A stretch of 64,000 nucleotides of DNA. It comes from Litoreibacter halocynthiae. Lineage in GTDB: Bacteria; Pseudomonadota; Alphaproteobacteria; Rhodobacterales; Rhodobacteraceae. Made by a program: the position numbers and the translations under genes. Below are positions 1 through 64,000 of this stretch, piece after piece; position 1 is the first letter of the stretch; every line of letters starts with the position of its first letter. The stretch lies in the NCBI RefSeq assembly GCF_004365635.1, contig NZ_SOBH01000001.1:1302001-1366000 (forward strand). The letters run 5' to 3'. The notes under the pieces were generated by a model. It saw only the letters and a list, made by a program, of their open reading frames with translations, had not been told where the DNA came from and did no database searches.

Positions 1-258
1 CGTCACCGATTTTTCCTGCCCGGTGGATTCATCACGATAGGTCACTGTGCTTCCCATGCCGACGACATTCTTTGGCATCTTCTGAGCAGGAACGATACGC
101 GCCCGGCCGATCTCATTAAACAAGCGGTCAGCCAAGGCAGGGTGACGTTTCATCATTCCGTCGGCCAAGCCTTCCAGATGGTCCAGATCGTCCGCATTGA
201 TAACGATCTTGGGGTTACGTTGGGCGGATTTTTTTGCAGTCGAGACAGTCGCAGTCAT
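1..258 (-). CDS. rnk: Rnk-type nucleoside diphosphate kinase regulator (partial)
   Basis: The N-terminal 86 codons are present; the gene runs off the left edge. The translation starts MTATVSTAKKSAQRNPKIVI and continues with a DADDLD-like stretch (INADDLDHLEGLADGM), a helical segment with RLFNEIGRARIVP, then PKNVVGMGSTVTYRD. This is the usual Rnk order: a short helical N-domain, then the start of the GreA/GreB-type C-domain that binds RNA polymerase. Family members act as transcription-elongation-factor-like regulators. The start at 258 is supported by AAGGAG eight bases upstream. An overlapping ATG six bases earlier hits a stop after two codons. The function is inferred from the N-terminal half only. 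Confidence 0.75.
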   Translation of the reverse strand, partial: MTATVSTAKKSAQRNPKIVINADDLDHLEGLADGMMKRHPALADRLFNEIGRARIVPAQKMPKNVVGMGSTVTYRDESTGQEKSVT

Positions 259-883
259 TTCATGGACTCCTTGGATTTGCTCGCAAATTTGCTGAGGGTC
301 TGACGGGAGCGGTTCGAGTGCTCGTCAAACGAATACACACCGCGTTTAAGTTCAGGAATGTAAGGAGGCCCCGGGGGTATGGCAGGCGCGAACGCGCCTA
401 GACCGCCCGGGGAAACGGGCGGTTCAGCAGTAGAAATCGAAAATGATCTGCATGTACCATCATGACTTCGATTTATGTATCCGCGTCTCGTTAGTCAATC
501 CTGAGGCGAAAACATTGGAGGCTTGAGCGCTTTGTGACCTAAATGGCCCAGAGTCATACCTGTTTCATCCAAAACCTGATATCCGCCCTCAACGGCATTG
601 AAAGATTCAGCTGTGCATCCCATCTAAGAAGCATGATGTTCACCAGCTTCCATATGAGGTCCCTGCTTTTCGCAGGAAAAACCCTGAACCGCCGGTAGCC
701 CCGGGCGGGGCGAGCCGTTTGTGCCGCTTCACGCCACGGGGTTCTTTCAGATCGTTTGATCTGCTTTAGACGACATCAGTTTTTGCACTGCCCAACGGCG
801 AATTGCGATCAATTGCAGTCTGTCGCTACGGGACTTCAAAAACCGACGTCACGGCTTCAGTAACCTTATATCTGGAGGATGAC
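259..883. other. Intergenic region with two GC-rich hairpins, no gene seen
   Basis: No convincing coding region is seen between rnk and the DUF1127 locus. Two adjacent perfect hairpins stand out: GGCGCG/CGCGCC with a 2-base loop at 385-398, and ACCGCCCG/CGGGCGGT with a GGGAAA loop at 402-423. Neither has a T-tract, so they are not typical intrinsic terminators on either strand. They lie about 130 bases upstream of rnk on the minus strand and may belong to its leader. Confidence 0.4.
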
Positions 884-977
884 ATGCATCCCTTTCTTTC
901 ACATCGAAACTACATGACCCAGCATTTCAATGCGGCGGCAATGAATGCCAATCACCCCCCCCAAAAAGGGTGGGTTC

Positions 978-1202
978 ATGCGACGCTGGTTGCGCGACGC
1001 CAACCAAAGTTGGAAGCGGCGCAAAATGATCGCAGCATTCGAGGCAATGGATGACTTTGTTCTCAATGACATCGGTATTCACCGAAGCGAGATCAAGCGG
1101 TTTGTAGAGAGCTTGGACAGCCGCGAGCTTGGGATGTCTCCGGTCGCTCCGGCATCAAAGGCGGCCTGTGATAATCTCGGCAATGTAAGACTGGTCGCCT
1201 GA
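978..1202 (+). CDS. DUF1127 (YjiS-like) small protein, possibly frameshifted at its 5' end
   Basis: The 74-residue product contains the DUF1127 signature: a basic W/R-rich start (RRWLRDANQSWKRRKMIAAFEAM) and then DDFVLNDIGIHRSEI, matching the L-x-D-I-G-h-x-R-x-(D/E)-I core. These small Arg-rich proteins are common stress-linked proteins in alphaproteobacteria, and some take part in RNA turnover. The chosen ATG has only a weak G-rich leader. A much better ribosome site (GGAGG at 874-878) precedes an ATG at 884 in another frame. That frame reads MHPFLSHRNYMTQHFNAAAM and would join this one if a single C were missing from the C8 tract at 955-962. The gene may therefore really start at 884. Confidence 0.65.
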   Translation: MRRWLRDANQSWKRRKMIAAFEAMDDFVLNDIGIHRSEIKRFVESLDSRELGMSPVAPASKAACDNLGNVRLVA

Positions 1203-1219
1203 TTTAATCCTAGCCCCGA

Positions 1220-1254
1220 TCGGTCGCGTCATTGATCGCTACTGACGCGACCGA
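1220..1254. other. Long perfect hairpin after the DUF1127 gene
   Basis: The arms TCGGTCGCGTCA (1220-1231) and TGACGCGACCGA (1243-1254) are a perfect 12-bp inverted repeat with an 11-base loop. No U-run follows, so it is more likely an RNA-stabilising or processing hairpin, or a Rho-independent terminator without tail, than a classical terminator. It lies between the DUF1127 gene and the next small gene. Confidence 0.5.
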
Positions 1255-1298
1255 CCAAGTGAAAAACGAAAGACAACTTCATCAGAAGGAGCAAGACC

Positions 1299-1508
1299 AT
1301 GATGATTTGCAAAGCTGACTTTGAAGAACTTTTCCCGCACGTGTTCGCCCCAAGGGAACAACCAGTGCATGACCTGTTGCTGAAGGGCGACCCGAAGCAG
1401 GCAAAGGCCGCACCGGAAGAAGGTCCAAATGTGTTAGCGCGCAAGCTGCCGTCGGGCGAAAAACCCGGCGCAGGTGCAGGTCAGGACCGACAGGCACAAC
1501 ACGTCTAG
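1299..1508 (+). CDS. Small hypothetical protein
   Basis: This 69-residue product was not recognised. It starts MMICKADFEELFPHVFAP, is followed by a charged middle (LLLKGDPKQAKAAPEEG), and ends in a Gly/Gln-rich tail that looks unstructured. The case for a real gene is AAGGAG about ten bases before tandem ATG codons, and its place between two stress-type genes on the same strand. No membrane segment or signal peptide is visible. The second ATG (1302) could equally be the start. Confidence 0.5.
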   Translation: MMICKADFEELFPHVFAPREQPVHDLLLKGDPKQAKAAPEEGPNVLARKLPSGEKPGAGAGQDRQAQHV

Positions 1509-1571
1509 AGCCGTCGCAAACCATTTACTTGATCATTTCCAACATCCAGACTGCATTTGGGGGGCAAAGCC

Positions 1572-2459
1572 ATGACACAAACCACAATTCTCGCTGCGAT
1601 TGGGGAACTGCCGCAAGACGTCGCGGTTCTGGACCGTGCGTTGGAAGTTTCGACCGCCTCTCGAGCTGATTTGCACGTAGTTCACGTCCTCGACCTTCCA
1701 GGAAGCTCCGCACAGCTGGACGATCTGACCACCCTGCCCGGTCAGGCCGCTTTTGCGGCTCGTGACAAGATCCAGGCAGCACTGACAGAGCTGGGTGCAG
1801 ACCTTTCCAGTACCAAGTTACATATTGTGTTGGGCTCGCATGCGCTTGCGCTGCTTGACCTCTGCCATGATCTGTCTCCCGACCTAATCGTTATGCGCGC
1901 GCACCAGAAGGTTAAAATCAGCGAAAAATTGCTTGGCTCAACAACAGATCGGGTCATCGCCGCCGGACATACCCCAGTGCTTGTGGTGAAACGTCCGGTA
2001 AAGCACCGCTACGGTCGCGCCGTCTTGGCGACCAACGGGACTGACAACGCGTTGGACCGATCTGCTTTCGTTTCCAACCTTCTACCCGAAGTCAAACTGC
2101 ATGTGGTTCAGGCCGTGCAGATTCCTCCTCAGCTCAAAGAAGCCATGTTGCGCTTTGGATCCCGCACGAAAGATCTGACAAAGCACCGACGCAAATTGAT
2201 CGAGGAGGCTGAAGATCATTTGCGTGACGTTAAAGCCCAGAGCCACGGGCGGGGAATGACCTCTCGCGTTTTGAAGGGCGATCCTTTGAGCGTCCTGACC
2301 CGTATGTGTCGTGATCAGGACTTCGATTTGATTGCCTTGGGACAAGGGCGAAGCAGTCTTGTCAGTCGGGCATTCATCGGCAGCGTCTCAAGGCGACTTT
2401 TGAGGGATGCGGTCTGTGATGTGCTGATCTGGTGCCCGAAGCACGGCACAATTAATTGA
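1572..2459 (+). CDS. Universal stress protein with two tandem Usp domains
   Basis: The 295-residue protein is made of two UspA-type alpha/beta domains. Domain 1 (about 1-140) begins TTILAAIGELPQD and carries DLIVMRAHQK followed by GSTTDRVIAAGHTPVLVVK. Domain 2 (about 150-295) begins GRAVLATNGTDNALDRSAF and ends DFDLIALGQGRSSLVSRAFI followed by GSVSRRLL and DVLIWCPK. The G-2x-G-9x-G-(S/T) ATP loop is incomplete in both halves, so nucleotide binding is uncertain. ATG 1572 was chosen over an upstream in-frame TTG (1557) because a G-rich ribosome site sits just before it. A partial FNR-like box lies at 1529-1542. Confidence 0.88.
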   Translation: MTQTTILAAIGELPQDVAVLDRALEVSTASRADLHVVHVLDLPGSSAQLDDLTTLPGQAAFAARDKIQAALTELGADLSSTKLHIVLGSHALALLDLCHDLSPDLIVMRAHQKVKISEKLLGSTTDRVIAAGHTPVLVVKRPVKHRYGRAVLATNGTDNALDRSAFVSNLLPEVKLHVVQAVQIPPQLKEAMLRFGSRTKDLTKHRRKLIEEAEDHLRDVKAQSHGRGMTSRVLKGDPLSVLTRMCRDQDFDLIALGQGRSSLVSRAFIGSVSRRLLRDAVCDVLIWCPKHGTIN

Positions 2460-2949
2460 CCACGACTTTGGAGTTTCCATTCTAAACAAAAAAGAGATCA
2501 GAGCGCCAAACGCGGATAATTTCGCCGTTGTCTACCCAAGATGGGCAATGCAGTCGGTAGCCGGTGCTTGTAGAATCTGGAACACGGTGCATATTCAAAT
2601 CAGACAAGCAGGTTATCCTGCAGATGGCAGCAAAATTCCAAACTGACCGTTGAAGACTGCAGCGATGGCGTCGCCGTGGTTCGAAAATCACCGAAGTGCC
2701 AACTTTGGTTAATTGTCCTGAACGCCCGGATATCAGTCCTTGGGACATCAATTTGGGCGATCCGAAGGACATGGCGAACGCCGCGCTGTTTTTGTGCTCA
2801 CCTGCCGCGGCATGGGTCATTGATAAGATACTGACGGTTTCGGGAGGGACTGTTCAGGAACCGTTTTAACACCGCGCATTTTCAGGCAACTGCGCGCGTA
2901 CTTCACCCTAAGCACTGCGACGATACTTAACCGATTTAAGGAGACTGTA
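2460..2949. other. Non-coding stretch with decayed sequence
   Basis: No intact gene is seen. The right part (2717-2869) reads in one frame as the C-terminal end of a short-chain dehydrogenase (listed separately). A 13-base string (GCGATGGCGTCGC) and a 15-base string (CCTGAACGCCCGGAT) in this region both recur, in the same order, around 5289-5341 upstream of the DMT transporter gene. Confidence 0.5.
2717..2869 (+). pseudogene. Remnant of a short-chain dehydrogenase C-terminus
   Basis: An open frame without its own start reads GDPKDMANAALFLCSPAAAW, then VIDKILTVSGGTVQEPF and a stop. This is the typical C-terminal part of classical SDR enzymes: a (G)x-P-x-D-(I/M)-A-x-A-x-x-F-L segment, then W-V-T-G-x-x-(L/I)-x-V-(D/S)-G-G. 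The Rossmann N-terminus, the catalytic Ser and the YxxxK are absent upstream, where the frame is full of stops. I read this as a gene fragment left by deletion. It ends 80 bases before the serine hydrolase gene. Confidence 0.6.
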
Positions 2950-4599
2950 ATGAGAAAAGCGATATGCACGGCGCTGGCCGCATCTCTGACATTTGGAGGA
3001 GCCACAATGGCGCAGGAATCCAAACCGCTTTCAGCACAGGCATCGAACCCGGTAACGATGGGTTGGATGCAAGGATTCCCACCAGCAGCGGACAAGACAA
3101 TCCGGTTTACCGACCCTGACTACTTCGCGTTCCCAAAACTGCGCTGGACAGTCTGTCACTTTCGCGAACTGATGCCGTCGACCGGCGTGAATAACGGCTC
3201 GGGCAAGGTTAGCCCCCTGCCCGCTGATATTGACGCGGGTATCAATGCCGTCGAGTTCACCCCGCTTGATGGCGGTGACCCGATGACGTGGGACGCGGCC
3301 TTCGATACAAACTACACCGACGGAATTCTGGTTCTGCATAAAGGCCGCATTGTTTATGAACGCTATGACGGCTGCCTGGATGAAAACACCCTGCACGGCG
3401 CGATGTCTGTCACCAAAAGCCTGACCGGTCTGATGGCCGAAGTGCTGGTCGCCGAAGGCAAGCTGGATGAAACCGCCCCGATCGCGGATATTATCCCGGA
3501 ACTGGCAGGCAGCGCCTTCGGCGATGCGACGGTGCAGCAGGTCTTGGAAATGACCACGGCGCTGGACTACTCCGAAGACTACTCTGATCCCGATGCTGAA
3601 GTCTGGACCTACGCCGAGGCTGGCAGCCCCTTGCCCAAGCCGGAAGGATATGATGGCCCCCGCAGCTATTTCGAATATCTGCAAACGGTGCAGAAGAACG
3701 ACGCCGAACATGGCGACGCCTTTGGCTACAAAACCGTCAACTCCGATGCGGCAGGCTGGTTGATTGCCCGAACCACGGGCGTTTCGGCGGCGGAGTATCT
3801 ATCAAAGCGTATCTGGTCTCGCATCGGTGCGGAGCGCGAGGCGTTTTATACCGTCGACTCCATCGGCACCCCCTTTGCCGGCGGCGGTTTCAACGCCACT
3901 CTGCGCGATTTGGGCCGCTTCGGTCAGTTGATACTGAACGAAGGCGCGTGGAACGGGGAGCAGATCATCCCCGCAAAAGCCATCGCACGGATCCGCGAAG
4001 GAGGCAGTAAAGACACGTTTGCAAAGGCTGGTTATGACCTGTTGCCGGGCTGGAGTTATCGCGGGATGTGGTGGGTCAGCCATGACGATCACGGCTCGTT
4101 CGCAGCACGTGGCGTGCATGGCCAGACGATCTGGATTGATCCAACCGCTGACATGGTGATCGTCCGCTTTGCCTCGAACCCCGTCGCCGGAAACGCGGCA
4201 AGCGACCCGACGTCCCTGCCCGCTTACCGCGCCGTTGCCGACTACCTGATGGCGCAGGAATCGAGCCCTAAACTTTCGGGCCGCGAGTGGTTTATCGAGG
4301 ACATTGGCGGCAAGGGTGTGATCGACAACAGCCCTGCCAGTCTGTTGTTTCTGCCGGATGGCGGCCTTGCGGGGAACGCATCCTGTAACCGGTTGGTTGC
4401 AAGCTACATTCTGGATGGCGAGGCTCTGAGCATCGGAATGGCGGGGACGACCATGATGATGTGCGCGCCAGCACTGATGGAGCAAGAAGCGCGTTTGATG
4501 GAAGCCTTGTCGACCGTCGAAGGTTACACGATTGATAAAACTGGCGCGCTGCTACTTAGCGCTACAGATGGCGTGGTGATTACCGCACGCAGAAGATAG
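2950..4599 (+). CDS. Secreted serine hydrolase (beta-lactamase/CubicO type) with C-terminal META domain
   Basis: The 549-residue protein starts with a Sec signal peptide (MRKAICTALAASLTFGGATM, likely cleaved near residue 21). Residues about 115-435 form a class C beta-lactamase/esterase-type domain. It has the nucleophile motif S153-V-T-K156, a later FGYKTVNSDAAGW segment in the place of the catalytic Tyr motif, and HGQTIW near the end, replacing KTG. Residues about 440-549 (GREWFIEDIGG, LAGNASCNRLVASY, MMMCAPALMEQEARLMEAL) fit the META/HslJ domain, known from heat-shock and motility-linked envelope proteins. The substrate is unknown; 6-aminohexanoate-dimer hydrolases and esterases share this fold. 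AAGGAG lies 7 bases before the ATG. The next gene follows after 14 bases. Confidence 0.82.
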   Translation: MRKAICTALAASLTFGGATMAQESKPLSAQASNPVTMGWMQGFPPAADKTIRFTDPDYFAFPKLRWTVCHFRELMPSTGVNNGSGKVSPLPADIDAGINAVEFTPLDGGDPMTWDAAFDTNYTDGILVLHKGRIVYERYDGCLDENTLHGAMSVTKSLTGLMAEVLVAEGKLDETAPIADIIPELAGSAFGDATVQQVLEMTTALDYSEDYSDPDAEVWTYAEAGSPLPKPEGYDGPRSYFEYLQTVQKNDAEHGDAFGYKTVNSDAAGWLIARTTGVSAAEYLSKRIWSRIGAEREAFYTVDSIGTPFAGGGFNATLRDLGRFGQLILNEGAWNGEQIIPAKAIARIREGGSKDTFAKAGYDLLPGWSYRGMWWVSHDDHGSFAARGVHGQTIWIDPTADMVIVRFASNPVAGNAASDPTSLPAYRAVADYLMAQESSPKLSGREWFIEDIGGKGVIDNSPASLLFLPDGGLAGNASCNRLVASYILDGEALSIGMAGTTMMMCAPALMEQEARLMEALSTVEGYTIDKTGALLLSATDGVVITARRR

Positions 4600-4613
4600 G
4601 AAAGGACCGTAAA

Positions 4614-5168
4614 ATGAATGATCTGACAATGATGCTTTCGCGATATTGGTGGGTGCTGGCAGTCCGCGGCGTTGGTGCAATCCTTTTTGGCATCGCCGCG
4701 TTCCTATGGCCTGATCTGACACTCGCCATTCTGGTGATGCTGCTCGGTGCCTATATTCTGTTCGACGGGATTATCGGCATTGTAGATTCGATCCGGTATC
4801 GTGAGACCCTGAGCAATTGGTGGCTTCTGCTGATCGAGGGCCTGCTTGGTGCAGCCATTGGCGCGATTACGCTGCTCATGCCGGGTATCACCGCTTACGT
4901 ACTGCTGATGTTTGTCGCCGCGTGGTCGATTGTTGGCGGGGTCTTACGTATCGCTGCCGCCATCCGGCTAAGAGACCACATACAAGGCGAGTGGTTGCTC
5001 GTCGCAGGTGGACTTCTCTCGATACTGTTCGGGCTGGCTCTGATCGTCATGCCTCACGCAGGGATACTCTCACTGACATGGCTGATCGGCTTCTGGGCCA
5101 TTGTAGTCGGTGTGGTGTTCATCTTTCTGGCTTTGCGTCTGCGCAAAGTGGGGAAGGAAGGACAGTAA
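4614..5168 (+). CDS. HdeD-family (DUF308) membrane protein
   Basis: The 184-residue protein consists almost entirely of about six hydrophobic helices. It has the HdeD family pattern: a WW motif near the N-terminus (SRYWWVLAVRGVGAILFGIA), W-P-D-x-T-L, then two similar halves containing DG-I-x-G-I and (L/I)-x-P-G-I. Family members in enterobacteria are linked to acid resistance; the molecular function is unknown. AGGA precedes the ATG. The gene follows the serine hydrolase by 14 bases, so the two are probably co-transcribed, which suggests a shared envelope-stress role. Confidence 0.85.
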   Translation: MNDLTMMLSRYWWVLAVRGVGAILFGIAAFLWPDLTLAILVMLLGAYILFDGIIGIVDSIRYRETLSNWWLLLIEGLLGAAIGAITLLMPGITAYVLLMFVAAWSIVGGVLRIAAAIRLRDHIQGEWLLVAGGLLSILFGLALIVMPHAGILSLTWLIGFWAIVVGVVFIFLALRLRKVGKEGQ

Positions 5169-5181
5169 GCACGATGTTTGT

Positions 5182-5209
5182 AGGAATGCTTTTTGGATAA
5201 GGCATTCCT
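5182..5209. terminator. Possible hairpin terminator after the HdeD-like gene
   Basis: AGGAATGC (5182-5189) and GCATTCCT (5202-5209) form a perfect 8-bp stem with a 12-base loop, 13 bases after the stop codon. There is no clear T-run after the stem, so efficiency is doubtful. Confidence 0.4.
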
Positions 5210-5344
5210 GTTCTGCATAGCAGCTATTCTGGGCGAAGGAGTTGACCTAGGTCGGCCCATGGAATAGCGGACGGATACGGATAGGCCCGCGATGGCGTCG
5301 CGCGTAGTTTCTGTAATCACCTTTATCCTGAACGCCCGGATTTA

Positions 5345-5368
5345 GATCACCTCTGCCTTGAGGTGATC
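5345..5368. promoter_or_regulatory. Perfect inverted repeat just upstream of the DMT transporter
   Basis: GATCACCTC (5345-5353) and GAGGTGATC (5360-5368) are perfect 9-bp arms around a 6-base spacer, ending 21 bases before the ATG of the transporter gene. The repeat is either a regulator-binding palindrome or an mRNA leader hairpin. ATCCTGAA occurs on both sides of it. No regulator gene is adjacent. Confidence 0.45.
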
Positions 5369-5389
5369 CTGAATTGTTGAGGACTTAAG

Positions 5390-6343
5390 ATGTTGCAGAG
5401 CCCCACATTACATCCTTTGCAGATCACGGCCCCCGCACGACCAAATGCTGGGATGCTCTATATGATCGCAGCCATGCTATTGCTGCCAGTAGGCGACACG
5501 TTCGCCAAACTGATCAGCGAGACGTTGAACCCTGTCGGGGTGACGATGTGCCGTGTTCTGGCACAAGCATTGCTTCTGGTCCCGATCGCATTTTTCCTGC
5601 GTCATCGCCTCAGAGGCGCAATGTTCTCGCCCGTCTTAGCGCTGTCCGGTATTTTGCTTATTATTTCACTTACCAGCCTCATCAGCGCATTCGCTGTCAT
5701 GCCAATTGCCACAGCAATCGCAATCTTCTTTGTAGAGCCGTTGATTCTGACGCTTCTTGCGGGATTTTTGTTAGGCGAAACAGCGGGCCCACGGCGTTTG
5801 ATCGCGGTTGGTATCGGCTTGGTCGGTGCGCTGATCGTGATCCGCCCCGGCTTCTCGACATATGGCTGGGTGACAATTTTGCCGCTGATTTCGGCCGTGG
5901 CCTATGCGCTGAACATGATCCTTCTCAAAAAAGCAACCGTCACACGGTCTGCACTGACAGTTCAATGTGGCACCACGGTTTATGCGGCGGTTGGTCTTGT
6001 TTTGCTTTCTATGGCTCTAAGCTTCACACCAATGACCGGCTTCGTTCCCTCCACGGCGGACACATCTACGTGGCTTCTTGTCTTATGTGCCGGCGCGGTT
6101 GCCGCGATCAGCTTTGTGATGATCGCCGAAGCGTACCGCACCGCCGATGCCACGGCCCTAGCGCCATTCCAGTATCTTGAGATCATGACCGCCACGGCTT
6201 TGGGCTTTCTGGTCTTTGGCGATTTCCCGGATGCTTTGACAGGCGTAGGCATTGCGATCATTCTGGGTTCAGGCATCTATATTTTCCACCGCGAGGGGCA
6301 GTCGGACACATCCGCGCCGCGCCGCAAAAGAGCAGGACGGTAA
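5390..6343 (+). CDS. DMT/EamA-family transporter
   Basis: The 317-residue inner-membrane protein has about ten hydrophobic helices in two EamA repeats. The first covers about residues 22-155 (GDTFAKLISETLNPVGVTMC, IATAIAIFFVEPLILTLLAG and IRPG at its end). The second covers about 165-300 (ATALAPFQYLEIMTATALGF, FGDFPDALTGVGIAIILGSG). Members export or import small metabolites such as amino acids and nucleosides; the substrate cannot be read from the sequence. GAGGA precedes the ATG. The gene is followed after 73 bases by an efflux pair on the same strand. Confidence 0.88.
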   Translation: MLQSPTLHPLQITAPARPNAGMLYMIAAMLLLPVGDTFAKLISETLNPVGVTMCRVLAQALLLVPIAFFLRHRLRGAMFSPVLALSGILLIISLTSLISAFAVMPIATAIAIFFVEPLILTLLAGFLLGETAGPRRLIAVGIGLVGALIVIRPGFSTYGWVTILPLISAVAYALNMILLKKATVTRSALTVQCGTTVYAAVGLVLLSMALSFTPMTGFVPSTADTSTWLLVLCAGAVAAISFVMIAEAYRTADATALAPFQYLEIMTATALGFLVFGDFPDALTGVGIAIILGSGIYIFHREGQSDTSAPRRKRAGR

Positions 6344-6416
6344 GGTTTGATCGCACTTCCACGACAAGCCAGCGGCTGTAATTGAACTCAATGAAATATC
6401 GAGAAGAGGAACTGTG

Positions 6417-7508
6417 ATGAGTGACGTAGACGATACTGCCGCAAAGAATCCCGCTGCGAAGATCGCGACTATTGTGATCGTGCTTTTGCTCGCAATGGTC
6501 GTTCTTTACGCGATGACAGACCGGATGGCTCCATCCTCCTCGCGCGGGATCGTCTCGGCGCATGTGGTGCAGATCGCACCACGGGTCTCAGGCGAAGTCA
6601 CAAGGGTTCACATCGCTGATGATGCGGTTGTTCAAGCTGGTGATCCGCTTTTTTCGCTCGATCCACGCCCCTTGGAATTGGCGCTCCAACAGGCTGAAGC
6701 AAACTTGACTTCAACGATCCAGAACATCGATGCGTCTGGCGCGTCGCTTGTGGCTGCACAAGCTGCGGTAACGCAAGCTCGGTCGGCGCTTGAGACAACC
6801 CGCGTTCAATCCGAGAGAACCTTCAGGCTGGAAGAGCGGGGCCTTGCGACGACATCCGCAGGCGACACGGCACGAGGCCAAGTCGCAGACGCAGAAACAA
6901 GATTGGCAGCAGCCGAAGCCAATTTGGAAAGTGCGCGCACGCAACTCGGGTCTCAAGGGAATGACAACCCGGCTATTGCTGCTGCGCAGGCACAGCTGGA
7001 GCGTGCGCAATATGATCTGAACTCTGCGACGGTGCTGGCACCGCATTTAGGCGTCGTCACGAATGTGCTGCTCGCTGAAGGCCAGTTTATCGGTGCAGGC
7101 AATCCGGCGCTGACATTCATCGACGCGGACGCTGCGTGGGTCACCGTCGATCTGCGTGAGAACCAACTTCAAAATGTTCAGGCTGACGATAAGGTCGGAC
7201 TGCTGTTCGACGCCGTGCCGGGCCAGATATTTGATGGCCGGGTGCAGAGCATCGCGTGGGGCATCAACCCCGGTCGCAACATCCAAGGTGGCCTTGTGGT
7301 AAACCAACCGTCAAACCGCTGGTTCGAGCCTGCGCGCCGTATACCGGTACGGGTTGAATTGGTGGACGGGATGGAAGCCTGGCCTGCCAATGTGCGCGTT
7401 GGTGGTAAGGTTCATGCAGTTGTCTATGCAAGCGGTAAGGGCAATCCCATTGCGTGGCTGTCTGGTGCGTTTCAGCGGATTCAATCTTTAACCAGTTACC
7501 TACATTAG
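6417..7508 (+). CDS. HlyD/EmrA-type membrane fusion protein
   Basis: The 363-residue periplasmic adaptor has one N-terminal membrane anchor (IATIVIVLLLAMVVLYAMTD). A lipoyl-like half follows (VVQIAPRVSGEVTRVHIADD, then DPLFSLDPRPLE). Next come a long alpha-hairpin rich in Ala/Gln (about 90-190), the second lipoyl half (ATVLAPHLGVVTNVLLAEGQ) and a beta-barrel domain. Such proteins link an inner-membrane pump to an outer-membrane channel or the periplasm. ATG 6417 is preferred over the GTG three bases earlier, with AGAGGA upstream. The DUF2955 gene follows after 9 bases, a pairing typical of AaeAB/fusaric-acid-type aromatic acid efflux systems. Confidence 0.88.
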   Translation: MSDVDDTAAKNPAAKIATIVIVLLLAMVVLYAMTDRMAPSSSRGIVSAHVVQIAPRVSGEVTRVHIADDAVVQAGDPLFSLDPRPLELALQQAEANLTSTIQNIDASGASLVAAQAAVTQARSALETTRVQSERTFRLEERGLATTSAGDTARGQVADAETRLAAAEANLESARTQLGSQGNDNPAIAAAQAQLERAQYDLNSATVLAPHLGVVTNVLLAEGQFIGAGNPALTFIDADAAWVTVDLRENQLQNVQADDKVGLLFDAVPGQIFDGRVQSIAWGINPGRNIQGGLVVNQPSNRWFEPARRIPVRVELVDGMEAWPANVRVGGKVHAVVYASGKGNPIAWLSGAFQRIQSLTSYLH

Positions 7509-7517
7509 GCGCACATC

Positions 7518-8567
7518 ATGTATGTGACCCCCCGCCCCAACGTAAACGAAGACCCTCTCTACGCGGTGCGTCTTGCGCTGACAGGCATGCTCGCCTATGC
7601 GGCGGTGCCAATTCTGGACCCTGCCTTGCCACCAATCATTGCCGCGTTGCCGCTGGGATTGATTGCTGCACAGAGAAAAGCGTTCAATCCCGCAAAGATC
7701 ATCGCGGCTCCGGTTGTGATGATTGTCATGGTTTATGCGACGACATGGTTTGTTGAGCAGTTGCGCCCGATGCCGCTGGTATATGTCGGCACCATGTGGC
7801 TGGTTTATTTTGTCGCATTCCGCATGATCCTGAAAACAGGTGCGGCAATGGGCATGCTGATCATCATTGTAGCTCTGTTGATGTCGATCATGGGGATGCA
7901 CGGCACCGCAACGCTCGAGACAATGCGCGATGGGTTCGCGCAAGCGTCAGTGGTGGCACTGGTGGTCGGGTTGTTGGTCTACATCCTTCTGCCTGCACGA
8001 ACCAAAGAGATACATGTGGACGAGCCGGTACCCACCACGGGGAACCTTGAAATCGGCGCTGCAATTCGCGCCACCGTTCTGATTGGTCTCAGCTTTTGGC
8101 TTTATTCAGTCATGCAACCTTCAGACATGATGATGGCGATGGTTGCCGCGATGGTCATCGTGTTCCCGACAGGCACGCGGGTCTGGGATGAAGCCTTTCA
8201 GCGCATTCGCGCCACGCTTTATGGTGCCGTGGTGGCATTGCTGATTTTGTGGCTGTTTACATTCTCTGCACATCTGTCGATAGTCCTTGGCTTGATTTTC
8301 CTGTCAGGGCTGTTTTTCGGAACAAAGATGCTCAATGGGCCGCATCCCAGCATGGTCTATCAGTATGCGTTTTCAGTCACTCTGGCACTGGTTGCAGGTG
8401 CCTTGTCTACGCAAGACCCTGCATATGCCACCTTCACACGTATCGTATTGACGCTCGTGGGGGCCTTTACTGCTGCATTTACCGTTGCCGGGCTGGACAT
8501 GCTGACACAATGGCGGGGAAGTCCCACCACAGACCGGTCATCCGCGTCCGAAATGGCGCGGGGATAG
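7518..8567 (+). CDS. DUF2955/FUSC-like efflux membrane protein
   Basis: The 349-residue protein has two blocks of about five membrane helices separated by a hydrophilic stretch (PARTKEIHVDEPVPTTG, about 155-172). This is the layout of the DUF2955 and fusaric-acid-resistance family. Each block contains the family-type helix with PTGTRVWDEAFQR or AAQRKAFNPAKI loops. It most likely forms the inner-membrane component that works with the HlyD-like protein encoded just upstream. The substrate is unknown. It ends 8 bases before the start of the next gene. Confidence 0.8.
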   Translation: MYVTPRPNVNEDPLYAVRLALTGMLAYAAVPILDPALPPIIAALPLGLIAAQRKAFNPAKIIAAPVVMIVMVYATTWFVEQLRPMPLVYVGTMWLVYFVAFRMILKTGAAMGMLIIIVALLMSIMGMHGTATLETMRDGFAQASVVALVVGLLVYILLPARTKEIHVDEPVPTTGNLEIGAAIRATVLIGLSFWLYSVMQPSDMMMAMVAAMVIVFPTGTRVWDEAFQRIRATLYGAVVALLILWLFTFSAHLSIVLGLIFLSGLFFGTKMLNGPHPSMVYQYAFSVTLALVAGALSTQDPAYATFTRIVLTLVGAFTAAFTVAGLDMLTQWRGSPTTDRSSASEMARG

Positions 8568-8575
8568 GGCAAGAC

Positions 8576-10228
8576 ATGCGCATGATAAAAGGTACTGGGC
8601 TGGCAGTATTGCCGCTTTTGTTGGGGCTGTTGTTCCTTGCCGCGTCTTTGACACCCTCTCTTATTCCACGCGAATGGCTGGTTCAGGGGGTGCTGGGTGG
8701 TTTGGTCATGGCGCTTGGCTATCTGATCGGGCGGATCATCATGGGCCTGTGGTGGGTTATGGAACTTCCCACTTTGCAAGAACGCGCAGCCCTGATTTTT
8801 TACGCGATCCTGACCCTACCTGTCATCGTCGTGGTCATAATCTGCCTTGGAAAAGCCGACGACTGGCAAAACGGTATCCGGTCCCGCATGGGGATGGACA
8901 CCGTCGACAGCAGCGAGACTATCCGGATGCTACTGGTCGCCGCGGTTGTGTTCGCTGTTCTGGTTTTGGTCGGTGCTCTGCTGCGAGTCGCATTCGATTA
9001 CCTGAGGCATCGGCTCTATCGCTTCATGCCTGCTCGGACGGCAAATATTGCAGGCTTCTTGTTGACGGTTTTCATCGTGGTCGTTGTCACCCGTGATGGC
9101 GTGCTGGACAAGGTGATCGCCAATCTCGACAAATCAGTGACGGTTGCACAGCACTTGTTTGATACGGCACCACCTGCTCCGTCCGGTGCGGGGATCGCTG
9201 GGGGCAAGAGTTCCCTGATAGCCTGGGGTGCGATGGGACAACCGGGCCGGGACTATGTCACAACGGGCCCGAGTGCCGCTGCAATTAGCCAATTTACGGG
9301 ACGCGAAGCCCTGCAACCGATCCGTGTCTATGCTGGATTGGCGCAAGCCGAGACGCCGCAGGAGCGCGCTGATATCGCCTTGGCAGAACTAAAACGCCTT
9401 GGTGGTTTTGACCGGAAGGTTCTGATCGTCGCTTTGCCGACAGGTACCGGATGGCTGGATCCGGGTGCGGTCGACACGGTGGAATACATGCATGGCGGGG
9501 ATATAGCGACAATTGCCGTGCAATACTCATACCTGCAATCCCCGTTGGCCCTGATTTTGGAAACGCGCTCGGGGCTGGATCAAGCTCGCGAATTGATCTC
9601 AACAGTTCACAGCTATTGGAAGACGCTGCCGAGGCGGACGAGACCGAAATTATACATTCACGGCCTGAGCCTTGGCGCATGGGCGTCTATGCATGGCACA
9701 GGATTGTTTGCCCTTCTCGATGACCCCATCAACGGCGCGCTCTGGGCAGGTCCGCCCTTCCCCTCTGCCATGTGGAACGGAATCAACGCAGAACGAACTC
9801 CTGACAGCCCTTATGTGCGGCCAACTATCGGCGACGGCCAGTTGGTACGTTTTGCGTCTCACACCAATGATGCAGGGGGGCCAGCAGGCTGGGGTGATAT
9901 GCGGCTGGTCTTTCTGCAATACTCAAGTGATCCGATAGTCTTTTACGAAGCGGCCTCGGTGTTTCGAGCGCCTGAATGGATGCGGGAACCCGCTGCGGTT
10001 GATGTCTCCCCCGATATGATATTCATCCCGATCGTTACGCAGTTCCAACTTGCGGTCGACATGGCACTGGCAAATTCTGCGCCAGATGGGCATGGTCACG
10101 CCTATTATGGCCCCGACTATGTCCGGCCTTGGGTTGCAGTTACGGATCCTGACAATTGGACCGATGCAGACAGCACGAGATTAGCCGCTCACTGTGATGG
10201 CGGTTTTCACCAGGGGTGCAGAAATTAA
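8576..10228 (+). CDS. Membrane-anchored alpha/beta-hydrolase (Abhydrolase_9 type)
   Basis: The 550-residue protein has about four to five N-terminal membrane helices (residues 8-165) followed by a catalytic domain. The domain contains HGLSLGAWASM, a G-x-S-x-G nucleophile elbow, and AGPPFPSAMWNGIN, VRFASHTNDAGG and SSDPIVFY segments, with a late GHGHAYYGPDYVRPW. This matches the two-part Abhydrolase_9_N/Abhydrolase_9 family of unknown substrate. ATG 8576 (or 8582) was chosen because it lies right after the DUF2955 stop; the open frame extends far upstream but overlaps that gene. It is likely the last gene of the efflux operon. Confidence 0.8.
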   Translation: MRMIKGTGLAVLPLLLGLLFLAASLTPSLIPREWLVQGVLGGLVMALGYLIGRIIMGLWWVMELPTLQERAALIFYAILTLPVIVVVIICLGKADDWQNGIRSRMGMDTVDSSETIRMLLVAAVVFAVLVLVGALLRVAFDYLRHRLYRFMPARTANIAGFLLTVFIVVVVTRDGVLDKVIANLDKSVTVAQHLFDTAPPAPSGAGIAGGKSSLIAWGAMGQPGRDYVTTGPSAAAISQFTGREALQPIRVYAGLAQAETPQERADIALAELKRLGGFDRKVLIVALPTGTGWLDPGAVDTVEYMHGGDIATIAVQYSYLQSPLALILETRSGLDQARELISTVHSYWKTLPRRTRPKLYIHGLSLGAWASMHGTGLFALLDDPINGALWAGPPFPSAMWNGINAERTPDSPYVRPTIGDGQLVRFASHTNDAGGPAGWGDMRLVFLQYSSDPIVFYEAASVFRAPEWMREPAAVDVSPDMIFIPIVTQFQLAVDMALANSAPDGHGHAYYGPDYVRPWVAVTDPDNWTDADSTRLAAHCDGGFHQGCRN

Positions 10229-10430
10229 AACCAGATGTCTTACGGGGCATGACGATCCAGCGTGAACTCATACAACGCCACCTTGAAATGCCGCAAGTCA
10301 AACCACCCAAGGAACGAATATTGCCGCAATCGAATGAATCTCAACAACGATAAGAGCTGTCTCTATGGCTTCGTAAATCAGTAAAAATGATTATCGAAGG
10401 CGGTTAATTCAAATTTTTAAAAGGGGGTGG

Positions 10431-10520
10431 TGGCGGACAGACAGGGATTCGAACCCTGGAGACGGTCTCCCGCCTACACACTTTCCAGGCGTGCGCCTTC
10501 GACCACTCGGCCACCTGTCC
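10431..10520 (-). tRNA. tRNA-Ser (anticodon GGA)
   Basis: The minus strand folds as a class II tRNA. It has acceptor strands GGACAGG and TCTGTCC with discriminator G, a D-arm with TGGCCGAGTGGTCGAAGGC, and an anticodon loop CTGGAAA giving GGA. A long variable arm (GGCGGGAGACCGTCTCC region) and a T-arm CAGGG-TTCGAAT-CCCTG follow. CCA is encoded. The long variable arm and the anticodon both point to serine. Confidence 0.97.
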
Positions 10521-10615
10521 GTGGCGCAGGGTGTAGCCAAAAGCACAGGGGAAGCGCAAGGGGCAATTCCGCTCTTTTCAAGAAGAGTTAAGCGTCGCAG
10601 TGCAACCGCATCACA

Positions 10616-11329
10616 CTAGCTTTCCAGATGCAGGTGTACCCGTCTGTTGTTGCGGCCCTTGTTTTCGATTTTGCCAATCCGAACAGGGCCAATTTCCGCG
10701 CTGCACGCCACATGGGTGCCGCCACAGGGCTGCAGGTCGATTTGTTCAACTTCATCCCCGATACGAACCAGACGCACGCGCCCTGCCCCTTTGGGCGGCT
10801 GCACGGACATGGTTTTGACAAGGCCGGGATTGGCCTCAAGTTCCGCATCCGTGATCCATTGGTCCGAGACCACCAGGTCACGCGCAATCAGCGCGTTCAG
10901 CTCCTGTTCAAGCGCGGCCTTGTCTTCGGGCGGCTCGGGCATGTCAAAATCCAGCCGGCCTTTCTCGGTGCCGATCTGGCCACCTGTCACACCAAGCGGG
11001 ATCACCACCGACAACAGATGCAACGCGGTGTGCACGCGCATATGCGCATGGCGGCGGTCCCAGTCGAGGATTTGGGTTACCTGCGTGCCGGTCTCCGGCA
11101 TCGGGTCGCCTTCCTGCACGATCAGCACAACCTCGTCGCCTGTGCCTTTTCGCGTGTCCACAATGGCGCAACTTGCACCCGCCCAGTCCAGTCGCCCAAT
11201 GTCACCCGGCTGTCCGCCACCCGTGGGGTAGAACAACGCACGATCCAAGAACACGCCTTGCGCGGTGACGGCAGTGACTGTTGCTGTGGCCTCTTTCAGA
11301 TAGGCATCGTCGCGAAATAACAGGCTCAC
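10616..11329 (-). CDS. Alanyl-tRNA editing protein (AlaX type)
   Basis: The 237-residue protein matches the free-standing editing domain of alanyl-tRNA synthetase. It has LFYPTGGGQPGDIG near the N-terminus, the zinc motif H100-T-A-L-H104, and the second metal motif QPCGGTHVACS near residue 205. It hydrolyses mischarged Ser-tRNA(Ala) or Gly-tRNA(Ala) in the cytosol. The start overlaps the stop of the upstream channel gene by 4 bases, so translation is likely coupled. Its position next to tRNA-Ser is probably coincidental. Confidence 0.92.
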   Translation of the reverse strand: MSLLFRDDAYLKEATATVTAVTAQGVFLDRALFYPTGGGQPGDIGRLDWAGASCAIVDTRKGTGDEVVLIVQEGDPMPETGTQVTQILDWDRRHAHMRVHTALHLLSVVIPLGVTGGQIGTEKGRLDFDMPEPPEDKAALEQELNALIARDLVVSDQWITDAELEANPGLVKTMSVQPPKGAGRVRLVRIGDEVEQIDLQPCGGTHVACSAEIGPVRIGKIENKGRNNRRVHLHLES

Positions 11330-13809
11330 AACTTTGGTCCCTGCTTTGGTCCCTGCTTTGGCGCCGGTTTCTCGGTGGCAGGTTTCTTGGCTGCTGACTT
11401 CTTCGCCTCTGGCTTCTTCTCCGCAGGTTCCTTCTCCGCGGACGCTTGCAGCGCTTCGGGGTTGCGCAGCCAGACGTCACGCTGTGCGAAGGGTATCTCG
11501 ATCCCCTCTTCGGCGAAGCGGCGTGCAATCTCGTGGTTCATCTCGGATGGCACATGGGTCACATAGTTCACGTCGCGGATAATCGCGCGGATCTCGAAGT
11601 CCAGCGAATCCGCGCCAAAGCCGCGGAACAGCACGCTGGGCGGCGGGTTCAGAATTACCAGCGGTTCGGCTTCCGCGATCTCGCGCAAAATCCGCTCGAC
11701 CCGTTTGGTGTCCGTGCCATAAGCCACGCCGACCGAGACGATAATCCGTCCCGTCAGGTTGCCCTTGGTCCAGTTCGTCACCGAAGTCGAAATCAGGTCC
11801 GCGTTGGGCACGATCACGTCGCGGCGATCAAAGGTCTCGACCCGCGTCGCCCGCACCGAGATGTCGCGCACCACGCCCATGGTGCCCCCAACCTCGATCC
11901 AGTCGCCCTCGGAAATCGGGCGCTCAATCAACAAGATGATGCCGGACACGAAGTTCGACACGATCGTTTGCAGCCCGAAACCGATACCAACAGACAACGC
12001 ACCAGCGACAATCGCCAGGGAGGACAGGTCAATCCCTGCGCTGGTGATGGCAATCAACGCCGCGAGGAAGATACCAATATAGCCCGTTCCGGCCACAATG
12101 GCGTTGCGCCCGCCCGTGTCGAGTTCGGTGCGCGGAAGTACCTGCGTGCGCAGCGTGCCTTGCATCAGGCGGGTCAGGCCGTAGCCTGCCGCGAAGATCA
12201 CCGCGAACGTCAGGAAATCAACAGGCGAGATGCGGCTGTCACCCAACTGCACGCCCGACGCCACCATCGCCCACGCCTCGCTCAGATCGGTGACGCGTGC
12301 GCCCCAGATCAACGCCAATAGCGGAAGCGAGCACAAGGTCAGGGCGAAGCCGATCAGCACCGGAATGAGCCCGCTGCTGCCTGCCTCTTCACCGCGGATC
12401 ATCGAGTAGATGTCGCGCACAAGTCTTTGCAGGATCGCGACACCCGCCATCACCGCAAGGGTCAGATAGGTGGAATACACCAGCACGTTGCCCGCATAGG
12501 TGTAGCCAATTATCGCCAGCAAGGGGCCAACAATGGCCACGATGCGCGCCGCGCGGCCAAGGAACCGAAGAACAATCCCGTTGGGGCCGTCCGGCCCTAT
12601 GTTTTGCTCCTCGGCGTCGCTGGCTTCAGCCGACTGGACCTGTGCCGCCTTCGCCGAAACCACCATCAATGTTGCGATGCGATACAAGAACAGTCCCGCA
12701 AGTATGATCACCGGCAGGCCAAGAACCGATGCGGCGGTCTCCGTCAGCAGATCGGTCAACAACAGCCCCCCGATCGCCGCATTGGCAGCAATGAACAGAC
12801 CTGCGAAGTTGATCAGCACGCGAATTTGCAGACCTTGACCCTCAGCCAATACCAGCAACGGATGCGGTGGATAAGCAGGAGGTGCAATCTGGCGGGCAAG
12901 CCAGCGTGCCACATAGATGATGATAATCACGGCTGACAGGATTTCCAGAACCGCGTCGCCAGCGACACCGCTCAACTCGCTTTGGTCAGCGGCTTCAAGG
13001 ATCAGCGTCAACCCGACAATCGGTAAGATGAGCGAGGCAAGCGAAATCAGGAACACGCCTACCCGAACACGGGCGCGACTTGCGTGGCGGCTGTCACGCA
13101 GCTTGGCCAGACCGCGCTCGACCCATGCGCCGCCACGGACGACAAAAATCACCCCCGTCACCAGCAAAACAAGGATCAGGGGCAAGCTGCCTTTCAAGGT
13201 TTCGTAGCGTTTCGCCGAGGCCAGATTGGACTTCACCTCAGTGACAACCTTAGCCCCGACCTCCGCCACCGACAGTATGGCACCGGACCATAGCGCAGGG
13301 TTCAAGGGGGTGGGATTCAGTTTCAGAATCTGGTTTGTCTGGCGGTCCCGCACGCTGCTATCGAGCCGCGAAATAAGGCCGTCGGCCCGCGTATAGGCTT
13401 CCTCGGCGCGTCGGATCGGGGCCGTCGCAGTATCAAGCTCCGTTGTCAGTTCCGTACGTCGGCTGGCGATCTCTTCGGGCTCGCTTTCCCCTTCGGCGGG
13501 CAAAGGACCCAAAGCGCTGATCTGGCTTTTGAGTGTGGATATGCGATCCTTGTTTACGCTTTGACGGCGCAAAAACACCTCGCGCCACGAGGCAAGCTGC
13601 TCACGCAGGGATTGCAGCCCCTCGACCGAGGCGCGGTCCTGCACCAGCACCTCGTCAGCACGTGTTGCATCACGCTCCCACGCCTCATAATCCGGCGCGC
13701 CACTTTTGGTCGTAACCGCCTGCGCCAACACAGGACCCTGTCCCGCGACGACGCCAAAACACAAGGTAAGCGCGACAAGAAAGGCGCGCAGTAACGTCAA
13801 ACGGGCCAT
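11326..13809 (-). CDS. Mechanosensitive channel, MscS family with DUF3772 N-domain
   Basis: The 827-residue envelope protein starts with a signal peptide (ALTLCFGVVAGQGPVLAQA). A periplasmic coiled-coil DUF3772 region follows (about 35-190). About ten to eleven membrane helices come next, then the MscS pore helix and beta-domain (GALSVGIGFGLQTIVSNFVS, ISEGDWIEVGGTMGVVRDIS, DVIVPNADLISTSVTNWT). It gates on membrane tension in hypo-osmotic shock. The last 40 residues are an unusual low-complexity Lys/Pro/Ala/Glu tail (KKPEAKKSAAKKPATEKPA), probably disordered. It directly abuts the cysK stop upstream and overlaps alaX downstream. Confidence 0.9.
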   Translation of the reverse strand: MARLTLLRAFLVALTLCFGVVAGQGPVLAQAVTTKSGAPDYEAWERDATRADEVLVQDRASVEGLQSLREQLASWREVFLRRQSVNKDRISTLKSQISALGPLPAEGESEPEEIASRRTELTTELDTATAPIRRAEEAYTRADGLISRLDSSVRDRQTNQILKLNPTPLNPALWSGAILSVAEVGAKVVTEVKSNLASAKRYETLKGSLPLILVLLVTGVIFVVRGGAWVERGLAKLRDSRHASRARVRVGVFLISLASLILPIVGLTLILEAADQSELSGVAGDAVLEILSAVIIIIYVARWLARQIAPPAYPPHPLLVLAEGQGLQIRVLINFAGLFIAANAAIGGLLLTDLLTETAASVLGLPVIILAGLFLYRIATLMVVSAKAAQVQSAEASDAEEQNIGPDGPNGIVLRFLGRAARIVAIVGPLLAIIGYTYAGNVLVYSTYLTLAVMAGVAILQRLVRDIYSMIRGEEAGSSGLIPVLIGFALTLCSLPLLALIWGARVTDLSEAWAMVASGVQLGDSRISPVDFLTFAVIFAAGYGLTRLMQGTLRTQVLPRTELDTGGRNAIVAGTGYIGIFLAALIAITSAGIDLSSLAIVAGALSVGIGFGLQTIVSNFVSGIILLIERPISEGDWIEVGGTMGVVRDISVRATRVETFDRRDVIVPNADLISTSVTNWTKGNLTGRIIVSVGVAYGTDTKRVERILREIAEAEPLVILNPPPSVLFRGFGADSLDFEIRAIIRDVNYVTHVPSEMNHEIARRFAEEGIEIPFAQRDVWLRNPEALQASAEKEPAEKKPEAKKSAAKKPATEKPAPKQGPKQGPKL

Positions 13810-14838
13810 CTATTCGAACACGCTTGGCATGGGCTGCGGCGCACGCGCCAGCCATTCGGGGAATGGCAGCCCCTTCTCTTTCAGGAACTCCGGATTCCAC
13901 AACTTCGACTGATACCGCGTGCCGTAGTCGCACAGGATGGTCACGATGGTGTGGCCCGGCCCCATGTCTTTCGCCAGACGGATCGCGCCTGCGATATTGA
14001 TACCGGACGAGGCCCCCAGACACAGCCCTTCATGTTGCAGCGTATCGAACACAATCGGCAGCGCCTCTTCGTCGGGGATTTGGTAATTGTAGTCCGGTGT
14101 CAGCCCTTCAAGGTTCTTGGTGATGCGCACCTGACCGATCCCTTCGGCGATGGAGCCGCCATCCATGGTCAGCTCCCCCTTGGTGTACCAGTCATAGAGA
14201 GCGGCCCCCATCGGGTCCGCCAAACCGATCTTCACGCCCTTTGGCTGCAACGCCATGGCGATCCCCGCCAAGGTGCCACCAGAGCCGACGGCGCAGATGA
14301 AGCCGTCAACCTTGCCGCCGGTTTGCTCCCAAATCTCCGGACCTGTGGTCTCGATATGGGCCTGACGGTTGGCCACATTGTCAAACTGGTTCGCCCAGAT
14401 CGCGCCGTTCGGCTCGGTTTCGTTCAGCTTCTTGGCCAAACGCTCCGAGTAGCGCACGAAATTGTTCGGTTTGCGGTAAGGTGCGGCTGGCACTTCCACC
14501 AGCTCCGCACCTGCAAGGCGCAGCATGTCTTTCTTTTCCTGACTTTGCGTCTCTGGAATGACGATCACGGTCTTGAACCCCATCGACGCGCCGACCAGTG
14601 CAAGGCCGATGCCCGTGTTGCCCGCCGTGCCTTCGACGATCGTACCACCGGGCTTCAACGCGCCAGAGGCAATAGCGTCGCGAATGATGTACAACGCAGG
14701 GCGGTCCTTGACCGACTGGCCGGGGTTCATGAATTCGGCTTTGCCCAGTATTTCGCAGCCCGTCGCCTCGCTGGCGGCGTTCAATCGGATAAGGGGCGTG
14801 TTGCCCACCAACTCGGCTAGGTTTTTCTTGATAGCCAT
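13810..14838 (-). CDS. cysK: Cysteine synthase A
   Basis: The 342-residue PLP enzyme makes L-cysteine from O-acetyl-L-serine and sulfide. Visible features are the PLP lysine K44 in NPGQSVKDRPALY, the substrate loop EGTAGNTGIG, and the phosphate-binding GSGGTLAG. The C-terminal region beyond about 300 is typical of alphaproteobacterial CysK. In Rhodobacter, cysK neighbours trgAB and contributes to tellurite resistance; the same order is seen here (trgA, trgB, cysK). The channel gene begins immediately at its stop codon. Confidence 0.93.
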   Translation of the reverse strand: MAIKKNLAELVGNTPLIRLNAASEATGCEILGKAEFMNPGQSVKDRPALYIIRDAIASGALKPGGTIVEGTAGNTGIGLALVGASMGFKTVIVIPETQSQEKKDMLRLAGAELVEVPAAPYRKPNNFVRYSERLAKKLNETEPNGAIWANQFDNVANRQAHIETTGPEIWEQTGGKVDGFICAVGSGGTLAGIAMALQPKGVKIGLADPMGAALYDWYTKGELTMDGGSIAEGIGQVRITKNLEGLTPDYNYQIPDEEALPIVFDTLQHEGLCLGASSGINIAGAIRLAKDMGPGHTIVTILCDYGTRYQSKLWNPEFLKEKGLPFPEWLARAPQPMPSVFE

Positions 14839-14892
14839 CTGCGAAACTCCTGTTCAGCGCTTGCCCTTTGATAGGCATCGCACGGGGCGAAC

Positions 14893-16029
14893 TCAAGCAG
14901 GTGTTGCGTCCGCGCGCAGCCTTGTGCGTTCACGATCCAGACAAAAGGCGCAAATCAAAAGCGGCCCGTTTTGGACCTCTCCGCTGCGCACAGCGTCCAT
15001 CAATGTTGCAAAGGGGATCACCATCGACCGGATGTCCTCGTCTTCGGCATCCAAACCGCCGAGCCCCGCCGCATCGTCCGGCAGGTCTGCCAGCCCGATA
15101 AAGCAATATAGATACTCGCTGAGCGCCCCGGGTGACGGGTAGTAATTTGCCGCTGGCACCAAATCTGACAGATGCAGTCCCGTTTCTTCCTCCGCCTCGC
15201 GATGAGCGGCAATCTCGGGACTTTCGCCCCCGTCAATACGTCCGGCCACCGCTTCAAGGCACCACGGGTTCAGATCACCGCGGGCAAAGGGCGCGGGGCG
15301 AAACTGCTCGATCAGCAAAACGGTGTCGCGCACCGGATCATAGGGCAGCACCACAACCGCATCGACCGCGACGAACACCTCGCGCTCCACAAGGTTTGTT
15401 CCGCCATCAAATCGGGTATGGCGCAGCGTCAATTCGTCCAACGCAAAGAACCGCGAATAGGGCCGGTTCTGCGCGACCACCTCGACCGCGTCGCGAGACG
15501 GTCCTTTTCGCAAGGTCACCGGAGGCGCATCATTCCGCGCGTTCACACGCGCCTGCGCCCGCGCCCGGATCGGTCCAAGTTTCCGCACCAAATCGGCAAT
15601 CGCTATTTTGCCGAACAGGTCCATAATTTCGTGGGCCGCCTCGCGGGTCACCGCGCCCATGGTTTGCTGCCAATACGCAAGGCTCCATGGCGCGCCCTTG
15701 CCATACTGGTTGTCAGTCGGCGTGTAGAGACGCGCGCGCTGCCCGTCCGCCAGCACTACCGGCACCAGCTCGTATCCATAGGGGGCTTCGTAATAGTCCA
15801 GCCGTGCAACCTGCTCGTCCGTCAGGTTCTTCAACAGCAACCCTTCGGCTTGCGCACCTTCGCACGGCAACAACAGCGGGAATGTCTCGCCTGCCGCGGT
15901 AAACACGCGGTGATCGGCCAGCGCCACGGGTTGCGCATCTGCCACAGCGCCCAGCACGATTTCCAGAAGTTCGGGGTCTGTCAGGGTGCCAAAAAGGACG
16001 ATGTCGTCGGTGGCTGCGATTATGTTCAC
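14893..16029 (-). CDS. trgB: TrgB-type tellurite resistance protein: gamma-glutamylcyclotransferase-like + NUDIX hydrolase
   Basis: The 378-residue fusion has two parts. Residues about 1-150 resemble the AIG2/gamma-glutamylcyclotransferase fold (VLFGTLTDPELLEIVLG, YYEAPYGYELV). Residues about 190-378 are an ADP-ribose-pyrophosphatase-like NUDIX domain with the complete box G-x5-E-x7-REAEEETGL (in GRIDGGESPEIAAHREAEEE). The GTG start at 16029 was chosen because it lies 4 bases after the trgA stop; the open frame further upstream overlaps trgA. TrgB is known from the Rhodobacter sphaeroides tellurite-resistance locus; its biochemical role there is unsettled. Confidence 0.85.
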   Translation of the reverse strand: MNIIAATDDIVLFGTLTDPELLEIVLGAVADAQPVALADHRVFTAAGETFPLLLPCEGAQAEGLLLKNLTDEQVARLDYYEAPYGYELVPVVLADGQRARLYTPTDNQYGKGAPWSLAYWQQTMGAVTREAAHEIMDLFGKIAIADLVRKLGPIRARAQARVNARNDAPPVTLRKGPSRDAVEVVAQNRPYSRFFALDELTLRHTRFDGGTNLVEREVFVAVDAVVVLPYDPVRDTVLLIEQFRPAPFARGDLNPWCLEAVAGRIDGGESPEIAAHREAEEETGLHLSDLVPAANYYPSPGALSEYLYCFIGLADLPDDAAGLGGLDAEDEDIRSMVIPFATLMDAVRSGEVQNGPLLICAFCLDRERTRLRADATPA

Positions 16030-16033
16030 GCCG

Positions 16034-16492
16034 TCACTCAAACTTGCGATGCGCCCATTCAGAGGCAACCCCCCCGAAGAACCCACCGATGACCAGAACC
16101 GCCAACACAAACGGGTTCAGCAATAACAGTCCGTAATCGAGCATCAATGCGAAAACGTCCACCAAGGCCTCCATCGGGCCGTCATATTGCAAGCGGCGGG
16201 ATTTCTTGATCATCAAAGCTACCGCGAAGATGAAGGTGACAGAAACCGTAGATACAACAACGACATAGAGGCCATTATTCATGCTGGCGCCGTAGTTTTT
16301 ACCCACCAGTTTTCCCATGATACGCCAGCCGACAATCAGCGGAATACCGACGCAGATCGGCAGCAGCCATTTTAGCGGTTGCCCCTCTGGAAGCGTTGGT
16401 CTGATCAGTTCTGCCACTAAGTAACCCGTGATCGCAAAAATGACTCCGGCAACAAGTTTGGCGGCTGTGGGCATCTTGGCAGTGGTGGTCAT
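16034..16492 (-). CDS. trgA: TrgA family membrane protein
   Basis: The 152-residue protein starts MTTTAKMPTAAKLVAGVIFA and has about four membrane helices, with the family-typical MPTAAKLV entry and a hydrophobic C-terminal pair. TrgA is the membrane partner of TrgB in Rhodobacter tellurite resistance. The ATG at 16492 lies 8 bases after the methyltransferase stop; upstream in-frame starts fall inside that gene. It is most likely co-transcribed with the methyltransferase and trgB. Confidence 0.85.
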   Translation of the reverse strand: MTTTAKMPTAAKLVAGVIFAITGYLVAELIRPTLPEGQPLKWLLPICVGIPLIVGWRIMGKLVGKNYGASMNNGLYVVVVSTVSVTFIFAVALMIKKSRRLQYDGPMEALVDVFALMLDYGLLLLNPFVLAVLVIGGFFGGVASEWAHRKFE

Positions 16493-16500
16493 TGTAGAAA

Positions 16501-17736
16501 CTACTCGGTTTTTTTCATGGTGATCTGCGTCACATCGCAGTTTCCACTCCAAAACGTAGCGGCGCAAGAGGTCAGATAGAAATTCCACATGTTTCTAAAG
16601 CGTTGGTCAAACCCCAATTCTTCCACCTTGTCCCATCGGGCGTTGAACGTCTCATGCCACAGGCGCAGGGTTTTCGAGTAACTTTCCCCGAACTCGATGG
16701 AGCCCACGACCTCCAGCCCTGCCCGCTCCACCTGCGCGCGCAGCACGGACGGGCACGGCAACATGCCGCCCGGAAAGATGTATTTCTGGATGAAGTCCAC
16801 CTGACGGTTATAGACCTCCCAACGGCGGTCCTCGACGGTGATGATCTGCAAGGTCGCGCATTTGCCGGGCTTGAGGCGGTCGCGGATGGTGTCGAAATAG
16901 ACCGGCCAGTATTTCTCGCCTACCGCCTCAAACATCTCGATGCTGGCGATGCCGTCATACTGCCCGCGCTCGTCGCGGTAGTCCTGCATTTTGATCTCGA
17001 CCAGATCGCGCAGCCCCGCCTTAGCAACCCGTTCCACAGCATAGTCATGCTGTTCCTGACTGATCGTCAGCCCCGTGACCCTGATCCCCTCGCGCGCCGC
17101 GTGTTCCGCGAACCCGCCCCAGCCGCAGCCGATCTCCAGCACATGGTCGCCCGCCTTTGCGCCCATCTGGTCCAGCATGGAGGCGTATTTGGCCTGCTGC
17201 GCCTCCTCTAGGCTCTCGTCACCTTTGAACAGGGCCGAGCTGTAGGTCATCGACGGGTCCAGCCACAGCGCGTAGAACTCGTTGCCCAGATCGTAGTGGT
17301 AGCTGATATTCTTGCGTGCCTGCTCCTTGGAGTTCCGCTGCATCCAGAACCGCATCTTCTCATAGGCCCGCACCAGTCCGAGGCCGGGGAAGCCGTCATA
17401 GACCTCCTCGTTATCGGCATGCATCAAATCCATGAAAGCTTGCAGGTCGGGCGTGGTCCACCAGCCGTCCAGATAGGCGTCGCAAAAACCCAGATCGCCT
17501 TCACGGATCAAGCGGGCGAACAGGTCGTTGTTGTGAATGTCGATCTCGGCTGAAATGCCCGCCTCACGCCCTTCAGCGCGGAACACGCGGCCATCGGGCA
17601 GCTTCATATCCAATCGCCCCGCGCGCATCTTCTGAGCGGTGGCAAAAGCCTGTGGAAAATAGCGCGGAAGCGCGTGCTGTCCTTGCGTGCTCGTCAACAC
17701 ATCCTGTGTCAGCACATCGCCAGTGAGAACATTCAT
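16501..17736 (-). CDS. Cyclopropane-fatty-acyl-phospholipid synthase-like methyltransferase
   Basis: The 411-residue protein has an N-terminal region and a SAM-dependent methyltransferase domain. It shows the CFA signature NISYHYDLGNEFYALWLDPS, the SAM loop VLEIGCGWGGFAEHAA, GLTISQEQHDYA, SIEMFEAVGEKYWPVYF, and QKYIFPGGMLP near the C-terminal part. It probably modifies unsaturated fatty acyl chains of membrane lipids. In Rhodobacter a similar gene sits beside the photolyase gene and belongs to the singlet-oxygen response. The N-terminus has a short repeat (VLTGDVLTQDVLT) that looks non-conserved. GGGAGG precedes the ATG. Confidence 0.88.
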   Translation of the reverse strand: MNVLTGDVLTQDVLTSTQGQHALPRYFPQAFATAQKMRAGRLDMKLPDGRVFRAEGREAGISAEIDIHNNDLFARLIREGDLGFCDAYLDGWWTTPDLQAFMDLMHADNEEVYDGFPGLGLVRAYEKMRFWMQRNSKEQARKNISYHYDLGNEFYALWLDPSMTYSSALFKGDESLEEAQQAKYASMLDQMGAKAGDHVLEIGCGWGGFAEHAAREGIRVTGLTISQEQHDYAVERVAKAGLRDLVEIKMQDYRDERGQYDGIASIEMFEAVGEKYWPVYFDTIRDRLKPGKCATLQIITVEDRRWEVYNRQVDFIQKYIFPGGMLPCPSVLRAQVERAGLEVVGSIEFGESYSKTLRLWHETFNARWDKVEELGFDQRFRNMWNFYLTSCAATFWSGNCDVTQITMKKTE

Positions 17737-17840
17737 GCCCTGCCTCCCTAACTAAGCATATTCATGAATTTTGACAGATAGCGCGAAATTTCTCAAGTAA
17801 AGCAAAGCGGTCGTGTTTTTCCGTGAATGCCGTGCGCTGC

Positions 17841-19259
17841 TTATCCCTTGCGTTGCTGATAGGCGTCCAGCGCACGCTGCCGCCCCTCATCCAACGCAAC
17901 CACGGGCTTGGGATAGTCGTCAGTGATCGCCATATTCCACGACTTCGGAATGGCTTTGAAGTAATCCTCCGCCTCCTCACCGTGATCCTTGAACAACTCC
18001 CCCAGATAGCGCGCACGGTAGCTGCGGTCGTTGTCAAACTTCTCGGCCTGCGTCGCGGGATTGAACACGCGAAAATAGGGCGTCGCGTCCGGGCCGGAGC
18101 CCGCAGACCACTGCCATCCCATTGCATTTGAAGCCGGATCCCAATCGATCAGGCAATCGTCAAACCACGCCTGCCCGACCTTCCAATGGGTCATCAGGTG
18201 CTTGGTCAGATAAGAGGCCACGATCATCCGCCCGCGATTGTGCATGTAGCCGGTGACATACATCTCCCGCATCGCAGCATCGACCAACTGGATCCCCGTG
18301 CGGCCCTGTTTCCACGCTTTGATCTCGGCGGCGCGTTCATCGTCCTTCCACGGGAAAGCATCCCATTCCTCGCGCCAGTTTTTGTCCATTATGCGCGGAG
18401 TGTGATAGGCCAGATGGTAGGCAAATTCCCGCCAGACCAGCTCTTTCAGAAAGGTCTCTGCGCCCGACTTTCCCTCATGCACCGCCCGCCAACCAGCGTG
18501 CCAGCAGCGGCGGGGGGAAATCTCGCCATAGGTCAGGTTCTCCGACAGCATCGAGGTGCCGCGCACCGCCATCTGGTCGCGGGCGTCTTTGTATCCGTCA
18601 ATGCGATCGCGGATGAAGGTGGCCAGTCGGGTGGATGCGGCGTCTTCACCGACGACCACATGCTTGGCGACGATATCCGCGCCGCGCCACATCGCAGCCC
18701 CCATCTGCCAGTCGTCAATCTTTTCTGACGCGGGCCATGAATTTGGCGCGCATAGTTCGCTCACCGCCGAAATGTCCGCTGCAAGGCCCGTTCCGCGTAC
18801 CGATTTCCACATCGGGCTGAAGACCCGATAAAATCCACCGGTTTTGGTTTCCACCGTCCACGGCTCGAACAGGACATGGCCTTTGAAGCTTTGCGCGTCG
18901 ATGCCGTCGTCTTTCAACGCTTCCTTCACGCCTGTGTCTCGCGCGATGGCGTCAGGGTCATAGGCCCGCGACCACCATACGGCCCCTGCCCCCGTCTCCT
19001 TCACCAAGTCACGCAGCACGTCCAGCGCCTTGCCGCGTCGCAGGACCAGCTTGGAGCCGATGCCCTCCAGCGTCTTTGCAAAATGCTCCACCCCCAGCCC
19101 CAGCCGCCATTTGGGCGCGGCGCCGTGGGTCTCGACCACTTCGTCGTGGATGAACACAGGGATCACGGGGCGACCCGTGGCGGCGGCGGCACTCAGGCCT
19201 TCATGGTCGCCCAACCGCAGATCGCGGCGGAACCAGAACAGAATTGGTGTATCACTCAT
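17841..19259 (-). CDS. Deoxyribodipyrimidine photolyase/cryptochrome family protein
   Basis: The 472-residue flavoprotein begins MSDTPILFWFRRDLRLGDHE, the classic FRRDLR start of photolyases. It has the C-terminal FAD-binding core: KELVWREFAYHLAYH, GRTGIQLVDAAMREMYVTGY, MHNRGRMIVASYLTKHL, and DPASNAMGWQWSAGSGPDA. These fit a class I CPD photolyase that repairs UV dimers with blue light. Its start overlaps the stop of the aminotransferase gene by 4 bases. The neighbouring CFA-type gene and trgAB match a photo-oxidative-stress block described in Rhodobacter. Confidence 0.93.
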   Translation of the reverse strand: MSDTPILFWFRRDLRLGDHEGLSAAAATGRPVIPVFIHDEVVETHGAAPKWRLGLGVEHFAKTLEGIGSKLVLRRGKALDVLRDLVKETGAGAVWWSRAYDPDAIARDTGVKEALKDDGIDAQSFKGHVLFEPWTVETKTGGFYRVFSPMWKSVRGTGLAADISAVSELCAPNSWPASEKIDDWQMGAAMWRGADIVAKHVVVGEDAASTRLATFIRDRIDGYKDARDQMAVRGTSMLSENLTYGEISPRRCWHAGWRAVHEGKSGAETFLKELVWREFAYHLAYHTPRIMDKNWREEWDAFPWKDDERAAEIKAWKQGRTGIQLVDAAMREMYVTGYMHNRGRMIVASYLTKHLMTHWKVGQAWFDDCLIDWDPASNAMGWQWSAGSGPDATPYFRVFNPATQAEKFDNDRSYRARYLGELFKDHGEEAEDYFKAIPKSWNMAITDDYPKPVVALDEGRQRALDAYQQRKG

Positions 19260-20479
19260 AAAACCTGATCTAGTGCGTCTATCAGCCGGTCAACCTCTGG
19301 CTTCGAGGTATAGTGCACAAAAGACAACCGCAGCACGCCGCGGTCCATGTCGACGCCCATCGCCTCCAACGCGCGGCCCGCGTAGAAATCGCCACCACCC
19401 GCCATGATACCGTGCGGTGCCAGTTGCGCCGCTGCTTCCTCTGCGTTCGCTTGCAAGGCCAGTGCAACGGTCGGTGCGCGTGAGGCCGCCTTGTCCGGCC
19501 CGATCAACCGCACGGAGTTCTTGGCCGACGCGTAGTCCAGCAGCGGCTGCAACATCTCATGCTCATGCGCCTGCATCAGGTCATGCACGGCAGCGCCTTT
19601 GGCCGCAGGGGCAGCATCACCGCCGATATGGTGGTCATACAAAGCGTCGATATAGTCCGCCATGCCCGCGCTGGCCGCAACTTGCGCGTGGTCCGGACCC
19701 GCTGGGGTGAACCGCTTATACAGGCTGGCTTCGTTGAAATGGTGGCCCTGGTTCGGCAGTTTCATCCCCAGATCGCGGCGGATCACCATGATACCCTGAT
19801 GAGGCCCGTAGGTTTTGTAGGCCGAGAACAGGTAGATATCCGCCCCCAGTTTACCCACATCCGGCAACCCGTGCGGCGCGTAGGAGACGCCGTCGACGCA
19901 GGCCACCGCCCCCGCCTGATGCACTTGGGCGCAGATGGCGGCGACGTCGTTGATCTCTCCCACCACGTTGGAGCAATGCGAGAACGCCACCAACCGCACC
20001 TTGTTGTCCAAGAGGTTTGCCAGATCAGCAGGGTCCAGATGGCCAGTGTCAGGGTTGATCCTCCACTCGCGCACCTCGAACCCGCGCTCGGCCAAACGCC
20101 GCCACGGGCCGGAATTGGCCTCATGGTCTTGATTGGTCACGATGATCGCGTCGCCCGGTTTCATCCACTGGGCAAAGGCCTGCGCCAGAACGTAAGTGTT
20201 CTGCGTGGTCGACGGCCCGAAGGACAGCTCGTCCGTGTCGACGCCCAGAATAGCTGATAGCCGCGTCCGCGCCTCGTCCATCTCCGCGCCGCCAAGGGTC
20301 GACGCCTCGTAAGGCGCATAGGGTTGAACCTTGCGCTCTGTGTAGAAGCGGTAGAGCCGGTCGATCACTGGGCGACAGGTATAGGACCCGCCGGCATTTT
20401 CAAAGAAGGCCTGCCCCTTCAAAGGGGCCGCGTCGAAAGCCGGGAATTGCGCCCGCACGAATTCAATATCAAGTTTCAT
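19256..20479 (-). CDS. Class V PLP-dependent aminotransferase (cysteine desulfurase-like)
   Basis: The 407-residue protein has the class V fold. FFENAGGSYTCRPV is at the N-terminus, TTQNTYVLAQAFAQ is the PLP-phosphate region, and QDHEANSGPW carries the ring-stacking His. CVDGVSYAPHG has the PLP-pyridine Asp, and K222 in LFSAYKTYGPHQG is the Schiff-base lysine. It belongs to the CsdA/kynureninase-like branch; no obvious catalytic Cys loop of IscS type is seen, so the reaction is open. The gene heads the minus-strand train and overlaps the photolyase gene. Confidence 0.85.
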   Translation of the reverse strand: MKLDIEFVRAQFPAFDAAPLKGQAFFENAGGSYTCRPVIDRLYRFYTERKVQPYAPYEASTLGGAEMDEARTRLSAILGVDTDELSFGPSTTQNTYVLAQAFAQWMKPGDAIIVTNQDHEANSGPWRRLAERGFEVREWRINPDTGHLDPADLANLLDNKVRLVAFSHCSNVVGEINDVAAICAQVHQAGAVACVDGVSYAPHGLPDVGKLGADIYLFSAYKTYGPHQGIMVIRRDLGMKLPNQGHHFNEASLYKRFTPAGPDHAQVAASAGMADYIDALYDHHIGGDAAPAAKGAAVHDLMQAHEHEMLQPLLDYASAKNSVRLIGPDKAASRAPTVALALQANAEEAAAQLAPHGIMAGGGDFYAGRALEAMGVDMDRGVLRLSFVHYTSKPEVDRLIDALDQVL

Positions 20480-20598
20480 TGGGCGATCTTGGCCCGTCGG
20501 TTAACCCCACGCAAGCACCCAATCTGTCGCCAACAGACAGAATCGCATCGCTTTCAGACGTTGCGGCATTCTGTCACCTGCTTAGGCTTCGCCCATGA

Positions 20599-20664
20599 CC
20601 CGTCCGAGAAGGACGGGAAGACGGGGCATACAGACTTTCGAAATATAACGAACAGCATGCCCCG
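20599..20664 (+). promoter_or_regulatory. Structured 5' leader upstream of the first BCCT gene
   Basis: Two perfect hairpins lie in tandem: CCCGTCC/GGACGGG with a GAGAA loop (20599-20617), and CGGGGCAT (20622-20629) pairing with ATGCCCCG (20657-20664) across 27 bases. The second ends 20 bases before the ATG of the transporter and could sequester or expose the ribosome site. It could also be a regulatory palindrome. No known riboswitch consensus was recognised. Confidence 0.45.
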
Positions 20665-20684
20665 CCCAACAAGGACAGGGAAAT

Positions 20685-22508
20685 ATGAGTATCAAACCAC
20701 CCTTCACCGACCTCGACATCTCAACGGCAGATGGCGGGTTTTACCACGGGAACAGCGTTCCAATCGCCTTGATTTCCAAGGGGATCATGGTCGCGCTGGT
20801 GCTTTGGGCATTGGTCTTTCCGGGCTACGCCAACAGCACGCTGAGCAGCTGGAACAGCGCGATCCTCGCCAGCTTCAACTCCTTCTATGTCGTCATCACG
20901 GGGCTGTTCTTCTTCTTCCTCGCGATCATCGCAATCATTCCATCCACTGGTCGGCGCATCATGGGCGCACCGGGCGAGAAGCCGGAGTTCTCGAATTTCT
21001 CATGGTTTTCCATGATGTTCGGGGCCGGTCTGGGCGTGGGCCTGATGGTCTTCGCAACCGCAGAGCCGCTGGGCCTTTGGGGGTCTAACCCTGTTGTTCT
21101 GGCCGGTGACGTGCCCGCCAATTCGGAAGAAGCGTTGCAATCGGCGTATCGCTACACCTTCCTGCATTACGGCTTCCACGCTTGGGCGATCTATGTCGTG
21201 ACCGGCCTCAGCTTGGCCTACTACGCCTACACGCGCGACATGCCACTGACCATCCGCGCGGCGCTGACGCCTTTGTTCGGCAGCGCGATGAATGGCTTCT
21301 TGGGCCATGTCGTCGACGTGCTGGGTGTTGTTGCCACCATCTTGGGTGTGTCCGTGACCATCGGGTTCGGTGTCAGCCAGTTCATTGACGGGGTCTACGC
21401 GATCACCGGCATGGAGTGGATGATGAACATGGAAGGCGACGCCCCTGCACCGGGCAAAGTTGGCCTTGTGGCTGGTCTTGTGGTGATCATGGCAATGTCG
21501 ATCCTGTCGGCTGTGTCAGGCGTTGGCCGCGGGGTTAAGTACCTCTCGAACCTCAATCTGGTTCTGTCATTGGTCCTGTTGCTGGTCTTCATCATCTTCG
21601 GGTCGTTTACCTTCGCCCTGTCGACCTATGGCTCGGCGTTCATCGACTACATCCTGAACTTCGTGCAGCTGTCCTTCGGGGCATATGGTCCGCAATCCGC
21701 AGACGCCTTTGCAGCCGCATTGCCGGAAGCCGCCAAACCGCTGGCGGGTGATCTGATGGCAGGTGCGACTAATGCCTGGGGTTCCTTCGACGGCTTCAAA
21801 TCCGGTCTTGAAGGCGCCGCAGCAGAGCTTCCGGACGACGTGCTGGCCGCAGCATACGAGGCAGGCAACCAAGGCCGTCAGTTCGGTTGGCAGTCCGGTT
21901 GGTCCACCTTCTATTGGGCATGGTGGATCGCGTTCTCGCCGTTCGTGGGTCTGTTCCTTGCACGTATCTCCAAGGGCCGTTCTGTGCGCGAATTCATCAT
22001 CGGTTGCGTAATCGCGCCGTCGCTGGTGTGCTTTGCATGGATGACCATCCTTGGCGGCACTGCAATTGATCTGGAACTGACCGGCGGTGCAGAGGGCACC
22101 ATCATCGGCGCGTCCAACACCGCCAAGCTGTTCGTGACACTGGGCGAGATGATCTCCGGCGGGTTCCTGTCGGCCATCACCATCATGTGTGTGGTACTGA
22201 TCATGACCTTCCTCGTGACCTCCGCAGACTCCGGCATTCTGGTGATGAACACCATCATGTCCGGCGGAGAGCAGGAAACCGGCGTCAAGCACCGCATCGT
22301 TTGGGGCGTTATCCTGACCTTGGTGATCGGCACGTTGCTGCTTGCCGCAGGGGACAACAACCCGATGGATGCACTGCGCAACGCGATGATCATCGGGGCG
22401 CTTCCGTTCACGATGGTTATGGGGCTGATGATGGTCTCGCTGACCAAGGCGCTATATCGCGACGGCAAACGCGACAAGTTCGCAGCGGAGGCGCAGGCTG
22501 CCGAATAG
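20685..22508 (+). CDS. BCCT-family betaine/choline/carnitine-type transporter
   Basis: The 607-residue carrier has about twelve membrane helices and BCCT hallmarks: the glycine-rich substrate helix SMMFGAGLGVGLMVFATAEP, and the tryptophan-rich WSTFYWAWWIAFSPFVGLFL followed by ARISKGRSVREFI. Members take up trimethylammonium or dimethylsulfonium compounds (glycine betaine, choline, carnitine, DMSP) by Na+ or H+ symport. The loop between about 330 and 400 is longer than usual. Because dmdA lies 3.3 kb away, DMSP is a plausible substrate, but this is inferred from context only. The gene shares one terminator with the convergent second BCCT gene. Confidence 0.92.
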   Translation: MSIKPPFTDLDISTADGGFYHGNSVPIALISKGIMVALVLWALVFPGYANSTLSSWNSAILASFNSFYVVITGLFFFFLAIIAIIPSTGRRIMGAPGEKPEFSNFSWFSMMFGAGLGVGLMVFATAEPLGLWGSNPVVLAGDVPANSEEALQSAYRYTFLHYGFHAWAIYVVTGLSLAYYAYTRDMPLTIRAALTPLFGSAMNGFLGHVVDVLGVVATILGVSVTIGFGVSQFIDGVYAITGMEWMMNMEGDAPAPGKVGLVAGLVVIMAMSILSAVSGVGRGVKYLSNLNLVLSLVLLLVFIIFGSFTFALSTYGSAFIDYILNFVQLSFGAYGPQSADAFAAALPEAAKPLAGDLMAGATNAWGSFDGFKSGLEGAAAELPDDVLAAAYEAGNQGRQFGWQSGWSTFYWAWWIAFSPFVGLFLARISKGRSVREFIIGCVIAPSLVCFAWMTILGGTAIDLELTGGAEGTIIGASNTAKLFVTLGEMISGGFLSAITIMCVVLIMTFLVTSADSGILVMNTIMSGGEQETGVKHRIVWGVILTLVIGTLLLAAGDNNPMDALRNAMIIGALPFTMVMGLMMVSLTKALYRDGKRDKFAAEAQAAE

Positions 22509-22533
22509 GCGACCTTCCCTCCAACAAAAAAGA

Positions 22534-22562
22534 AACGGCGCTCCGATTGGGGCGCCGTTTTT
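22534..22562. terminator. Bidirectional intrinsic terminator between two convergent BCCT genes
   Basis: AACGGCGC (22534-22541) and GCGCCGTT (22552-22559) form a perfect stem, with an A-rich run upstream and T5 downstream. It can therefore terminate transcription in both directions. It lies 25 bases after one BCCT stop and 21 bases beyond the other. Confidence 0.9.
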
Positions 22563-22582
22563 CGTTTGTGTCTTGGCGTAGT

Positions 22583-24220
22583 TTAGCGTTCTTCGGTTTG
22601 AAGCCCTTTGAAGATCGCCCAGCACATCATCAGCAAGACCACCGTGAACGGCAGTCCCGTCGAGATCACCATGGATTGCAGCGACTGCAACCCGCCGACC
22701 GACAACAGCAGCACAATCGCCACCGCCCCTTCGAAGATGCACCAGAACACGCGCTGCGGCACCGGAGCGTCGATCTTGCCGCCCGCCGTGATCGTGTCGA
22801 TCACGAGGCTGCCGGAATCCGACGAGGTGACGAAGAACACGATCACCAGAATGATCCCGATCAGCGAGGTGATCTGCGTCAGCGGCAACTCGTCCAGCAT
22901 CTTGAACAGCTTCAGCTCAAGCGGTGCATCCTGCGCAGCGGTGTAGCCGTCGACTACGACCTGCTGGATGGCAGTGCCGCCGAAGACGCTCATCCAAAGC
23001 ACGCAGACGAGGCTCGGGATCAGCAAGACGCAGATCACAAACTCGCGCACGGTGCGGCCACGGCTGACGCGGGCGATGAACATGCCGACGAAAGGTGACC
23101 AGCTGATCCACCACGCCCAGTAGAACGAGGTCCAGCCCTGAACGAAGTTGGTGTCCTCACGGCCGATGGGATTGGCCAAACCGGGCAGATACTGGACATA
23201 GGCCAGAAGGCTGTCGGCAAAGCCTGTCAGGATGGCGACAGTCGGCCCGACGATCAAAACGAACAGGAGCAGCAGGAAGGCCAGCCCCATGTTGATCTCC
23301 GACAGGATCTTCACCCCGCCGTCCAGACCGCGCACAACCGAGATCAGCGCGATTGCGGTAATCACGGAGATCAGGATCACCTGCGTGGTGCCACCGATCG
23401 GCACGCCGAACAGCTCGTTCAGGCCCGCGTTGGCCTGCGTCGCGCCGAAGCCCAGCGAGGTCGCCAGACCGAACAGCGTGGCAAACACCGCCAGCGTGTC
23501 GATGATGTGGCCGGTCCAGCCCCAGACGCGATCCCCGAAGATCGGGTAGAACGCCGAGCGGATCGTCAAAGGCAGGCCCTTGTTATAGGTGAACAACGCA
23601 AGGCTCAGCGCCACGACCGCGTAGATCGCCCATGGGTGCAGGCCCCAGTGGAAAATCGTCGCCGCCATGCCAAGGCGGATGGCCTCGTCCTGATCGCCGC
23701 CAGCGCCGCCAAGCGGAGCCCAGTCGGTACGCGCGCCGCCCTCGGAGACCACGCCGCCAAACGAGCTGGAGAAGTGGCTCATCGGCTCCGACACGCCGTA
23801 GAACATCAGCCCGATGCCCATACCGGCCGCAAACAGCATCGCGAACCAGCCGACATAGCTGTAGTCCGGCACCGCGTCTTTGCCACCCAAGCGCACTTTG
23901 CCCATAGGCAACACGATCAGCATGAAACAGAACAATACGAAGATGTTGGCGGCGCTGATGAAGAACCAGTCAAAGCCCTTCGTTACTGCCCCGAAGAGCC
24001 ATGAGAACAAGGCCCCCGACTGCTCTGGCAAGGCCAGCGTGTAGAACACGAACGCCACAATGGCGACGCCGGAAATGCCGAATACCGGGTTGTGGATGTC
24101 GAACCCGAACGGGCCGACATTGCCTTCCACATTGTCCTGGCCAATCTCGTAATCTGTGTCGATCAGGTCCGATTCACCATCTGGCGGGCGGATTCCTTCA
24201 CTTTCATTTTCATCGACCAT
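22583..24220 (-). CDS. BCCT-family transporter (second copy)
   Basis: The 545-residue carrier has about twelve membrane helices with the BCCT motifs MLFAAGMGIGLMFYGVSEPM and WTSFYWAWWISWSPFVGMFI followed by ARVSRGRTVREF. It carries the G-M-G-I-G-L form, unlike the G-A-G-L-G-V-G-L form of the convergent paralogue, so the two probably differ in substrate or ion coupling. The N-terminal 35 residues are acidic and cytosolic, and there is no long C-terminal osmosensor. AGGAGAG precedes the ATG. It lies 31 bases behind the usp gene and likely ends the dmdA-acuI-usp train. Confidence 0.92.
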   Translation of the reverse strand: MVDENESEGIRPPDGESDLIDTDYEIGQDNVEGNVGPFGFDIHNPVFGISGVAIVAFVFYTLALPEQSGALFSWLFGAVTKGFDWFFISAANIFVLFCFMLIVLPMGKVRLGGKDAVPDYSYVGWFAMLFAAGMGIGLMFYGVSEPMSHFSSSFGGVVSEGGARTDWAPLGGAGGDQDEAIRLGMAATIFHWGLHPWAIYAVVALSLALFTYNKGLPLTIRSAFYPIFGDRVWGWTGHIIDTLAVFATLFGLATSLGFGATQANAGLNELFGVPIGGTTQVILISVITAIALISVVRGLDGGVKILSEINMGLAFLLLLFVLIVGPTVAILTGFADSLLAYVQYLPGLANPIGREDTNFVQGWTSFYWAWWISWSPFVGMFIARVSRGRTVREFVICVLLIPSLVCVLWMSVFGGTAIQQVVVDGYTAAQDAPLELKLFKMLDELPLTQITSLIGIILVIVFFVTSSDSGSLVIDTITAGGKIDAPVPQRVFWCIFEGAVAIVLLLSVGGLQSLQSMVISTGLPFTVVLLMMCWAIFKGLQTEER

Positions 24221-24251
24221 TGTCTGATCTCTCCTGAATTATTTTTTATTA

Positions 24252-24665
24252 TCAACGTACCAAGAAAACGGACGCTTTCGCGTGTTGGGCCAGATGCCCC
24301 CCATGCGATGCCCAAATATGCTCGCTAAACCCCGGCGTGTGCGTGGCCATCACGATCAGATCACAGCCCGTTTCATCCACTGCGGTCAGCAGCGTCTTGT
24401 CCAGATCAACCGCCGGATCGTGGCTGGTCATCGCATGCGACGACGCTGTGACCCCATGCGATTTACCCTGCTCTTGCGCGAAGGTTTCAAGCTTCTGCGC
24501 GTATTCCTTGGGATTGTGCGCCACCTTGCCCGGTGCGCTGGACGTTACGCCTACGAAGCAAAGCTCTGCCTTGTGGGTCTTGGCAAGTTCCGCTGCACAT
24601 AGCAGGGATTTGCCCATCTTACCGCTATGGGCCAAATCGATCGGTACCATAATTTTGTGAAACAT
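24252..24665 (-). CDS. Single-domain universal stress protein (UspA family)
   Basis: The 137-residue protein begins MFHKIMVPIDLAHSGKMGKS and contains GCDLIVMATHTPGFSEHIWA, then SHGGHLAQHAKASVFLVR. These are the first strand and the ATP-loop region of the Usp fold, but the canonical G-2x-G-9x-G-(S/T) is altered. It is cytosolic. A BCCT carrier gene follows 31 bases later; Usp genes often accompany transporters and may tune them. acuI lies 159 bases upstream on the same strand. Confidence 0.85.
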   Translation of the reverse strand: MFHKIMVPIDLAHSGKMGKSLLCAAELAKTHKAELCFVGVTSSAPGKVAHNPKEYAQKLETFAQEQGKSHGVTASSHAMTSHDPAVDLDKTLLTAVDETGCDLIVMATHTPGFSEHIWASHGGHLAQHAKASVFLVR

Positions 24666-24824
24666 CGGTCCCTCCAGTTTTGGAAACTGCCAGCAGAGCT
24701 ACGCTCAAGCCTTTGAATTTCCATACGCTTTGCAAGACGGAAGGCCGATTGCCCGACCGCCTCATCGCAAAACCGTAACAGGAGGGCGGGCCGCTACGCA
24801 ACCAGTTCGCCCGACAGGATTTTA

Positions 24825-25808
24825 TCAGGCGTTCACATCGACGACGACGCGGCCCTTGACCTGCCCCTTGAGGATTTCCTTGCCGAGCTTGGGCAAATCC
24901 GCCAGCGTCGCGGGCTGCACCATGGCGTCGAGCTTGTCCATCGGCAGGTCTTTCGCGATCCGCTCCCAAGCCCGCAGGCGGTTGCCATAGGGCTGCATCA
25001 CGCTGTCGATGCCCAGCAGGTTCACGCCGCGCAACAGGAACGGGATCACGGTGGCGGGCAAGGCCGCACCACCGGCCAGACCCACGGCGGAGACCGACGC
25101 GCCGTATTTCATCTGCCCCAGCAGCCGCGCCAGCATCTCGCCGCCCACTGCGTCGACACACCCACCCCACATTTCCGCCTCCAAGGGGCGTTTGGTTGTC
25201 TCGTTGAGGTCCTCGCGGGGTACGATCTGGGTCGCGCCGAGGCTTTTCAGGTAATCTGCTGTCTCGGGCCGCCCCGTGACCGCCGCGACCTCGTGGCCCA
25301 GATTGGCGAGGATCGCCGTCGCTACCGAGCCCACGCCGCCAGCGGCCCCAGTGACCAGCACGGGGCCGTCCTTGATGCCGTGATCCTCAAGCGCCATCAC
25401 CGCCAGCATCGCGGTAAAGCCTGCGGTGCCCACAGCCATAGCCTGCCGTGTGTCCAAGCCATCAGGCAGAGGCACCAGCCAATCCGCCTTGACGCGGGCC
25501 TTTTGCGAATAGCCGCCCCAATGCGCTTCGCCCACGCGCCAGCCAGTCAGAACCACCTTGTCGCCCGGCTTGTAGCGGTCGTCGTCGGACGCCTCCACGG
25601 TGCCCGCGAAGTCGATGCCCGGAATATGTGGATAGTTTCGCACCAACCCGCCACCCGGCCCTATGCACAGCCCGTCCTTGTAGTTCACGGTGGAGTATTC
25701 CACCGCGACCGTGACCTCGCCCTCCGGCAGGCTATCCAAGGAAATGTTTTGTACAGAGGCACTTGTCTTGCCCTCTTCATCCTTTTCGACGATCAGTGCG
25801 TTAAACAT
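24825..25808 (-). CDS. acuI: Acryloyl-CoA reductase (NADPH), MDR family
   Basis: The 327-residue zinc-independent medium-chain reductase starts MFNALIVEKDEEGKTSASVQ. It has EYSTVNYKDGLCI and the HIPGIDFAGTVEASDD signature, the nucleotide loop TGAAGGVGSVATAILANLG and a VTGRPETADYLKSLGA NADP site. This fits AcuI/YhdH, which reduces toxic acryloyl-CoA to propionyl-CoA during DMSP catabolism. It sits 12 bases downstream of dmdA, as in other roseobacters where dmdA and acuI are co-transcribed. That context makes the assignment stronger than sequence alone. Confidence 0.93.
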   Translation of the reverse strand: MFNALIVEKDEEGKTSASVQNISLDSLPEGEVTVAVEYSTVNYKDGLCIGPGGGLVRNYPHIPGIDFAGTVEASDDDRYKPGDKVVLTGWRVGEAHWGGYSQKARVKADWLVPLPDGLDTRQAMAVGTAGFTAMLAVMALEDHGIKDGPVLVTGAAGGVGSVATAILANLGHEVAAVTGRPETADYLKSLGATQIVPREDLNETTKRPLEAEMWGGCVDAVGGEMLARLLGQMKYGASVSAVGLAGGAALPATVIPFLLRGVNLLGIDSVMQPYGNRLRAWERIAKDLPMDKLDAMVQPATLADLPKLGKEILKGQVKGRVVVDVNA

Positions 25809-25820
25809 AGGCTCTCTCCT

Positions 25821-26921
25821 CTAAATCCAGAATTCTTCGTGAACCGTCGCCATGCGCGGCCCGTCTTGCGTCTCGACCTGCACCTGCGTGCCGTCGTCCC
25901 AATGGGTCATCCGCACCATGCCGATGGCGACATTGGTGCCGAAATCGGGGCTCTTCGCCGCCGAGGTCACCTGCCCGATCACCTTGTCCTTCGCGGTGAC
26001 CTTCCACAGCCGGTCGCAGGGCGGCAGGTTTCCCTCAATGCTCAGCGCGCGGATTTGTTTCACCGGGCCCTCCTTTGCCACGCGCAACAACGCATCGCGC
26101 CCGACACAGCCGATCGCGGTCTGCGTAGAGCAGAACCGCCCCAGCCCGCATTCATGCGGGGTGTTGTCGCGCGTCATGTCGTTGCCGTAAGACAGCAAGC
26201 CGCCCTCGACCCGCTCGATCAAATTTGGGCAGCCTGCATAGACATCCAAGTCACGCCCCGCCTCCATCAGCGCGTTCCACAGCGGCATGCCTTTCTCGGT
26301 GCCTTCGACATAAATCTCGAAGCCGCCCTGCTTGGAGTAGCCAGAGCGCGCCACCAGCATCATGTGGCCCTGAAATTCGAAATACCCGTAGCGGAAGAAC
26401 CGCAGGTCCTTAACTCCGTCGCCAAAAACACGCGCGGCTAGCTCATCGGCTTTCGGCCCTTGGATCGCCAATGGCGAGACATCGGGTTCATCTACGATTA
26501 CATCAAGATACAGAGCGTGTGCCAAGCCTTTGACCCAAAGCAACAAATCACTATCCGCAATCGACAACCAATAACGATCATCAGACAGCATCAAGGCTAC
26601 CGGATCGTTGAGCATCCCGCCCGTGCCATCAACCAAAGGCACGTAGTAGCACATCCCCGGCAACATCCCCCGCAAATCACGCGGGGTCAGCATTTGCATC
26701 AAACGTCCCGCGTCAGGGCCGCGCAGTTCCACCTGACGCTCCACAGCGACGTCCCAGACCTGCACGGCGGATTTCAGATGGTGGTAATCCTCCTCGACCG
26801 AGCGGAACACCGTCGGCAACAGCATATGGTTATAGACGGTGTATCCCTTGACACCCGCCGCCTCGACCCCATCAGAGAATGGCGTTCGGCGCACGCGGCG
26901 CGAAGGTGCGATCGTGGCCAT
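25821..26921 (-). CDS. dmdA: Dimethylsulfoniopropionate demethylase
   Basis: The 366-residue, cytosolic, tetrahydrofolate-dependent enzyme of the GcvT fold converts DMSP to methylmercaptopropionate plus 5-methyl-THF. It starts MATIAPSRRVRRTPFSDGVE, close to the remembered DmdA N-terminus of Ruegeria pomeroyi (RRVRRTPFS, EAAGVKGYTVYNHMLLPTVF). It keeps SPLAIQGPKADELAARVFGD, ARSGYSKQGGFEIYVEG, GCPNLIERVEGGLLSYGNDM and TPHECGLGRF. ATG 26921 was chosen because GGGGAGGG lies 8 bases upstream and the length matches the family. It starts 2 bases after a small Cys-protein gene and is followed by acuI. Confidence 0.95.
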   Translation of the reverse strand: MATIAPSRRVRRTPFSDGVEAAGVKGYTVYNHMLLPTVFRSVEEDYHHLKSAVQVWDVAVERQVELRGPDAGRLMQMLTPRDLRGMLPGMCYYVPLVDGTGGMLNDPVALMLSDDRYWLSIADSDLLLWVKGLAHALYLDVIVDEPDVSPLAIQGPKADELAARVFGDGVKDLRFFRYGYFEFQGHMMLVARSGYSKQGGFEIYVEGTEKGMPLWNALMEAGRDLDVYAGCPNLIERVEGGLLSYGNDMTRDNTPHECGLGRFCSTQTAIGCVGRDALLRVAKEGPVKQIRALSIEGNLPPCDRLWKVTAKDKVIGQVTSAAKSPDFGTNVAIGMVRMTHWDDGTQVQVETQDGPRMATVHEEFWI

Positions 26922-26923
26922 GT

Positions 26924-27178
26924 TCAAAGCCCTCCCCTTAAATTTCGTTTGCAATCAACCGGTCCACGGCTGGTGCGGCTATAGGCCGACACGCCACAAA
27001 TCTCGCAACGGAATTCTTGCAGCGCGCCCTTGCCGTCGCCGGTGGGCTGCCATTTGCACGGCTTACGCCGGAACAGCTTGTCGAGCCGGAAGGCAACTTC
27101 GTTCCCTGCCCGCCTACGTCCCCAGCTCCACCAGACAAAGCCCGCGACGGCCAGCAGGATCGCCAGCACCACGGGCAT
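26924..27178 (-). CDS. Small membrane-anchored Cys-rich protein in the dmdA operon
   Basis: The 84-residue product was not recognised as a named family. It has one N-terminal membrane helix (MPVVLAILLAVAGFVWWSWG), then a basic linker and a cysteine set in the order CKW-(~16)-C-x-x-C-(~13)-C, including FRCEICGVSAYSRTSRGP. This looks like a small zinc-ribbon domain facing the cytosol. Its start overlaps the DinB stop by one base, and its stop is 2 bases before dmdA, so translation coupling with dmdA is likely. The dmdA ribosome site lies inside its 3' end. Confidence 0.75.
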   Translation of the reverse strand: MPVVLAILLAVAGFVWWSWGRRRAGNEVAFRLDKLFRRKPCKWQPTGDGKGALQEFRCEICGVSAYSRTSRGPVDCKRNLRGGL

Positions 27179-27684
27179 CAGGTGTCATCCGGCATGAGCA
27201 CAAGGTCGGTATCATCAGGTAGCTGCCCCGCCGCCGTCAGCATCGCGTGAATTTGCCCGCGATGATGGGTCTGGTGGTTGAAAAAATGTACCGCGCACAA
27301 TGCCATGGGCTTGCTGAACTCACAATCTGACATGACCGAGTAGTAGGTCAGCGGCCCGACCAAATCGATCTGGTTCAACCCCTTCGCCCACCGCTCGATC
27401 CGCGCATCCGTGCGCAGGCGATCACCCAGAAACAGCTGCAAATCCTCGTGCAGGTTTACACTATCCGCACCACCGCATTTTGGGCCCAACCCGCCATCGA
27501 AGCGTGACATCCATAGCTGGTCGCCCCACAACAGATGGTTGGCGGTCGCAAAAATCGACCCGAAGAAGGCCTTGCGGTCCTTGCGCAACTCCGCGGACTT
27601 CATGGACTTGAAAATCTCCATCTGCCCGCGGTTCTGCCACGCATTGTAGCGGGCCATTTCACGGCAATACTCAATCGTGATCAT
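27178..27684 (-). CDS. DinB-family protein
   Basis: The 168-residue protein is likely a four-helix bundle: MITIEYCREMARYNAWQNRG, then a metal-ligand His in FATANHLLWGDQLWM, and FFNHQTHHRGQIHAML with the other two ligands of the DinB His triad. Some members act as thiol S-transferases on bacillithiol, mycothiol or glutathione, while many are uncharacterised. The ATG overlaps the stop of DUF1326 by 4 bases, so the longer upstream frame is rejected. Its place just before dmdA suggests a role around thiol or methyl-sulfur compounds, which is inference. Confidence 0.82.
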   Translation of the reverse strand: MITIEYCREMARYNAWQNRGQMEIFKSMKSAELRKDRKAFFGSIFATANHLLWGDQLWMSRFDGGLGPKCGGADSVNLHEDLQLFLGDRLRTDARIERWAKGLNQIDLVGPLTYYSVMSDCEFSKPMALCAVHFFNHQTHHRGQIHAMLTAAGQLPDDTDLVLMPDDT

Positions 27685-28322
27685 TTTGGTGCTGGTCCTC
27701 CCCAATCAATCTGGCAAATCTCGGCAGAGCGTCCGTCGAAATCCCAAACCCGACCGTAAGCGCGGACCTTTCCGCGCTTGGCCGTGGCCACGGTGATGTC
27801 TTTGCCCATCCAGTATTCGGTGTTGGTGATCACCATATCCGCGCCGTCCTTGCCCGCGACCGGAACAACCTCGCCCTGGATCTTCTTGCCGACCATCAGG
27901 CGGCGCACATTGCCTTCGGTGGTGAAAGACACAGGCGCGCGCTCGGCCCCCAAAAACTCCCCGACCAACATGCTGAACAAGCCCGTCGTGCCTTTCGCGG
28001 CCCCTGACAGGATCGCTTCCAGCCCTGCATAGGCCGCGTCGCTGGCTTGGTCGTCAATATACGCCGCCGCCTTCCAATTACCGCGTCCCATATTGCCGGG
28101 AATGTCCATCAACATGCCCACGGCCATGCCGGACAGGTCTTCGTCGCCGTAATGCCCCTCGTCGATGCGGATGCCCAACCACGCCTGACAGTAGCCCTCT
28201 GTCGGGGGGTGCTTGCCCAGCGACACCACGCAGGGGCAAAACACGGTGCAGTTGCAGTTGAGAATAAGCTCGCCCTTGATGTTCCACGGAACGGTGCCAA
28301 GTTCTTGCGCGTCTAAAGCCAT
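27681..28322 (-). CDS. DUF1326 protein
   Basis: The 213-residue protein starts MALDAQELGTVPWNIKGELI. It has the DUF1326 cysteine motif NCNCTVFCPCVVSLGKHPPT near residue 23, a YCQAWLGIRIDEGHYGDEDL segment and a C-terminal beta-rich region. The tight N-C-N-C/C-P-C arrangement suggests metal binding. DUF1326 genes commonly sit next to DUF2182 membrane proteins, as here (15 bases downstream). The role is unknown. It is the second gene of the train leading to dmdA. Confidence 0.85.
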   Translation of the reverse strand: MALDAQELGTVPWNIKGELILNCNCTVFCPCVVSLGKHPPTEGYCQAWLGIRIDEGHYGDEDLSGMAVGMLMDIPGNMGRGNWKAAAYIDDQASDAAYAGLEAILSGAAKGTTGLFSMLVGEFLGAERAPVSFTTEGNVRRLMVGKKIQGEVVPVAGKDGADMVITNTEYWMGKDITVATAKRGKVRAYGRVWDFDGRSAEICQIDWGGPAPK

Positions 28323-28337
28323 GGTTCTTTCCTTTTC

Positions 28338-29099
28338 TTAAATTGCGGTCACGAGGGTCCATGCGCCTGCAATCAGCAGAAGCCCCCCCAGAGGTTTCGT
28401 TATGTATCGACCCAGATCAGGCAGTTTTTCCACCACCATGATCACGGTCGCCAATCCCATGAAAGCCACGCTCATCACGCCGCCCACAAAGGCCAGAAGC
28501 ATCAAGGCCCAGCAGCAGCCGAGGCAAACCAGCCCCAGCCGCAATCCGTTGCGCCACGGGCCTTCGTCGAAATGCTGCATGAAGAAGGTCATCGGCTGGC
28601 GGCACTTGCTCAGGCACGCCTCTTTCAAAGTCGAGAACTGGTAAAGACCCGCCAATATCAGCAACGCACCCGACAGACCTGCCGAGAGGCTGCCACCGAA
28701 CGCACCGATCAGGCCTGCTTGGAACAAGCCAATTTGCAAGCCCGCGGCAATGATGGAAAAGCCAAACCAAACAATAAGATAGCCCGATACAAGTGAGCCA
28801 AAATTCGCGCGATAGCTGACATGGGAGAGGTCATCATAGGTGGCTAAGGCGGGTAAAACCGTCGGCGCCATCATTGCCGCCGACATCAGCGACCACATCA
28901 GTACCATACGAAGATATCCGGCGGCGTCAGGCGTGATGGTACACAGGCTCACCCAAAAATCGCGGCCATAGGTCTGCTCAAGCAGGCGCAGCTCCGGCGG
29001 CACTGACATCGCATAAAGTGCCGTCCAGGAGGCCAGAATAAGCCCGAACAGCGCAAGCCAATGCGCCCCCGACATTGCTCTGATCCGATCCGACCACAT
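28338..29099 (-). CDS. DUF2182 integral membrane protein
   Basis: The 253-residue protein has about six membrane helices. It shows the DUF2182 features MVLMWSLMSAAMMAPTVLPA (a Met/Ala-rich helix), LYQFSTLKEACLSKCRQPMT (conserved K-x-x-C-L-x-x-C), and RLGLVCLGCCWALMLLAFVG with a CxGCCW motif. COG annotation calls the family predicted metal-binding membrane proteins. It is the first gene of the minus-strand train to dmdA/acuI. Its start is 82 bases from the divergent GntR-type gene, with a strong inverted repeat between them. Confidence 0.85.
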   Translation of the reverse strand: MWSDRIRAMSGAHWLALFGLILASWTALYAMSVPPELRLLEQTYGRDFWVSLCTITPDAAGYLRMVLMWSLMSAAMMAPTVLPALATYDDLSHVSYRANFGSLVSGYLIVWFGFSIIAAGLQIGLFQAGLIGAFGGSLSAGLSGALLILAGLYQFSTLKEACLSKCRQPMTFFMQHFDEGPWRNGLRLGLVCLGCCWALMLLAFVGGVMSVAFMGLATVIMVVEKLPDLGRYITKPLGGLLLIAGAWTLVTAI

Positions 29100-29133
29100 C
29101 TGCGTTGCGACTCCCGTATGACCTGCTAGTTTA

Positions 29134-29163
29134 AATTGTCAGACTTTTATATGTCTGACAATT
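29134..29163. promoter_or_regulatory. Inverted-repeat operator between DUF2182 and the FadR-type regulator
   Basis: AATTGTCAGAC (29134-29144) and GTCTGACAATT (29153-29163) are perfect 11-bp arms around the 8-base spacer TTTTATAT. Each arm also contains a small FadR/GntR-type site (GTC-A-GAC and GTC-T-GAC, the GT-N-N-N-AC pattern), so two dimers could bind 15 bases apart. The position in the 82-base divergent gap fits autoregulation plus control of the dmdA train. Confidence 0.75.
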
Positions 29164-29181
29164 GATTTTGATGCGAGACCG

Positions 29182-29910
29182 ATGAAAAATTCTTCGACAC
29201 CACAAGGCGACCTATCCGCCCAGATCGCAGGGTCCATCCGCGACGCCATCATCGCCGGTGACCTGATCGTAGACGCCCGCCTGCCGTCAGAGGCGGAACT
29301 GGCGGAGCAATTCAAGGTCTCCCGCCCCACCGTGCGCGAGGCGCTGAAACGGCTGGCGGCGCAAGCCCTGATCCGCACGCAGCGCGGGGCAACGGGCGGT
29401 GCCTTCGTGAACCACCTGAAATACCCGGACGCTTACGCCCAGCAGATCACCACCTCGACGCTTCTGTTGTCGATGAACGAGGTGTCGATCGCCACCGCCT
29501 GCGAGGCCCGTTTCGCGCTAGAGCGCGCCTGCACCCGCCTGTCCGCAGAACGGCGCAGCGCCGACCATCTGGCCACCATGCGGGCCGAGATGTTCCGCCA
29601 GTCGCAACCCGGTCTCAGCGACGAGGCGTTCTGCGCCTCGGACGTTGCCTTCCACCGCGCGTTGGTCGACGGGGCGCAAAACCCCGTGATGTCGTACCAG
29701 TTGGCAGGGGCCGTCGAGGCGATGCAGCCGTTGATGAATATGATCACCTTCACCGCGCGGTCCCGCGAGAAGATCGTCGCCCTGCACGGGCAAATCGCCG
29801 ATGCGCTAGAGGCCCAGAACGCCACCGATGCAGACGCCGCCCTGACCGAACTGGAGGCTTATACCATCTCGTTGGCCAAGGACGTACTCGACGCCCGCGC
29901 GCGGCGTTGA
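29182..29910 (+). CDS. GntR-family (FadR subgroup) transcriptional regulator
   Basis: The 242-residue protein has an N-terminal winged helix (GSIRDAIIAGDLIVDARLPS, SEAELAEQFKVSRPTVREAL, KRLAAQALIRTQRGATGGAF) and a C-terminal FCD-type helical ligand domain. The domain contains FALERACTRLSAERRS, DVAFHRALVDGAQNPVM and a late VALHGQIADAL; the D/H/H residues are candidate metal ligands. FadR-type regulators respond to acids and acyl-CoA-like effectors. It is divergent from the gene train that includes dmdA and acuI, with a perfect palindrome between. A DMSP-pathway intermediate is therefore a reasonable effector guess, not shown by sequence. Confidence 0.92.
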   Translation: MKNSSTPQGDLSAQIAGSIRDAIIAGDLIVDARLPSEAELAEQFKVSRPTVREALKRLAAQALIRTQRGATGGAFVNHLKYPDAYAQQITTSTLLLSMNEVSIATACEARFALERACTRLSAERRSADHLATMRAEMFRQSQPGLSDEAFCASDVAFHRALVDGAQNPVMSYQLAGAVEAMQPLMNMITFTARSREKIVALHGQIADALEAQNATDADAALTELEAYTISLAKDVLDARARR

Positions 29911-29998
29911 CGCTTGCAGTTTATCGCTTGCCGCTTCGGGGTTGCTCCCCTACGCTCCGATCCCAGTATCGCCTTTATCCATCTGGGAGACTTCACTT

Positions 29999-31048
29999 AT
30001 GAACCGTATGACCAAACTGCTGGGCACCGCTGCCCTTGCTGTGGCCACCACCTCCGCTTTCGCGGCTGACCCTGACCTTCTGGTCTTCGACTGGTCGGGT
30101 TTTGAAGAAGACGGGTTCTTCGTCAAATACGCTGAAAAACACGGCTCCGGCCCGACATATGCGTTCTTCGGCGAAGAAGAAGAAGCATTCCAGAAGCTGC
30201 GTTCCGGTTTCAAGGCCGACGTGGCGCATCCCTGCTCCCAATCCGTCGAAAAATGGGCTCAGGCAGATCTGATCGAGCCGTGGGACATCTCCAAAATCCC
30301 GAGCTACGCAACCTTGGCGGAAACCTACCGCACTGACCCGACCTTCGTGCGCGACGGCGAGGTCTACTTCATCCCGACCGATCTGGGGATGACCGGCATC
30401 GCCTACAACGCCGACGAAATCAAACCCGAGCAGGTCGCCTCGCTGGAAATCTTCCTTGATCCTGAAATGTCAGGCCGCACCTCCCTGCCCGACAATGTCG
30501 AGGATTCCTATGCGCTGGCCTATCTGGCCACTGGCACCTCCGACTGGACCAAAGCCACCGAAGAGGACTTCAAGAAAGCCTCCGACTGGCTGCGCAAAGC
30601 CCACGCCAACGCGCGGGCCTATTGGGCGGACGGCGCAGAGCTGGCACAGCTGATGGCCACCGGCGAAGTTCTGATCGCTTGGTCGTGGAACGAAACCCCT
30701 GTGCAGATGGTCGGCGACGGCTACAACATCGGGTTCGAGCGTGAAGCCAAAGAAGGCTCCTCCGCGTGGTTCTGTGGCTATGTGAACCTCAAAGACGGCC
30801 CCGGCTCCGAAGAAAAGGCGCATGAGTTCGTTGAAAGCTGGTTGAGCCAGGAGACCGCCGATTACATCGTGAATGAGTGGGGCTACGGTCACTCCAACAC
30901 CACCGCGATGGGCACCTTCGACGCGGAAACCCTGACCGAGGTGGGTCTGAACCAGATCACCGCACCGCAGTTGGAGCAGCTGCCGATGGATATCTCCTTG
31001 CGTGAGATGATGATCAAGGAATTCGAACGCATCAAAGCAGGCTTCTAA
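29999..31048 (+). CDS. Extracellular solute-binding protein (PotD/PotF-like), orphan
   Basis: The 349-residue protein has a clear signal peptide (MNRMTKLLGTAALAVATTSA then FAADP). It has a type II periplasmic binding fold with LLVFDWSGFEEDGFFVKYAE, KSGFKADVAHPCSQ-like motifs and PTDLGMTGIAYNADEI. These resemble spermidine/putrescine-type binding proteins (family 1 PotD). No ATPase or permease gene lies next to it, so its partners must be elsewhere, or it serves signalling. It follows the FadR-type gene by 88 bases and is followed by a good terminator at 31056. ATG 29999 has GGGAGA upstream and begins a perfect signal peptide. Confidence 0.88.
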   Translation: MNRMTKLLGTAALAVATTSAFAADPDLLVFDWSGFEEDGFFVKYAEKHGSGPTYAFFGEEEEAFQKLRSGFKADVAHPCSQSVEKWAQADLIEPWDISKIPSYATLAETYRTDPTFVRDGEVYFIPTDLGMTGIAYNADEIKPEQVASLEIFLDPEMSGRTSLPDNVEDSYALAYLATGTSDWTKATEEDFKKASDWLRKAHANARAYWADGAELAQLMATGEVLIAWSWNETPVQMVGDGYNIGFEREAKEGSSAWFCGYVNLKDGPGSEEKAHEFVESWLSQETADYIVNEWGYGHSNTTAMGTFDAETLTEVGLNQITAPQLEQLPMDISLREMMIKEFERIKAGF

Positions 31049-31055
31049 AGCCCGT

Positions 31056-31089
31056 CCAGCAGCTGCCATATCTGGTGGCTGCTGGTTTT
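31056..31089 (+). terminator. Intrinsic terminator after the solute-binding protein gene
   Basis: A 13-bp stem (31056-31068 with 31073-31085, two G-U pairs) has a TATC loop and is followed by TTTT. It starts 8 bases after the stop codon. Confidence 0.8.
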
Positions 31090-31175
31090 CATGCCGGACC
31101 CATCGCCCGCAAGCTGCTTCAGTGTCTGCTTTCAGGACCTGCGCCGGTAAGTCCTACATTATAAAGGAGACACCC

Positions 31176-31400
31176 ATGTCCTGGCTTCCATCTTTGCTCA
31201 CAGACACCCCCGAAAGCGGGTACGAGCTTGCGATCAAACTTTCCCGAATGGCCGTGAAAAAGACGCAGCCCGACGATGACACCCGCTCCAAGTTGCGGGC
31301 CGACTACGCCAACAACGCGGACAGCCTCACCATGGTATCAAACGTGGTGGCCACGAATTTCCAAACCGTTGCACAGGCTAACAACTACTGGCGCGACTGA
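31176..31400 (+). CDS. Small hypothetical protein
   Basis: The 74-residue product was not recognised. It begins MSWLPSLLTDTPESGYELAI and ends FQTVAQANNYWRD. It is mostly helical and hydrophilic, with no signal or membrane segment. The ATG at 31176 has a textbook AAGGAG eight bases upstream, which is why the longer upstream frame is rejected. It stands alone between the terminator at 31089 and the tmRNA gene, so it must have its own promoter. Confidence 0.6.
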   Translation: MSWLPSLLTDTPESGYELAIKLSRMAVKKTQPDDDTRSKLRADYANNADSLTMVSNVVATNFQTVAQANNYWRD

Positions 31401-31481
31401 GGTCGGTTTACATCTTCAGGTCACCGGTTTGACGCTCGAAACGCCTCGTAGACCAGCGCGCTGCATTTAGCACCTCAGAGA

Positions 31482-31510
31482 TTGTAACTCCGCAAACTGC
31501 GCCCTATATA
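31482..31510 (+). promoter_or_regulatory. Predicted sigma-70 promoter of ssrA
   Basis: TTGTAA (31482-31487) and TATATA (31505-31510) are separated by 17 bases. This would start transcription near 31517, about 20 bases before the first tmRNA helix. Confidence 0.6.
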
Positions 31511-31535
31511 TGAGATGTCTCTTCGGGGACTATGG

Positions 31536-31795
31536 ACATAAACGCGCTCGTAATAAGCGGATCGGACCCGGGGGCGGTACCCGGCGACTCCACCAATCAT
31601 CCCTCATTTGGGGACCATGGGGTCGAAATAGGATCGACGGACGTCTAAAGGGGTATGCTTTGTCTCGGTGAGTTACCACCGTTATCGGTACATACAAGCT
31701 AGTTGCAAATGACAACAAAGCTCCAATGGCGATGGCTGCGTAAGCAGTCGGAACTATTGAAAACTTAAGTCCTCTCGCTTAGCAGCGTTTGGCGG
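31536..31795 (+). ncRNA. ssrA: tmRNA, permuted two-piece form
   Basis: The acceptor piece comes first. It ends with a T-arm-like CCGGG/CCCGG hairpin, acceptor strand CGACTCC (31585-31591), A and encoded CCA (31593-31595). After 23 bases the coding piece begins with GGGGTCG (31619-31625), which pairs with that strand. The resulting G3-U pair is the alanine identity element. The tag frame from 31705 reads ANDNKAPMAMAA then TAA at 31741-31743. CGCTTA and GCGTTT at 31776-31790 pair with AAACGC (31540-31545) and TAAGCG (31554-31559), forming the P2 helix that holds the two pieces together. This is the known alphaproteobacterial arrangement. It rescues stalled ribosomes. Exact mature ends are approximate. 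Confidence 0.93.
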
Positions 31796-31840
31796 GGTTT
31801 GCAGGTACCTGGCAACAGAAACCTGCGCTAATTTCCCCCT

Positions 31841-33973
31841 CTAGAACGGTAACAGAAACGCCCGCGTCAGTCGCAGGATGCCTTGCCCTGTGCCGACCCG
31901 ACGCGACTGGCTGGTGTCATAGACCACGGTTTTCGCCTTCGGGTCCGCCTTACGGATGGAATAGCCACTCAGGAATATGTCATTGGTGGTCAGCGACGCG
32001 ACCACGTGGAACTCCGTGTTCAACTTCCAAGCAATCAAGCTGGAGGCTTGCATGACGTTTTCCGTGCCGGGGTCCGAGCCCGCCAGTGCTGCCGACGCCG
32101 TCTTGATGAACACTCGCCCCGGCCCCTGCACCGAATGGTAAATCGCGCGCCCGAACACCAACGCACCCAAGCTCAGCGAGATGCGCCGCCCGAGCTTGCA
32201 GGTGTCAGAGAACGCCACGACATTGGCGAAATCCACCAGTATTTCTTCATCCGGTGCCAGTTTCCACTCCACGATCTCCGCCGGTGGATCAACGATCAGA
32301 TCACAGCTGGAAACACTCACGTCGTCCTTCGTCTCGGCACGTTTTTCCAACTCGACCAGACACATCGCGTAGTTTTTCGAGAACAGCCGTTTCACCAACA
32401 AACTGAGCGGCTGGGGCAAACGCCTGCGGTCCACGACATTGTTGCCGCACGCCCTGAAGGCCACGTAAAATCGCTCCGTCTTGGCTGTCGCCCTGAGGGT
32501 GTGCCTTGGCCCACAAGCCTTGGGTGCGCCCTTCCGCGCGGTCTCTGAGCCGCCGATCACGTCTTGCGCCGGAGAGGTCGTGACCCGCGCATAAAACACC
32601 CGCGCGAAGACGATCATGTAGGATTTCGCAAGGATCAAAAGCCCGTAGAGAAGCGCCACAAACCCCGAGAACCGGATGCCGGTGGCGGTGTAGCCGATCG
32701 CCTGTTTCACGCGGCCCGAAAATCCGTCCATCTTCTCGGTGTAGATCCGTTTGTAATCCTCCGCCGAATTCTCGCCGCGCTTCTCGGCCCGTGCCAGCTC
32801 GTTCTCCAAGTCGGAAATCATCCCGTTACGGGCAGAGCGATACGCCCCGTTGATCATCGACTTGATGCCATTCTTGATGTGGCACACCACGTTTAGGAAA
32901 AAGCAGCGCTCCGTTTTAGTACCCGGAAACCGTTTGGGCAATTGCGCCTTGACCGCCGCGACGATCTGCTCACGGTTGCCGCCTGCGGCGTCTACCTGTG
33001 CGTCGATCTGCGCCCGCACGGAGGCGACATTGCGGTCCTGCAAGCGGTCGATCAGCGCCTTTGCCGCGGCTTCCACCGTGCAACCGTCCGGGTTCTCCAT
33101 AAACGGCGGGCCAGTCTCCAGCGTCACCATCCGGCAGGAATCGTAGCCCGCCCCGTCCAACCCCTGTCGTCCCTCGTAACTATCAAGATACCCGATCAAG
33201 GGCCGTTCCACATAGGTGTCGCCAATATAGCTATACAGTGCCGTCAGCAGCACGAACAAAACCGGCATCGGCCACCACAGCTTTAGCGTGCGTTTCTTCA
33301 CCCTCTTGAGGTAGTCGCGGTCCTTCTCCAACACCTCTTTGAAAGAGGCTCCGTTTTCCTGAATGAACTTGAAGATGGTGCGCAGGAACATGATGACCAT
33401 CAGGCAGAACAAAATGCTCAGATGCGATGGGAAATAGCCCAGAAACAGCGGGTGCAAAAACGTGGTGCCGAAGGTCAGCCACGCGACCATGTCTACCCCC
33501 AGAAGGATCACGATGGTGCGGAACAGAACGCTGGACAAGGTCGGCTTCAACACGATCACCACGAAGGTCAGGAAGCCGGTGAATGAATACAGCGTCCACA
33601 GCGTCGGCCAGTGCAATTGCCCCCGCTTCATCAGATCGAACGGCGGAGCATAGTTGAAGGCCATGACCGCCAGCAGGATCGCCGATAGCAGGCACATGGC
33701 AAAGCGGTGATCGCGGCTTGCGACCAGCGTCACGATGCACAAAAGCACCAGAACCACGGCGGCGGCGGGAACATAGACGGCAGGGGTCCGCTCGGCCAGC
33801 GCGGCGATGGCGGAGGGGAAGAACGGCTCGAATATGATGCCCGAGAACATGAATGGCAGCAATGTCAGCAGCGCCACACCGGAGACCTGCCCCGCCAGAA
33901 CTTGCGGCAGAGTTTTAACTATTCCTAAAACCCGCGACATAAACGTCGGGCGTCGCTCAATTACTTCAGCCAT
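31841..33973 (-). CDS. Large membrane protein of unknown family with AIM24-like C-terminus
   Basis: The 710-residue protein has no family I recognise over its whole length. Residues 1-260 hold about seven membrane helices. A soluble region with Cys pairs and Ala-rich helices (about 265-400) is followed by one more helix near 430 (FSGFVALLYGLLILAKSYMI). The soluble C-terminal part (about 575-680) has DEEILVDFANVVAFSDTC, LSLGALVFGRAIYHSVQGPG and RVFIKTASAA. This resembles the AIM24/TIGR00266 beta-fold, where a G-P-G-R-V-(F/Y)-(I/L) motif is typical. The gene is single, convergent with ssrA, and 87 bases separate its stop-distal start from the next gene. Function unknown. Confidence 0.8.
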   Translation of the reverse strand: MAEVIERRPTFMSRVLGIVKTLPQVLAGQVSGVALLTLLPFMFSGIIFEPFFPSAIAALAERTPAVYVPAAAVVLVLLCIVTLVASRDHRFAMCLLSAILLAVMAFNYAPPFDLMKRGQLHWPTLWTLYSFTGFLTFVVIVLKPTLSSVLFRTIVILLGVDMVAWLTFGTTFLHPLFLGYFPSHLSILFCLMVIMFLRTIFKFIQENGASFKEVLEKDRDYLKRVKKRTLKLWWPMPVLFVLLTALYSYIGDTYVERPLIGYLDSYEGRQGLDGAGYDSCRMVTLETGPPFMENPDGCTVEAAAKALIDRLQDRNVASVRAQIDAQVDAAGGNREQIVAAVKAQLPKRFPGTKTERCFFLNVVCHIKNGIKSMINGAYRSARNGMISDLENELARAEKRGENSAEDYKRIYTEKMDGFSGRVKQAIGYTATGIRFSGFVALLYGLLILAKSYMIVFARVFYARVTTSPAQDVIGGSETARKGAPKACGPRHTLRATAKTERFYVAFRACGNNVVDRRRLPQPLSLLVKRLFSKNYAMCLVELEKRAETKDDVSVSSCDLIVDPPAEIVEWKLAPDEEILVDFANVVAFSDTCKLGRRISLSLGALVFGRAIYHSVQGPGRVFIKTASAALAGSDPGTENVMQASSLIAWKLNTEFHVVASLTTNDIFLSGYSIRKADPKAKTVVYDTSQSRRVGTGQGILRLTRAFLLPF

Positions 33974-34060
33974 TCATAACGCCATTCTTTAAAATATGGC
34001 GCAGCCTAAGGTAATGGTGGGCTTTCGGTCAAAGAAATTAACGTAGGGTAAACCAGTGCG

Positions 34061-34735
34061 TTAGACCTGAAACGCCTTGCGAAACGCCCCTTCCCCTATT
34101 GCGGTAAAGCGAACGATGCGTGTGCCTTCGGGCCGCATCGCCCACCCTTGGGCGAAGGTGAAATCGAGAATACCCCGCCCCAAGCGCCCCGCCAGATGTG
34201 ACCGCCGCGCTGACCAGTCGAGGCAGGATTTGCATTCAGGGCTGCGCGATGTCGCGCTCAAATCAATACTAAGCGCGGCCATCTCCGCGCGGCCCGCATC
34301 GCTGAGCACGATATCATCGCCCTCCCCCGTCAGAACGCCGCGCGCGCGCAGGCTGTCGTAAAGCATCACGCCAACCTCGCCCGCCAGATGGTTGTAGCAC
34401 ACCCGCGCGCGGCGCAGCTCGGGATCGCGTGGGCCGGTGCGGGTGCGCAATTGCCCCTTTGCCGCCGCCAACCCCATCAAGGCTTCCAGCACGCCCGCCA
34501 CATCGGTGTCTGCCAACCGGAAGTAATGATGCCGCCCCTGACGTTCCCGCGCGATAAGACCGCCCTCCTCCAGACGTGTCAGATGGCCCGATGCGGTTTG
34601 CACGCGCACCCCGGCTTCGCGCGCCAGCTCTCCGGCAGTCAGGGCTTTGCCGCTCATTAAAGCCGCCAGCATATTGGCGCGACCGGGGTCACCGATCAGG
34701 CTGGCGATGCGGGCAATGTCGGGGCCGTCTTTCAT
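34061..34735 (-). CDS. ArsR-family winged-helix regulator
   Basis: The 224-residue protein has an N-terminal ArsR-type HTH: IASLIGDPGRANMLAALMSG, then LTAGELAREAGVRVQTASGH and LTRLEEGGLIARERQGRHHY. A longer C-terminal part has Cys residues at ARVCYNHLAGE and SPECKSCLDWSARR, a candidate metal- or thiol-sensing set. ATG 34735 has GGAGAG seven bases upstream. It is divergent from NIPSNAP-ABM-chrB-chrA with an imperfect inverted repeat between them, so it probably represses that operon and itself. The inducer is unknown; chromate or oxidative stress are guesses. Confidence 0.87.
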   Translation of the reverse strand: MKDGPDIARIASLIGDPGRANMLAALMSGKALTAGELAREAGVRVQTASGHLTRLEEGGLIARERQGRHHYFRLADTDVAGVLEALMGLAAAKGQLRTRTGPRDPELRRARVCYNHLAGEVGVMLYDSLRARGVLTGEGDDIVLSDAGRAEMAALSIDLSATSRSPECKSCLDWSARRSHLAGRLGRGILDFTFAQGWAMRPEGTRIVRFTAIGEGAFRKAFQV

Positions 34736-34752
34736 GATACGCTCTCCATAGT

Positions 34753-34780
34753 TCGTCATACACCGAACCATGTACGACAA
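34753..34780. promoter_or_regulatory. Candidate ArsR-type operator
   Basis: TCGTCATACA (34753-34762) and TGTACGACAA (34771-34780) match as inverted repeats at 8 of 10 positions around an 8-base spacer. The site lies in the 130-base divergent gap between the ArsR-type gene and the NIPSNAP gene. Confidence 0.5.
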
Positions 34781-34865
34781 ACGAATGCAAGAACAGTTCG
34801 GCCCCGACCGAACCATTCTCCCGCACATACGCGGTAAGTCGGGTCAGCACCAAAGGAGACACCCC

Positions 34866-35189
34866 ATGCTGACCTGCTTCATCCGCTACCAGATCGACCC
34901 CACCAAACGCGCCCAGTTCGAGCAATATGCCCGCAACTGGGGCCAAGCCATTCCGCGCAACGGGGCCGACCTGATCGGCTATTACGCGCCGCATGAAGGC
35001 TCCTCGACGCTGGCTTACGGGGTCTACAACATTCCGTCATTGGCCGAATACGAAGCCTACCGCGCCCGCTTGTCCGCTGATCCGTTGGGCCGCGAGAACT
35101 ATGAATTCGCGCAATCAGAGAAGTTTATCTTGCGCGAGGACCGCACCTTCCTGAAGCTCGCCAGCACACCGCATGGGAGCCGCACATGA
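34866..35189 (+). CDS. NIPSNAP-family protein
   Basis: The 107-residue protein is a dimeric alpha-beta barrel type. It starts [20 protein letters not shown] and has [20 protein letters not shown] and [12 protein letters not shown], typical of NIPSNAP/ABM folds. The function is unknown; related folds bind haem or small aromatics. AAAGGAG precedes the ATG, and the gene end overlaps the next ORF by 4 bases. It is the first gene of the operon leading to chrA. Confidence 0.85.
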
Positions 35190-35548
35190 TCGCCGTAATT
35201 TTCGAAGTCACCCCCGCCGAAGGGCAAAAAGACGCCTATCTGGACATCGCGGCAGGTTTGCGCCCCTTGCTGGAGGAGGTGGACGGTTTCATCTCGGTGG
35301 AGCGGTTCCAATCCATCACCGATCCCGGCAAAATGCTGTCCCTGAGCTTCTTTCGCGACGAGGAGGCCTTGGCGAACTGGCGCGCGCTGGCGGAGCACCG
35401 TGCGGCGCAAAAGGCAGGTCGCAGCGGTGTCTTCGAAGGGTACCGCCTGCGCATCGGCTCGGTTATTCGCGACTACGGGATGGACCAGCGTCGTGATCAG
35501 GCCCCTGCCGACAGCAACGAGGCACATGGCTGCCCCTATCGGCCTTGA
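35186..35548 (+). CDS. Antibiotic biosynthesis monooxygenase (ABM) domain protein
   Basis: The 120-residue product has the ABM fold: [60 protein letters not shown]. Such small dimers are monooxygenases or haem-handling proteins; the substrate cannot be told. Its ATG overlaps the NIPSNAP stop. The C-terminal 20 residues are hydrophilic and end CPYRP. Placement before chrB-chrA suggests a protective role in the same stress. Confidence 0.83.
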
Positions 35549-35657
35549 CGCCTTCCGCCACGCAAGGCAGGTTACGCCCATGGGGACCCCGCGACACCCC
35601 GTGAGGCGACAGCCGAAAGTTCGCACCCTTAAACACAAAACCACGGGGTGCTTTACC

Positions 35658-36443
35658 ATGACCGGCTTTACCGAAATCTCTCCCACTGCCTTGATGCGCT
35701 TGATCGGCACGCCTGATGCGCCGACCATTCTGGACGTATGCATCGACGACGATTTTGCCGAAGACCCGCGCCTGATACCTACCGCGCGACGCTGGCCTCA
35801 TAACCGGATCGACCAATATGAAGGTCAAGGCCCCGTCGTTGTCGTCTGCCAAAAGGGCCGCAAACTCAGCCATGGGGCAGCCGCATTTTTGCGGTCCAAG
35901 GGCATTCAGGCCGAGGTGTTGGAAGGCGGCAATTACGCGTGGCGAGACGCGGGGCTTCCCTTGGTGCCCGCCGCCGTTATCCCCTCGCCTTTATGGGTCA
36001 CGCGACATCGCCCAAAGATCGACCGCATCGCCTGCCCTTGGTTGATCCGGCGGTTCGTGGACCCAACCGCTCAATTCCAGTTCGTGCCACCGGCGGAAGT
36101 GATAGCAGTTGCCAAGAAATTCGGCGCAACCCCGTTCGACGTCGAGGGCGTTGCGTTCTCCCATGACGGTGAGCGGTGCAGCTTTGACACCATGCTCACC
36201 ACCTTCAAACTCGACACACCCCCGTTGCAAGCCATGGCAACCGTCATCCGTGCGGCGGACACCAACCGTCACGAAGTGGCCCCCGAAGCCGCAGGTTTGC
36301 TGGCCCTGTCGGTCGGGCTGTCACGTCAATACAAGGACGACACCGCTCAGTTGGAGGCGGGCATGGTTCTCTATGACGCGCTCTACCGTTGGGCGCGGGA
36401 CGGGCAAGGCGAAGGGCATGACTGGCCCGGAGTAGGCAAATGA
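35658..36443 (+). CDS. Rhodanese-ChrB fusion, chromate-resistance type
   Basis: The 261-residue protein has an N-terminal rhodanese-like domain (about 5-105). It carries ILDVCIDDDF, PVVVVCQKGRKLSHGAAAFL with Cys as the candidate persulfide residue in VCQKGRK, and VLEGGNYAWRDAGLP. The C-terminal ChrB-type domain (about 115-255) shows RHRPKIDRIACPWLIRRFVD and HDGERCSFDTMLTTF. Such proteins accompany ChrA. ATG 35658 was chosen because the rhodanese domain begins there; the extension upstream overlaps the ABM gene. Its stop overlaps the chrA start (ATGA). Confidence 0.88.
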   Translation: MTGFTEISPTALMRLIGTPDAPTILDVCIDDDFAEDPRLIPTARRWPHNRIDQYEGQGPVVVVCQKGRKLSHGAAAFLRSKGIQAEVLEGGNYAWRDAGLPLVPAAVIPSPLWVTRHRPKIDRIACPWLIRRFVDPTAQFQFVPPAEVIAVAKKFGATPFDVEGVAFSHDGERCSFDTMLTTFKLDTPPLQAMATVIRAADTNRHEVAPEAAGLLALSVGLSRQYKDDTAQLEAGMVLYDALYRWARDGQGEGHDWPGVGK

Positions 36444-37645
36444 CCACGCTGTCCGAGATGATCCGCGTGTTCGGTCGCATCGGGTTGTTGTCCTTCGGCG
36501 GCCCTGCGGCGCAGATCGCCTTGATGCACAAGGAACTGGTCGAGGACCGCCCGTGGCTGACCGAGGCGCAGTTCCTGCGCGCGCTGTCGTTTTGCATGCT
36601 GCTGCCGGGGCCGGAGGCGATGCAGCTTGCGACCTTTTCCGGCTGGCGGATGCGAGGGATCACTGGCGGGCTGCTGGCAGGGCTTTTGTTTGTGGTGCCG
36701 GGGGCGTTGGTCATCATGGCGTTGGCCTTGGCTTACGGCTTCTACGGACAATTACCGCTGGTGCAGTCACTGTTCATCGGGGTGAAAGCCTGTGTGGTGG
36801 TGATCGTGATCCAAGCCCTGATCAAGGTCGCGAAGAAAGCCCTGAACGGCCCGATCCACTATGTGATCGCCGCCGCCAGCTTTCTGGCCCTGTTCGCCCT
36901 CAACGCCCCGTTCCCCTTGGTGATCGTCATCGCCGCCTGTGTCGGCGCGCTCACCTTGAAAGGCGAGGCCGAGGGCGGTGCCCCTGCCCCCAAAACCTCC
37001 ACCATAGCCACTCTGAAAACCGTCGCCCTGTGGCTCGTCATTTGGTTCGCACCGGTGTTGGTGCTGGCGCTATTCGCACCGGGCATCTTGGTCGATATGG
37101 CCAAATTCTTCTCCACCCTTGCGGTCGTCACCTTCGGCGGGGCTTACGCCGTGCTGGCCTATATGACGCAAGCCGTCGTTGGCGATTTCGGCTGGCTGAC
37201 CACTGCGCAAATGGTCGACGCCTTGGGGCTGGCGGAAACCACCCCCGGCCCGCTGATCCTTGTCACACAGTTCGTGGCCATGGTTGCAGGCTTCAAGGCG
37301 GGCGGCATAGGGTTGGCCCTGGTTGCGGGTCTAGTCACGCTTTGGGTCACCTTCGCGCCATGCTTTTTGTGGATATTCGCCGGCGCGCCCTACATTGACC
37401 GCCTTGCCCACATGCCGCGCCTGTCTGGCGCGCTAAGTGCCATCACTGCCGCCGTGGTCGGTGTCATCGCCAATCTGGGGTTGTGGTTTGCCGGTGCCGT
37501 GTTCTTCGAGGCAGGGACAGCGCAACCCGTTCCGGTTGTCATCGCCGCGATCGCCGCCGCACTTTTACTGTGGCGCAAGTGGGATATGTTGTTGGTTTTG
37601 CCAATTTGCGCAGCACTCGGTCTGGTTTTGGTCGGGGGCGCATAA
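36440..37645 (+). CDS. chrA: Chromate efflux transporter, CHR family
   Basis: The 401-residue inner-membrane protein is of the long-chain CHR type with two homologous halves. The first has FGRIGLLSFGGPAAQIALMH, LPGPEAMQLATFSGWRMRG and a G-G-L-L-A-G-L helix. The second has FSTLAVVTFGGAYAVLAYMT and LAETTPGPLILVTQFVAMVA. These are the conserved F-G-G-P and P-G-P motifs. It exports chromate, probably in exchange with sulfate or driven by the membrane potential. Translation is coupled to the upstream rhodanese-ChrB gene. Confidence 0.93.
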   Translation: MTTLSEMIRVFGRIGLLSFGGPAAQIALMHKELVEDRPWLTEAQFLRALSFCMLLPGPEAMQLATFSGWRMRGITGGLLAGLLFVVPGALVIMALALAYGFYGQLPLVQSLFIGVKACVVVIVIQALIKVAKKALNGPIHYVIAAASFLALFALNAPFPLVIVIAACVGALTLKGEAEGGAPAPKTSTIATLKTVALWLVIWFAPVLVLALFAPGILVDMAKFFSTLAVVTFGGAYAVLAYMTQAVVGDFGWLTTAQMVDALGLAETTPGPLILVTQFVAMVAGFKAGGIGLALVAGLVTLWVTFAPCFLWIFAGAPYIDRLAHMPRLSGALSAITAAVVGVIANLGLWFAGAVFFEAGTAQPVPVVIAAIAAALLLWRKWDMLLVLPICAALGLVLVGGA

Positions 37646-37715
37646 GCCCCCCTTTCCCTCACCAACGAATCCGCGCATGGTAGGACCCAAGGTCAACCAC
37701 GGGGGCTGAGACGAC

Positions 37716-38240
37716 ATGTCCGACACAATCGACTATGGCAACAAAATGCACCGCGCGATGCGTGGGTTGATTGCCGAAGTGTTGGAAGATGTCGGCGCCA
37801 ACGGCCTGCCGGGCGAGCATCACTTTTTCATAACCTTTGACACCCGCCATCCAGACGTTGAAATGGCCGACTGGCTGTTTGACCGCTACCCGTCCGAGAT
37901 GACGATTGTGGTGCAACACTGGTTCGACAACCTGATCGTGGCCCCTGACGGCTTCCAGATCACCCTGAATTTCGGCGACAACCCCGAACCGCTGGCGATC
38001 CCGTTCGACGCGATCCGCACTTTTGTTGATCCGTCCGTGGAATTCGGCCTGCGCTTCGAGTCTCAGGACGACGAGGAAGAAGAGCACGAGGTGGTGGAAC
38101 TGCCGGATGTCGACCTTGCAGAAGCACTGGAACTCGACAAGTCGGACGAACCCAAGCCAAAAACCAAAACGGATAAGGGCGAAACTGTCCCCGCAAAAGA
38201 GGCCGAAGTTGTCTCTTTGGACGCATTTCGCAAGACTTGA
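37716..38240 (+). CDS. sspB: ClpXP adaptor SspB (alphaproteobacterial type)
   Basis: The 174-residue protein starts MSDTIDYGNKMHRAMRGLIA and has the substrate-binding fold: GEHHFFITFDTRHPDVEMAD, YPSEMTIVVQHWFDNL and FGDNPEPLAIPFDAIRTFVD. A flexible acidic linker and a short C-terminal ClpX-binding tail (AEVVSLDAFRKT) follow. It binds ssrA-tagged proteins and delivers them to ClpXP. The tag-encoding tmRNA gene lies 6 kb upstream in the same window. Confidence 0.93.
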   Translation: MSDTIDYGNKMHRAMRGLIAEVLEDVGANGLPGEHHFFITFDTRHPDVEMADWLFDRYPSEMTIVVQHWFDNLIVAPDGFQITLNFGDNPEPLAIPFDAIRTFVDPSVEFGLRFESQDDEEEEHEVVELPDVDLAEALELDKSDEPKPKTKTDKGETVPAKEAEVVSLDAFRKT

Positions 38241-38336
38241 GGGCGTGTTAGCGCAACCTTAAGCCTTCCCCTAATTGTCAAGCCGCCTGCACCCCGCTAC
38301 ATCGGGGCCATTCTTGCATTTTGAAGGACGATCCTC

Positions 38337-39728
38337 ATGACCGATACGCGCACCGAGACCGACAGCTTTGGCCCTCTGGAGGTTCCTGCCGACAAGTATT
38401 GGGGCGCGCAAACGCAACGCTCGATCATGAACTTCCCGATTGGCTGGGAAAAGCAGCCTGTCGCCATCGTACGGGCACTTGGGGTCATCAAGAAGGCCGC
38501 CGCGACGGTCAATCTGGAGTTCGGTGATCTGGACGCCGAGCTTGCCCCCGCTATTCAACAGGCGGCGCAAGAGGTGATCGACGGCAAGTTTGACGACAAC
38601 TTCCCGCTGGTGGTCTGGCAGACCGGTTCCGGCACGCAAAGCAACATGAACTCGAACGAGGTGATTTCCAACCGCGCCATCGAGATCATGGGCGGCGAGA
38701 TGGGGTCCAAAAAACCCGTCCACCCCAATGACCACTGCAACATGGGCCAGTCCTCCAACGACACGTTTCCCACGGCGATGCATGTCGCCATCGGCATGGT
38801 TGCCCGTGACACGCTATTGCCCGGTCTGCGCAAGCTGCATGACGCGCTGGAGGCGAAGGCCGAAGAGTTCAAAGACATCATCAAGATCGGCCGTACCCAT
38901 ACGCAGGACGCGACGCCTTTGACGCTGGGACAGGAATTTGGTGGCTACGCGCACCAGATGAAAAAGGGCATCGAGCGGGTCGAGGCCTGCCTGCCCGACA
39001 TCTACGAGCTGGCCCAAGGCGGCACCGCCGTTGGCACTGGCCTGAACACCCGCAAGGGCTTCGCCGAGAAGGTCGCGGCTGAGATCGCGGCCATCACCGA
39101 CCTGCCCTTCGTCACCGCCCCCAACAAGTTCGAGGCACTTGCCGCGCACGACGCCATGGTCATGTTCTCCGGTGCGTTGAAAACCGTCGCCGCATCGATG
39201 TTCAAGATCGCTAACGACATGCGCTTGCTGGGCTCCGGCCCCCGCTCCGGCCTTGGCGAATTGATCCTGCCGGAGAACGAGCCGGGCTCGTCGATTATGC
39301 CGGGCAAGGTGAACCCGACGCAGGCCGAGGCGTTGACCATGGTGTGCATCCACGTCATGGGCAACGATGCCGCCGTGGGCATGGCGGGCAGCCAAGGCCA
39401 TTTCGAGCTGAACGTCTACAATCCGATGATGAGCTACAATGTCATTCAGTCCATGCAGCTGCTGGGCGATGCGGCGGGTAGTTTCACCGACAACATGGTG
39501 GTCGGCACGCTGGCCAACAAGGAACGCATTGACAAGCTGATGAAAGAGTCGCTGATGCTGGTGACAGCGCTGGCGCCGACCATCGGCTATGACAACGCAA
39601 CCAAAGTCGCCAAGACCGCCCATAAAAACGGCACGACCCTCAAGGAAGAGGCGATCGCCCTTGGCTTGGTAGACGAAGAAACCTTCGACCGCGTCGTGCG
39701 GCCTGAAGATATGATTGGACCGAAATGA
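38337..39728 (+). CDS. fumC: Fumarate hydratase, class II
   Basis: The 463-residue cytosolic TCA-cycle enzyme interconverts fumarate and malate. It shows [66 protein letters not shown] and the signature [19 protein letters not shown]. The catalytic Ser is in [11 protein letters not shown] and the His in GRTHTQ. A LacI-operator-like string (TGTTAGCGCAACCT, 38246-38259) lies in its leader. The stop overlaps the start of the DUF4169 gene. Confidence 0.96.
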
Positions 39729-39898
39729 AAGCTGGAAACCTGAGCAAGGCTCGCAAGGAACGTACCCGCGCCGACAAGCGGGCGCAGGGCGATGCCAACG
39801 CGCTCAAATTCGGGCGCACCAAAGCGCAAAAGCAGGCTGACATGAAAGCGCAGCTTGCCGCGCGCACCAAGCTCGACGGACATAAGCTGGACGAATGA
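39725..39898 (+). CDS. DUF4169 small basic protein
   Basis: The 57-residue protein reads [20 protein letters not shown], then [20 protein letters not shown] and ends KLDGHKLDE. The basic N-terminal helix and F-G-R-T-K-A motif are typical of DUF4169, a small conserved alphaproteobacterial family found downstream of fumC. Its ATG overlaps the fumC stop (ATGA), and its stop overlaps the next ATG. The function is unknown; it could bind nucleic acid or ribosomes by charge. Confidence 0.85.
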
Positions 39899-40110
39899 GC
39901 AGACCCAAGAAACGCTCCTTGACCTTGAAGGGGCACCGCACGTCGGTGTCCCTCGAAGACGAGTTCTGGGCGGAATTCCGGCGCATCGCGGCGGAGACAG
40001 GCCAACCAATCAACGCGCTGGCCGCCAGTATCGACGCGGAGCGTGGCACGGATCTGGGTTTGGCCTCTGCTATCCGCCTTTTCGTCTTAAGCGACCTGAC
40101 AAAGCGCTAG
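39895..40110 (+). CDS. Ribbon-helix-helix protein
   Basis: The 71-residue protein has an RHH DNA-binding fold: [20 protein letters not shown] (beta strand), DEFWAEFRRIAAETGQPINA and LASAIRLFVLSDL. It matches the RHH_4-type family (pfam13467) found after fumC-DUF4169 in this order. It is probably a small transcription factor or an arylsulfate-transferase-linked RHH; targets are unknown. Its end overlaps the convergent hypothetical gene by 4 bases. Confidence 0.85.
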   Translation: MSRPKKRSLTLKGHRTSVSLEDEFWAEFRRIAAETGQPINALAASIDAERGTDLGLASAIRLFVLSDLTKR

Positions 40111-40400
40111 GCAGCGCGTCGAAGCCCTTCCAGTGCAGCGATGCGTGAGGATCGCAGACAAATCACATTCTTAGGTGCTTTCGTTTTACGTGCTTTTGCC
40201 GGTTTCAACGACTTCATGGCAGTGAGATCGGAGTGAAACAACTGCACCAGCTCGTCACGCGCAAGCTGGTCCTGTGCGTCTGGCATATTATCAATCGCAG
40301 TGGTGCGACTCAGTGCAGGCACGGCAATGCGAATTTGCGGCAGCGCACCCAAGCCAAAAAACAGTTTGGCGTTACTCGTGATTGTCTCAAAGGTATTCAT
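40107..40400 (-). CDS. Hypothetical protein
   Basis: The 97-residue product was not recognised. It starts MNTFETITSNAKLFFGLGAL, has no membrane segment, and ends in a very basic tail (KSLKPAKARKTKAPKN and RSSRIAALEGLRRAA). AAAGGA seven bases before the ATG supports a real start. A perfect palindrome (GTGACGC-G-GCGTCAC, 40571-40585) lies about 170 bases upstream of the start. It is convergent with the RHH gene. Confidence 0.55.
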   Translation of the reverse strand: MNTFETITSNAKLFFGLGALPQIRIAVPALSRTTAIDNMPDAQDQLARDELVQLFHSDLTAMKSLKPAKARKTKAPKNVICLRSSRIAALEGLRRAA

Positions 40401-40570
40401 GGCAACATCCTTTTCGATCAGTGAGACAAATGTCGGCCATTGCCAGCATTACTTTCAGGGGGAACGGCAAGCAGATTTCCCCGACATTCCTTAGCCGGGC
40501 GGGCAGGATGCGGATCAGGCTTTTGATAAATATGGATTAATTCAAAGCTAGGAGATCAAACACCGCCGAA

Positions 40571-40585
40571 GTGACGCGGCGTCAC
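40571..40585. promoter_or_regulatory. Perfect palindrome in a non-coding stretch
   Basis: GTGACGC and GCGTCAC flank a single central G. The 288-base region 40401-40688 holds no gene on either strand. The repeat could be an operator for the hypothetical gene at 40107-40400. Confidence 0.4.
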
Positions 40586-40688
40586 AACCAATAAGAAGGC
40601 AATTCGCGTCGCTGAACGCGGGTCACGGTTGGAAACGATACCAAGGGAAAAGCACACCTTGTTTCCAAATTGGCGACAGATTTTTTAG

Positions 40689-41168
40689 TTATATGACTTG
40701 CCGACGACCGCGCCACCGCCTGAACACAAACCAAAGCGACAGTACCACCAGCCCTGCCCCAATCAGGGTGAAGGTCCAAAAAAGGATCGACAGACCGAAA
40801 TGCCGTTTGAACGGCAGCTCAATGGCGACGGATTGATCGTCCGCGCGCCACAAGACAGTGACGCGGTCGCCTTTGCGGAAATTATAGTGACTGGAGCCGG
40901 ACTTCACGTTCATTTCGCGCTGCACACCGCCGGGGTCGGTGAATTCAACGCGCGGCGTGAAGGTCAGATAGGTATCTCGGGGGGACACTCTATGACTGCG
41001 GGTTTCTACCACTCGTCCAGGCACCGGCTCGCCGACCGATGTCAGATGCCAGAATACGCGATCCGCATTGCCCATCCCCAGGAATACCAGCCCCAAAGCA
41101 AAACAGATGGCGATCACACCCCAAGGCGGGATGTACTCTTTGCTATAGTTCGAAGGGGCATCAGGCAT
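40689..41168 (-). CDS. DUF3592 membrane protein
   Basis: The 159-residue protein has one membrane helix at each end (IAICFALGLVFLGMG and FWTFTLIGAGLVVLSLWFVF). A beta-rich domain lies between them: GRVVETRSHRV, LTFTPRVEFTDPGG and FRKGDRVTVLWRADD, the typical DUF3592 arrangement. The function is unknown. It overlaps the P450 gene by 8 bases and ends the hydrolase-P450-DUF3592 operon. Confidence 0.82.
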   Translation of the reverse strand: MPDAPSNYSKEYIPPWGVIAICFALGLVFLGMGNADRVFWHLTSVGEPVPGRVVETRSHRVSPRDTYLTFTPRVEFTDPGGVQREMNVKSGSSHYNFRKGDRVTVLWRADDQSVAIELPFKRHFGLSILFWTFTLIGAGLVVLSLWFVFRRWRGRRQVI

Positions 41169-42513
41169 CGTGCGCTCTCTTTGTCAGCTTTAACCATATT
41201 CCGTCTTTGGAGCGTACGGTCAAATGGGCCACGGGAACAGGGCTGCGGTCGGTGGTCTCGAACCGGAAATGGCGCACCAGCATGGACAACAGCAACGGCC
41301 CCTCGACCATTGCGAAGCCTGCGCCCGTACACACCCTAGGCCCGCTCGAGAACGGAATATACGCCTCGCGCATACATTGCTTGCCGTTTTCGGTGGCCCA
41401 GCGTGCGGGGTCGAACCCGTCGGGGTTGTCCCAAAGACGCTCGTGCCGGTGCAGGTGCCATGGCGAAATCACTACCTGCGCGCCCGTTTTGATATCGCGG
41501 TCGCGGAAGGTTTCGGGGCATGTTGTCTCACGCACCATCATCGGGACCGGAGGATAGAGCCGCAGCGCCTCGCGGAACACATCGCGCGAGGCGCGCAGCT
41601 TGGACATCACCTTGAAGTCGCAGCCGCCGTCCAAAGCCTTGGCCTCCTCGGCCAGCTTGTCCTGCCATTCAGGAAACAGCGCCAAAAGGTAGAGCGTCCA
41701 CGCAAGGGCCGAGGCGCTGGTCTCGTGGCCGGCCAGAAAGAAGATCGCCACTTGGTCGACCATTTCCTCGGTGGTGAAGGTGTCACCGGTTTCCGGATCG
41801 GCGGTGGTCATGATCTTGGTCGCCAGATCATCGGGGGCTGTGCCCGCCTTAATCTGCGCCATGCGCGCGCAGGTCAGCTGCGTGATCAGCGCACGGATCG
41901 ACTGCGCGGTTTCCCTGGTGCGCTTGCGAAACAGGCGCGGCATCCATTTGGGGCCCTTGATGAAGGCGGCGAGATTCAGAATCGGCTGCGTGCGCTGGTA
42001 GTCGCGAAACTCCGAAAACACCGCTTGCGCGATCTCGTCTTCGATGGGGATGGAAAACAGTGTGCGGAAGATGACATCCGCCGCCGCAAAGCTGGTGATT
42101 TCCTCGACCTCGTGCACGCCCTCGTCCAGCCGTGCGACCGCTGCCTGCCCTGCGTCCCACATGGCCGGAAACGTATCGCGCAGCCGTCCACCCTCGAAGG
42201 CCGGATCAATGATGCGGCGTTGCCGTTCCCATGTCTCACCGTTGGTTAGAAACACCGAGTTACCCAGCAGCGGTCGCAGCCCCGCGCCGATGCGGTCGGA
42301 CTTTGGGAACGCTCGGGGGCGTTCGTTTAACACCGTCTTAACCAGTGACGGCTGGTTGATCAGGTAGCTGCGGAAGAACGGTGTTTTGAATTCGGCCATC
42401 CACGCGCGGTAAAGCTTGGCCGGTTGCGCCGACAGGATGTCTTGGCGGAACAGCCGGACATATTTCAGCAGCGAGACCTTTTCGGGCCGCGCAGGGGGTT
42501 TAGGCGGGATCAT
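41161..42513 (-). CDS. Cytochrome P450
   Basis: The 450-residue haem monooxygenase has all core motifs: I-helix FFLAGHETSASALAW, K-helix FREALRLYPPVPM (E-x-x-R), WHLHRHERLWDNPDGFDPAR and the haem loop PFSSGPRVCTGAGFA with the thiolate Cys. It has no N-terminal membrane helix, so it is soluble and needs external redox partners, which are not encoded nearby. The substrate is unknown; the form resembles fatty-acid hydroxylase-like bacterial P450s. ATG 42513 overlaps the hydrolase stop and is preferred over the longer frame. Confidence 0.92.
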   Translation of the reverse strand: MIPPKPPARPEKVSLLKYVRLFRQDILSAQPAKLYRAWMAEFKTPFFRSYLINQPSLVKTVLNERPRAFPKSDRIGAGLRPLLGNSVFLTNGETWERQRRIIDPAFEGGRLRDTFPAMWDAGQAAVARLDEGVHEVEEITSFAAADVIFRTLFSIPIEDEIAQAVFSEFRDYQRTQPILNLAAFIKGPKWMPRLFRKRTRETAQSIRALITQLTCARMAQIKAGTAPDDLATKIMTTADPETGDTFTTEEMVDQVAIFFLAGHETSASALAWTLYLLALFPEWQDKLAEEAKALDGGCDFKVMSKLRASRDVFREALRLYPPVPMMVRETTCPETFRDRDIKTGAQVVISPWHLHRHERLWDNPDGFDPARWATENGKQCMREAYIPFSSGPRVCTGAGFAMVEGPLLLSMLVRHFRFETTDRSPVPVAHLTVRSKDGIWLKLTKRAHDA

Positions 42514-43850
42514 GACATGGACGTGTAGCCGGACGCGGCCACATCTATACGCGTCCACGATTGCGGGCGGTCATGATAGCGATCATGCAAGGTCAAAGGG
42601 CCTGCGGTGATCTGGAAATAGTCATAGTCCTTGGGTCGGTCAAACGCACAAAGATACTGGAAATGCAGCCGGAAGAAGCGCCAGCGCAACTCTGTCCACC
42701 GCTCTGGCGACAGGCTTTGGGTGAAGGCGGCGGAAAATACCAGTGGCCATTTCTTGCCCTCAGGCTCCACACCTGAGACCGACACCGGATCACATAGCGC
42801 AAACGCGCAGCCGTCGCCGGGGGCCGAGACATCCACCCATGTGAGCGCGTCGCTTGCGGCCAGAAAATGTAAATCCCCACGCAGCCTGTCGGCTTTGGGC
42901 AGGAAAGACACCATCGGCACCACATGCCCGAGGCTCAAAAAAGCCAGTTTCGGGCCATTGTCCGGAACGCCGCCTGCACGGATCAGATCAGCCAGAATCG
43001 ACACCGCCAGATGCGCGCCGGAGGAATGTCCAACGACCAGCACCTCGTCGACGTCATCTTGCAAGGCCATCGCAATGGCGACGCGGAACTCGGCCATACG
43101 CTCCTCTAGTGCGGGCGGGTTGGCCCCCATCCAGCGCGCGGAATAGGCGAAGTCGTGCATTAGGTAATAGGCGAAGAACTTGCCATCCTTGGCCCTGAAC
43201 CAGCGCAGTATGAAGATCGTGACCGCGGCCCATAATATCCACCGCAGAACCAGCCCGATGCCCACTACGATGAGCACCGTAGTTGCCACAAAATCGCGCG
43301 ACAGGCTGTTGAACCACGTGTCGAGGCCCGTCATCTCTGCCAGCGGGAACACTATGGCAGCGAGCGCCGCCGATAGCGCCCACAGGACCAGCCCTGACAG
43401 AATAGAGCCAGCCACAATCGCCAACAGCAATTGCAACAGCAACATGCCAATCGGGTAGAGCGCGGCGATGATCGGACCCTTGCGCAACCGCATCAGCCGG
43501 AACAGCGCGCGGGTGGAAATATAGGTGAAGGCCGTGCGCAGCAATTGCAGGTAGGTTGCGGGGATGGAATTCGACATGGAACTGCGCACGATGTCGGACC
43601 AGACCAGTACCTCTACCTGCGCGTCGGTTTGCGCCCCGTCGATTTCGGTGGAGGCGTACCAGCCATACGTGCCCTCACCTGTCTTTGGTTTCAGATCAAG
43701 GGTATAGCCGCTGATCTTCGCCTGCTCCGCACCTTCCTTGCGGAACAGCTCACGGTAGCGTCTGGGGTGAATCGGATCATAGCCGGGGATGTAGAACACC
43801 CGCCGTTTGCGCACGCTTTGCGCGCCTGTTTGATCTACCACCTCGTCCAT
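42510..43850 (-). CDS. Membrane alpha/beta-hydrolase-like protein
   Basis: The 446-residue protein starts with a soluble segment (KRRVFYIPGYDPIHPRRYRE). It has about four membrane helices (130-225) and then a hydrolase domain with the G-H-S-S-G elbow in EVLVVGHSSGAHLAVSILAD and a candidate late His in LTLHDRYHDRPQSW. The substrate is unknown. It starts an operon with P450 and DUF3592, to which it is translationally coupled, so the P450 substrate or product may be a lipid or ester. Confidence 0.78.
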   Translation of the reverse strand: MDEVVDQTGAQSVRKRRVFYIPGYDPIHPRRYRELFRKEGAEQAKISGYTLDLKPKTGEGTYGWYASTEIDGAQTDAQVEVLVWSDIVRSSMSNSIPATYLQLLRTAFTYISTRALFRLMRLRKGPIIAALYPIGMLLLQLLLAIVAGSILSGLVLWALSAALAAIVFPLAEMTGLDTWFNSLSRDFVATTVLIVVGIGLVLRWILWAAVTIFILRWFRAKDGKFFAYYLMHDFAYSARWMGANPPALEERMAEFRVAIAMALQDDVDEVLVVGHSSGAHLAVSILADLIRAGGVPDNGPKLAFLSLGHVVPMVSFLPKADRLRGDLHFLAASDALTWVDVSAPGDGCAFALCDPVSVSGVEPEGKKWPLVFSAAFTQSLSPERWTELRWRFFRLHFQYLCAFDRPKDYDYFQITAGPLTLHDRYHDRPQSWTRIDVAASGYTSMS

Positions 43851-43932
43851 GGCCGCAGGTTAGCCCGCGTTTCCGGCAAAAGTAAGAACAGCTTACGTGG
43901 ACAAGTGCCTGCGTGTCGCCTAGATCACGGTT

Positions 43933-44160
43933 ATGGAACATGACGCCGAACTCGATGCTTTGGGGCTGCTTTGCCCCCTGCCCGTACTGAAGGCCCGCAA
44001 GCGGTTGCAGGCCTTGTCTTCGGGGCAGGTTTTGCGCGTTCTGGCGGACGATCCGGCGGCCCTGATCGACATGCCGCATTTTTGTGCGGAGGCCGGTCAT
44101 AAACTTGTGTCGATGACCGAGGACGATACGCACCAAGTCTACCTTTTGCGCAAAGGCTGA
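43933..44160 (+). CDS. TusA-family sulfurtransferase
   Basis: The 75-residue protein has the TusA fold, with LDALGLLCPLPVLKARKRLQ carrying the C-P-x-P active-site motif, then VLRVLADDPAALIDMPHFC and a C-terminal VYLLRKG. It carries persulfide sulfur on the first Cys. No tus or sulfur-oxidation genes sit beside it, so it probably serves general sulfur transfer (tRNA thiolation or molybdenum cofactor work). Confidence 0.88.
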   Translation: MEHDAELDALGLLCPLPVLKARKRLQALSSGQVLRVLADDPAALIDMPHFCAEAGHKLVSMTEDDTHQVYLLRKG

Positions 44161-44200
44161 CCGCCCCTTCGGGGAGAATATTTTTGCCAAGATGAAACGC

Positions 44201-47200
44201 TTATTGCGCGGCCATGGACGGCTCCGCTTTATCTAGGACGGTGAGCAATTCTTCGCGGCGCTTGGCGGCTTCTACCTCATTGGCCTCCTTCACCGGACCG
44301 AAGCCTCGGATTTGCAGCGGAAGCTCCGCCAGAGCGATGGCGGCGTCACGATTGGTCGCGGCGCGGATTCTGGGCAGATCAGCCTCGTATTGGGCGATCA
44401 GCGCGCGCTCCATCTTGCGCTCCGCGCTGTAGCCGAAGGGATCAAATGGCGTGCCGCGCAGGGATTTCAGCTTGGCCAGCAGCTTGAAGCTGCGCGCCAT
44501 CCATGCCCCATATTCCTTCTTCAGCGGACGCCCGTTCGAGCCCATCTTGGAGAAGATCGGCGGGGCCAGATGATAGGTCAGTTTCAAGTCACCATCGAAG
44601 GCGTCGCGGGCCTTGGCTTCGGTATCGAGATGCAGGCGTGCGACCTCGTATTCGTCCTTATAGGCCAGCAGCTTATGGTAGCCCTTGGCGACGGCCTCTT
44701 TCAGCGCCGGATCGTCGATCTGCGCCAGCGCCTTTTGGTAGCGTTTGGCAAGCCTGTTGGACTGGTAAGCCTTCAGATGATCACTGCGGAAGGCGATTTT
44801 ATCATCCAGCGACTTGGGCAGGTTGACCACCTTGTCGGTGATATAGCCCGCTGCTTGTTCAGGGTGTTCTGCGGCCCAGCGGCCTAGGGCAAAGGCACGC
44901 TTGTTGCGATCGGGCGCAGCACCGTTCAGCTCGATGGCCTGCATCAACGCATTGTGGCTGATCGGCAGCAGACCTTTTTGCCATGCAGCGCCGAAGATCA
45001 TCATGTTGGAATAGATGCTGTCCCCCATCAGAATGCGGGCGAGTTCGGAGGCGTCGAAGAACTGCACGCGGTCTTGCAGACGGGCTTCCAGCGACAATTC
45101 CAACCGGTCGGAGGGGATCTTGAACTCGGTATCGCGGGTGAAATCACCAGTGACGATCTCGTGGTTGTTCACCACGGCTCCGGTGCGGTTGGTGGTCATC
45201 AGGCCAAGCGTTTTGGCCCCTGCGGTGACCACAAGATCGCCGCCGATCACCGCGTCGGCCTCGCCTGTTGCCACGCGGATGGCGCTGATATCGTCAGGGC
45301 TGTTGGCAAGACGGCAGTGGATGTGAACAGCACCACCCTTCTGGGCCAGCCCCGCCATTTCCATCATACCGGCACCTTTGCCGTCGATATGGGCGGCCAT
45401 GGCCAGCACCGCACCGATGGTGACGACGCCGGTACCACCGACGCCGGTGATGACGACGTTGTGGGTGCCGTTGATCTGCGGGAGGCTCGGCTCGGGCAAA
45501 TCTGGGATTTCGACTTTGGCGGTCGCCTGTTTTTTCACCTGTGCGCCTTCGATGGTCACGAAGGACGGGCAGAAGCCATTGACGCAGGAAAAATCCTTGT
45601 TGCAGGACGATTGGTCGATGGCGCGCTTGCGGCCCAATTCGGTCTCCGCCGGAACGATGGAGACGCAGTTGGATTGCACCCCGCAATCGCCGCAGCCTTC
45701 GCAGACATCGGTGTTGATGAAAACACGCTTGTCGGGGTCGGGAAACAAGCCACGCTTGCGGCGACGGCGCTTTTCGGCGGCACAGGTTTGGATGTAAACA
45801 ATGGCCGATACGCCTTTGACTTTGCTGAGTTTCTCCTGAACCAGAGGAAGCTCCGCACGTTCGTGGCGCTCCAGATCGGACGGGAACTGGGAGAAATCGA
45901 CATCTTCCTTATCGTCGTAAACCATAACGACGTCCTTGATGCCCATCGCCTTTAGCTCCGCCACGATACGCGGTGCGTCCAGCCCGCCCTCGTTGCCCTG
46001 CCCACCGGTCATCGCGACCGCGTCGTTGAACAGCACCTTGTAGGTGATGTTGGTCCCTGCCGCGACGGCGGCGCGGATCGCCTGAATTCCGGAGTGGTTG
46101 TAGGTCCCGTCGCCAAGGTTCTGGAACACGTGATCACGGGTGCTGAACGGCGCTTCGCCGATCCAGTTCGCGCCCTCGCCGCCCATCTGGGTGAAGCCGA
46201 CTGTGCTGCGGTCCATCCACTGCACCATGTAGTGGCAGCCGATCCCTGCATAGGCGCGGGAGCCTTCGGGCACCTTGGTCGAAGAGTTATGCGGGCAGCC
46301 GGAGCAGAAATACGGCAAGCGCGCCGCGATTTCTTGCGCATTGTCGGAGCGTTTGGCTTCGGCGAGCTTCGCCAGCCCTGCTTCGATGCGGTCCGTGCGG
46401 CGGCCTTCTTCGATCAGGATGCCGCCAAGTTTCTCTGCAATATCAATCGGGTCTAGTGCGGCGCGGGTCGGGAACAGTTCCAGCCTGCGGCCATGCTCCC
46501 ATGTATCGCCCTTGTGCCAGCCATAGACGCGCTGTTGATAGTGGTCGTCGAACAGCGCCTCCTTGACCTGCACCTCGATCAGTTTGCGCTTTTCTTCGAC
46601 CACGATCACCAGATCAAGGTCCTTGGCGAAGTCGTGGAAGCTGTCCATGTCCAGCGGCCAAACCTGTCCGATCTTGTAAGTCGTCAGCCCCAAACGCTCC
46701 GCTTCGGCGGCGTCGATGCCCAGCAAGGACAGCGCATGTTGCAGGTCCAGCCAGTTCTTGCCAGCCGCCACAAAGCCGATCTTCGCGCCGGGTTTTCCCC
46801 AAACGCGTTTGTCAATTTTGTTAGCCTTCGCAAAGGCTTCTGCAGCGAACCTACGGTGATCAATGACCCGCGCTTCTTGCAGTTGAGGGGTATCCACAAG
46901 GCGGATGCTCAACCCGCCTTCGGGCATGTCGAACTCGGGCGTGACGAAGGACATCCGATCGGGATTGCCATCTACGACCGAGGTCACCTCGATCGTGTCT
47001 TTCATCGTCTTGAGACCCACCCAGAGGCCGGAGAACCGCGACAAGGCCCAGCCATACATGCCGTAATCAAGAATTTCCTGCACGCCTGCCGGCGACAAAA
47101 CCGGCATGTAAGCGTCCACCATGGCCCAGTCGGATTGGTGCAATGTCGTCGAGGATTCGCCCGTATGGTCGTCCCCCATCGCCATCAGGACACCGCCATG

Positions 47201-47608
47201 GGGCGAAGTGCCTGCCATGTTCGCGTGCCGCATCACGTCGCCGGAGCGGTCCACGCCGGGGCCTTTGCCGTACCACAGGCCGAAGACGCCATCATAGCGC
47301 CCCTCGCCCCGCAACTCCGCCTGTTGGGAACCCCAGATTGCGGTCGCCGCAAGATCTTCGTTCAAGCCCAGTTGAAACTTGATATCTGCGGGCGCCAAAA
47401 CTTTCTCGGCCTTGGCCATTTGCAAATCGACCGCGCCCAGGGGCGAGCCGCGATAGCCGGTGACCAATCCCGCGGTGTTCAGCCCTGCGGCCTTGTCACG
47501 GGCTTTTTGCATCAAGACCAGGCGTACCAGCGCCTGAGTGCCGTTCAGCAGCACCGGTGACTTGCTCAAATCGAACCGGTCGTTCAGAGAAATTGATTGA
47601 TCGCCCAT
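44201..47608 (-). CDS. Indolepyruvate ferredoxin oxidoreductase family, fused alpha-gamma type
   Basis: The 1135-residue enzyme oxidatively decarboxylates 2-oxo acids with TPP and ferredoxin. In order it has an N-terminal pyrimidine-binding domain (LVTGYRGSPLGAVDLQMAKA) and a TPP-binding region (CHYMVQWMDRSTVGFTQMGG, EGANWIG, NEGGLDAPRI). A 4Fe-4S ferredoxin-like segment (CEGCGDCGVQSNCVSIVP) follows, then a C-terminal gamma-type domain (NVVITGVGGTGVVTIGAVLA). This form is common in roseobacters; a partner ferredoxin is not nearby. ATG 47608 has GGGAGG six bases upstream, so the longer frame was rejected. It is divergent from a LysR gene. Confidence 0.92.
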   Translation of the reverse strand: MGDQSISLNDRFDLSKSPVLLNGTQALVRLVLMQKARDKAAGLNTAGLVTGYRGSPLGAVDLQMAKAEKVLAPADIKFQLGLNEDLAATAIWGSQQAELRGEGRYDGVFGLWYGKGPGVDRSGDVMRHANMAGTSPHGGVLMAMGDDHTGESSTTLHQSDWAMVDAYMPVLSPAGVQEILDYGMYGWALSRFSGLWVGLKTMKDTIEVTSVVDGNPDRMSFVTPEFDMPEGGLSIRLVDTPQLQEARVIDHRRFAAEAFAKANKIDKRVWGKPGAKIGFVAAGKNWLDLQHALSLLGIDAAEAERLGLTTYKIGQVWPLDMDSFHDFAKDLDLVIVVEEKRKLIEVQVKEALFDDHYQQRVYGWHKGDTWEHGRRLELFPTRAALDPIDIAEKLGGILIEEGRRTDRIEAGLAKLAEAKRSDNAQEIAARLPYFCSGCPHNSSTKVPEGSRAYAGIGCHYMVQWMDRSTVGFTQMGGEGANWIGEAPFSTRDHVFQNLGDGTYNHSGIQAIRAAVAAGTNITYKVLFNDAVAMTGGQGNEGGLDAPRIVAELKAMGIKDVVMVYDDKEDVDFSQFPSDLERHERAELPLVQEKLSKVKGVSAIVYIQTCAAEKRRRRKRGLFPDPDKRVFINTDVCEGCGDCGVQSNCVSIVPAETELGRKRAIDQSSCNKDFSCVNGFCPSFVTIEGAQVKKQATAKVEIPDLPEPSLPQINGTHNVVITGVGGTGVVTIGAVLAMAAHIDGKGAGMMEMAGLAQKGGAVHIHCRLANSPDDISAIRVATGEADAVIGGDLVVTAGAKTLGLMTTNRTGAVVNNHEIVTGDFTRDTEFKIPSDRLELSLEARLQDRVQFFDASELARILMGDSIYSNMMIFGAAWQKGLLPISHNALMQAIELNGAAPDRNKRAFALGRWAAEHPEQAAGYITDKVVNLPKSLDDKIAFRSDHLKAYQSNRLAKRYQKALAQIDDPALKEAVAKGYHKLLAYKDEYEVARLHLDTEAKARDAFDGDLKLTYHLAPPIFSKMGSNGRPLKKEYGAWMARSFKLLAKLKSLRGTPFDPFGYSAERKMERALIAQYEADLPRIRAATNRDAAIALAELPLQIRGFGPVKEANEVEAAKRREELLTVLDKAEPSMAAQ

Positions 47609-47642
47609 GCCGCGCCTCCCAGTGCTCAGGTTATTACCATTA

Positions 47643-47663
47643 TAGGTCACAAAAGCTGACCTA
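47643..47663. promoter_or_regulatory. Inverted repeat in the ferredoxin oxidoreductase promoter
   Basis: TAGGTCA (47643-47649) and TGACCTA (47657-47663) are perfect 7-bp arms with a 7-base spacer, 35 bases upstream of the oxidoreductase start and 96 bases from the divergent LysR-type gene. It is a candidate operator; the T-A ends and spacing differ somewhat from the T-N11-A LysR box. Confidence 0.5.
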
Positions 47664-47758
47664 CCAAGCGGTTTTTACAAATCAAGCCTTTTCGGGTGCC
47701 CCTACGAAAGGTTAGAACTCTGCAACTTAACGCATTTCAGTAAGAAAGTGGGTCCTTT

Positions 47759-48664
47759 ATGGATTGGGACAAGTTGCGAATTTTTCACGCGGTGGCCGAT
47801 GCAGGCAGCTTAACACATGCCGGTGATACCCTGCACCTGTCACAATCTGCAGTGTCGCGACAAGTGCGCGCGCTTGAAGAATCCCTCAACACAACCCTTT
47901 TCCACCGCCACGCCCGCGGTCTGATTCTGACCGAACAAGGCGAGCTGTTATTTGACGCGACCCGCGCCATGACCAAGCGCCTTGACGCGGCCTCGGCCCG
48001 TATTCGCGACAGCGAAGAAGAGGTATTCGGCGAGTTGCGGATCACCACGACAATCGGTTTCGGCTCTCTCTGGCTCGCGCCGCGCCTATCACGGCTGTAC
48101 GATAAATACCCCGACCTCAATATCAATCTGATGCTGGACGAGCGGGTCCTTGACCTGCCCATGCGCGAGGCCGATGTGGCGATCCGTATGAAAGAGCCCT
48201 CGCAGGCTGATCTTGTCCGCAAACGGCTGATGTCGGTGCGGATGCGGCTTTACGCGTCGCGCGACTACCTGACCACTCACGACATCCCTGAGACTATGGA
48301 AGATCTGCCGGAGCACCGTCTGATTTGTCAGAACGTCAATTCGGAGCAAGTGTCCGCAGGTGCAACCCTGGTGCGGGAATTGATGAGTTATGACCTGCCG
48401 AACGTTCTGACAGTAAACAATTACTTTGGATGTTTGCAGGCCGTGCGCAATGGCTTGGGCATTGGCGTATTGCCCGATTACGTCGCAATCGACGATGCGG
48501 AACTGGTGCGTGTGCTACCGGAAGTCGAATCGAACGCTGTTCCTGTATTTTTGGCGTTTCCCGAAGAGTTGCGGCAGTCCAAGCGGATATCGGCATTCCG
48601 TGACTTTGTTCTGGAGCAGATCGGCGAGCAAAAGAAACGCGCGCAAATGGTTGATAAAGAGTGA
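47759..48664 (+). CDS. lsrB: LysR-family regulator of the LsrB/VtlR type
   Basis: The 301-residue protein starts MDWDKLRIFHAVADAGSLTH then AGDTLHLSQSAVSRQVRALE. This start is nearly the same as that of the LsrB/VtlR regulators of rhizobia and Brucella, with FHRHARGLILTEQGELLFDA after it. The C-terminal part is the usual LysR effector domain (ELRITTTIGFGSLWLAPRLS, NGLGIGVLPDYVA). LsrB/VtlR regulators act in envelope and oxidative-stress responses and activate an AbcR sRNA in Brucella. A CTCCC-rich transcript candidate follows directly here (see 48727). Confidence 0.9.
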   Translation: MDWDKLRIFHAVADAGSLTHAGDTLHLSQSAVSRQVRALEESLNTTLFHRHARGLILTEQGELLFDATRAMTKRLDAASARIRDSEEEVFGELRITTTIGFGSLWLAPRLSRLYDKYPDLNINLMLDERVLDLPMREADVAIRMKEPSQADLVRKRLMSVRMRLYASRDYLTTHDIPETMEDLPEHRLICQNVNSEQVSAGATLVRELMSYDLPNVLTVNNYFGCLQAVRNGLGIGVLPDYVAIDDAELVRVLPEVESNAVPVFLAFPEELRQSKRISAFRDFVLEQIGEQKKRAQMVDKE

Positions 48665-48726
48665 TTTAGAGCTTGATATGCGCTGGACGCATAGCGGATA
48701 TGCTTTAAAAACTGCCTATTTTTCTT

Positions 48727-48829
48727 GAACCGAACGGTTCGGGTGCCTAGTTCTTGGTCATGGGAAACACCTAGTGTCTCCCACCTCCCTGTTGGACTTC
48801 GGCCGAGCTTTATGCTCGGCCTTTTTTTT
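48727..48829 (+). ncRNA. Candidate AbcR-like (alpha-r15) small RNA
   Basis: No ORF fits here. The stretch carries a GAACCG-AA-CGGTTC hairpin (48727-48740), then a second hairpin GGGA-x-ACAC/GTGT-x-TCCC around 48762-48782. Single-stranded-looking CTCCCA (48778-48783) and CTCCCT (48785-48790) follow, able to pair with Shine-Dalgarno sequences. The stretch ends in a perfect terminator. AbcR sRNAs of rhizobia and Brucella carry such CUCCCA-type motifs and lie next to lsrB/vtlR, as here. The 5' end and promoter are not clear. Confidence 0.55.
48801..48829 (+). terminator. Strong intrinsic terminator of the sRNA candidate
   Basis: GGCCGAGC and GCTCGGCC form a perfect 8-bp stem around TTTAT, followed by T8. 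It ends 9 bases before the stop codon of the convergent gene. Confidence 0.92.
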
Positions 48830-48838
48830 GATCCAACA

Positions 48839-49714
48839 CTAGGGCGCCACACCAGTTACAACGCGCGCATCAATCAGTTCGGACAAATCCGGATACCACA
48901 TTTCCGAAGCCTGACTGTCGAACATCTTGTCAATGAACCAAGCCGCAACCCCGGATCGCAGAAAGTATGCACGGTCCCGCTCCTGCTCCCGCACCAGGTT
49001 CGCATTCAAAACAGTATAGGCAGCATCAATCCGATATTGGTGGAAGCCAAGTCTGGCACCGGGCGCCAGCTGTCGTTCGGCACCACCGATGAAAACAGTT
49101 GTGCACGCCGAGTTGCATTCAAAGAGAACCAATGTGTTCAAACCATTTTGCCCGATTGTATTTGCCAATCCTCTGGCTTGGTAGATATTGCCACCTGAGC
49201 TGTTCAGTACGATCTGTTCGACATTCGGAGACGCTTCGAGCCGCTTTTTTAGGTGGTCGACAATTCCCAGCTCCAATGAGCCGGTTAGTGTCAGGGACCG
49301 CCCGTCAACAGTTGGTTCGATGCTGTATTTCGCTGCCCGTTCAGCTTCAAAATCAGCCTGAAGTTTCCGCGTATCTGGAATCGGTAGTGTCATCTGCCAA
49401 GCTTCGTGCAGGTGGACGGTGACCCAAAGGAAAGCCACGATCAAACCCAGCTGCGCACCCCAAACAGGGGCCATAGCCCCTAAGGTTCGTATATGGGCCT
49501 CGGAGGCACGAACTACCCCGACGGCCTGCCAGACAAAAAGGATTCCGTGAAAGAACAAAACGAAAAGAAGGACCGGTACCCAGTTGTCGTGGAAATCTTG
49601 CCCCTTTTCAGGGCCAATCCATCCTTGCAACATGAATATCAGAACGCGAATTAGGACTAGGTTGATCCAGAAGGACCATACCAGCCCATGCTCTCCGTAC
49701 CAATGTTCAGTCAC
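48839..49714 (-). CDS. Membrane protein with ClpP/crotonase-like domain (COG3904 type)
   Basis: The 291-residue protein has three to four N-terminal membrane helices (about 10-105) and a soluble C-domain with LNSSGGNIYQARGLANTIGQ, TLVLFECNSACTTVFIGGAE and RLGFHQYRI. This is the ClpP-type fold. In the family, Ser in the N-S-A-C-T-T-V-F segment (S in the oxyanion region) and His in GFHQY form the catalytic set. It may be a membrane-tethered serine protease. The substrate is unknown. It stands alone between the sRNA candidate and purL. Confidence 0.75.
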   Translation of the reverse strand: MTEHWYGEHGLVWSFWINLVLIRVLIFMLQGWIGPEKGQDFHDNWVPVLLFVLFFHGILFVWQAVGVVRASEAHIRTLGAMAPVWGAQLGLIVAFLWVTVHLHEAWQMTLPIPDTRKLQADFEAERAAKYSIEPTVDGRSLTLTGSLELGIVDHLKKRLEASPNVEQIVLNSSGGNIYQARGLANTIGQNGLNTLVLFECNSACTTVFIGGAERQLAPGARLGFHQYRIDAAYTVLNANLVREQERDRAYFLRSGVAAWFIDKMFDSQASEMWYPDLSELIDARVVTGVAP

Positions 49715-49992
49715 ATATCGCCATACTCTATGGATCTACATGCCCCCACGATGTCGGTTTCTTAAACGAGAACTATCTGACTAGGTGTCTTTGACAAAAT
49801 GTATCGTAGAGTGGCCGCTACAACAATGACCGCCAAGTTCACGAAAATTGGCCGGCGCGATGTAATGACTTTGCGACTTTGAACATCGCTGGCTGCCCAA
49901 ACCTCACCCAAGAACGCCCCATTCCCTCTTTCCCCTGCGGCTTTGCTGCAATATGAGATGCGAAAGCAGAAATGATCTGGGGAATTCACGGC

Positions 49993-52152
<2,160 letters not shown>

Positions 52153-52226
52153 ACGTGGGTTGTCACCCAACCTTCGGCTGCCTACTTTCCTATTAACGAC
52201 GATCCCCTGACAGGAGCCTTAAGCCC

Positions 52227-52451
52227 ATGCAACCCAATGACATCGAGGACTTGATCCGCGTGAGCTTTCCCAACGCGCAAATTGAAGTGCATGGCGACGA
52301 TGGCGCGCATTTCTCTGCGCTGGTGGTGGACGAGAGTTTTAAAGGCCAGAACCGTGTGCAGCAACAACGTGCGGTAATGGCAGCTGTGAAAGACAAAGTG
52401 GACAGCGGCGAATTGCACGCGCTGGCCCTTACAACGAAAGCACCGGAGTAA
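52227..52451 (+). CDS. BolA-family protein
   Basis: The 74-residue protein has the BolA fold: DIEDLIRVSFPNAQIEVHGD then GAHFSALVVDESFKGQNRVQ with the helix-turn and QQQRAVMAAVK. It lacks a long N-terminal extension, as in BolA/IbaG-type proteins that bind monothiol glutaredoxins and carry 2Fe-2S clusters. It is followed 3 bases later by grxD, the physical pair expected for the Grx-BolA complex. Confidence 0.92.
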   Translation: MQPNDIEDLIRVSFPNAQIEVHGDDGAHFSALVVDESFKGQNRVQQQRAVMAAVKDKVDSGELHALALTTKAPE

Positions 52452-52454
52452 GAT

Positions 52455-52817
52455 ATGACTGACGCAAACGCACAAATCAAAGACACCGTGACCAGCAACG
52501 ACGTGGTGCTGTTCATGAAAGGCACCTCTGAGATGCCGCAATGCGGATTCTCGTCCAAAGTGGCGGGTGTTCTGAACTACATGGGCGTCCAGTACAAAGA
52601 CGTGAACGTGCTGGCGGATGACGCCATCCGCTCTGGCATCAAGGAATTCTCGGACTGGCCAACAATCCCGCAGCTTTACGTCAAAGGCGAATTCGTCGGC
52701 GGCTGCGATATCATCACCGAAATGACCCTGTCGGGCGAGCTGGATACCCTGCTGGAGCAAAACGGTGTAAGCTTCGACAAGGACGCGGCCAACAAAATCC
52801 GCGAACACAACACCTGA
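52455..52817 (+). CDS. grxD: Monothiol glutaredoxin, Grx4/GrxD type
   Basis: The 120-residue protein has the CGFS active site (C30-G-F-S33, in [15 protein letters not shown]). It also has the glutathione and TVP-like region ([20 protein letters not shown]) and a DIITEM stretch. It binds a 2Fe-2S cluster with glutathione and BolA and serves iron-sulfur trafficking. The stop is followed after 13 bases by a paralogous gene. Confidence 0.95.
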
Positions 52818-52830
52818 AGGGGCTTTAGCC

Positions 52831-53196
52831 ATGAGCGATGAAATTGAAGACTACCTGAATGATGTCTTCTCTAAGCATCGCGTGGTTTTATTCATGAACG
52901 GCACGGTCGAAGCGCCGGCGGACGCGGAATCGATGGCGGCTCGAAATCTGCTTTCGTCAATTAAGATCGCGTTCCATCCCGTCGACGTCAGCCGCGACCC
53001 GCGCCTGTTGCCTGCTCTGCAAAAGCGGTCGGAATGGGAGCAATTGGCACAGCTGTTCATTGACGGGCAGTTCATCTGCGACAGCTTCAATATGGGGACC
53101 TTCCTGAAATCCAAGGATTTGGATAAAATCCTTAAATCAAAGAAGGTCCCGTTCGACGAGGCCGCTGCCGATCAGTTTCGAGAGATGAATTCCTAA
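52831..53196 (+). CDS. Glutaredoxin-like paralogue without the CGFS active site
   Basis: The 121-residue protein aligns along its whole length with the GrxD just upstream. VVLFMNGTVEAPADAES stands against [17 protein letters not shown], so the catalytic Cys30 is replaced by Asp31. RSEWEQLAQLFIDGQFICDS stands against [20 protein letters not shown], so the cis-Pro and the GG-C-D glutathione motif are also lost. The fold seems kept but redox and cluster function should be lost. It may act as a structural partner or regulator of GrxD or BolA. The gene has its own ATG and no stops. Confidence 0.85.
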   Translation: MSDEIEDYLNDVFSKHRVVLFMNGTVEAPADAESMAARNLLSSIKIAFHPVDVSRDPRLLPALQKRSEWEQLAQLFIDGQFICDSFNMGTFLKSKDLDKILKSKKVPFDEAAADQFREMNS

Positions 53197-53214
53197 AGCA
53201 GTTTGTGACCAACA

Positions 53215-53254
53215 AAAAAAGCCCGTCTGAAACATCGCTTCGCCGGGCTTTTTT
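53215..53254. terminator. Intrinsic terminator between the grx paralogue and tkt
   Basis: A6-GCCCG pairs with CGGGC-T6 (53215-53225 with 53244-53254). It serves both convergent genes, about 18 bases from either stop codon. Confidence 0.85.
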
Positions 53255-53270
53255 ATTCTTGTCGAGTGAC

Positions 53271-55286
53271 TTAGAGCAAACTCTTCACCTTATCAGCGAC
53301 ACCTTGCGCGGTGATGCCGAAATGCGCGTAAAGCTCGTCAGCCGGTGCAGAAGCCCCGAAGCTTTCCATGCCGACAAAGCCTGCTTTGCCGGTTTTACCG
53401 CGCTCGCCCAGCAGCCATTTGTCCCAGCCGAAACCGATAGCGGCCTCGACCGCGACGCGCACCGGACCGGCGGGCAGCACCTTACGGCGGTACTTCTCGT
53501 CCTGCGCCTCGAACAACTCCCAGCAGGGCATGGATACGACGCGGGTGCCGATGCCTTCGGCCTCCAGCAATTCACGCGCGGCCAAGGCGATTTCCACCTC
53601 GGAACCGGTCGCCATGATGATCGCCTGACGCTTACTCTCGGCCTCGGCCAAGACATAGGCACCCATGGCGGTCTGGTTTTTCAACGTGTGGTCAGTCCGC
53701 ACGGTGGGCAGGTTTTGACGTGACAGCGCCAGAACCGATGGCGTCGATTTTGATGTCAGCGCCAATTCCCACGCCTCGGCTGTTTCCACCGCATCCGCAG
53801 GGCGGAAAACGTTGGTGTTTGGCGTCGCGCGCAACATGGCGAGGTGTTCGACCGGTTGGTGGGTCGGGCCGTCTTCGCCAAGACCGATGCTGTCATGGGT
53901 CATCACATAGGTCACCGGAATTCCCATCAAAGCGGACAGACGCATCGCACCACGGGCGTAGTCGGTGAAACACATGAATGTCCCGCCATAAGCCTTTGTT
54001 CCGCCATGCAAAGCCATGCCGTTCATCGCGGCTGCCATGCCGTGCTCGCGGATGCCGTAATACATGTAACGGCCCTTGCGGTTGTCCGTGTCAAAGACGC
54101 CCATATCAGCGGTCAGCGTGTTGTTGGATCCCGTTAGGTCAGCCGAGCCACCGAAGGTTTCCTGCATGATCGGATTGATCACTTCCAGCGCCATTTCGGA
54201 CGCCTTGCGGGTCGCAACTTTCGGTGCTGTTTCGCTGATCTGCTTTTTCAACGCCTTGATAGTCGCCGACAGCTTTTTCGGAGCATCCCCTGCATAGCAA
54301 CGGGCAAACTCTTTCTGCTTGGAGCCGGAAACCTCACCGAGGCGCGTCTCCCACGCCTTGCGGTCGTCGGCCCCGCGCTTGCCGATGTCCTCCCACTGGG
54401 ATTTCACGTCGGACGGGATTTCAAACGGGCCATAGCTCCAGCCATAGGCCACTTTGGTGTCGCGGATCAGCTCGTCCGAGGTCAGCGCGCCGTGACCCTT
54501 GGAGGTGTCCTGCGCCGATGAGCCAAGCGCGATATGCGTTTTGCACGCGATCATCGACGGCTTTTTGGTTTTCTTCGCCTTCTCGATGGCGGCGTCGATC
54601 TGTTCGGGATCGTGGCCGTCGATTTCCTGCACATGCCAGCCGGACGCCTTAAAGCGCATAACCTGATCGGTGCGGTCCGACAGATCGACTTTGCCGTCGA
54701 TGGTGATGTTGTTGTTGTCCCAGAACACAACAAGGCGCCCCAGCTCGTGGCGACCTGCAAGGCTGATGGCTTCCTGGCTGACGCCCTCCATCAGGCAGCC
54801 GTCACCGGCGATGCAATAGGTATAGTGGTCAACGATCTTCTTGCCGAACCGTGCGCGCTGGTTTTCCTCGGCAAGCGCGAAGCCGACCGAGTTGGCGATG
54901 CCTTGCCCCAATGGGCCGGTTGTGGTCTCGACGCCCTTGGCGTGACCGTATTCGGGATGGCCCGCAGTAATCGCGCCCAACTGGCGGAAGTTCTTGATCT
55001 GCTCCAGCGTCATGTCAGAATATCCGGTGAGGTGCAGCAGCGAATAGATCAGCATGGAGCCGTGGCCCGCAGACAGGATGAAGCGGTCGCGATCCGGCCA
55101 TTCGGGCGCGGAGGCGTCAAACTTCAAATGCTTCTCGAACAGGACCGTCGCCACGTCAGCCATGCCCATAGGCATGCCGGAGTGGCCGGAATTTGCCGCC
55201 GCAACGGCATCCAGTGTCAGCGTACGGATGGCGGCTGCGCGCATCCAATGTTCGGGGTGGGCTTTGCGCAGGGCTGCAATATCCAA
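53271..55286 (-). CDS. tkt: Transketolase
   Basis: The 671-residue TPP enzyme transfers two-carbon units in the pentose-phosphate and Calvin pathways. It shows [35 protein letters not shown], the TPP motif [20 protein letters not shown] then [14 protein letters not shown], and a [13 protein letters not shown] region with [14 protein letters not shown] and [24 protein letters not shown] start at 55286 with AAGGA upstream gives the normal length; the longer frame upstream is not conserved-looking. It is convergent with the grx cluster. Confidence 0.95.
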
Positions 55287-55499
55287 GGCTCTGATCCTTA
55301 TAAGGCGGTGCGTATCGACCGCGGTGATACCAGCGTTGGCGCGAAGTTCAAGCCGTGGCAGACGCCCCGTAACCGCGATCACAGCTTAAAGGGGAGGCAT
55401 TCGGCGCAATCTATGGTTAAAATCAAGCCTGTGAGGCACGGAGTTGATTCGTGACGGGATACCCCGTCTTTGGATCCTCCAACGAGACGAGGGATAAAT

Positions 55500-55949
55500 A
55501 TGACTGACGTCACCGAGCTGGAGCAGCGCATTATCACTGCGTTGGACAGAATTGAGTACAGCGCCGACCAGATTGCCAGCGCACCAGCGGCCCCGGATGC
55601 CGATATGGTGGAAGAGCTTGAAATCGAGCGGGACACGAACGCGCGACTGGTCGAGTCCGGCCAGCAGAACCTTGCCCGCATCGAGCGTCTGGAGACCCGT
55701 GTGGCCCGCCTGACCGACAGGCTGGAATTCATGGACAGCGAAAACAAGCGCCTGCAAGCCGTCATGGGGGCGTTGCGCGAAACCAACAAACAACTGCGTG
55801 GCGCAAATGCGGAACACCAAGGGGCGGATGCCGCCATCAACACAGCGCTTGAAACCGAGAACGAGGCGCTCCACGCCGCCCGCACTGCCGACCTGGCGGA
55901 GCTTGACGATATTCTGAGCGAAATCGCACCACTGGTTAAGGAGGGATAA
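55500..55949 (+). CDS. Coiled-coil protein upstream of zapA (ZauP-like position)
   Basis: The 149-residue protein is almost wholly helical and predicted as a coiled coil: LEQRIITALDRIEYSADQIA, RLETRVARLTDRLEFMDSEN, KRLQAVMGALRETNKQLRGA. It is acidic and without membrane segments. It lies 3 bases before zapA. In Caulobacter, zapA is co-transcribed with a coiled-coil partner, ZauP, so a Z-ring accessory role is likely by position; the sequence match was not checked. GAGGGA precedes the ATG at 55500, which is why the longer frame was rejected. Confidence 0.75.
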   Translation: MTDVTELEQRIITALDRIEYSADQIASAPAAPDADMVEELEIERDTNARLVESGQQNLARIERLETRVARLTDRLEFMDSENKRLQAVMGALRETNKQLRGANAEHQGADAAINTALETENEALHAARTADLAELDDILSEIAPLVKEG

Positions 55950-55952
55950 GCC

Positions 55953-56336
55953 ATGCCCGAGATCAACATCGACATCGGAGGCCGCACCTTCCAAGTGGCA
56001 TGCCAAACCGGCGAAGAGCATTTCCTGCAAACCGCCGCCAAGCTGCTCGACAACGAAGCCAGCGTGTTGGCCGACCAGATCGGGCGCATGCCGGAAACCC
56101 GTATGTTGCTGATGGCGGGCTTGATGCTGGCGGATAAAACCGCAGGCGTCGAAGAAGACCTGCGTGCGGCCGAAGACCGGCTTGATAAGATGCGCCGCGA
56201 ATTGGAGAGCCTGAAATCCTCCCCTCCGCAAACGGTTGAAGTGCCCGTCATTCCGGCCTCCGTCACCGACACTTTGGCGGAAATCGCAGCGCGGTCCGAA
56301 GCGCTTGCAGAAGCGCTTGAGGCAAAGCGCGCCTGA
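55953..56336 (+). CDS. zapA: Cell division protein ZapA
   Basis: The 127-residue protein starts MPEINIDIGGRTFQVACQTG then EEHFLQTAAKLLDNEASVLA. This is the ZapA N-domain (I-x-I-x-G-R-x-(F/Y)-x-(I/V)-x-C-x-x-G-(E/Q)-E). A long coiled coil then runs to about 110 with a short Ala-rich end. It crosslinks FtsZ filaments in the Z-ring. It is the last gene of a two-gene unit with the coiled-coil gene and is followed by a strong terminator. Confidence 0.9.
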   Translation: MPEINIDIGGRTFQVACQTGEEHFLQTAAKLLDNEASVLADQIGRMPETRMLLMAGLMLADKTAGVEEDLRAAEDRLDKMRRELESLKSSPPQTVEVPVIPASVTDTLAEIAARSEALAEALEAKRA

Positions 56337-56343
56337 TATCTCT

Positions 56344-56377
56344 GAAAGCGGTCGCGAACACGTGATCGCTTTCTTTT
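56344..56377 (+). terminator. Intrinsic terminator after zapA
   Basis: GAAAGCGGTC (56344-56353) pairs with GATCGCTTTC (56364-56373), 10 bp with one G-U, followed by TTTT. It starts 7 bases after the zapA stop. Confidence 0.85.
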
Positions 56378-56465
56378 GCACCAACGTGAAACTTATCTGA
56401 TCCCGTTCTCGTGGGTTCTTGCATAGCCGGGCAGTTCGCCCTGCTCCATGTAAAGGACAACACCA

Positions 56466-57014
56466 ATGATCAAACACTTCTTCGCCGCCAGCGCCGCAAC
56501 TCTTTCCCTCACAGCAACAGCAATCGCAGCTAATCCGAATGTGGGTGGTGCGCCGATGTTTGAGTCGAAAAACATTGTCGAAAACGCCGTGAACTCAGCC
56601 GATCACACGACATTGGTTGCCGCTGTGAAAGCTGCCGGACTGGTCGAGACACTTGCAAGCGCGGGTCCCTTCACTGTCTTCGCACCCGTAAATGCAGCCT
56701 TCGACGCCCTGCCCGCCGGCACCGTCGAGACATTGCTGAAGCCAGAAAACAAAGCCCTGCTGACCAAAGTACTGACCGCCCATGTGGTTGCAGGCAAAAT
56801 GTCGGCTGCGGATATATCCGCCAAGGTTCGTGCATCCGACAACGGCTTTTACCAGTTCCTGACCGTATCCGGCGACACATTGTCGGCCACTATCAAAGGC
56901 GGCAAGCTCTACATCGTGGATGAAAGCGGCAACGGTGCTGGCATGACCATTCAGGACGTCAACCAATCCAATGGCGTCATCCATGTGGTGAACTCGGTCC
57001 TCGTTCCGAAATAA
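56466..57014 (+). CDS. Secreted fasciclin-domain protein
   Basis: The 182-residue protein has a signal peptide (MIKHFFAASAATLSLTATAI then AANP) and one fasciclin (FAS1) domain. The domain shows the H1 motif FTVFAPVNAAFDALPAGTVE, LTKVLTAHVVAGKMSAADI and the H2-type GVIHVVNSVLVPK end. FAS1 domains are adhesion-like and extracellular; the partner is unknown. AAAGGA precedes the ATG. The msrB gene follows after 83 bases on the same strand. Confidence 0.9.
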   Translation: MIKHFFAASAATLSLTATAIAANPNVGGAPMFESKNIVENAVNSADHTTLVAAVKAAGLVETLASAGPFTVFAPVNAAFDALPAGTVETLLKPENKALLTKVLTAHVVAGKMSAADISAKVRASDNGFYQFLTVSGDTLSATIKGGKLYIVDESGNGAGMTIQDVNQSNGVIHVVNSVLVPK

Positions 57015-57097
57015 GCGCGGTTTCGCTGCACCTAAAAAATCAGGGTGGCCACTCTTGGCCGCCCTTCCCCACCAGCCTGCCATAAGGACAACCAGCC

Positions 57098-57568
57098 ATG
57101 ATTAGCCCCACCCGCCGCTCTTTTCTGCTTGGCGCCAGCGCTGCCGCTTGCTTCTCGTCGTCGGGACAGGCCGCAGGATCTTTCGAAGTCACCCGCACCG
57201 ATGCGCAATGGCGCGCGATGCTGACGGAGACCCAGTACCTTGTAATGCGCAAAGAGAAGACGGAGAACCCCTATACCAGCCCGCTCAATGACGAAAAAGC
57301 TGCGGGGACATACATCTGTCGCGGCTGTGATCTGCCGCTCTATGCGTCGCGGACCAAGTATGATTCCGGCACCGGCTGGCCGAGCTTCACCGCTCCACTG
57401 AAAAACGCTGTGGGAACCAAACCGGACAACACCTTGTTCACTACCCGCACTGAGGTGCATTGCCGCCGCTGCGGCAGCCATCTGGGTCACATTTTTGACG
57501 ACGGTCCTGCACCGACCGGGAAACGCCACTGTCTGAACGGCGTCAGTCTGGTGTTTGTGGCGAAGTGA
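57098..57568 (+). CDS. msrB: Exported peptide-methionine (R)-S-oxide reductase
   Basis: The 156-residue protein starts with a twin-arginine-type signal (RRSFLLGASAAACFSSSGQA). It then has the MsrB domain: GTYICRGCDLPLYASRTKYD (first zinc Cys pair), SGTGWPSFTAPL, TEVHCRRCGSHLGHIFDDGP (second pair) and GKRHCLNGVSLVF, in which the Cys is the catalytic residue. It repairs methionine-R-sulfoxide in exported proteins, here likely periplasmic. Most MsrBs are cytosolic, so the signal is notable. Confidence 0.92.
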   Translation: MISPTRRSFLLGASAAACFSSSGQAAGSFEVTRTDAQWRAMLTETQYLVMRKEKTENPYTSPLNDEKAAGTYICRGCDLPLYASRTKYDSGTGWPSFTAPLKNAVGTKPDNTLFTTRTEVHCRRCGSHLGHIFDDGPAPTGKRHCLNGVSLVFVAK

Positions 57569-57603
57569 GTCGACTCAGGTTGAATGTCTCCGCGCGGGCA
57601 GAT

Positions 57604-57669
57604 CGTTAACGCTAACACGGAAACTGCGGCAATCTGCGCCTGCGGATTGTTGACGTGTTAACGCTAACA
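57604..57669. promoter_or_regulatory. Two LacI-type operators upstream of the first gap gene
   Basis: CGTTAACGCTAACA (57604-57617) and TGTTAACGCTAACA (57656-57669) are near-identical palindromes, 52 bases apart, with the central C-G and TG...CA ends typical of LacI-family operators. The second overlaps a TTGACG -35-like element. The spacing of about five helical turns would allow repression by looping. Confidence 0.75.
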
Positions 57670-57763
57670 GCCTCATTTTTAAGCCAAAACAAGCTATCCA
57701 TGTGTGGTGTCGCCCCTTATACCCGCAAACAAGACTGAGCGGAGCGCAGAGGAACCAGTGACC

Positions 57764-58762
57764 ATGACCACAACTGTAGCCATTAACGGGTTTGGCCGTA
57801 TCGGCCGTTGCACACTTGCCCACATCGCCGAAAGCGCGCGCAACGACATTCAAGTCGTCGCCATTAACGCCACCGGCCCGATCGAAACCAACGCGCATTT
57901 GCTGAAATACGACAGCGTTCATGGCCGCTTTGGTCAAGAGGTCCGCGTTGACGGCGACACGATGGACATTGGCCGTGGCCCGATGAAGGTGTTCTCGACC
58001 TACAACCCGGAAGAGCTGGACTGGAGCGGCGTCGACGTCGTGTTGGAATGCACCGGCAAGTTCAACTCCAAGGAACAATCCGAAGTCCACCTGACCCGCG
58101 GCGCCAAGCGGGTGCTGATCTCCGCCCCTGCAAGCAATGTCGACCGCACCATCGTCTACGGCGTGAACCACCGCGACCTGCTGCCGGAGCATAAAGTCAT
58201 TTCCAACGGCTCCTGCACCACCAACTGTTTGGCACCATTGGCCAAGGTTCTGAATGAAGCCATTGGCATCGAGCGCGGGATCATGACGACGATCCACAGC
58301 TACACCGGCGACCAGCCAACGCTGGACCGCCGCCACACGGACCTCTATCGCGCACGGGCAGCCGCCATGGCGATGATCCCGACCTCCACCGGCGCGGCGA
58401 AGGCACTGGGCGAAGTGCTGCCCGAACTGGCAGGCAAGCTGGACGGCACTGCGATGCGCGTCCCGACCCCGAACGTGTCCGCCGTGGATCTGACGTTTGA
58501 GGCGTCCAAGGACGTCACCGTTGAAGATGTGAACGAGGTTGTCCGTGAAGCCGCCGCTGGTCACATGGGCTCAGTGCTCAGCTACGACCCCGAGCAAAAA
58601 GTTTCCATCGACTTCAACCACACCAATTACTCCTCGATTTTCGCGCCCGACCAGACAAAGGTTGTCGGCGGCCGCACGGTTCGGGTATTGGCGTGGTATG
58701 ACAACGAATGGGGCTTTTCCTGCCGCATGGCCGATGTGGCCTCTGCAATGGGACGCCTCTGA
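57764..58762 (+). CDS. gap: Glyceraldehyde-3-phosphate dehydrogenase, first copy
   Basis: The 332-residue enzyme has [20 protein letters not shown], the catalytic SNGSCTTNCLAPLAKVLN with Cys in the NGSCTTNC motif, [20 protein letters not shown] and GVNHRDLL-like loops. At the NAD-specificity position it reads I-N35-A36 instead of I-N-D, so NADP use or dual specificity is possible. ATG 57764 has GAGGAA upstream. A GTG six bases earlier could also start. It acts in glycolysis, gluconeogenesis or the Calvin cycle. Confidence 0.93.
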   Translation: MTTTVAINGFGRIGRCTLAHIAESARNDIQVVAINATGPIETNAHLLKYDSVHGRFGQEVRVDGDTMDIGRGPMKVFSTYNPEELDWSGVDVVLECTGKFNSKEQSEVHLTRGAKRVLISAPASNVDRTIVYGVNHRDLLPEHKVISNGSCTTNCLAPLAKVLNEAIGIERGIMTTIHSYTGDQPTLDRRHTDLYRARAAAMAMIPTSTGAAKALGEVLPELAGKLDGTAMRVPTPNVSAVDLTFEASKDVTVEDVNEVVREAAAGHMGSVLSYDPEQKVSIDFNHTNYSSIFAPDQTKVVGGRTVRVLAWYDNEWGFSCRMADVASAMGRL

Positions 58763-58792
58763 CATCCCAGTCCCAGAGGGCCCGCGCCTTAG

Positions 58793-58936
58793 ATGACAGA
58801 CAAGATCGCAATTGTTCTCGTACTATTGATCGGCGGCATCTTTGCCGCTGATTTTTTTGTGTTCGGGTGGAATTTGCACATTTTCTTGGGGCGCAAACTA
58901 ATGGTCCTGACCGAGTATATCGCGTTCTGGCGGTAG
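58793..58936 (+). CDS. Small membrane protein after the first gap gene
   Basis: The 47-residue product starts MTDKIAIVLVLLIGGIFAAD and then FFVFGWNLHIFLGRKLMVLT, ending YIAFWR. It is one hydrophobic helix followed by an amphipathic stretch. Similar short proteins after gap are familiar from Rhodobacterales genomes by memory, though I could not search. The start is 30 bases after the gap stop on the same strand, so co-transcription is likely. The function is unknown. Confidence 0.6.
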   Translation: MTDKIAIVLVLLIGGIFAADFFVFGWNLHIFLGRKLMVLTEYIAFWR

Positions 58937-59082
58937 CATACGGCTGGGCAGCCGGAGACGGCCTTACTGGTCAATCAGTGCACGCCCGTTAAGGCCCGAG
59001 CGCCAATTCCCCCTCTAAATTCCTTCTCATCAACTGCGTTCTGTTAACGACCCAAAGCTTGACCTTTGCCCTAAAATGTAAT

Positions 59083-59096
59083 TGTTAGCGGTAACA
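59083..59096. promoter_or_regulatory. LacI-type operator upstream of the second gap gene
   Basis: TGTTAGCGGTAACA (59083-59096) is a palindrome with central CG; a half-site TGTTAACG occurs at 59042-59049. The site is 37 bases upstream of the start and matches the gap1 operators at 12 of 14 positions. Confidence 0.7.
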
Positions 59097-59132
59097 GAAG
59101 TTTTCCAATCTCCCATCAGGAGGGTCTCCCCC

Positions 59133-60137
59133 ATGTCAGTTAAAGTCGCCATCAACGGATTTGGCCGCATCGGTCGCAATGTACTGCGTGCAATCATTGA
59201 AAGCGGTCGCACCGATATCGAGGTCGTCGCAATCAACGATCTTGGGCCGGTCGAGACCAACGCCCACCTGCTGCAATACGATTCTGTGCATGGCCGCTTC
59301 CCGCAAGAAGTTGTGGTTGACGGGGACACCATCGACGTGGGCCGCGGTCCGATCAAGGTCAGCGCCATCCGTAACCCTGCCGATCTGCCATGGAGCGACG
59401 TGGACATCGTGATGGAATGCACGGGTATATTCACCTCGAAAGAGGCCTGTCAGGCCCATCTGGAAAACGGCTCGTCGCGCGTGCTGATTTCTGCCCCCGG
59501 CAAAGATGCAGACAAAACCATCGTCTATGGCGTCAACCATGACAGCCTGACCAAGGACGACATCGTCGTCTCCAATGCGTCCTGCACCACCAACTGCCTT
59601 TCGCCCGTCGTCCACGTGCTGCAAGACAATATCGGCATCATCAAAGGCTTCATGACCACGATCCACAGTTACACCGGCGACCAGCCGACGCTGGACACGA
59701 TGCACAAGGACCTCTACCGCGCCCGCGCGGCAGCTTTGTCGATGATCCCGACCTCCACCGGTGCCGCCAAAGCCGTGGGCCTCGTGCTGCCCGAATTGGA
59801 CGGCAAGCTGGACGGTGTGGCCATCCGCGTGCCAACTCCGAATGTCTCGGTCGTTGATCTGACATTCGAGGCCAGCCGTGACACAACGGTGGACGAAGTC
59901 AATGCCTTGATGTCCGCCGCCGCCGAAAGCGGCCCGCTGAAAGGCATCCTTGGCTACACCGAGAAAAAGCTGGTCAGCTCCGACTTCAACCATGACCCGC
60001 GCTCGTCCATCTTTGCCGCGGATCAAACCAAAGTACTGGAGGGCCGCATGGTCCGCATCCTGACCTGGTATGACAATGAATGGGGCTTCTCCAACCGTAT
60101 GGCAGACACTGCCGTTGCGATGGGCAAACTCCTCTAG
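59133..60137 (+). CDS. gap: Glyceraldehyde-3-phosphate dehydrogenase, second copy
   Basis: The 334-residue enzyme has [20 protein letters not shown], catalytic [38 protein letters not shown] and [20 protein letters not shown]. It reads I-N35-D36 at the coenzyme-specificity position, the normal form for NAD. It is paralogous to the copy upstream. AGGAGGG lies about ten bases before ATG 59133, so the longer frame is rejected. It is followed 98 bases later by pgk, the usual glycolytic neighbour. Confidence 0.94.
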
Positions 60138-60181
60138 GCTTCATCTTGGCATAAATATTCAAATCACATGACTGGATCACG

Positions 60182-60208
60182 CGGCCCGCTCCTTATAGAA
60201 GCGGGCCG
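60182..60208. other. Hairpin between gap2 and pgk
   Basis: CGGCCCGCT (60182-60190) and AGCGGGCCG (60200-60208) form a perfect 9-bp stem with a 9-base loop. There is no T-run, so it is not a standard terminator. It could be an mRNA stabiliser, a weak terminator, or an attenuator between the two genes. Confidence 0.5.
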
Positions 60209-60235
60209 TAAGCATATAACGGGGATGGCACGCAG

Positions 60236-61414
60236 ATGGCTTGGAAAACACTCGACGACATGGACCTGACCGGCAAACGCGTCTTGGTCCGCGTGGACAT
60301 CAACGTGCCCATGGAAGATGGCCATGTCACCGACACTACCCGCATCGACCGGATTGTGCCCACCGTGCGCGACGTGCTGGCTGCGGGCGGCATACCGATC
60401 CTGATGGCGCATTACGGCCGTCCCAAAGGCAAGGTGGTGCCGGAGATGTCGCTGAGCCATGTGGTCCCGACCCTGTCCGACATTCTCGACCAGCCTATCG
60501 CCTTCATCGACGGCAATTACGGCGATCGTATCGCGGCGCTGCAGGCCGGAGACATCGCCTTGCTGGAAAACCTGCGCTTCAACCCGGGCGAAGAGGCCAA
60601 TGACGCAGGCTTCGCGCAACGCCTCGCCTCGCTGGGTGATGTCTATGTCAACGACGCCTTCTCGACAGCGCACCGTGCGCATGCCTCGACCGAAGCGCTC
60701 GCCAAGCTGTTGCCGGCCTGCGCAGGTCGCCTGATGCAAGAAGAGCTCAGCGCATTGGAAGCCGCCCTTGGCACTCCAGAGCGCCCCGTGGTTGCGATCG
60801 TTGGCGGGGCGAAGGTGTCGACCAAGCTCGACCTGCTGGGCAATCTCGTGGAAAAGGTCAACCATCTGGTGATCGGGGGTGGCATGGCCAACACCTTCCT
60901 TGCAGCACAGGGGATCGGCGTGGGCAAATCGCTGGCCGAGCATGAGATGGCCAACACCGCGCGCGACATCATCGCCAAGGCCAAGACGACCGGCTGCGAA
61001 ATCATCCTGCCGCGCGACATCGTTGTCGCCAAGGAGTTCAAGGAAAACGCACAACATCAGACCGTTGCCGCTGGCGCCTGCCCCGAGGATCAGATGATCC
61101 TTGATGCCGGACCCACGACGGTGGACTACATCAAGGGCGTGCTGAAGGACGCCAAGACGCTGATTATGAATGGCCCGCTTGGCGTGTTTGAGCTGGCGCC
61201 GTTCCACAAAGCGACCTTCGACGTGCTCGACGAAATTGCGCGCCAGACGAAGGCGGGCGAATTGGTCTCCGTCGCTGGCGGTGGCGACACCGTGGCCGCC
61301 GTAAATGCGAGCGGGCATGAGGGTGATTTCACCTATATCTCCACCGCGGGCGGCGCGTTTCTTGAATGGATGGAGGGCAAGACGCTCCCCGGTGTCGCCG
61401 CGTTGGAAGGATAG
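60236..61414 (+). CDS. pgk: Phosphoglycerate kinase
   Basis: The 392-residue enzyme has the PGK signatures. The N-domain shows [40 protein letters not shown] and [20 protein letters not shown]. The C-domain has [20 protein letters not shown] and the ATP-binding [13 protein letters not shown] near the end. It makes ATP from 1,3-bisphosphoglycerate. It follows gap2 on the same strand and is followed 3 bases later by an SDR gene. Confidence 0.96.
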
Positions 61415-61417
61415 ACT

Positions 61418-62188
61418 ATGGGCTATGTGCTGATCACGGGAGCTTCCGAGGGGATTGGTAAAGCCATCGCCCATCGCGCCGCACAAGACGGGCGCGACTT
61501 GATCCTGAGCGCGCGGTCGGAAGACAAACTGAAAGCGCTGGCAGGCGAGCTGCGTGAGACCGGACGCGATGTTCATGTGGTAATCGCAGACCTGAATGCG
61601 GCGGACGGGGCGAAAACGCTTTGGGCCAATGCTACGCAAATCGGCCAGATCGACGTGCTGGTGAACAATGCGGGGCTTGGCATCAACGGACCTTTCGCCA
61701 AAACCGACACCGCCCGCGAAGAGGCTACCGCGCAGGTCAACATGATCGCGCTGACCCAGCTGATGAAGGCGGGCGTGCAGCACATGACCGGCAACGGCGG
61801 CGGCAAGATCCTGAACGTCTCGTCCACCGCCGCCTTCATGCCCGGCCCGCAGATGGCGGTGTATCATGCCAGCAAATCCTATGTGTTGTCGCTGTCCGAG
61901 GCAGTCGCGCAAGAACTGGCGGGCGCCGGGATCACCGTATCGGTGCTTTGCCCCGGCCCCACCAAGACGGATTTTTTCAAGGATGCCGACATGAAGGATG
62001 TCCGACTTCTGAAACTGGGGCTATCCATGACCGCCGAAGGCGTGGCTGACGCTGGCTGGTCCGGCATGATGCGCGGCAAGCGGGTGATCGTCCCAGGCTT
62101 CATGAACAAAGTCTTCGCCTTCATGCCCCGCATCACGCCGCGCGGGCTTTTGACATGGGTCGTGGCGCAGTTTTACGTCCGCTCCTGA
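61418..62188 (+). CDS. Short-chain dehydrogenase/reductase
   Basis: The 256-residue classical SDR has the Rossmann loop VLITGASEGIGKAIAHRAAQ, an NNAGLGINGPF motif, Ser in NVSSTAAFMPG, and the active site Y-H-A-S-K in MAVYHASKSYVLSLSEAVAQ. The N-terminal coenzyme motif T-G-x3-G-I-G is intact. The longer C-terminal region (RVIVPGFMNKVFAFMPRITP) is typical of ketoacyl-reductase-like SDRs, some of which are membrane-associated. The substrate is unknown. It is probably co-transcribed with pgk. Confidence 0.9.
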   Translation: MGYVLITGASEGIGKAIAHRAAQDGRDLILSARSEDKLKALAGELRETGRDVHVVIADLNAADGAKTLWANATQIGQIDVLVNNAGLGINGPFAKTDTAREEATAQVNMIALTQLMKAGVQHMTGNGGGKILNVSSTAAFMPGPQMAVYHASKSYVLSLSEAVAQELAGAGITVSVLCPGPTKTDFFKDADMKDVRLLKLGLSMTAEGVADAGWSGMMRGKRVIVPGFMNKVFAFMPRITPRGLLTWVVAQFYVRS

Positions 62189-62192
62189 GCGC

Positions 62193-62206
62193 CGTTAGCG
62201 CAAGCA
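62193..62206. promoter_or_regulatory. LacI-operator-like site upstream of the aldolase gene
   Basis: CGTTAGCGCAAGCA (62193-62206) matches the palindrome TGTTAGCGCTAACA at 11 of 14 positions. It lies 69 bases before the aldolase start. Confidence 0.5.
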
Positions 62207-62274
62207 TGATTGCAACATCACGCCCCCTCGCCTAGAGATTGCTGAAATTAGCGTATCCATTGGCGAGGCCCCTC

Positions 62275-63168
62275 ATGTCGAATTCCGAACAGCTTGAACA
62301 AATCCGCAACGGCAAGGGCTTCATCGCCGCGCTGGATCAAAGCGGCGGCTCGACCCCCAAGGCGCTGCGCCTTTATGGCGTCGAGGAAGATGCCTACGCC
62401 AATGACGAAGAGATGTTCGATAAGATCCACGAGATGCGCACCCGCATCGTGAAGGCACCTGCCTTCAACGGCGAAAAGGTCATCGGTGCGATCCTGTTCG
62501 AGAAGACCATGGACCGCGAGATGGGCGGAATGCCGTCGGGCCGGTTCATTTGGGAAGACAGCCGCGTAGTGCCGTTTTTGAAGATCGACAAGGGGCTGGA
62601 AGCCGAGGCCGACGGCGTGCAGATGATGAAGCCTATCGACGGTCTTGATGCGCTGCTGAAACGCGGCGTGGAAAAGGGCATGTTCGGGACCAAGATGCGC
62701 TCGGTCATCAACGCAGCATCAACGTCAGGCATCGCGGCCAACGTGGCGCAGCAGTTTGATCTGGGTCGTCAGATTTTGGGCCACGGCCTGGTTCCGATCA
62801 TCGAGCCGGAAGTGACCATTTCCATCACCGACAAGGCCGAGGCCGAGGACATTCTGCTGGCCGAGCTGACCAAGCAACTCGACGCCCTGCCTGAAGGCAA
62901 GGACGTGATGTTGAAGTTGACCCTTCCAGAAAAGGCAAACCTGTATCAGTCGCTGGTCAGCCACCCCCGCGTAATGCGCGTCGTGGCACTGTCGGGCGGC
63001 TACACCCGCGAGGAAGCCAATGCCCGCCTGTCCAAAAACACAGGTGTGATTGCCAGCTTCTCTCGTGCCTTGACCGAAGGCCTGTCCGCGCAGCAAACCG
63101 ACACCGAGTTCAACGAAATGATCGCGGCAACCATCGACAGCATTTATCAGGCGTCTGTGGCGGGATAA
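62275..63168 (+). CDS. Class I fructose-bisphosphate aldolase
   Basis: The 297-residue Schiff-base aldolase starts MSNSEQLEQIRNGKGFIAAL then DQSGGSTPKALRLYGV, the standard bacterial class I N-terminus. It shows GAILFEKTMDREMGG, SGRFIWEDSRVVPFLKIDKG and IIEPEVTISI. A Lys-containing segment such as MLKLTLPEKANLYQSL marks the Schiff-base region. ATG 62275 was chosen because the longer frame reads through an unlikely leader and GAGG sits near 62265. It splits or joins fructose 1,6-bisphosphate. Confidence 0.92.
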   Translation: MSNSEQLEQIRNGKGFIAALDQSGGSTPKALRLYGVEEDAYANDEEMFDKIHEMRTRIVKAPAFNGEKVIGAILFEKTMDREMGGMPSGRFIWEDSRVVPFLKIDKGLEAEADGVQMMKPIDGLDALLKRGVEKGMFGTKMRSVINAASTSGIAANVAQQFDLGRQILGHGLVPIIEPEVTISITDKAEAEDILLAELTKQLDALPEGKDVMLKLTLPEKANLYQSLVSHPRVMRVVALSGGYTREEANARLSKNTGVIASFSRALTEGLSAQQTDTEFNEMIAATIDSIYQASVAG

Positions 63169-63284
63169 TTGGCAAAAACCCTAATAAAAATGCTGTTCTA
63201 GAGATTTAGGGGATTCACAAACCGAATCACATGTGCGATTCATATCGGGCAGCGTCCGCAAAGAGGCGCATCCCGAGGTTCACA

Positions 63285-63587
63285 TTGACCAATTCACGCA
63301 CCACGTTTGGCCTGACGCCCTTGCTGATATTTTCGGTGTTCTTCCTGATGGGAGCGTATTTCGTGTTTGCAGCGGTGCAAGGCGACTACGGGATTTTCAG
63401 GCGTGTTCAAGTCGAGTCAGAGATTGAAACCCTGCGCAGCGAACTGGACGCATTGGAAGCCCAAGTGGCCGACATGCGCAACAAGACGCGGCGACTCTCC
63501 GACAATTACCTCGACCTCGATCTGCTCGACATGCAGGCCCGCGCAACGCTTGGCCTGATGCGGTCCGACGAAATCCTGTTGCGCTAA
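63285..63587 (+). CDS. ftsB: Septum formation initiator FtsB/DivIC family
   Basis: The product of about 100 residues has one membrane helix (LTPLLIFSVFFLMGAYFVFA then AVQGDYG). A coiled coil follows (VESEIETLRSELDALEAQVA, DMRNKTRRLS), then the L-D-L-D-L-x-D-x-x-A-R-x-x-L-G family end. It bridges FtsL and FtsQ in the divisome. A TTG start at 63285 with GAGG six bases upstream is preferred; ATG 63231 has no suitably spaced ribosome site and would add 18 residues. It precedes pdhA, as in other alphaproteobacteria. Confidence 0.85.
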   Translation: MTNSRTTFGLTPLLIFSVFFLMGAYFVFAAVQGDYGIFRRVQVESEIETLRSELDALEAQVADMRNKTRRLSDNYLDLDLLDMQARATLGLMRSDEILLR

Positions 63588-63691
63588 CCCTATATAATCC
63601 TTCATCTCCATCGCCTCCCCGAGTACCATTGGTAAAAGTTACCACGCGGCACCTAAACGGGGGTGATCTTTGCAAAAAGCTCTGGTAAAAG

Positions 63692-63711
63692 ATAGTTTAA
63701 CGTTAAACTAT
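63692..63711. promoter_or_regulatory. 20-bp perfect palindrome upstream of pdhA
   Basis: ATAGTTTAACGTTAAACTAT (63692-63711) is a perfect 20-bp palindrome with central CG, 37 bases before the pdhA start codon. It is a strong operator candidate; its core TTTAACGTTAAA resembles but differs from the gap operators. Confidence 0.7.
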
Positions 63712-63748
63712 ACCCTTTTGCGCTAAGATTTTTGGGAGGATTGCCAGC

Positions 63749-64000
63749 ATGGCCGCCAAGAAAACCACCAAGAAAGCGAATGTCTCGAAGGAAGAGCTTC
63801 TCAGCTACTACCGCGACATGCTTTTGATCCGTCGTTTTGAAGAAAAAGCGGGCCAGCTCTATGGCATGGGCCTGATCGGCGGCTTCTGTCACCTCTACAT
63901 TGGTCAAGAGGCCGTAGTTGTGGGCTTGGAAGCGGCCACCAAAGACGGTGACAAGCGCATCACATCCTATCGCGATCACGGTCACATGCTGGCCTGTGGC
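63749..64000 (+). CDS. pdhA: Pyruvate dehydrogenase E1 alpha subunit (partial)
   Basis: The first 84 codons are present; the gene runs off the right edge. The sequence starts MAAKKTTKKANVSKEELLSY then YRDMLLIRRFEEKAGQLYGM, GLIGGFCHLYIGQEAVVVGL, and TSYRDHGHMLACG. This is the conserved N-terminal half of E1 alpha, with the F-C-H-L-Y-I-G-Q-E-A motif and the R-D-H TPP-pocket residue. GGGAGGA lies about 10 bases before the ATG. The E1 beta and E2 genes would follow downstream. Confidence 0.95.
   Translation, partial: MAAKKTTKKANVSKEELLSYYRDMLLIRRFEEKAGQLYGMGLIGGFCHLYIGQEAVVVGLEAATKDGDKRITSYRDHGHMLACG

Follow-up and report, generated by a model that had tools for sequence, protein, structure and literature searches.

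The window analyzed here, a 64,000-nucleotide stretch of the Litoreibacter halocynthiae genome, carries on its minus strand a compact series of genes that includes dmdA and acuI. It begins with a gene (28338-29099) for a multi-helix membrane protein of the DUF2182 family (COG5486, PpoB2-type; PF09948, 198.7 bits, cut-off 28.7), a putative copper chaperone, whose Pfam family carries the annotation "Copper chaperone"; a start at 29075 instead agrees better with its relatives. Next come genes for a DUF1326 protein (27681-28322; PF07040, 172.6 bits, cut-off 25), a DinB/YfiT-superfamily protein (27178-27684; PF05163, 58.6 bits, cut-off 23) and an 84-aa protein (26924-27178), followed by dmdA, coding for DMSP demethylase (25821-26921; DmdA NF009133, 661.9 bits, curated equivalog cut-off 410), and acuI, of the acryloyl-CoA reductase family (24825-25808). 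Farther downstream lie two optional genes, usp for a universal stress protein (24252-24665; PF00582, 55.4 bits, cut-off 24) and a gene for a BCCT-family carrier (22583-24220; PF02028, 605.9 bits, cut-off 27). A sequence-only reading had named these minus-strand genes and families, with successive gaps of 15, -4, -1, 2, 12, 159 and 31 bases, and ORF ends and profile scores reproduced all of them exactly. The reductase is labeled "AcuI family" because it passed the subfamily model TIGR02823 (451.3 bits, cut-off 297.25) but missed the cut-off of the equivalog NF051456 (423.1 vs 440). The 84-aa protein shows, upon reading, a single N-terminal hydrophobic stretch and four cysteines, and gave no Pfam match at E 0.1 and no NCBIfam match at 0.01.

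Divergent from the operon, on the plus strand, is a gene for an FCD/GntR (FadR-type) regulator (29182-29910; PF00392, 65.3 with a cut-off of 27; PF07729, 62 with a cut-off of 24.3). Between it and the DUF2182 gene lies a predicted operator, the perfect 11-bp inverted repeat AATTGTCAGAC-8-GTCTGACAATT (29134-29163), which contains two GTCWGAC cores 15 bp apart. The end of this repeat, 29163, is also the end of the segment delimited in the sequence-only reading.

Recurrence of the gene neighborhood and its regulator

In a family sample of 150 Rhodobacteraceae genomes, one per genus, dmdA exceeded the curated cut-off in 62, and the recurring neighborhood link with dmdA that the sequence-only reading had set as the test of its proposal is present: in 47 of these 62 genomes the dmdA locus also contains the DUF2182-DUF1326 pair, placed upstream of the gene (45 by rule, with G025 and G054 added). 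DUF1326 occurs in 77 of the 150 genomes (91 copies overall), yet 47 of the 62 dmdA genomes have it at the dmdA locus, and the linkage is therefore not due to chance. It is absent from 10 of the 62 dmdA genomes, and in 5 of the 52 genomes possessing both genes (G001, G083, G115, G123 and G140) they occupy separate loci. By rule, 58 of the 150 genomes have the module, and 11 of these show no dmdA above the cut-off; the curated list of 63 module genomes comprises these 58 plus G025, G054, G083, G006 and G085, added by hand, and excludes G123 and G140, which have the regulator and the pair, with dmdA not on the same stretch. Among loci placed by the gene caller, dmdA belongs to 64 of the 79 named module loci and to 45 of the 61 from the sample.

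The remaining genes recur to different degrees. Roughly half of the loci include a DinB gene. The 84-residue protein, taken at first as a linked partner, occupies this locus in only 2 of the 150 family genomes, which rules it out as a conserved operon part and makes it a rare addition. The usp and BCCT genes lie downstream as described in the present genome, but elsewhere belong to a minority of named module loci (12 and 13 of 79, respectively). At the DUF1326-DinB junction the median distance is -1 bp (73 pairs), the start and stop codons overlapping, and at the DUF2182-DUF1326 junction it is 15 bp (143 pairs), both medians pooling sample and named loci, some from the same genome. Since organisms are shared in several cases between the sample loci (L032-L096 and L177-L216) and the named loci (L097-L176), as in L083/L109, L085/L114 and L095/L146, the pooled operator, DUF1326-tree and junction/SBP56 counts include some near-copies. 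Copies of the pair that are distant or of class B had varied neighbors, judged by eye from length and first residues, with Pfam applied to the ligase of L230 only. No publication describing the link of the pair to acuI or dmdA was found in the literature searched, a body that leaves many subscription papers out of reach and in which neither DUF2182 nor DUF1326 is mentioned.

An orthologue of the divergent FCD/GntR gene accompanies 74 of the 79 named module loci, and of the 120 intergenic regions at the regulator, 113 contain GTCWGAC cores (188 sites vs 2.6 expected, or about 70-fold over background). The window's genome has a single copy of the exact double operator, as do 7 of 15 further genus genomes, and the 26 genomes searched hold it nowhere else; judging from this distribution, the regulator does look dedicated to the operon, as had been suggested.

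In another known acuI operon, acuI is accompanied by genes for a local TetR-type regulator, AcuR, and a DMSP lyase. The locus described here likewise pairs acuI with a local regulator, but has an FCD/GntR gene in place of the TetR-type one, and metal/thiol-type genes in place of the lyase. The available part of the work on the roseobacter dmdA-acuI operon (Todd et al. 2012, PMC3338564) reports that in Ruegeria pomeroyi both acrylate and DMSP raise dmdA and acuI expression about 10-14 fold, and that dmdA immediately preceded acuI in 24 of the 26 dmdA-bearing roseobacters examined, an order shared with our locus. That part of the paper puts the promoter near dmdA and names no upstream gene or regulator; compared with the operon as given there, the DUF2182, DUF1326, DinB and FCD genes are additions. 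A 350-bp promoter result weighs slightly against the explanation of the locus that we prefer below. Mobility-shift work on dmdA involving acrylate was not found in the literature searched.

Conserved residues and similarities to known proteins

The DUF2182 protein has an AlphaFold model with a pLDDT of 91.7, which is helical, and residues M64, M68, M69, C158, C184, C187 and C188 (numbered from the start at 29075) are invariant among 54 sequences; the broken DUF2182 of L046 was left out of the second alignment. In DUF1326, with a predicted structure at pLDDT 93.6 and no signal peptide seen by reading, C23, C25, C29, C31 and C45 are invariant among 48 sequences, forming a C-x-C-x3-C-P-C motif plus C45. 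The namesake of the DUF2182 Pfam family is PpoB2, the COG5486 membrane protein of the Marinomonas mediterranea ppoB1-ppoB2 operon, which is reported, in the portion of PMC2855505 available, to hand copper to a tyrosinase; the partner here is DUF1326 instead of a tyrosinase, and the locus holds no known cuproenzyme. Membership in the family of a reported copper chaperone, together with the five cysteines of its partner, suggests that the two proteins probably handle Cu(I). A copper chaperone tied to an organosulfur enzyme, the likeness drawn here, is seen in the mtoX-SCO1-mauG cluster (PMC5739008, part of the text), although there the chaperone is of another family and the locus is another one, and the window's genome is without SBP56.

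The DinB protein has a three-histidine metal site, H50, H137 and H141, which is invariant among 32 sequences. The bacillithiol transferases BstA-H of the DinB superfamily (DinB/YfiT) conserve H67, H160 and H164 according to the available part of PMC5815605, also a three-histidine metal site, with the His-x3-His spacing of H137/H141. The L. halocynthiae protein bears weak sequence resemblance to DinB proteins of solved structure (best E 8.7e-05), and it is by analogy with BstA-H that it probably moves a thiol. The earlier guess that the accessory genes serve thiol, metal or methyl handling divides: thiol or metal handling is its more likely half, while nothing was found for the methyl half.

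Loci without dmdA

Among the best 80 named loci, 14 lack dmdA, meaning that no match exceeds the 410-bit cut-off, and nevertheless retain DUF2182-DUF1326, often with DinB, together with acuI and the regulator; the regulator, the operator core, the pair and acuI are kept in every one. A search of these 14 genomes for dmdA above the cut-off elsewhere returned none (0/14), with the positive control L103 detected. When 29 loci were examined for dmdA remnants, these were found in place inside the module in L122, L127 and L134, and two weak matches (E 0.03-0.04) lay outside it in L165 and L201. The label "without dmdA" is doubtful for G013, because in its locus L205 a dmdA-like gene in several frames, 40-52% identical, sits behind DUF1326. 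On a FastTree phylogeny of DUF1326 with weak support at 64 of its 159 inner branches, the states "dmdA and acuI" and "acuI only" require 21 changes. Since the pair stays with the regulator and acuI in loci devoid of dmdA, it is not tied to demethylation.

Explanations for the accessory genes

By the sequence-only reading, the accessory genes have a part in DMSP demethylation as such, and most module loci do hold dmdA. Evidence against such a part, however, comes from loci in which the pair is kept with acuI while dmdA is absent or, in three of them, reduced to debris, from the dmdA genomes without DUF1326, and from the dmdA copies of L036, L050 and L086, which are located in ligase/acyl-CoA dehydrogenase/enoyl hydratase clusters that lack the pair; we regard this explanation as distinctly unlikely. 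The genes could also be bystanders that have no common task and are kept by inherited roseobacter gene order, as the long syntenic stretch that follows acuI in numerous genera (clusters c1, c3, c4, c6, c8 and c9) and the dispensability of the pair would allow. Yet the pair, the regulator and the operator persist while the flanks change on both sides (e.g., in Ruegeria, Roseovarius and Shimia), and the overlapping start and stop codons, as well as the excess of operator cores, also argue against mere inheritance, which we consider unlikely.

Another explanation, in our view rather unlikely, would make DUF1326 an enzyme with an acetoacetate-decarboxylase-like fold acting on an acryloyl- or methylthio-acyl intermediate, with DUF2182 as its partner or exporter and copper as incidental. 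Acetoacetate decarboxylase is defined by its catalytic Schiff-base lysine, whereas no lysine is invariant among the 48 DUF1326 sequences; the residues that are comprise, besides the five cysteines, a Trp, an Asp and Gly/Pro. Finally, the pair may load copper into one dedicated DMSP-pathway cuproenzyme, either MtoX (methanethiol oxidase, SBP56 family) or a member of a second SBP56 clade. An SBP56-cluster gene (450-466 aa; one member confirmed by PF05694) adjoins the module in seven loci, L044 has such a gene beside dmdA without the pair, and the ~580-bit SBP56 clade is found in 24 of 63 module genomes vs 9 of 87 others (hand-curated list, kinship not corrected). MtoX requires Cu, but mtoX is accompanied by SCO1 and MauG neighbors of its own (PMC5739008, in the part available). 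Moreover, the MtoX clade (cut at 650 bits or more) is barely enriched, at 12 of 63 module genomes vs 7 of 87 others. The idea that methanethiol oxidase is the only copper client was rejected, because the window's genome has no SBP56 (PF05694) match and the MtoX clade occurs in none of the 13 module genomes without dmdA (0/13), one of which, G013, holds SBP56 fragments that were assigned to neither clade; a dedicated SBP56 client in general appears quite improbable. The cupin DMSP lyase (PF16867) was rejected as the true partner: it shows a weak excess (33 of 63 module genomes vs 29 of 87 others), exceeds the cut-off in 6 of 13 module genomes without dmdA, and has no match in the window's genome.

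The explanation we tentatively prefer, and would place somewhat short of an even chance, is that the locus is an acrylate- or acryloyl-CoA-responsive roseobacter operon, not one for demethylation only, in which the pair and the DinB protein would manage Cu(I) and thiols. Acryloyl-CoA is a thiol-reactive electrophile that is reduced by AcuI, and DmdA diverts DMSP from acrylate-forming cleavage. The FCD/GntR protein would bind the double GTCWGAC operator, controlling its own gene and the operon, and may be released by acrylate or a derived acyl-CoA. Judging from family and residues, cytosolic DUF1326 may bind Cu(I) through its five invariant cysteines and exchange it with membrane-bound DUF2182, with its invariant Met/Cys set, so that Cu(I) would be kept safe, or passed on, at times when electrophiles together with methanethiol or sulfide perturb the copper-buffering thiol pool. 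The DinB protein, with its thiol-transferase His triad, might attach a small thiol to a reactive intermediate or remove it from one.

If so, DMSP/acrylate genes and two proteins of metal-binding type would lie behind one switch in many marine roseobacters, and the locus offers a concrete candidate for the dmdA-acuI regulator, with a conserved predicted operator. More broadly, and as a whole more doubtfully, roseobacters may link the breakdown of DMSP and acrylate to homeostasis of Cu(I) and thiols: an acrylate-sensing FCD regulator would induce acuI (often with dmdA) along with an undescribed DUF1326-DUF2182 copper relay and a DinB thiol transferase, because acryloyl-CoA and methanethiol would upset the thiols that act as a copper buffer. 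The balance between demethylation and cleavage of DMSP bears on the amount of dimethyl sulfide leaving the sea, and our data suggest that metal and thiol handling accompanies life on DMSP or acrylate in most of the dmdA-bearing genera sampled; such a role, if true, would give DUF1326 a physiological setting.

The pair and its neighbors across the family

On re-examination, the genes, strands, families and gaps of the sequence-only reading all matched the window. Over 213 residues the window DUF1326 shows no difference from its L. meonggei and L. ascidiaceicola counterparts, which puts the window in Litoreibacter or very close to it. Next after the regulator lies a solute-binding protein gene (29999-31048, plus strand), as adjoins the regulator in about a dozen loci (e.g. 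L034, L069, L080, L093, L157 and L160). Two BCCT carriers stand tail to tail (20685-22508, plus, and 22583-24220, minus, 74 bp between them), likewise in L097 and L098; and the minus-strand block at 14893-20479, which we take to comprise aminotransferase-, photolyase-, cyclopropane-fatty-acid-synthase-, small-membrane- and NUDIX-type genes, yields protein clusters c1, c3, c4, c6 and c8, found again behind acuI in many roseobacter loci.

We sampled 150 family genomes at a completeness limit of 90. DmdA above the curated cut-off (NF009133, 410 bits) occurs in 62 and DUF1326 in 77; both are present in 52, and 10 carry dmdA without DUF1326. Comparison of the dmdA loci and 40 further DUF1326 loci, with genes predicted by a codon-based script, placed DUF2182-DUF1326 by rule with dmdA or acuI downstream in 58 of the 150 genomes; dmdA was present anywhere in 47 of these and within the module locus in 45. 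Counting the G025 and G054 loci missed by the gene caller, the pair and dmdA share a locus in 47 of the 62 dmdA genomes, so that the proposed link does recur. The association tests carried no kinship correction, though each genus is represented by a single genome. The species collection held 483 DUF1326 relatives, and the best 80 of them form a named set that was picked by similarity to the window and gives no frequency estimate; the module was seen in 79 of its loci, with a divergent regulator in 74, acuI in 72, dmdA in 64 and DinB in 41. Any copy counted, module or other, DUF1326 occurs in 51/51 genomes from the genus of R. lacuscaerulensis and 17/17 of the window's genus. In L046 (genome G147), DUF2182 (7252-8175) is split across two reading frames, either because the gene is broken or through an error in the sequence.

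Regulator, dmdA and acuI stand together without the pair in three of the 10 DUF1326-less dmdA genomes (L045, L079 and L071, the last retaining DinB), and in L036, L050 and L086 dmdA adjoins genes for a ligase, an acyl-CoA dehydrogenase or an enoyl-CoA hydratase. Outside the roseobacter family, L230, L232 and L233, from other families of the class, hold class-A-like DUF1326 or neighbors of it; in L230 the pair precedes a gene for an AMP-binding ligase, and the ligase inside some dmdA loci belongs to that Pfam family too.

Modules without dmdA

Regulator, pair and acuI are kept while dmdA is absent in 14 of the 80 named loci, speaking against the earlier suggestion that the accessory genes take part in DMSP demethylation as such. 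None of these 14 genomes, whose completeness is unstated, had dmdA above the cut-off genome-wide, the positive control in the same search scoring above it; a sub-cut-off relative (361-381 bits) was found in eight. Short dmdA remnants lie between DUF1326/DinB and acuI in L122 (9130-9392), L127 (2867-3096) and L134 (8543-8770), with the rest of the module present. In a FastTree phylogeny of 162 DUF1326 proteins (64 of 159 branches weak), module class A versus reversed class B took one change, and dmdA-linked versus acuI-only within class A took 21. The dmdA-less loci, the remnants and these 21 changes therefore indicate that, on this evidence, dmdA is the variable member, and the accessory genes travel with acuI and the regulator. 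In G013, counted as lacking dmdA, a dmdA-like gene lies in several frames behind DUF1326 (L205, 5743-6832), and SBP56 is likewise in pieces, with stops.

Operator and putative signal

On the regulator side of the window locus, 29134-29163 forms a perfect 11-bp inverted repeat. The core GTC[AT]GAC lies between the regulator and the first opposite-strand gene in 113 of 120 loci (188 sites observed in these 120 regions versus 2.6 background), including 14/14 named loci without dmdA; in 48 loci the number of sites is exactly two, at a spacing of 15 bp, and alignment of the double site gives ATTTGTCaGACATTTAAAAGTCTGACATTT (51 loci). The window's genome has a single copy of the exact double site, as have 7 of 15 others from the genus, and a reversed-sequence control matched nothing across 26 genomes. 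Because it is single per genome and within 1.6 kb of DUF1326 in seven of eight site-bearing genomes (on another contig in the eighth), the regulator looks local to this locus. In R. pomeroyi, dmdA and acuI rise about 10-14-fold under acrylate or DMSP (PMC3338564); by analogy, acrylate may be the signal.

Copper, thiols and alternative readings

Several observations count against an acrylate/copper role. Co-location of the module sits inside a longer conserved gene order, and DinB is absent from about half of the loci. The R. pomeroyi study places the promoter within a 350-bp fragment whose end lies in dmdA (PMC3338564); a start near dmdA is at odds with an operator ahead of DUF2182, if R. pomeroyi carries this module. 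DUF1326 could, alternatively, be an enzyme.

Methanethiol oxidase, a copper-dependent SBP56-family enzyme (PMC5739008), is a candidate for a specific copper client: an SBP56 gene adjoins the module in seven loci (L074, L102-L104, L144, L154, L156) and dmdA in one more (L044). By eye these SBP56 genes have no signal peptide, and they are followed by a membrane-type protein of about 218 aa with no Pfam match. SBP56 matches in the family form two groups, at about 580 and 690 bits. Since no SBP56 was found in the window's genome and the MtoX clade was absent from all 13 module genomes lacking dmdA, we favor, as a proposal, a general role in protecting Cu(I) and thiols when electrophiles stress the cell over an SBP56/MtoX client; metal binding, ligand sensing, operator binding and co-transcription would be the predicted steps of this scheme.
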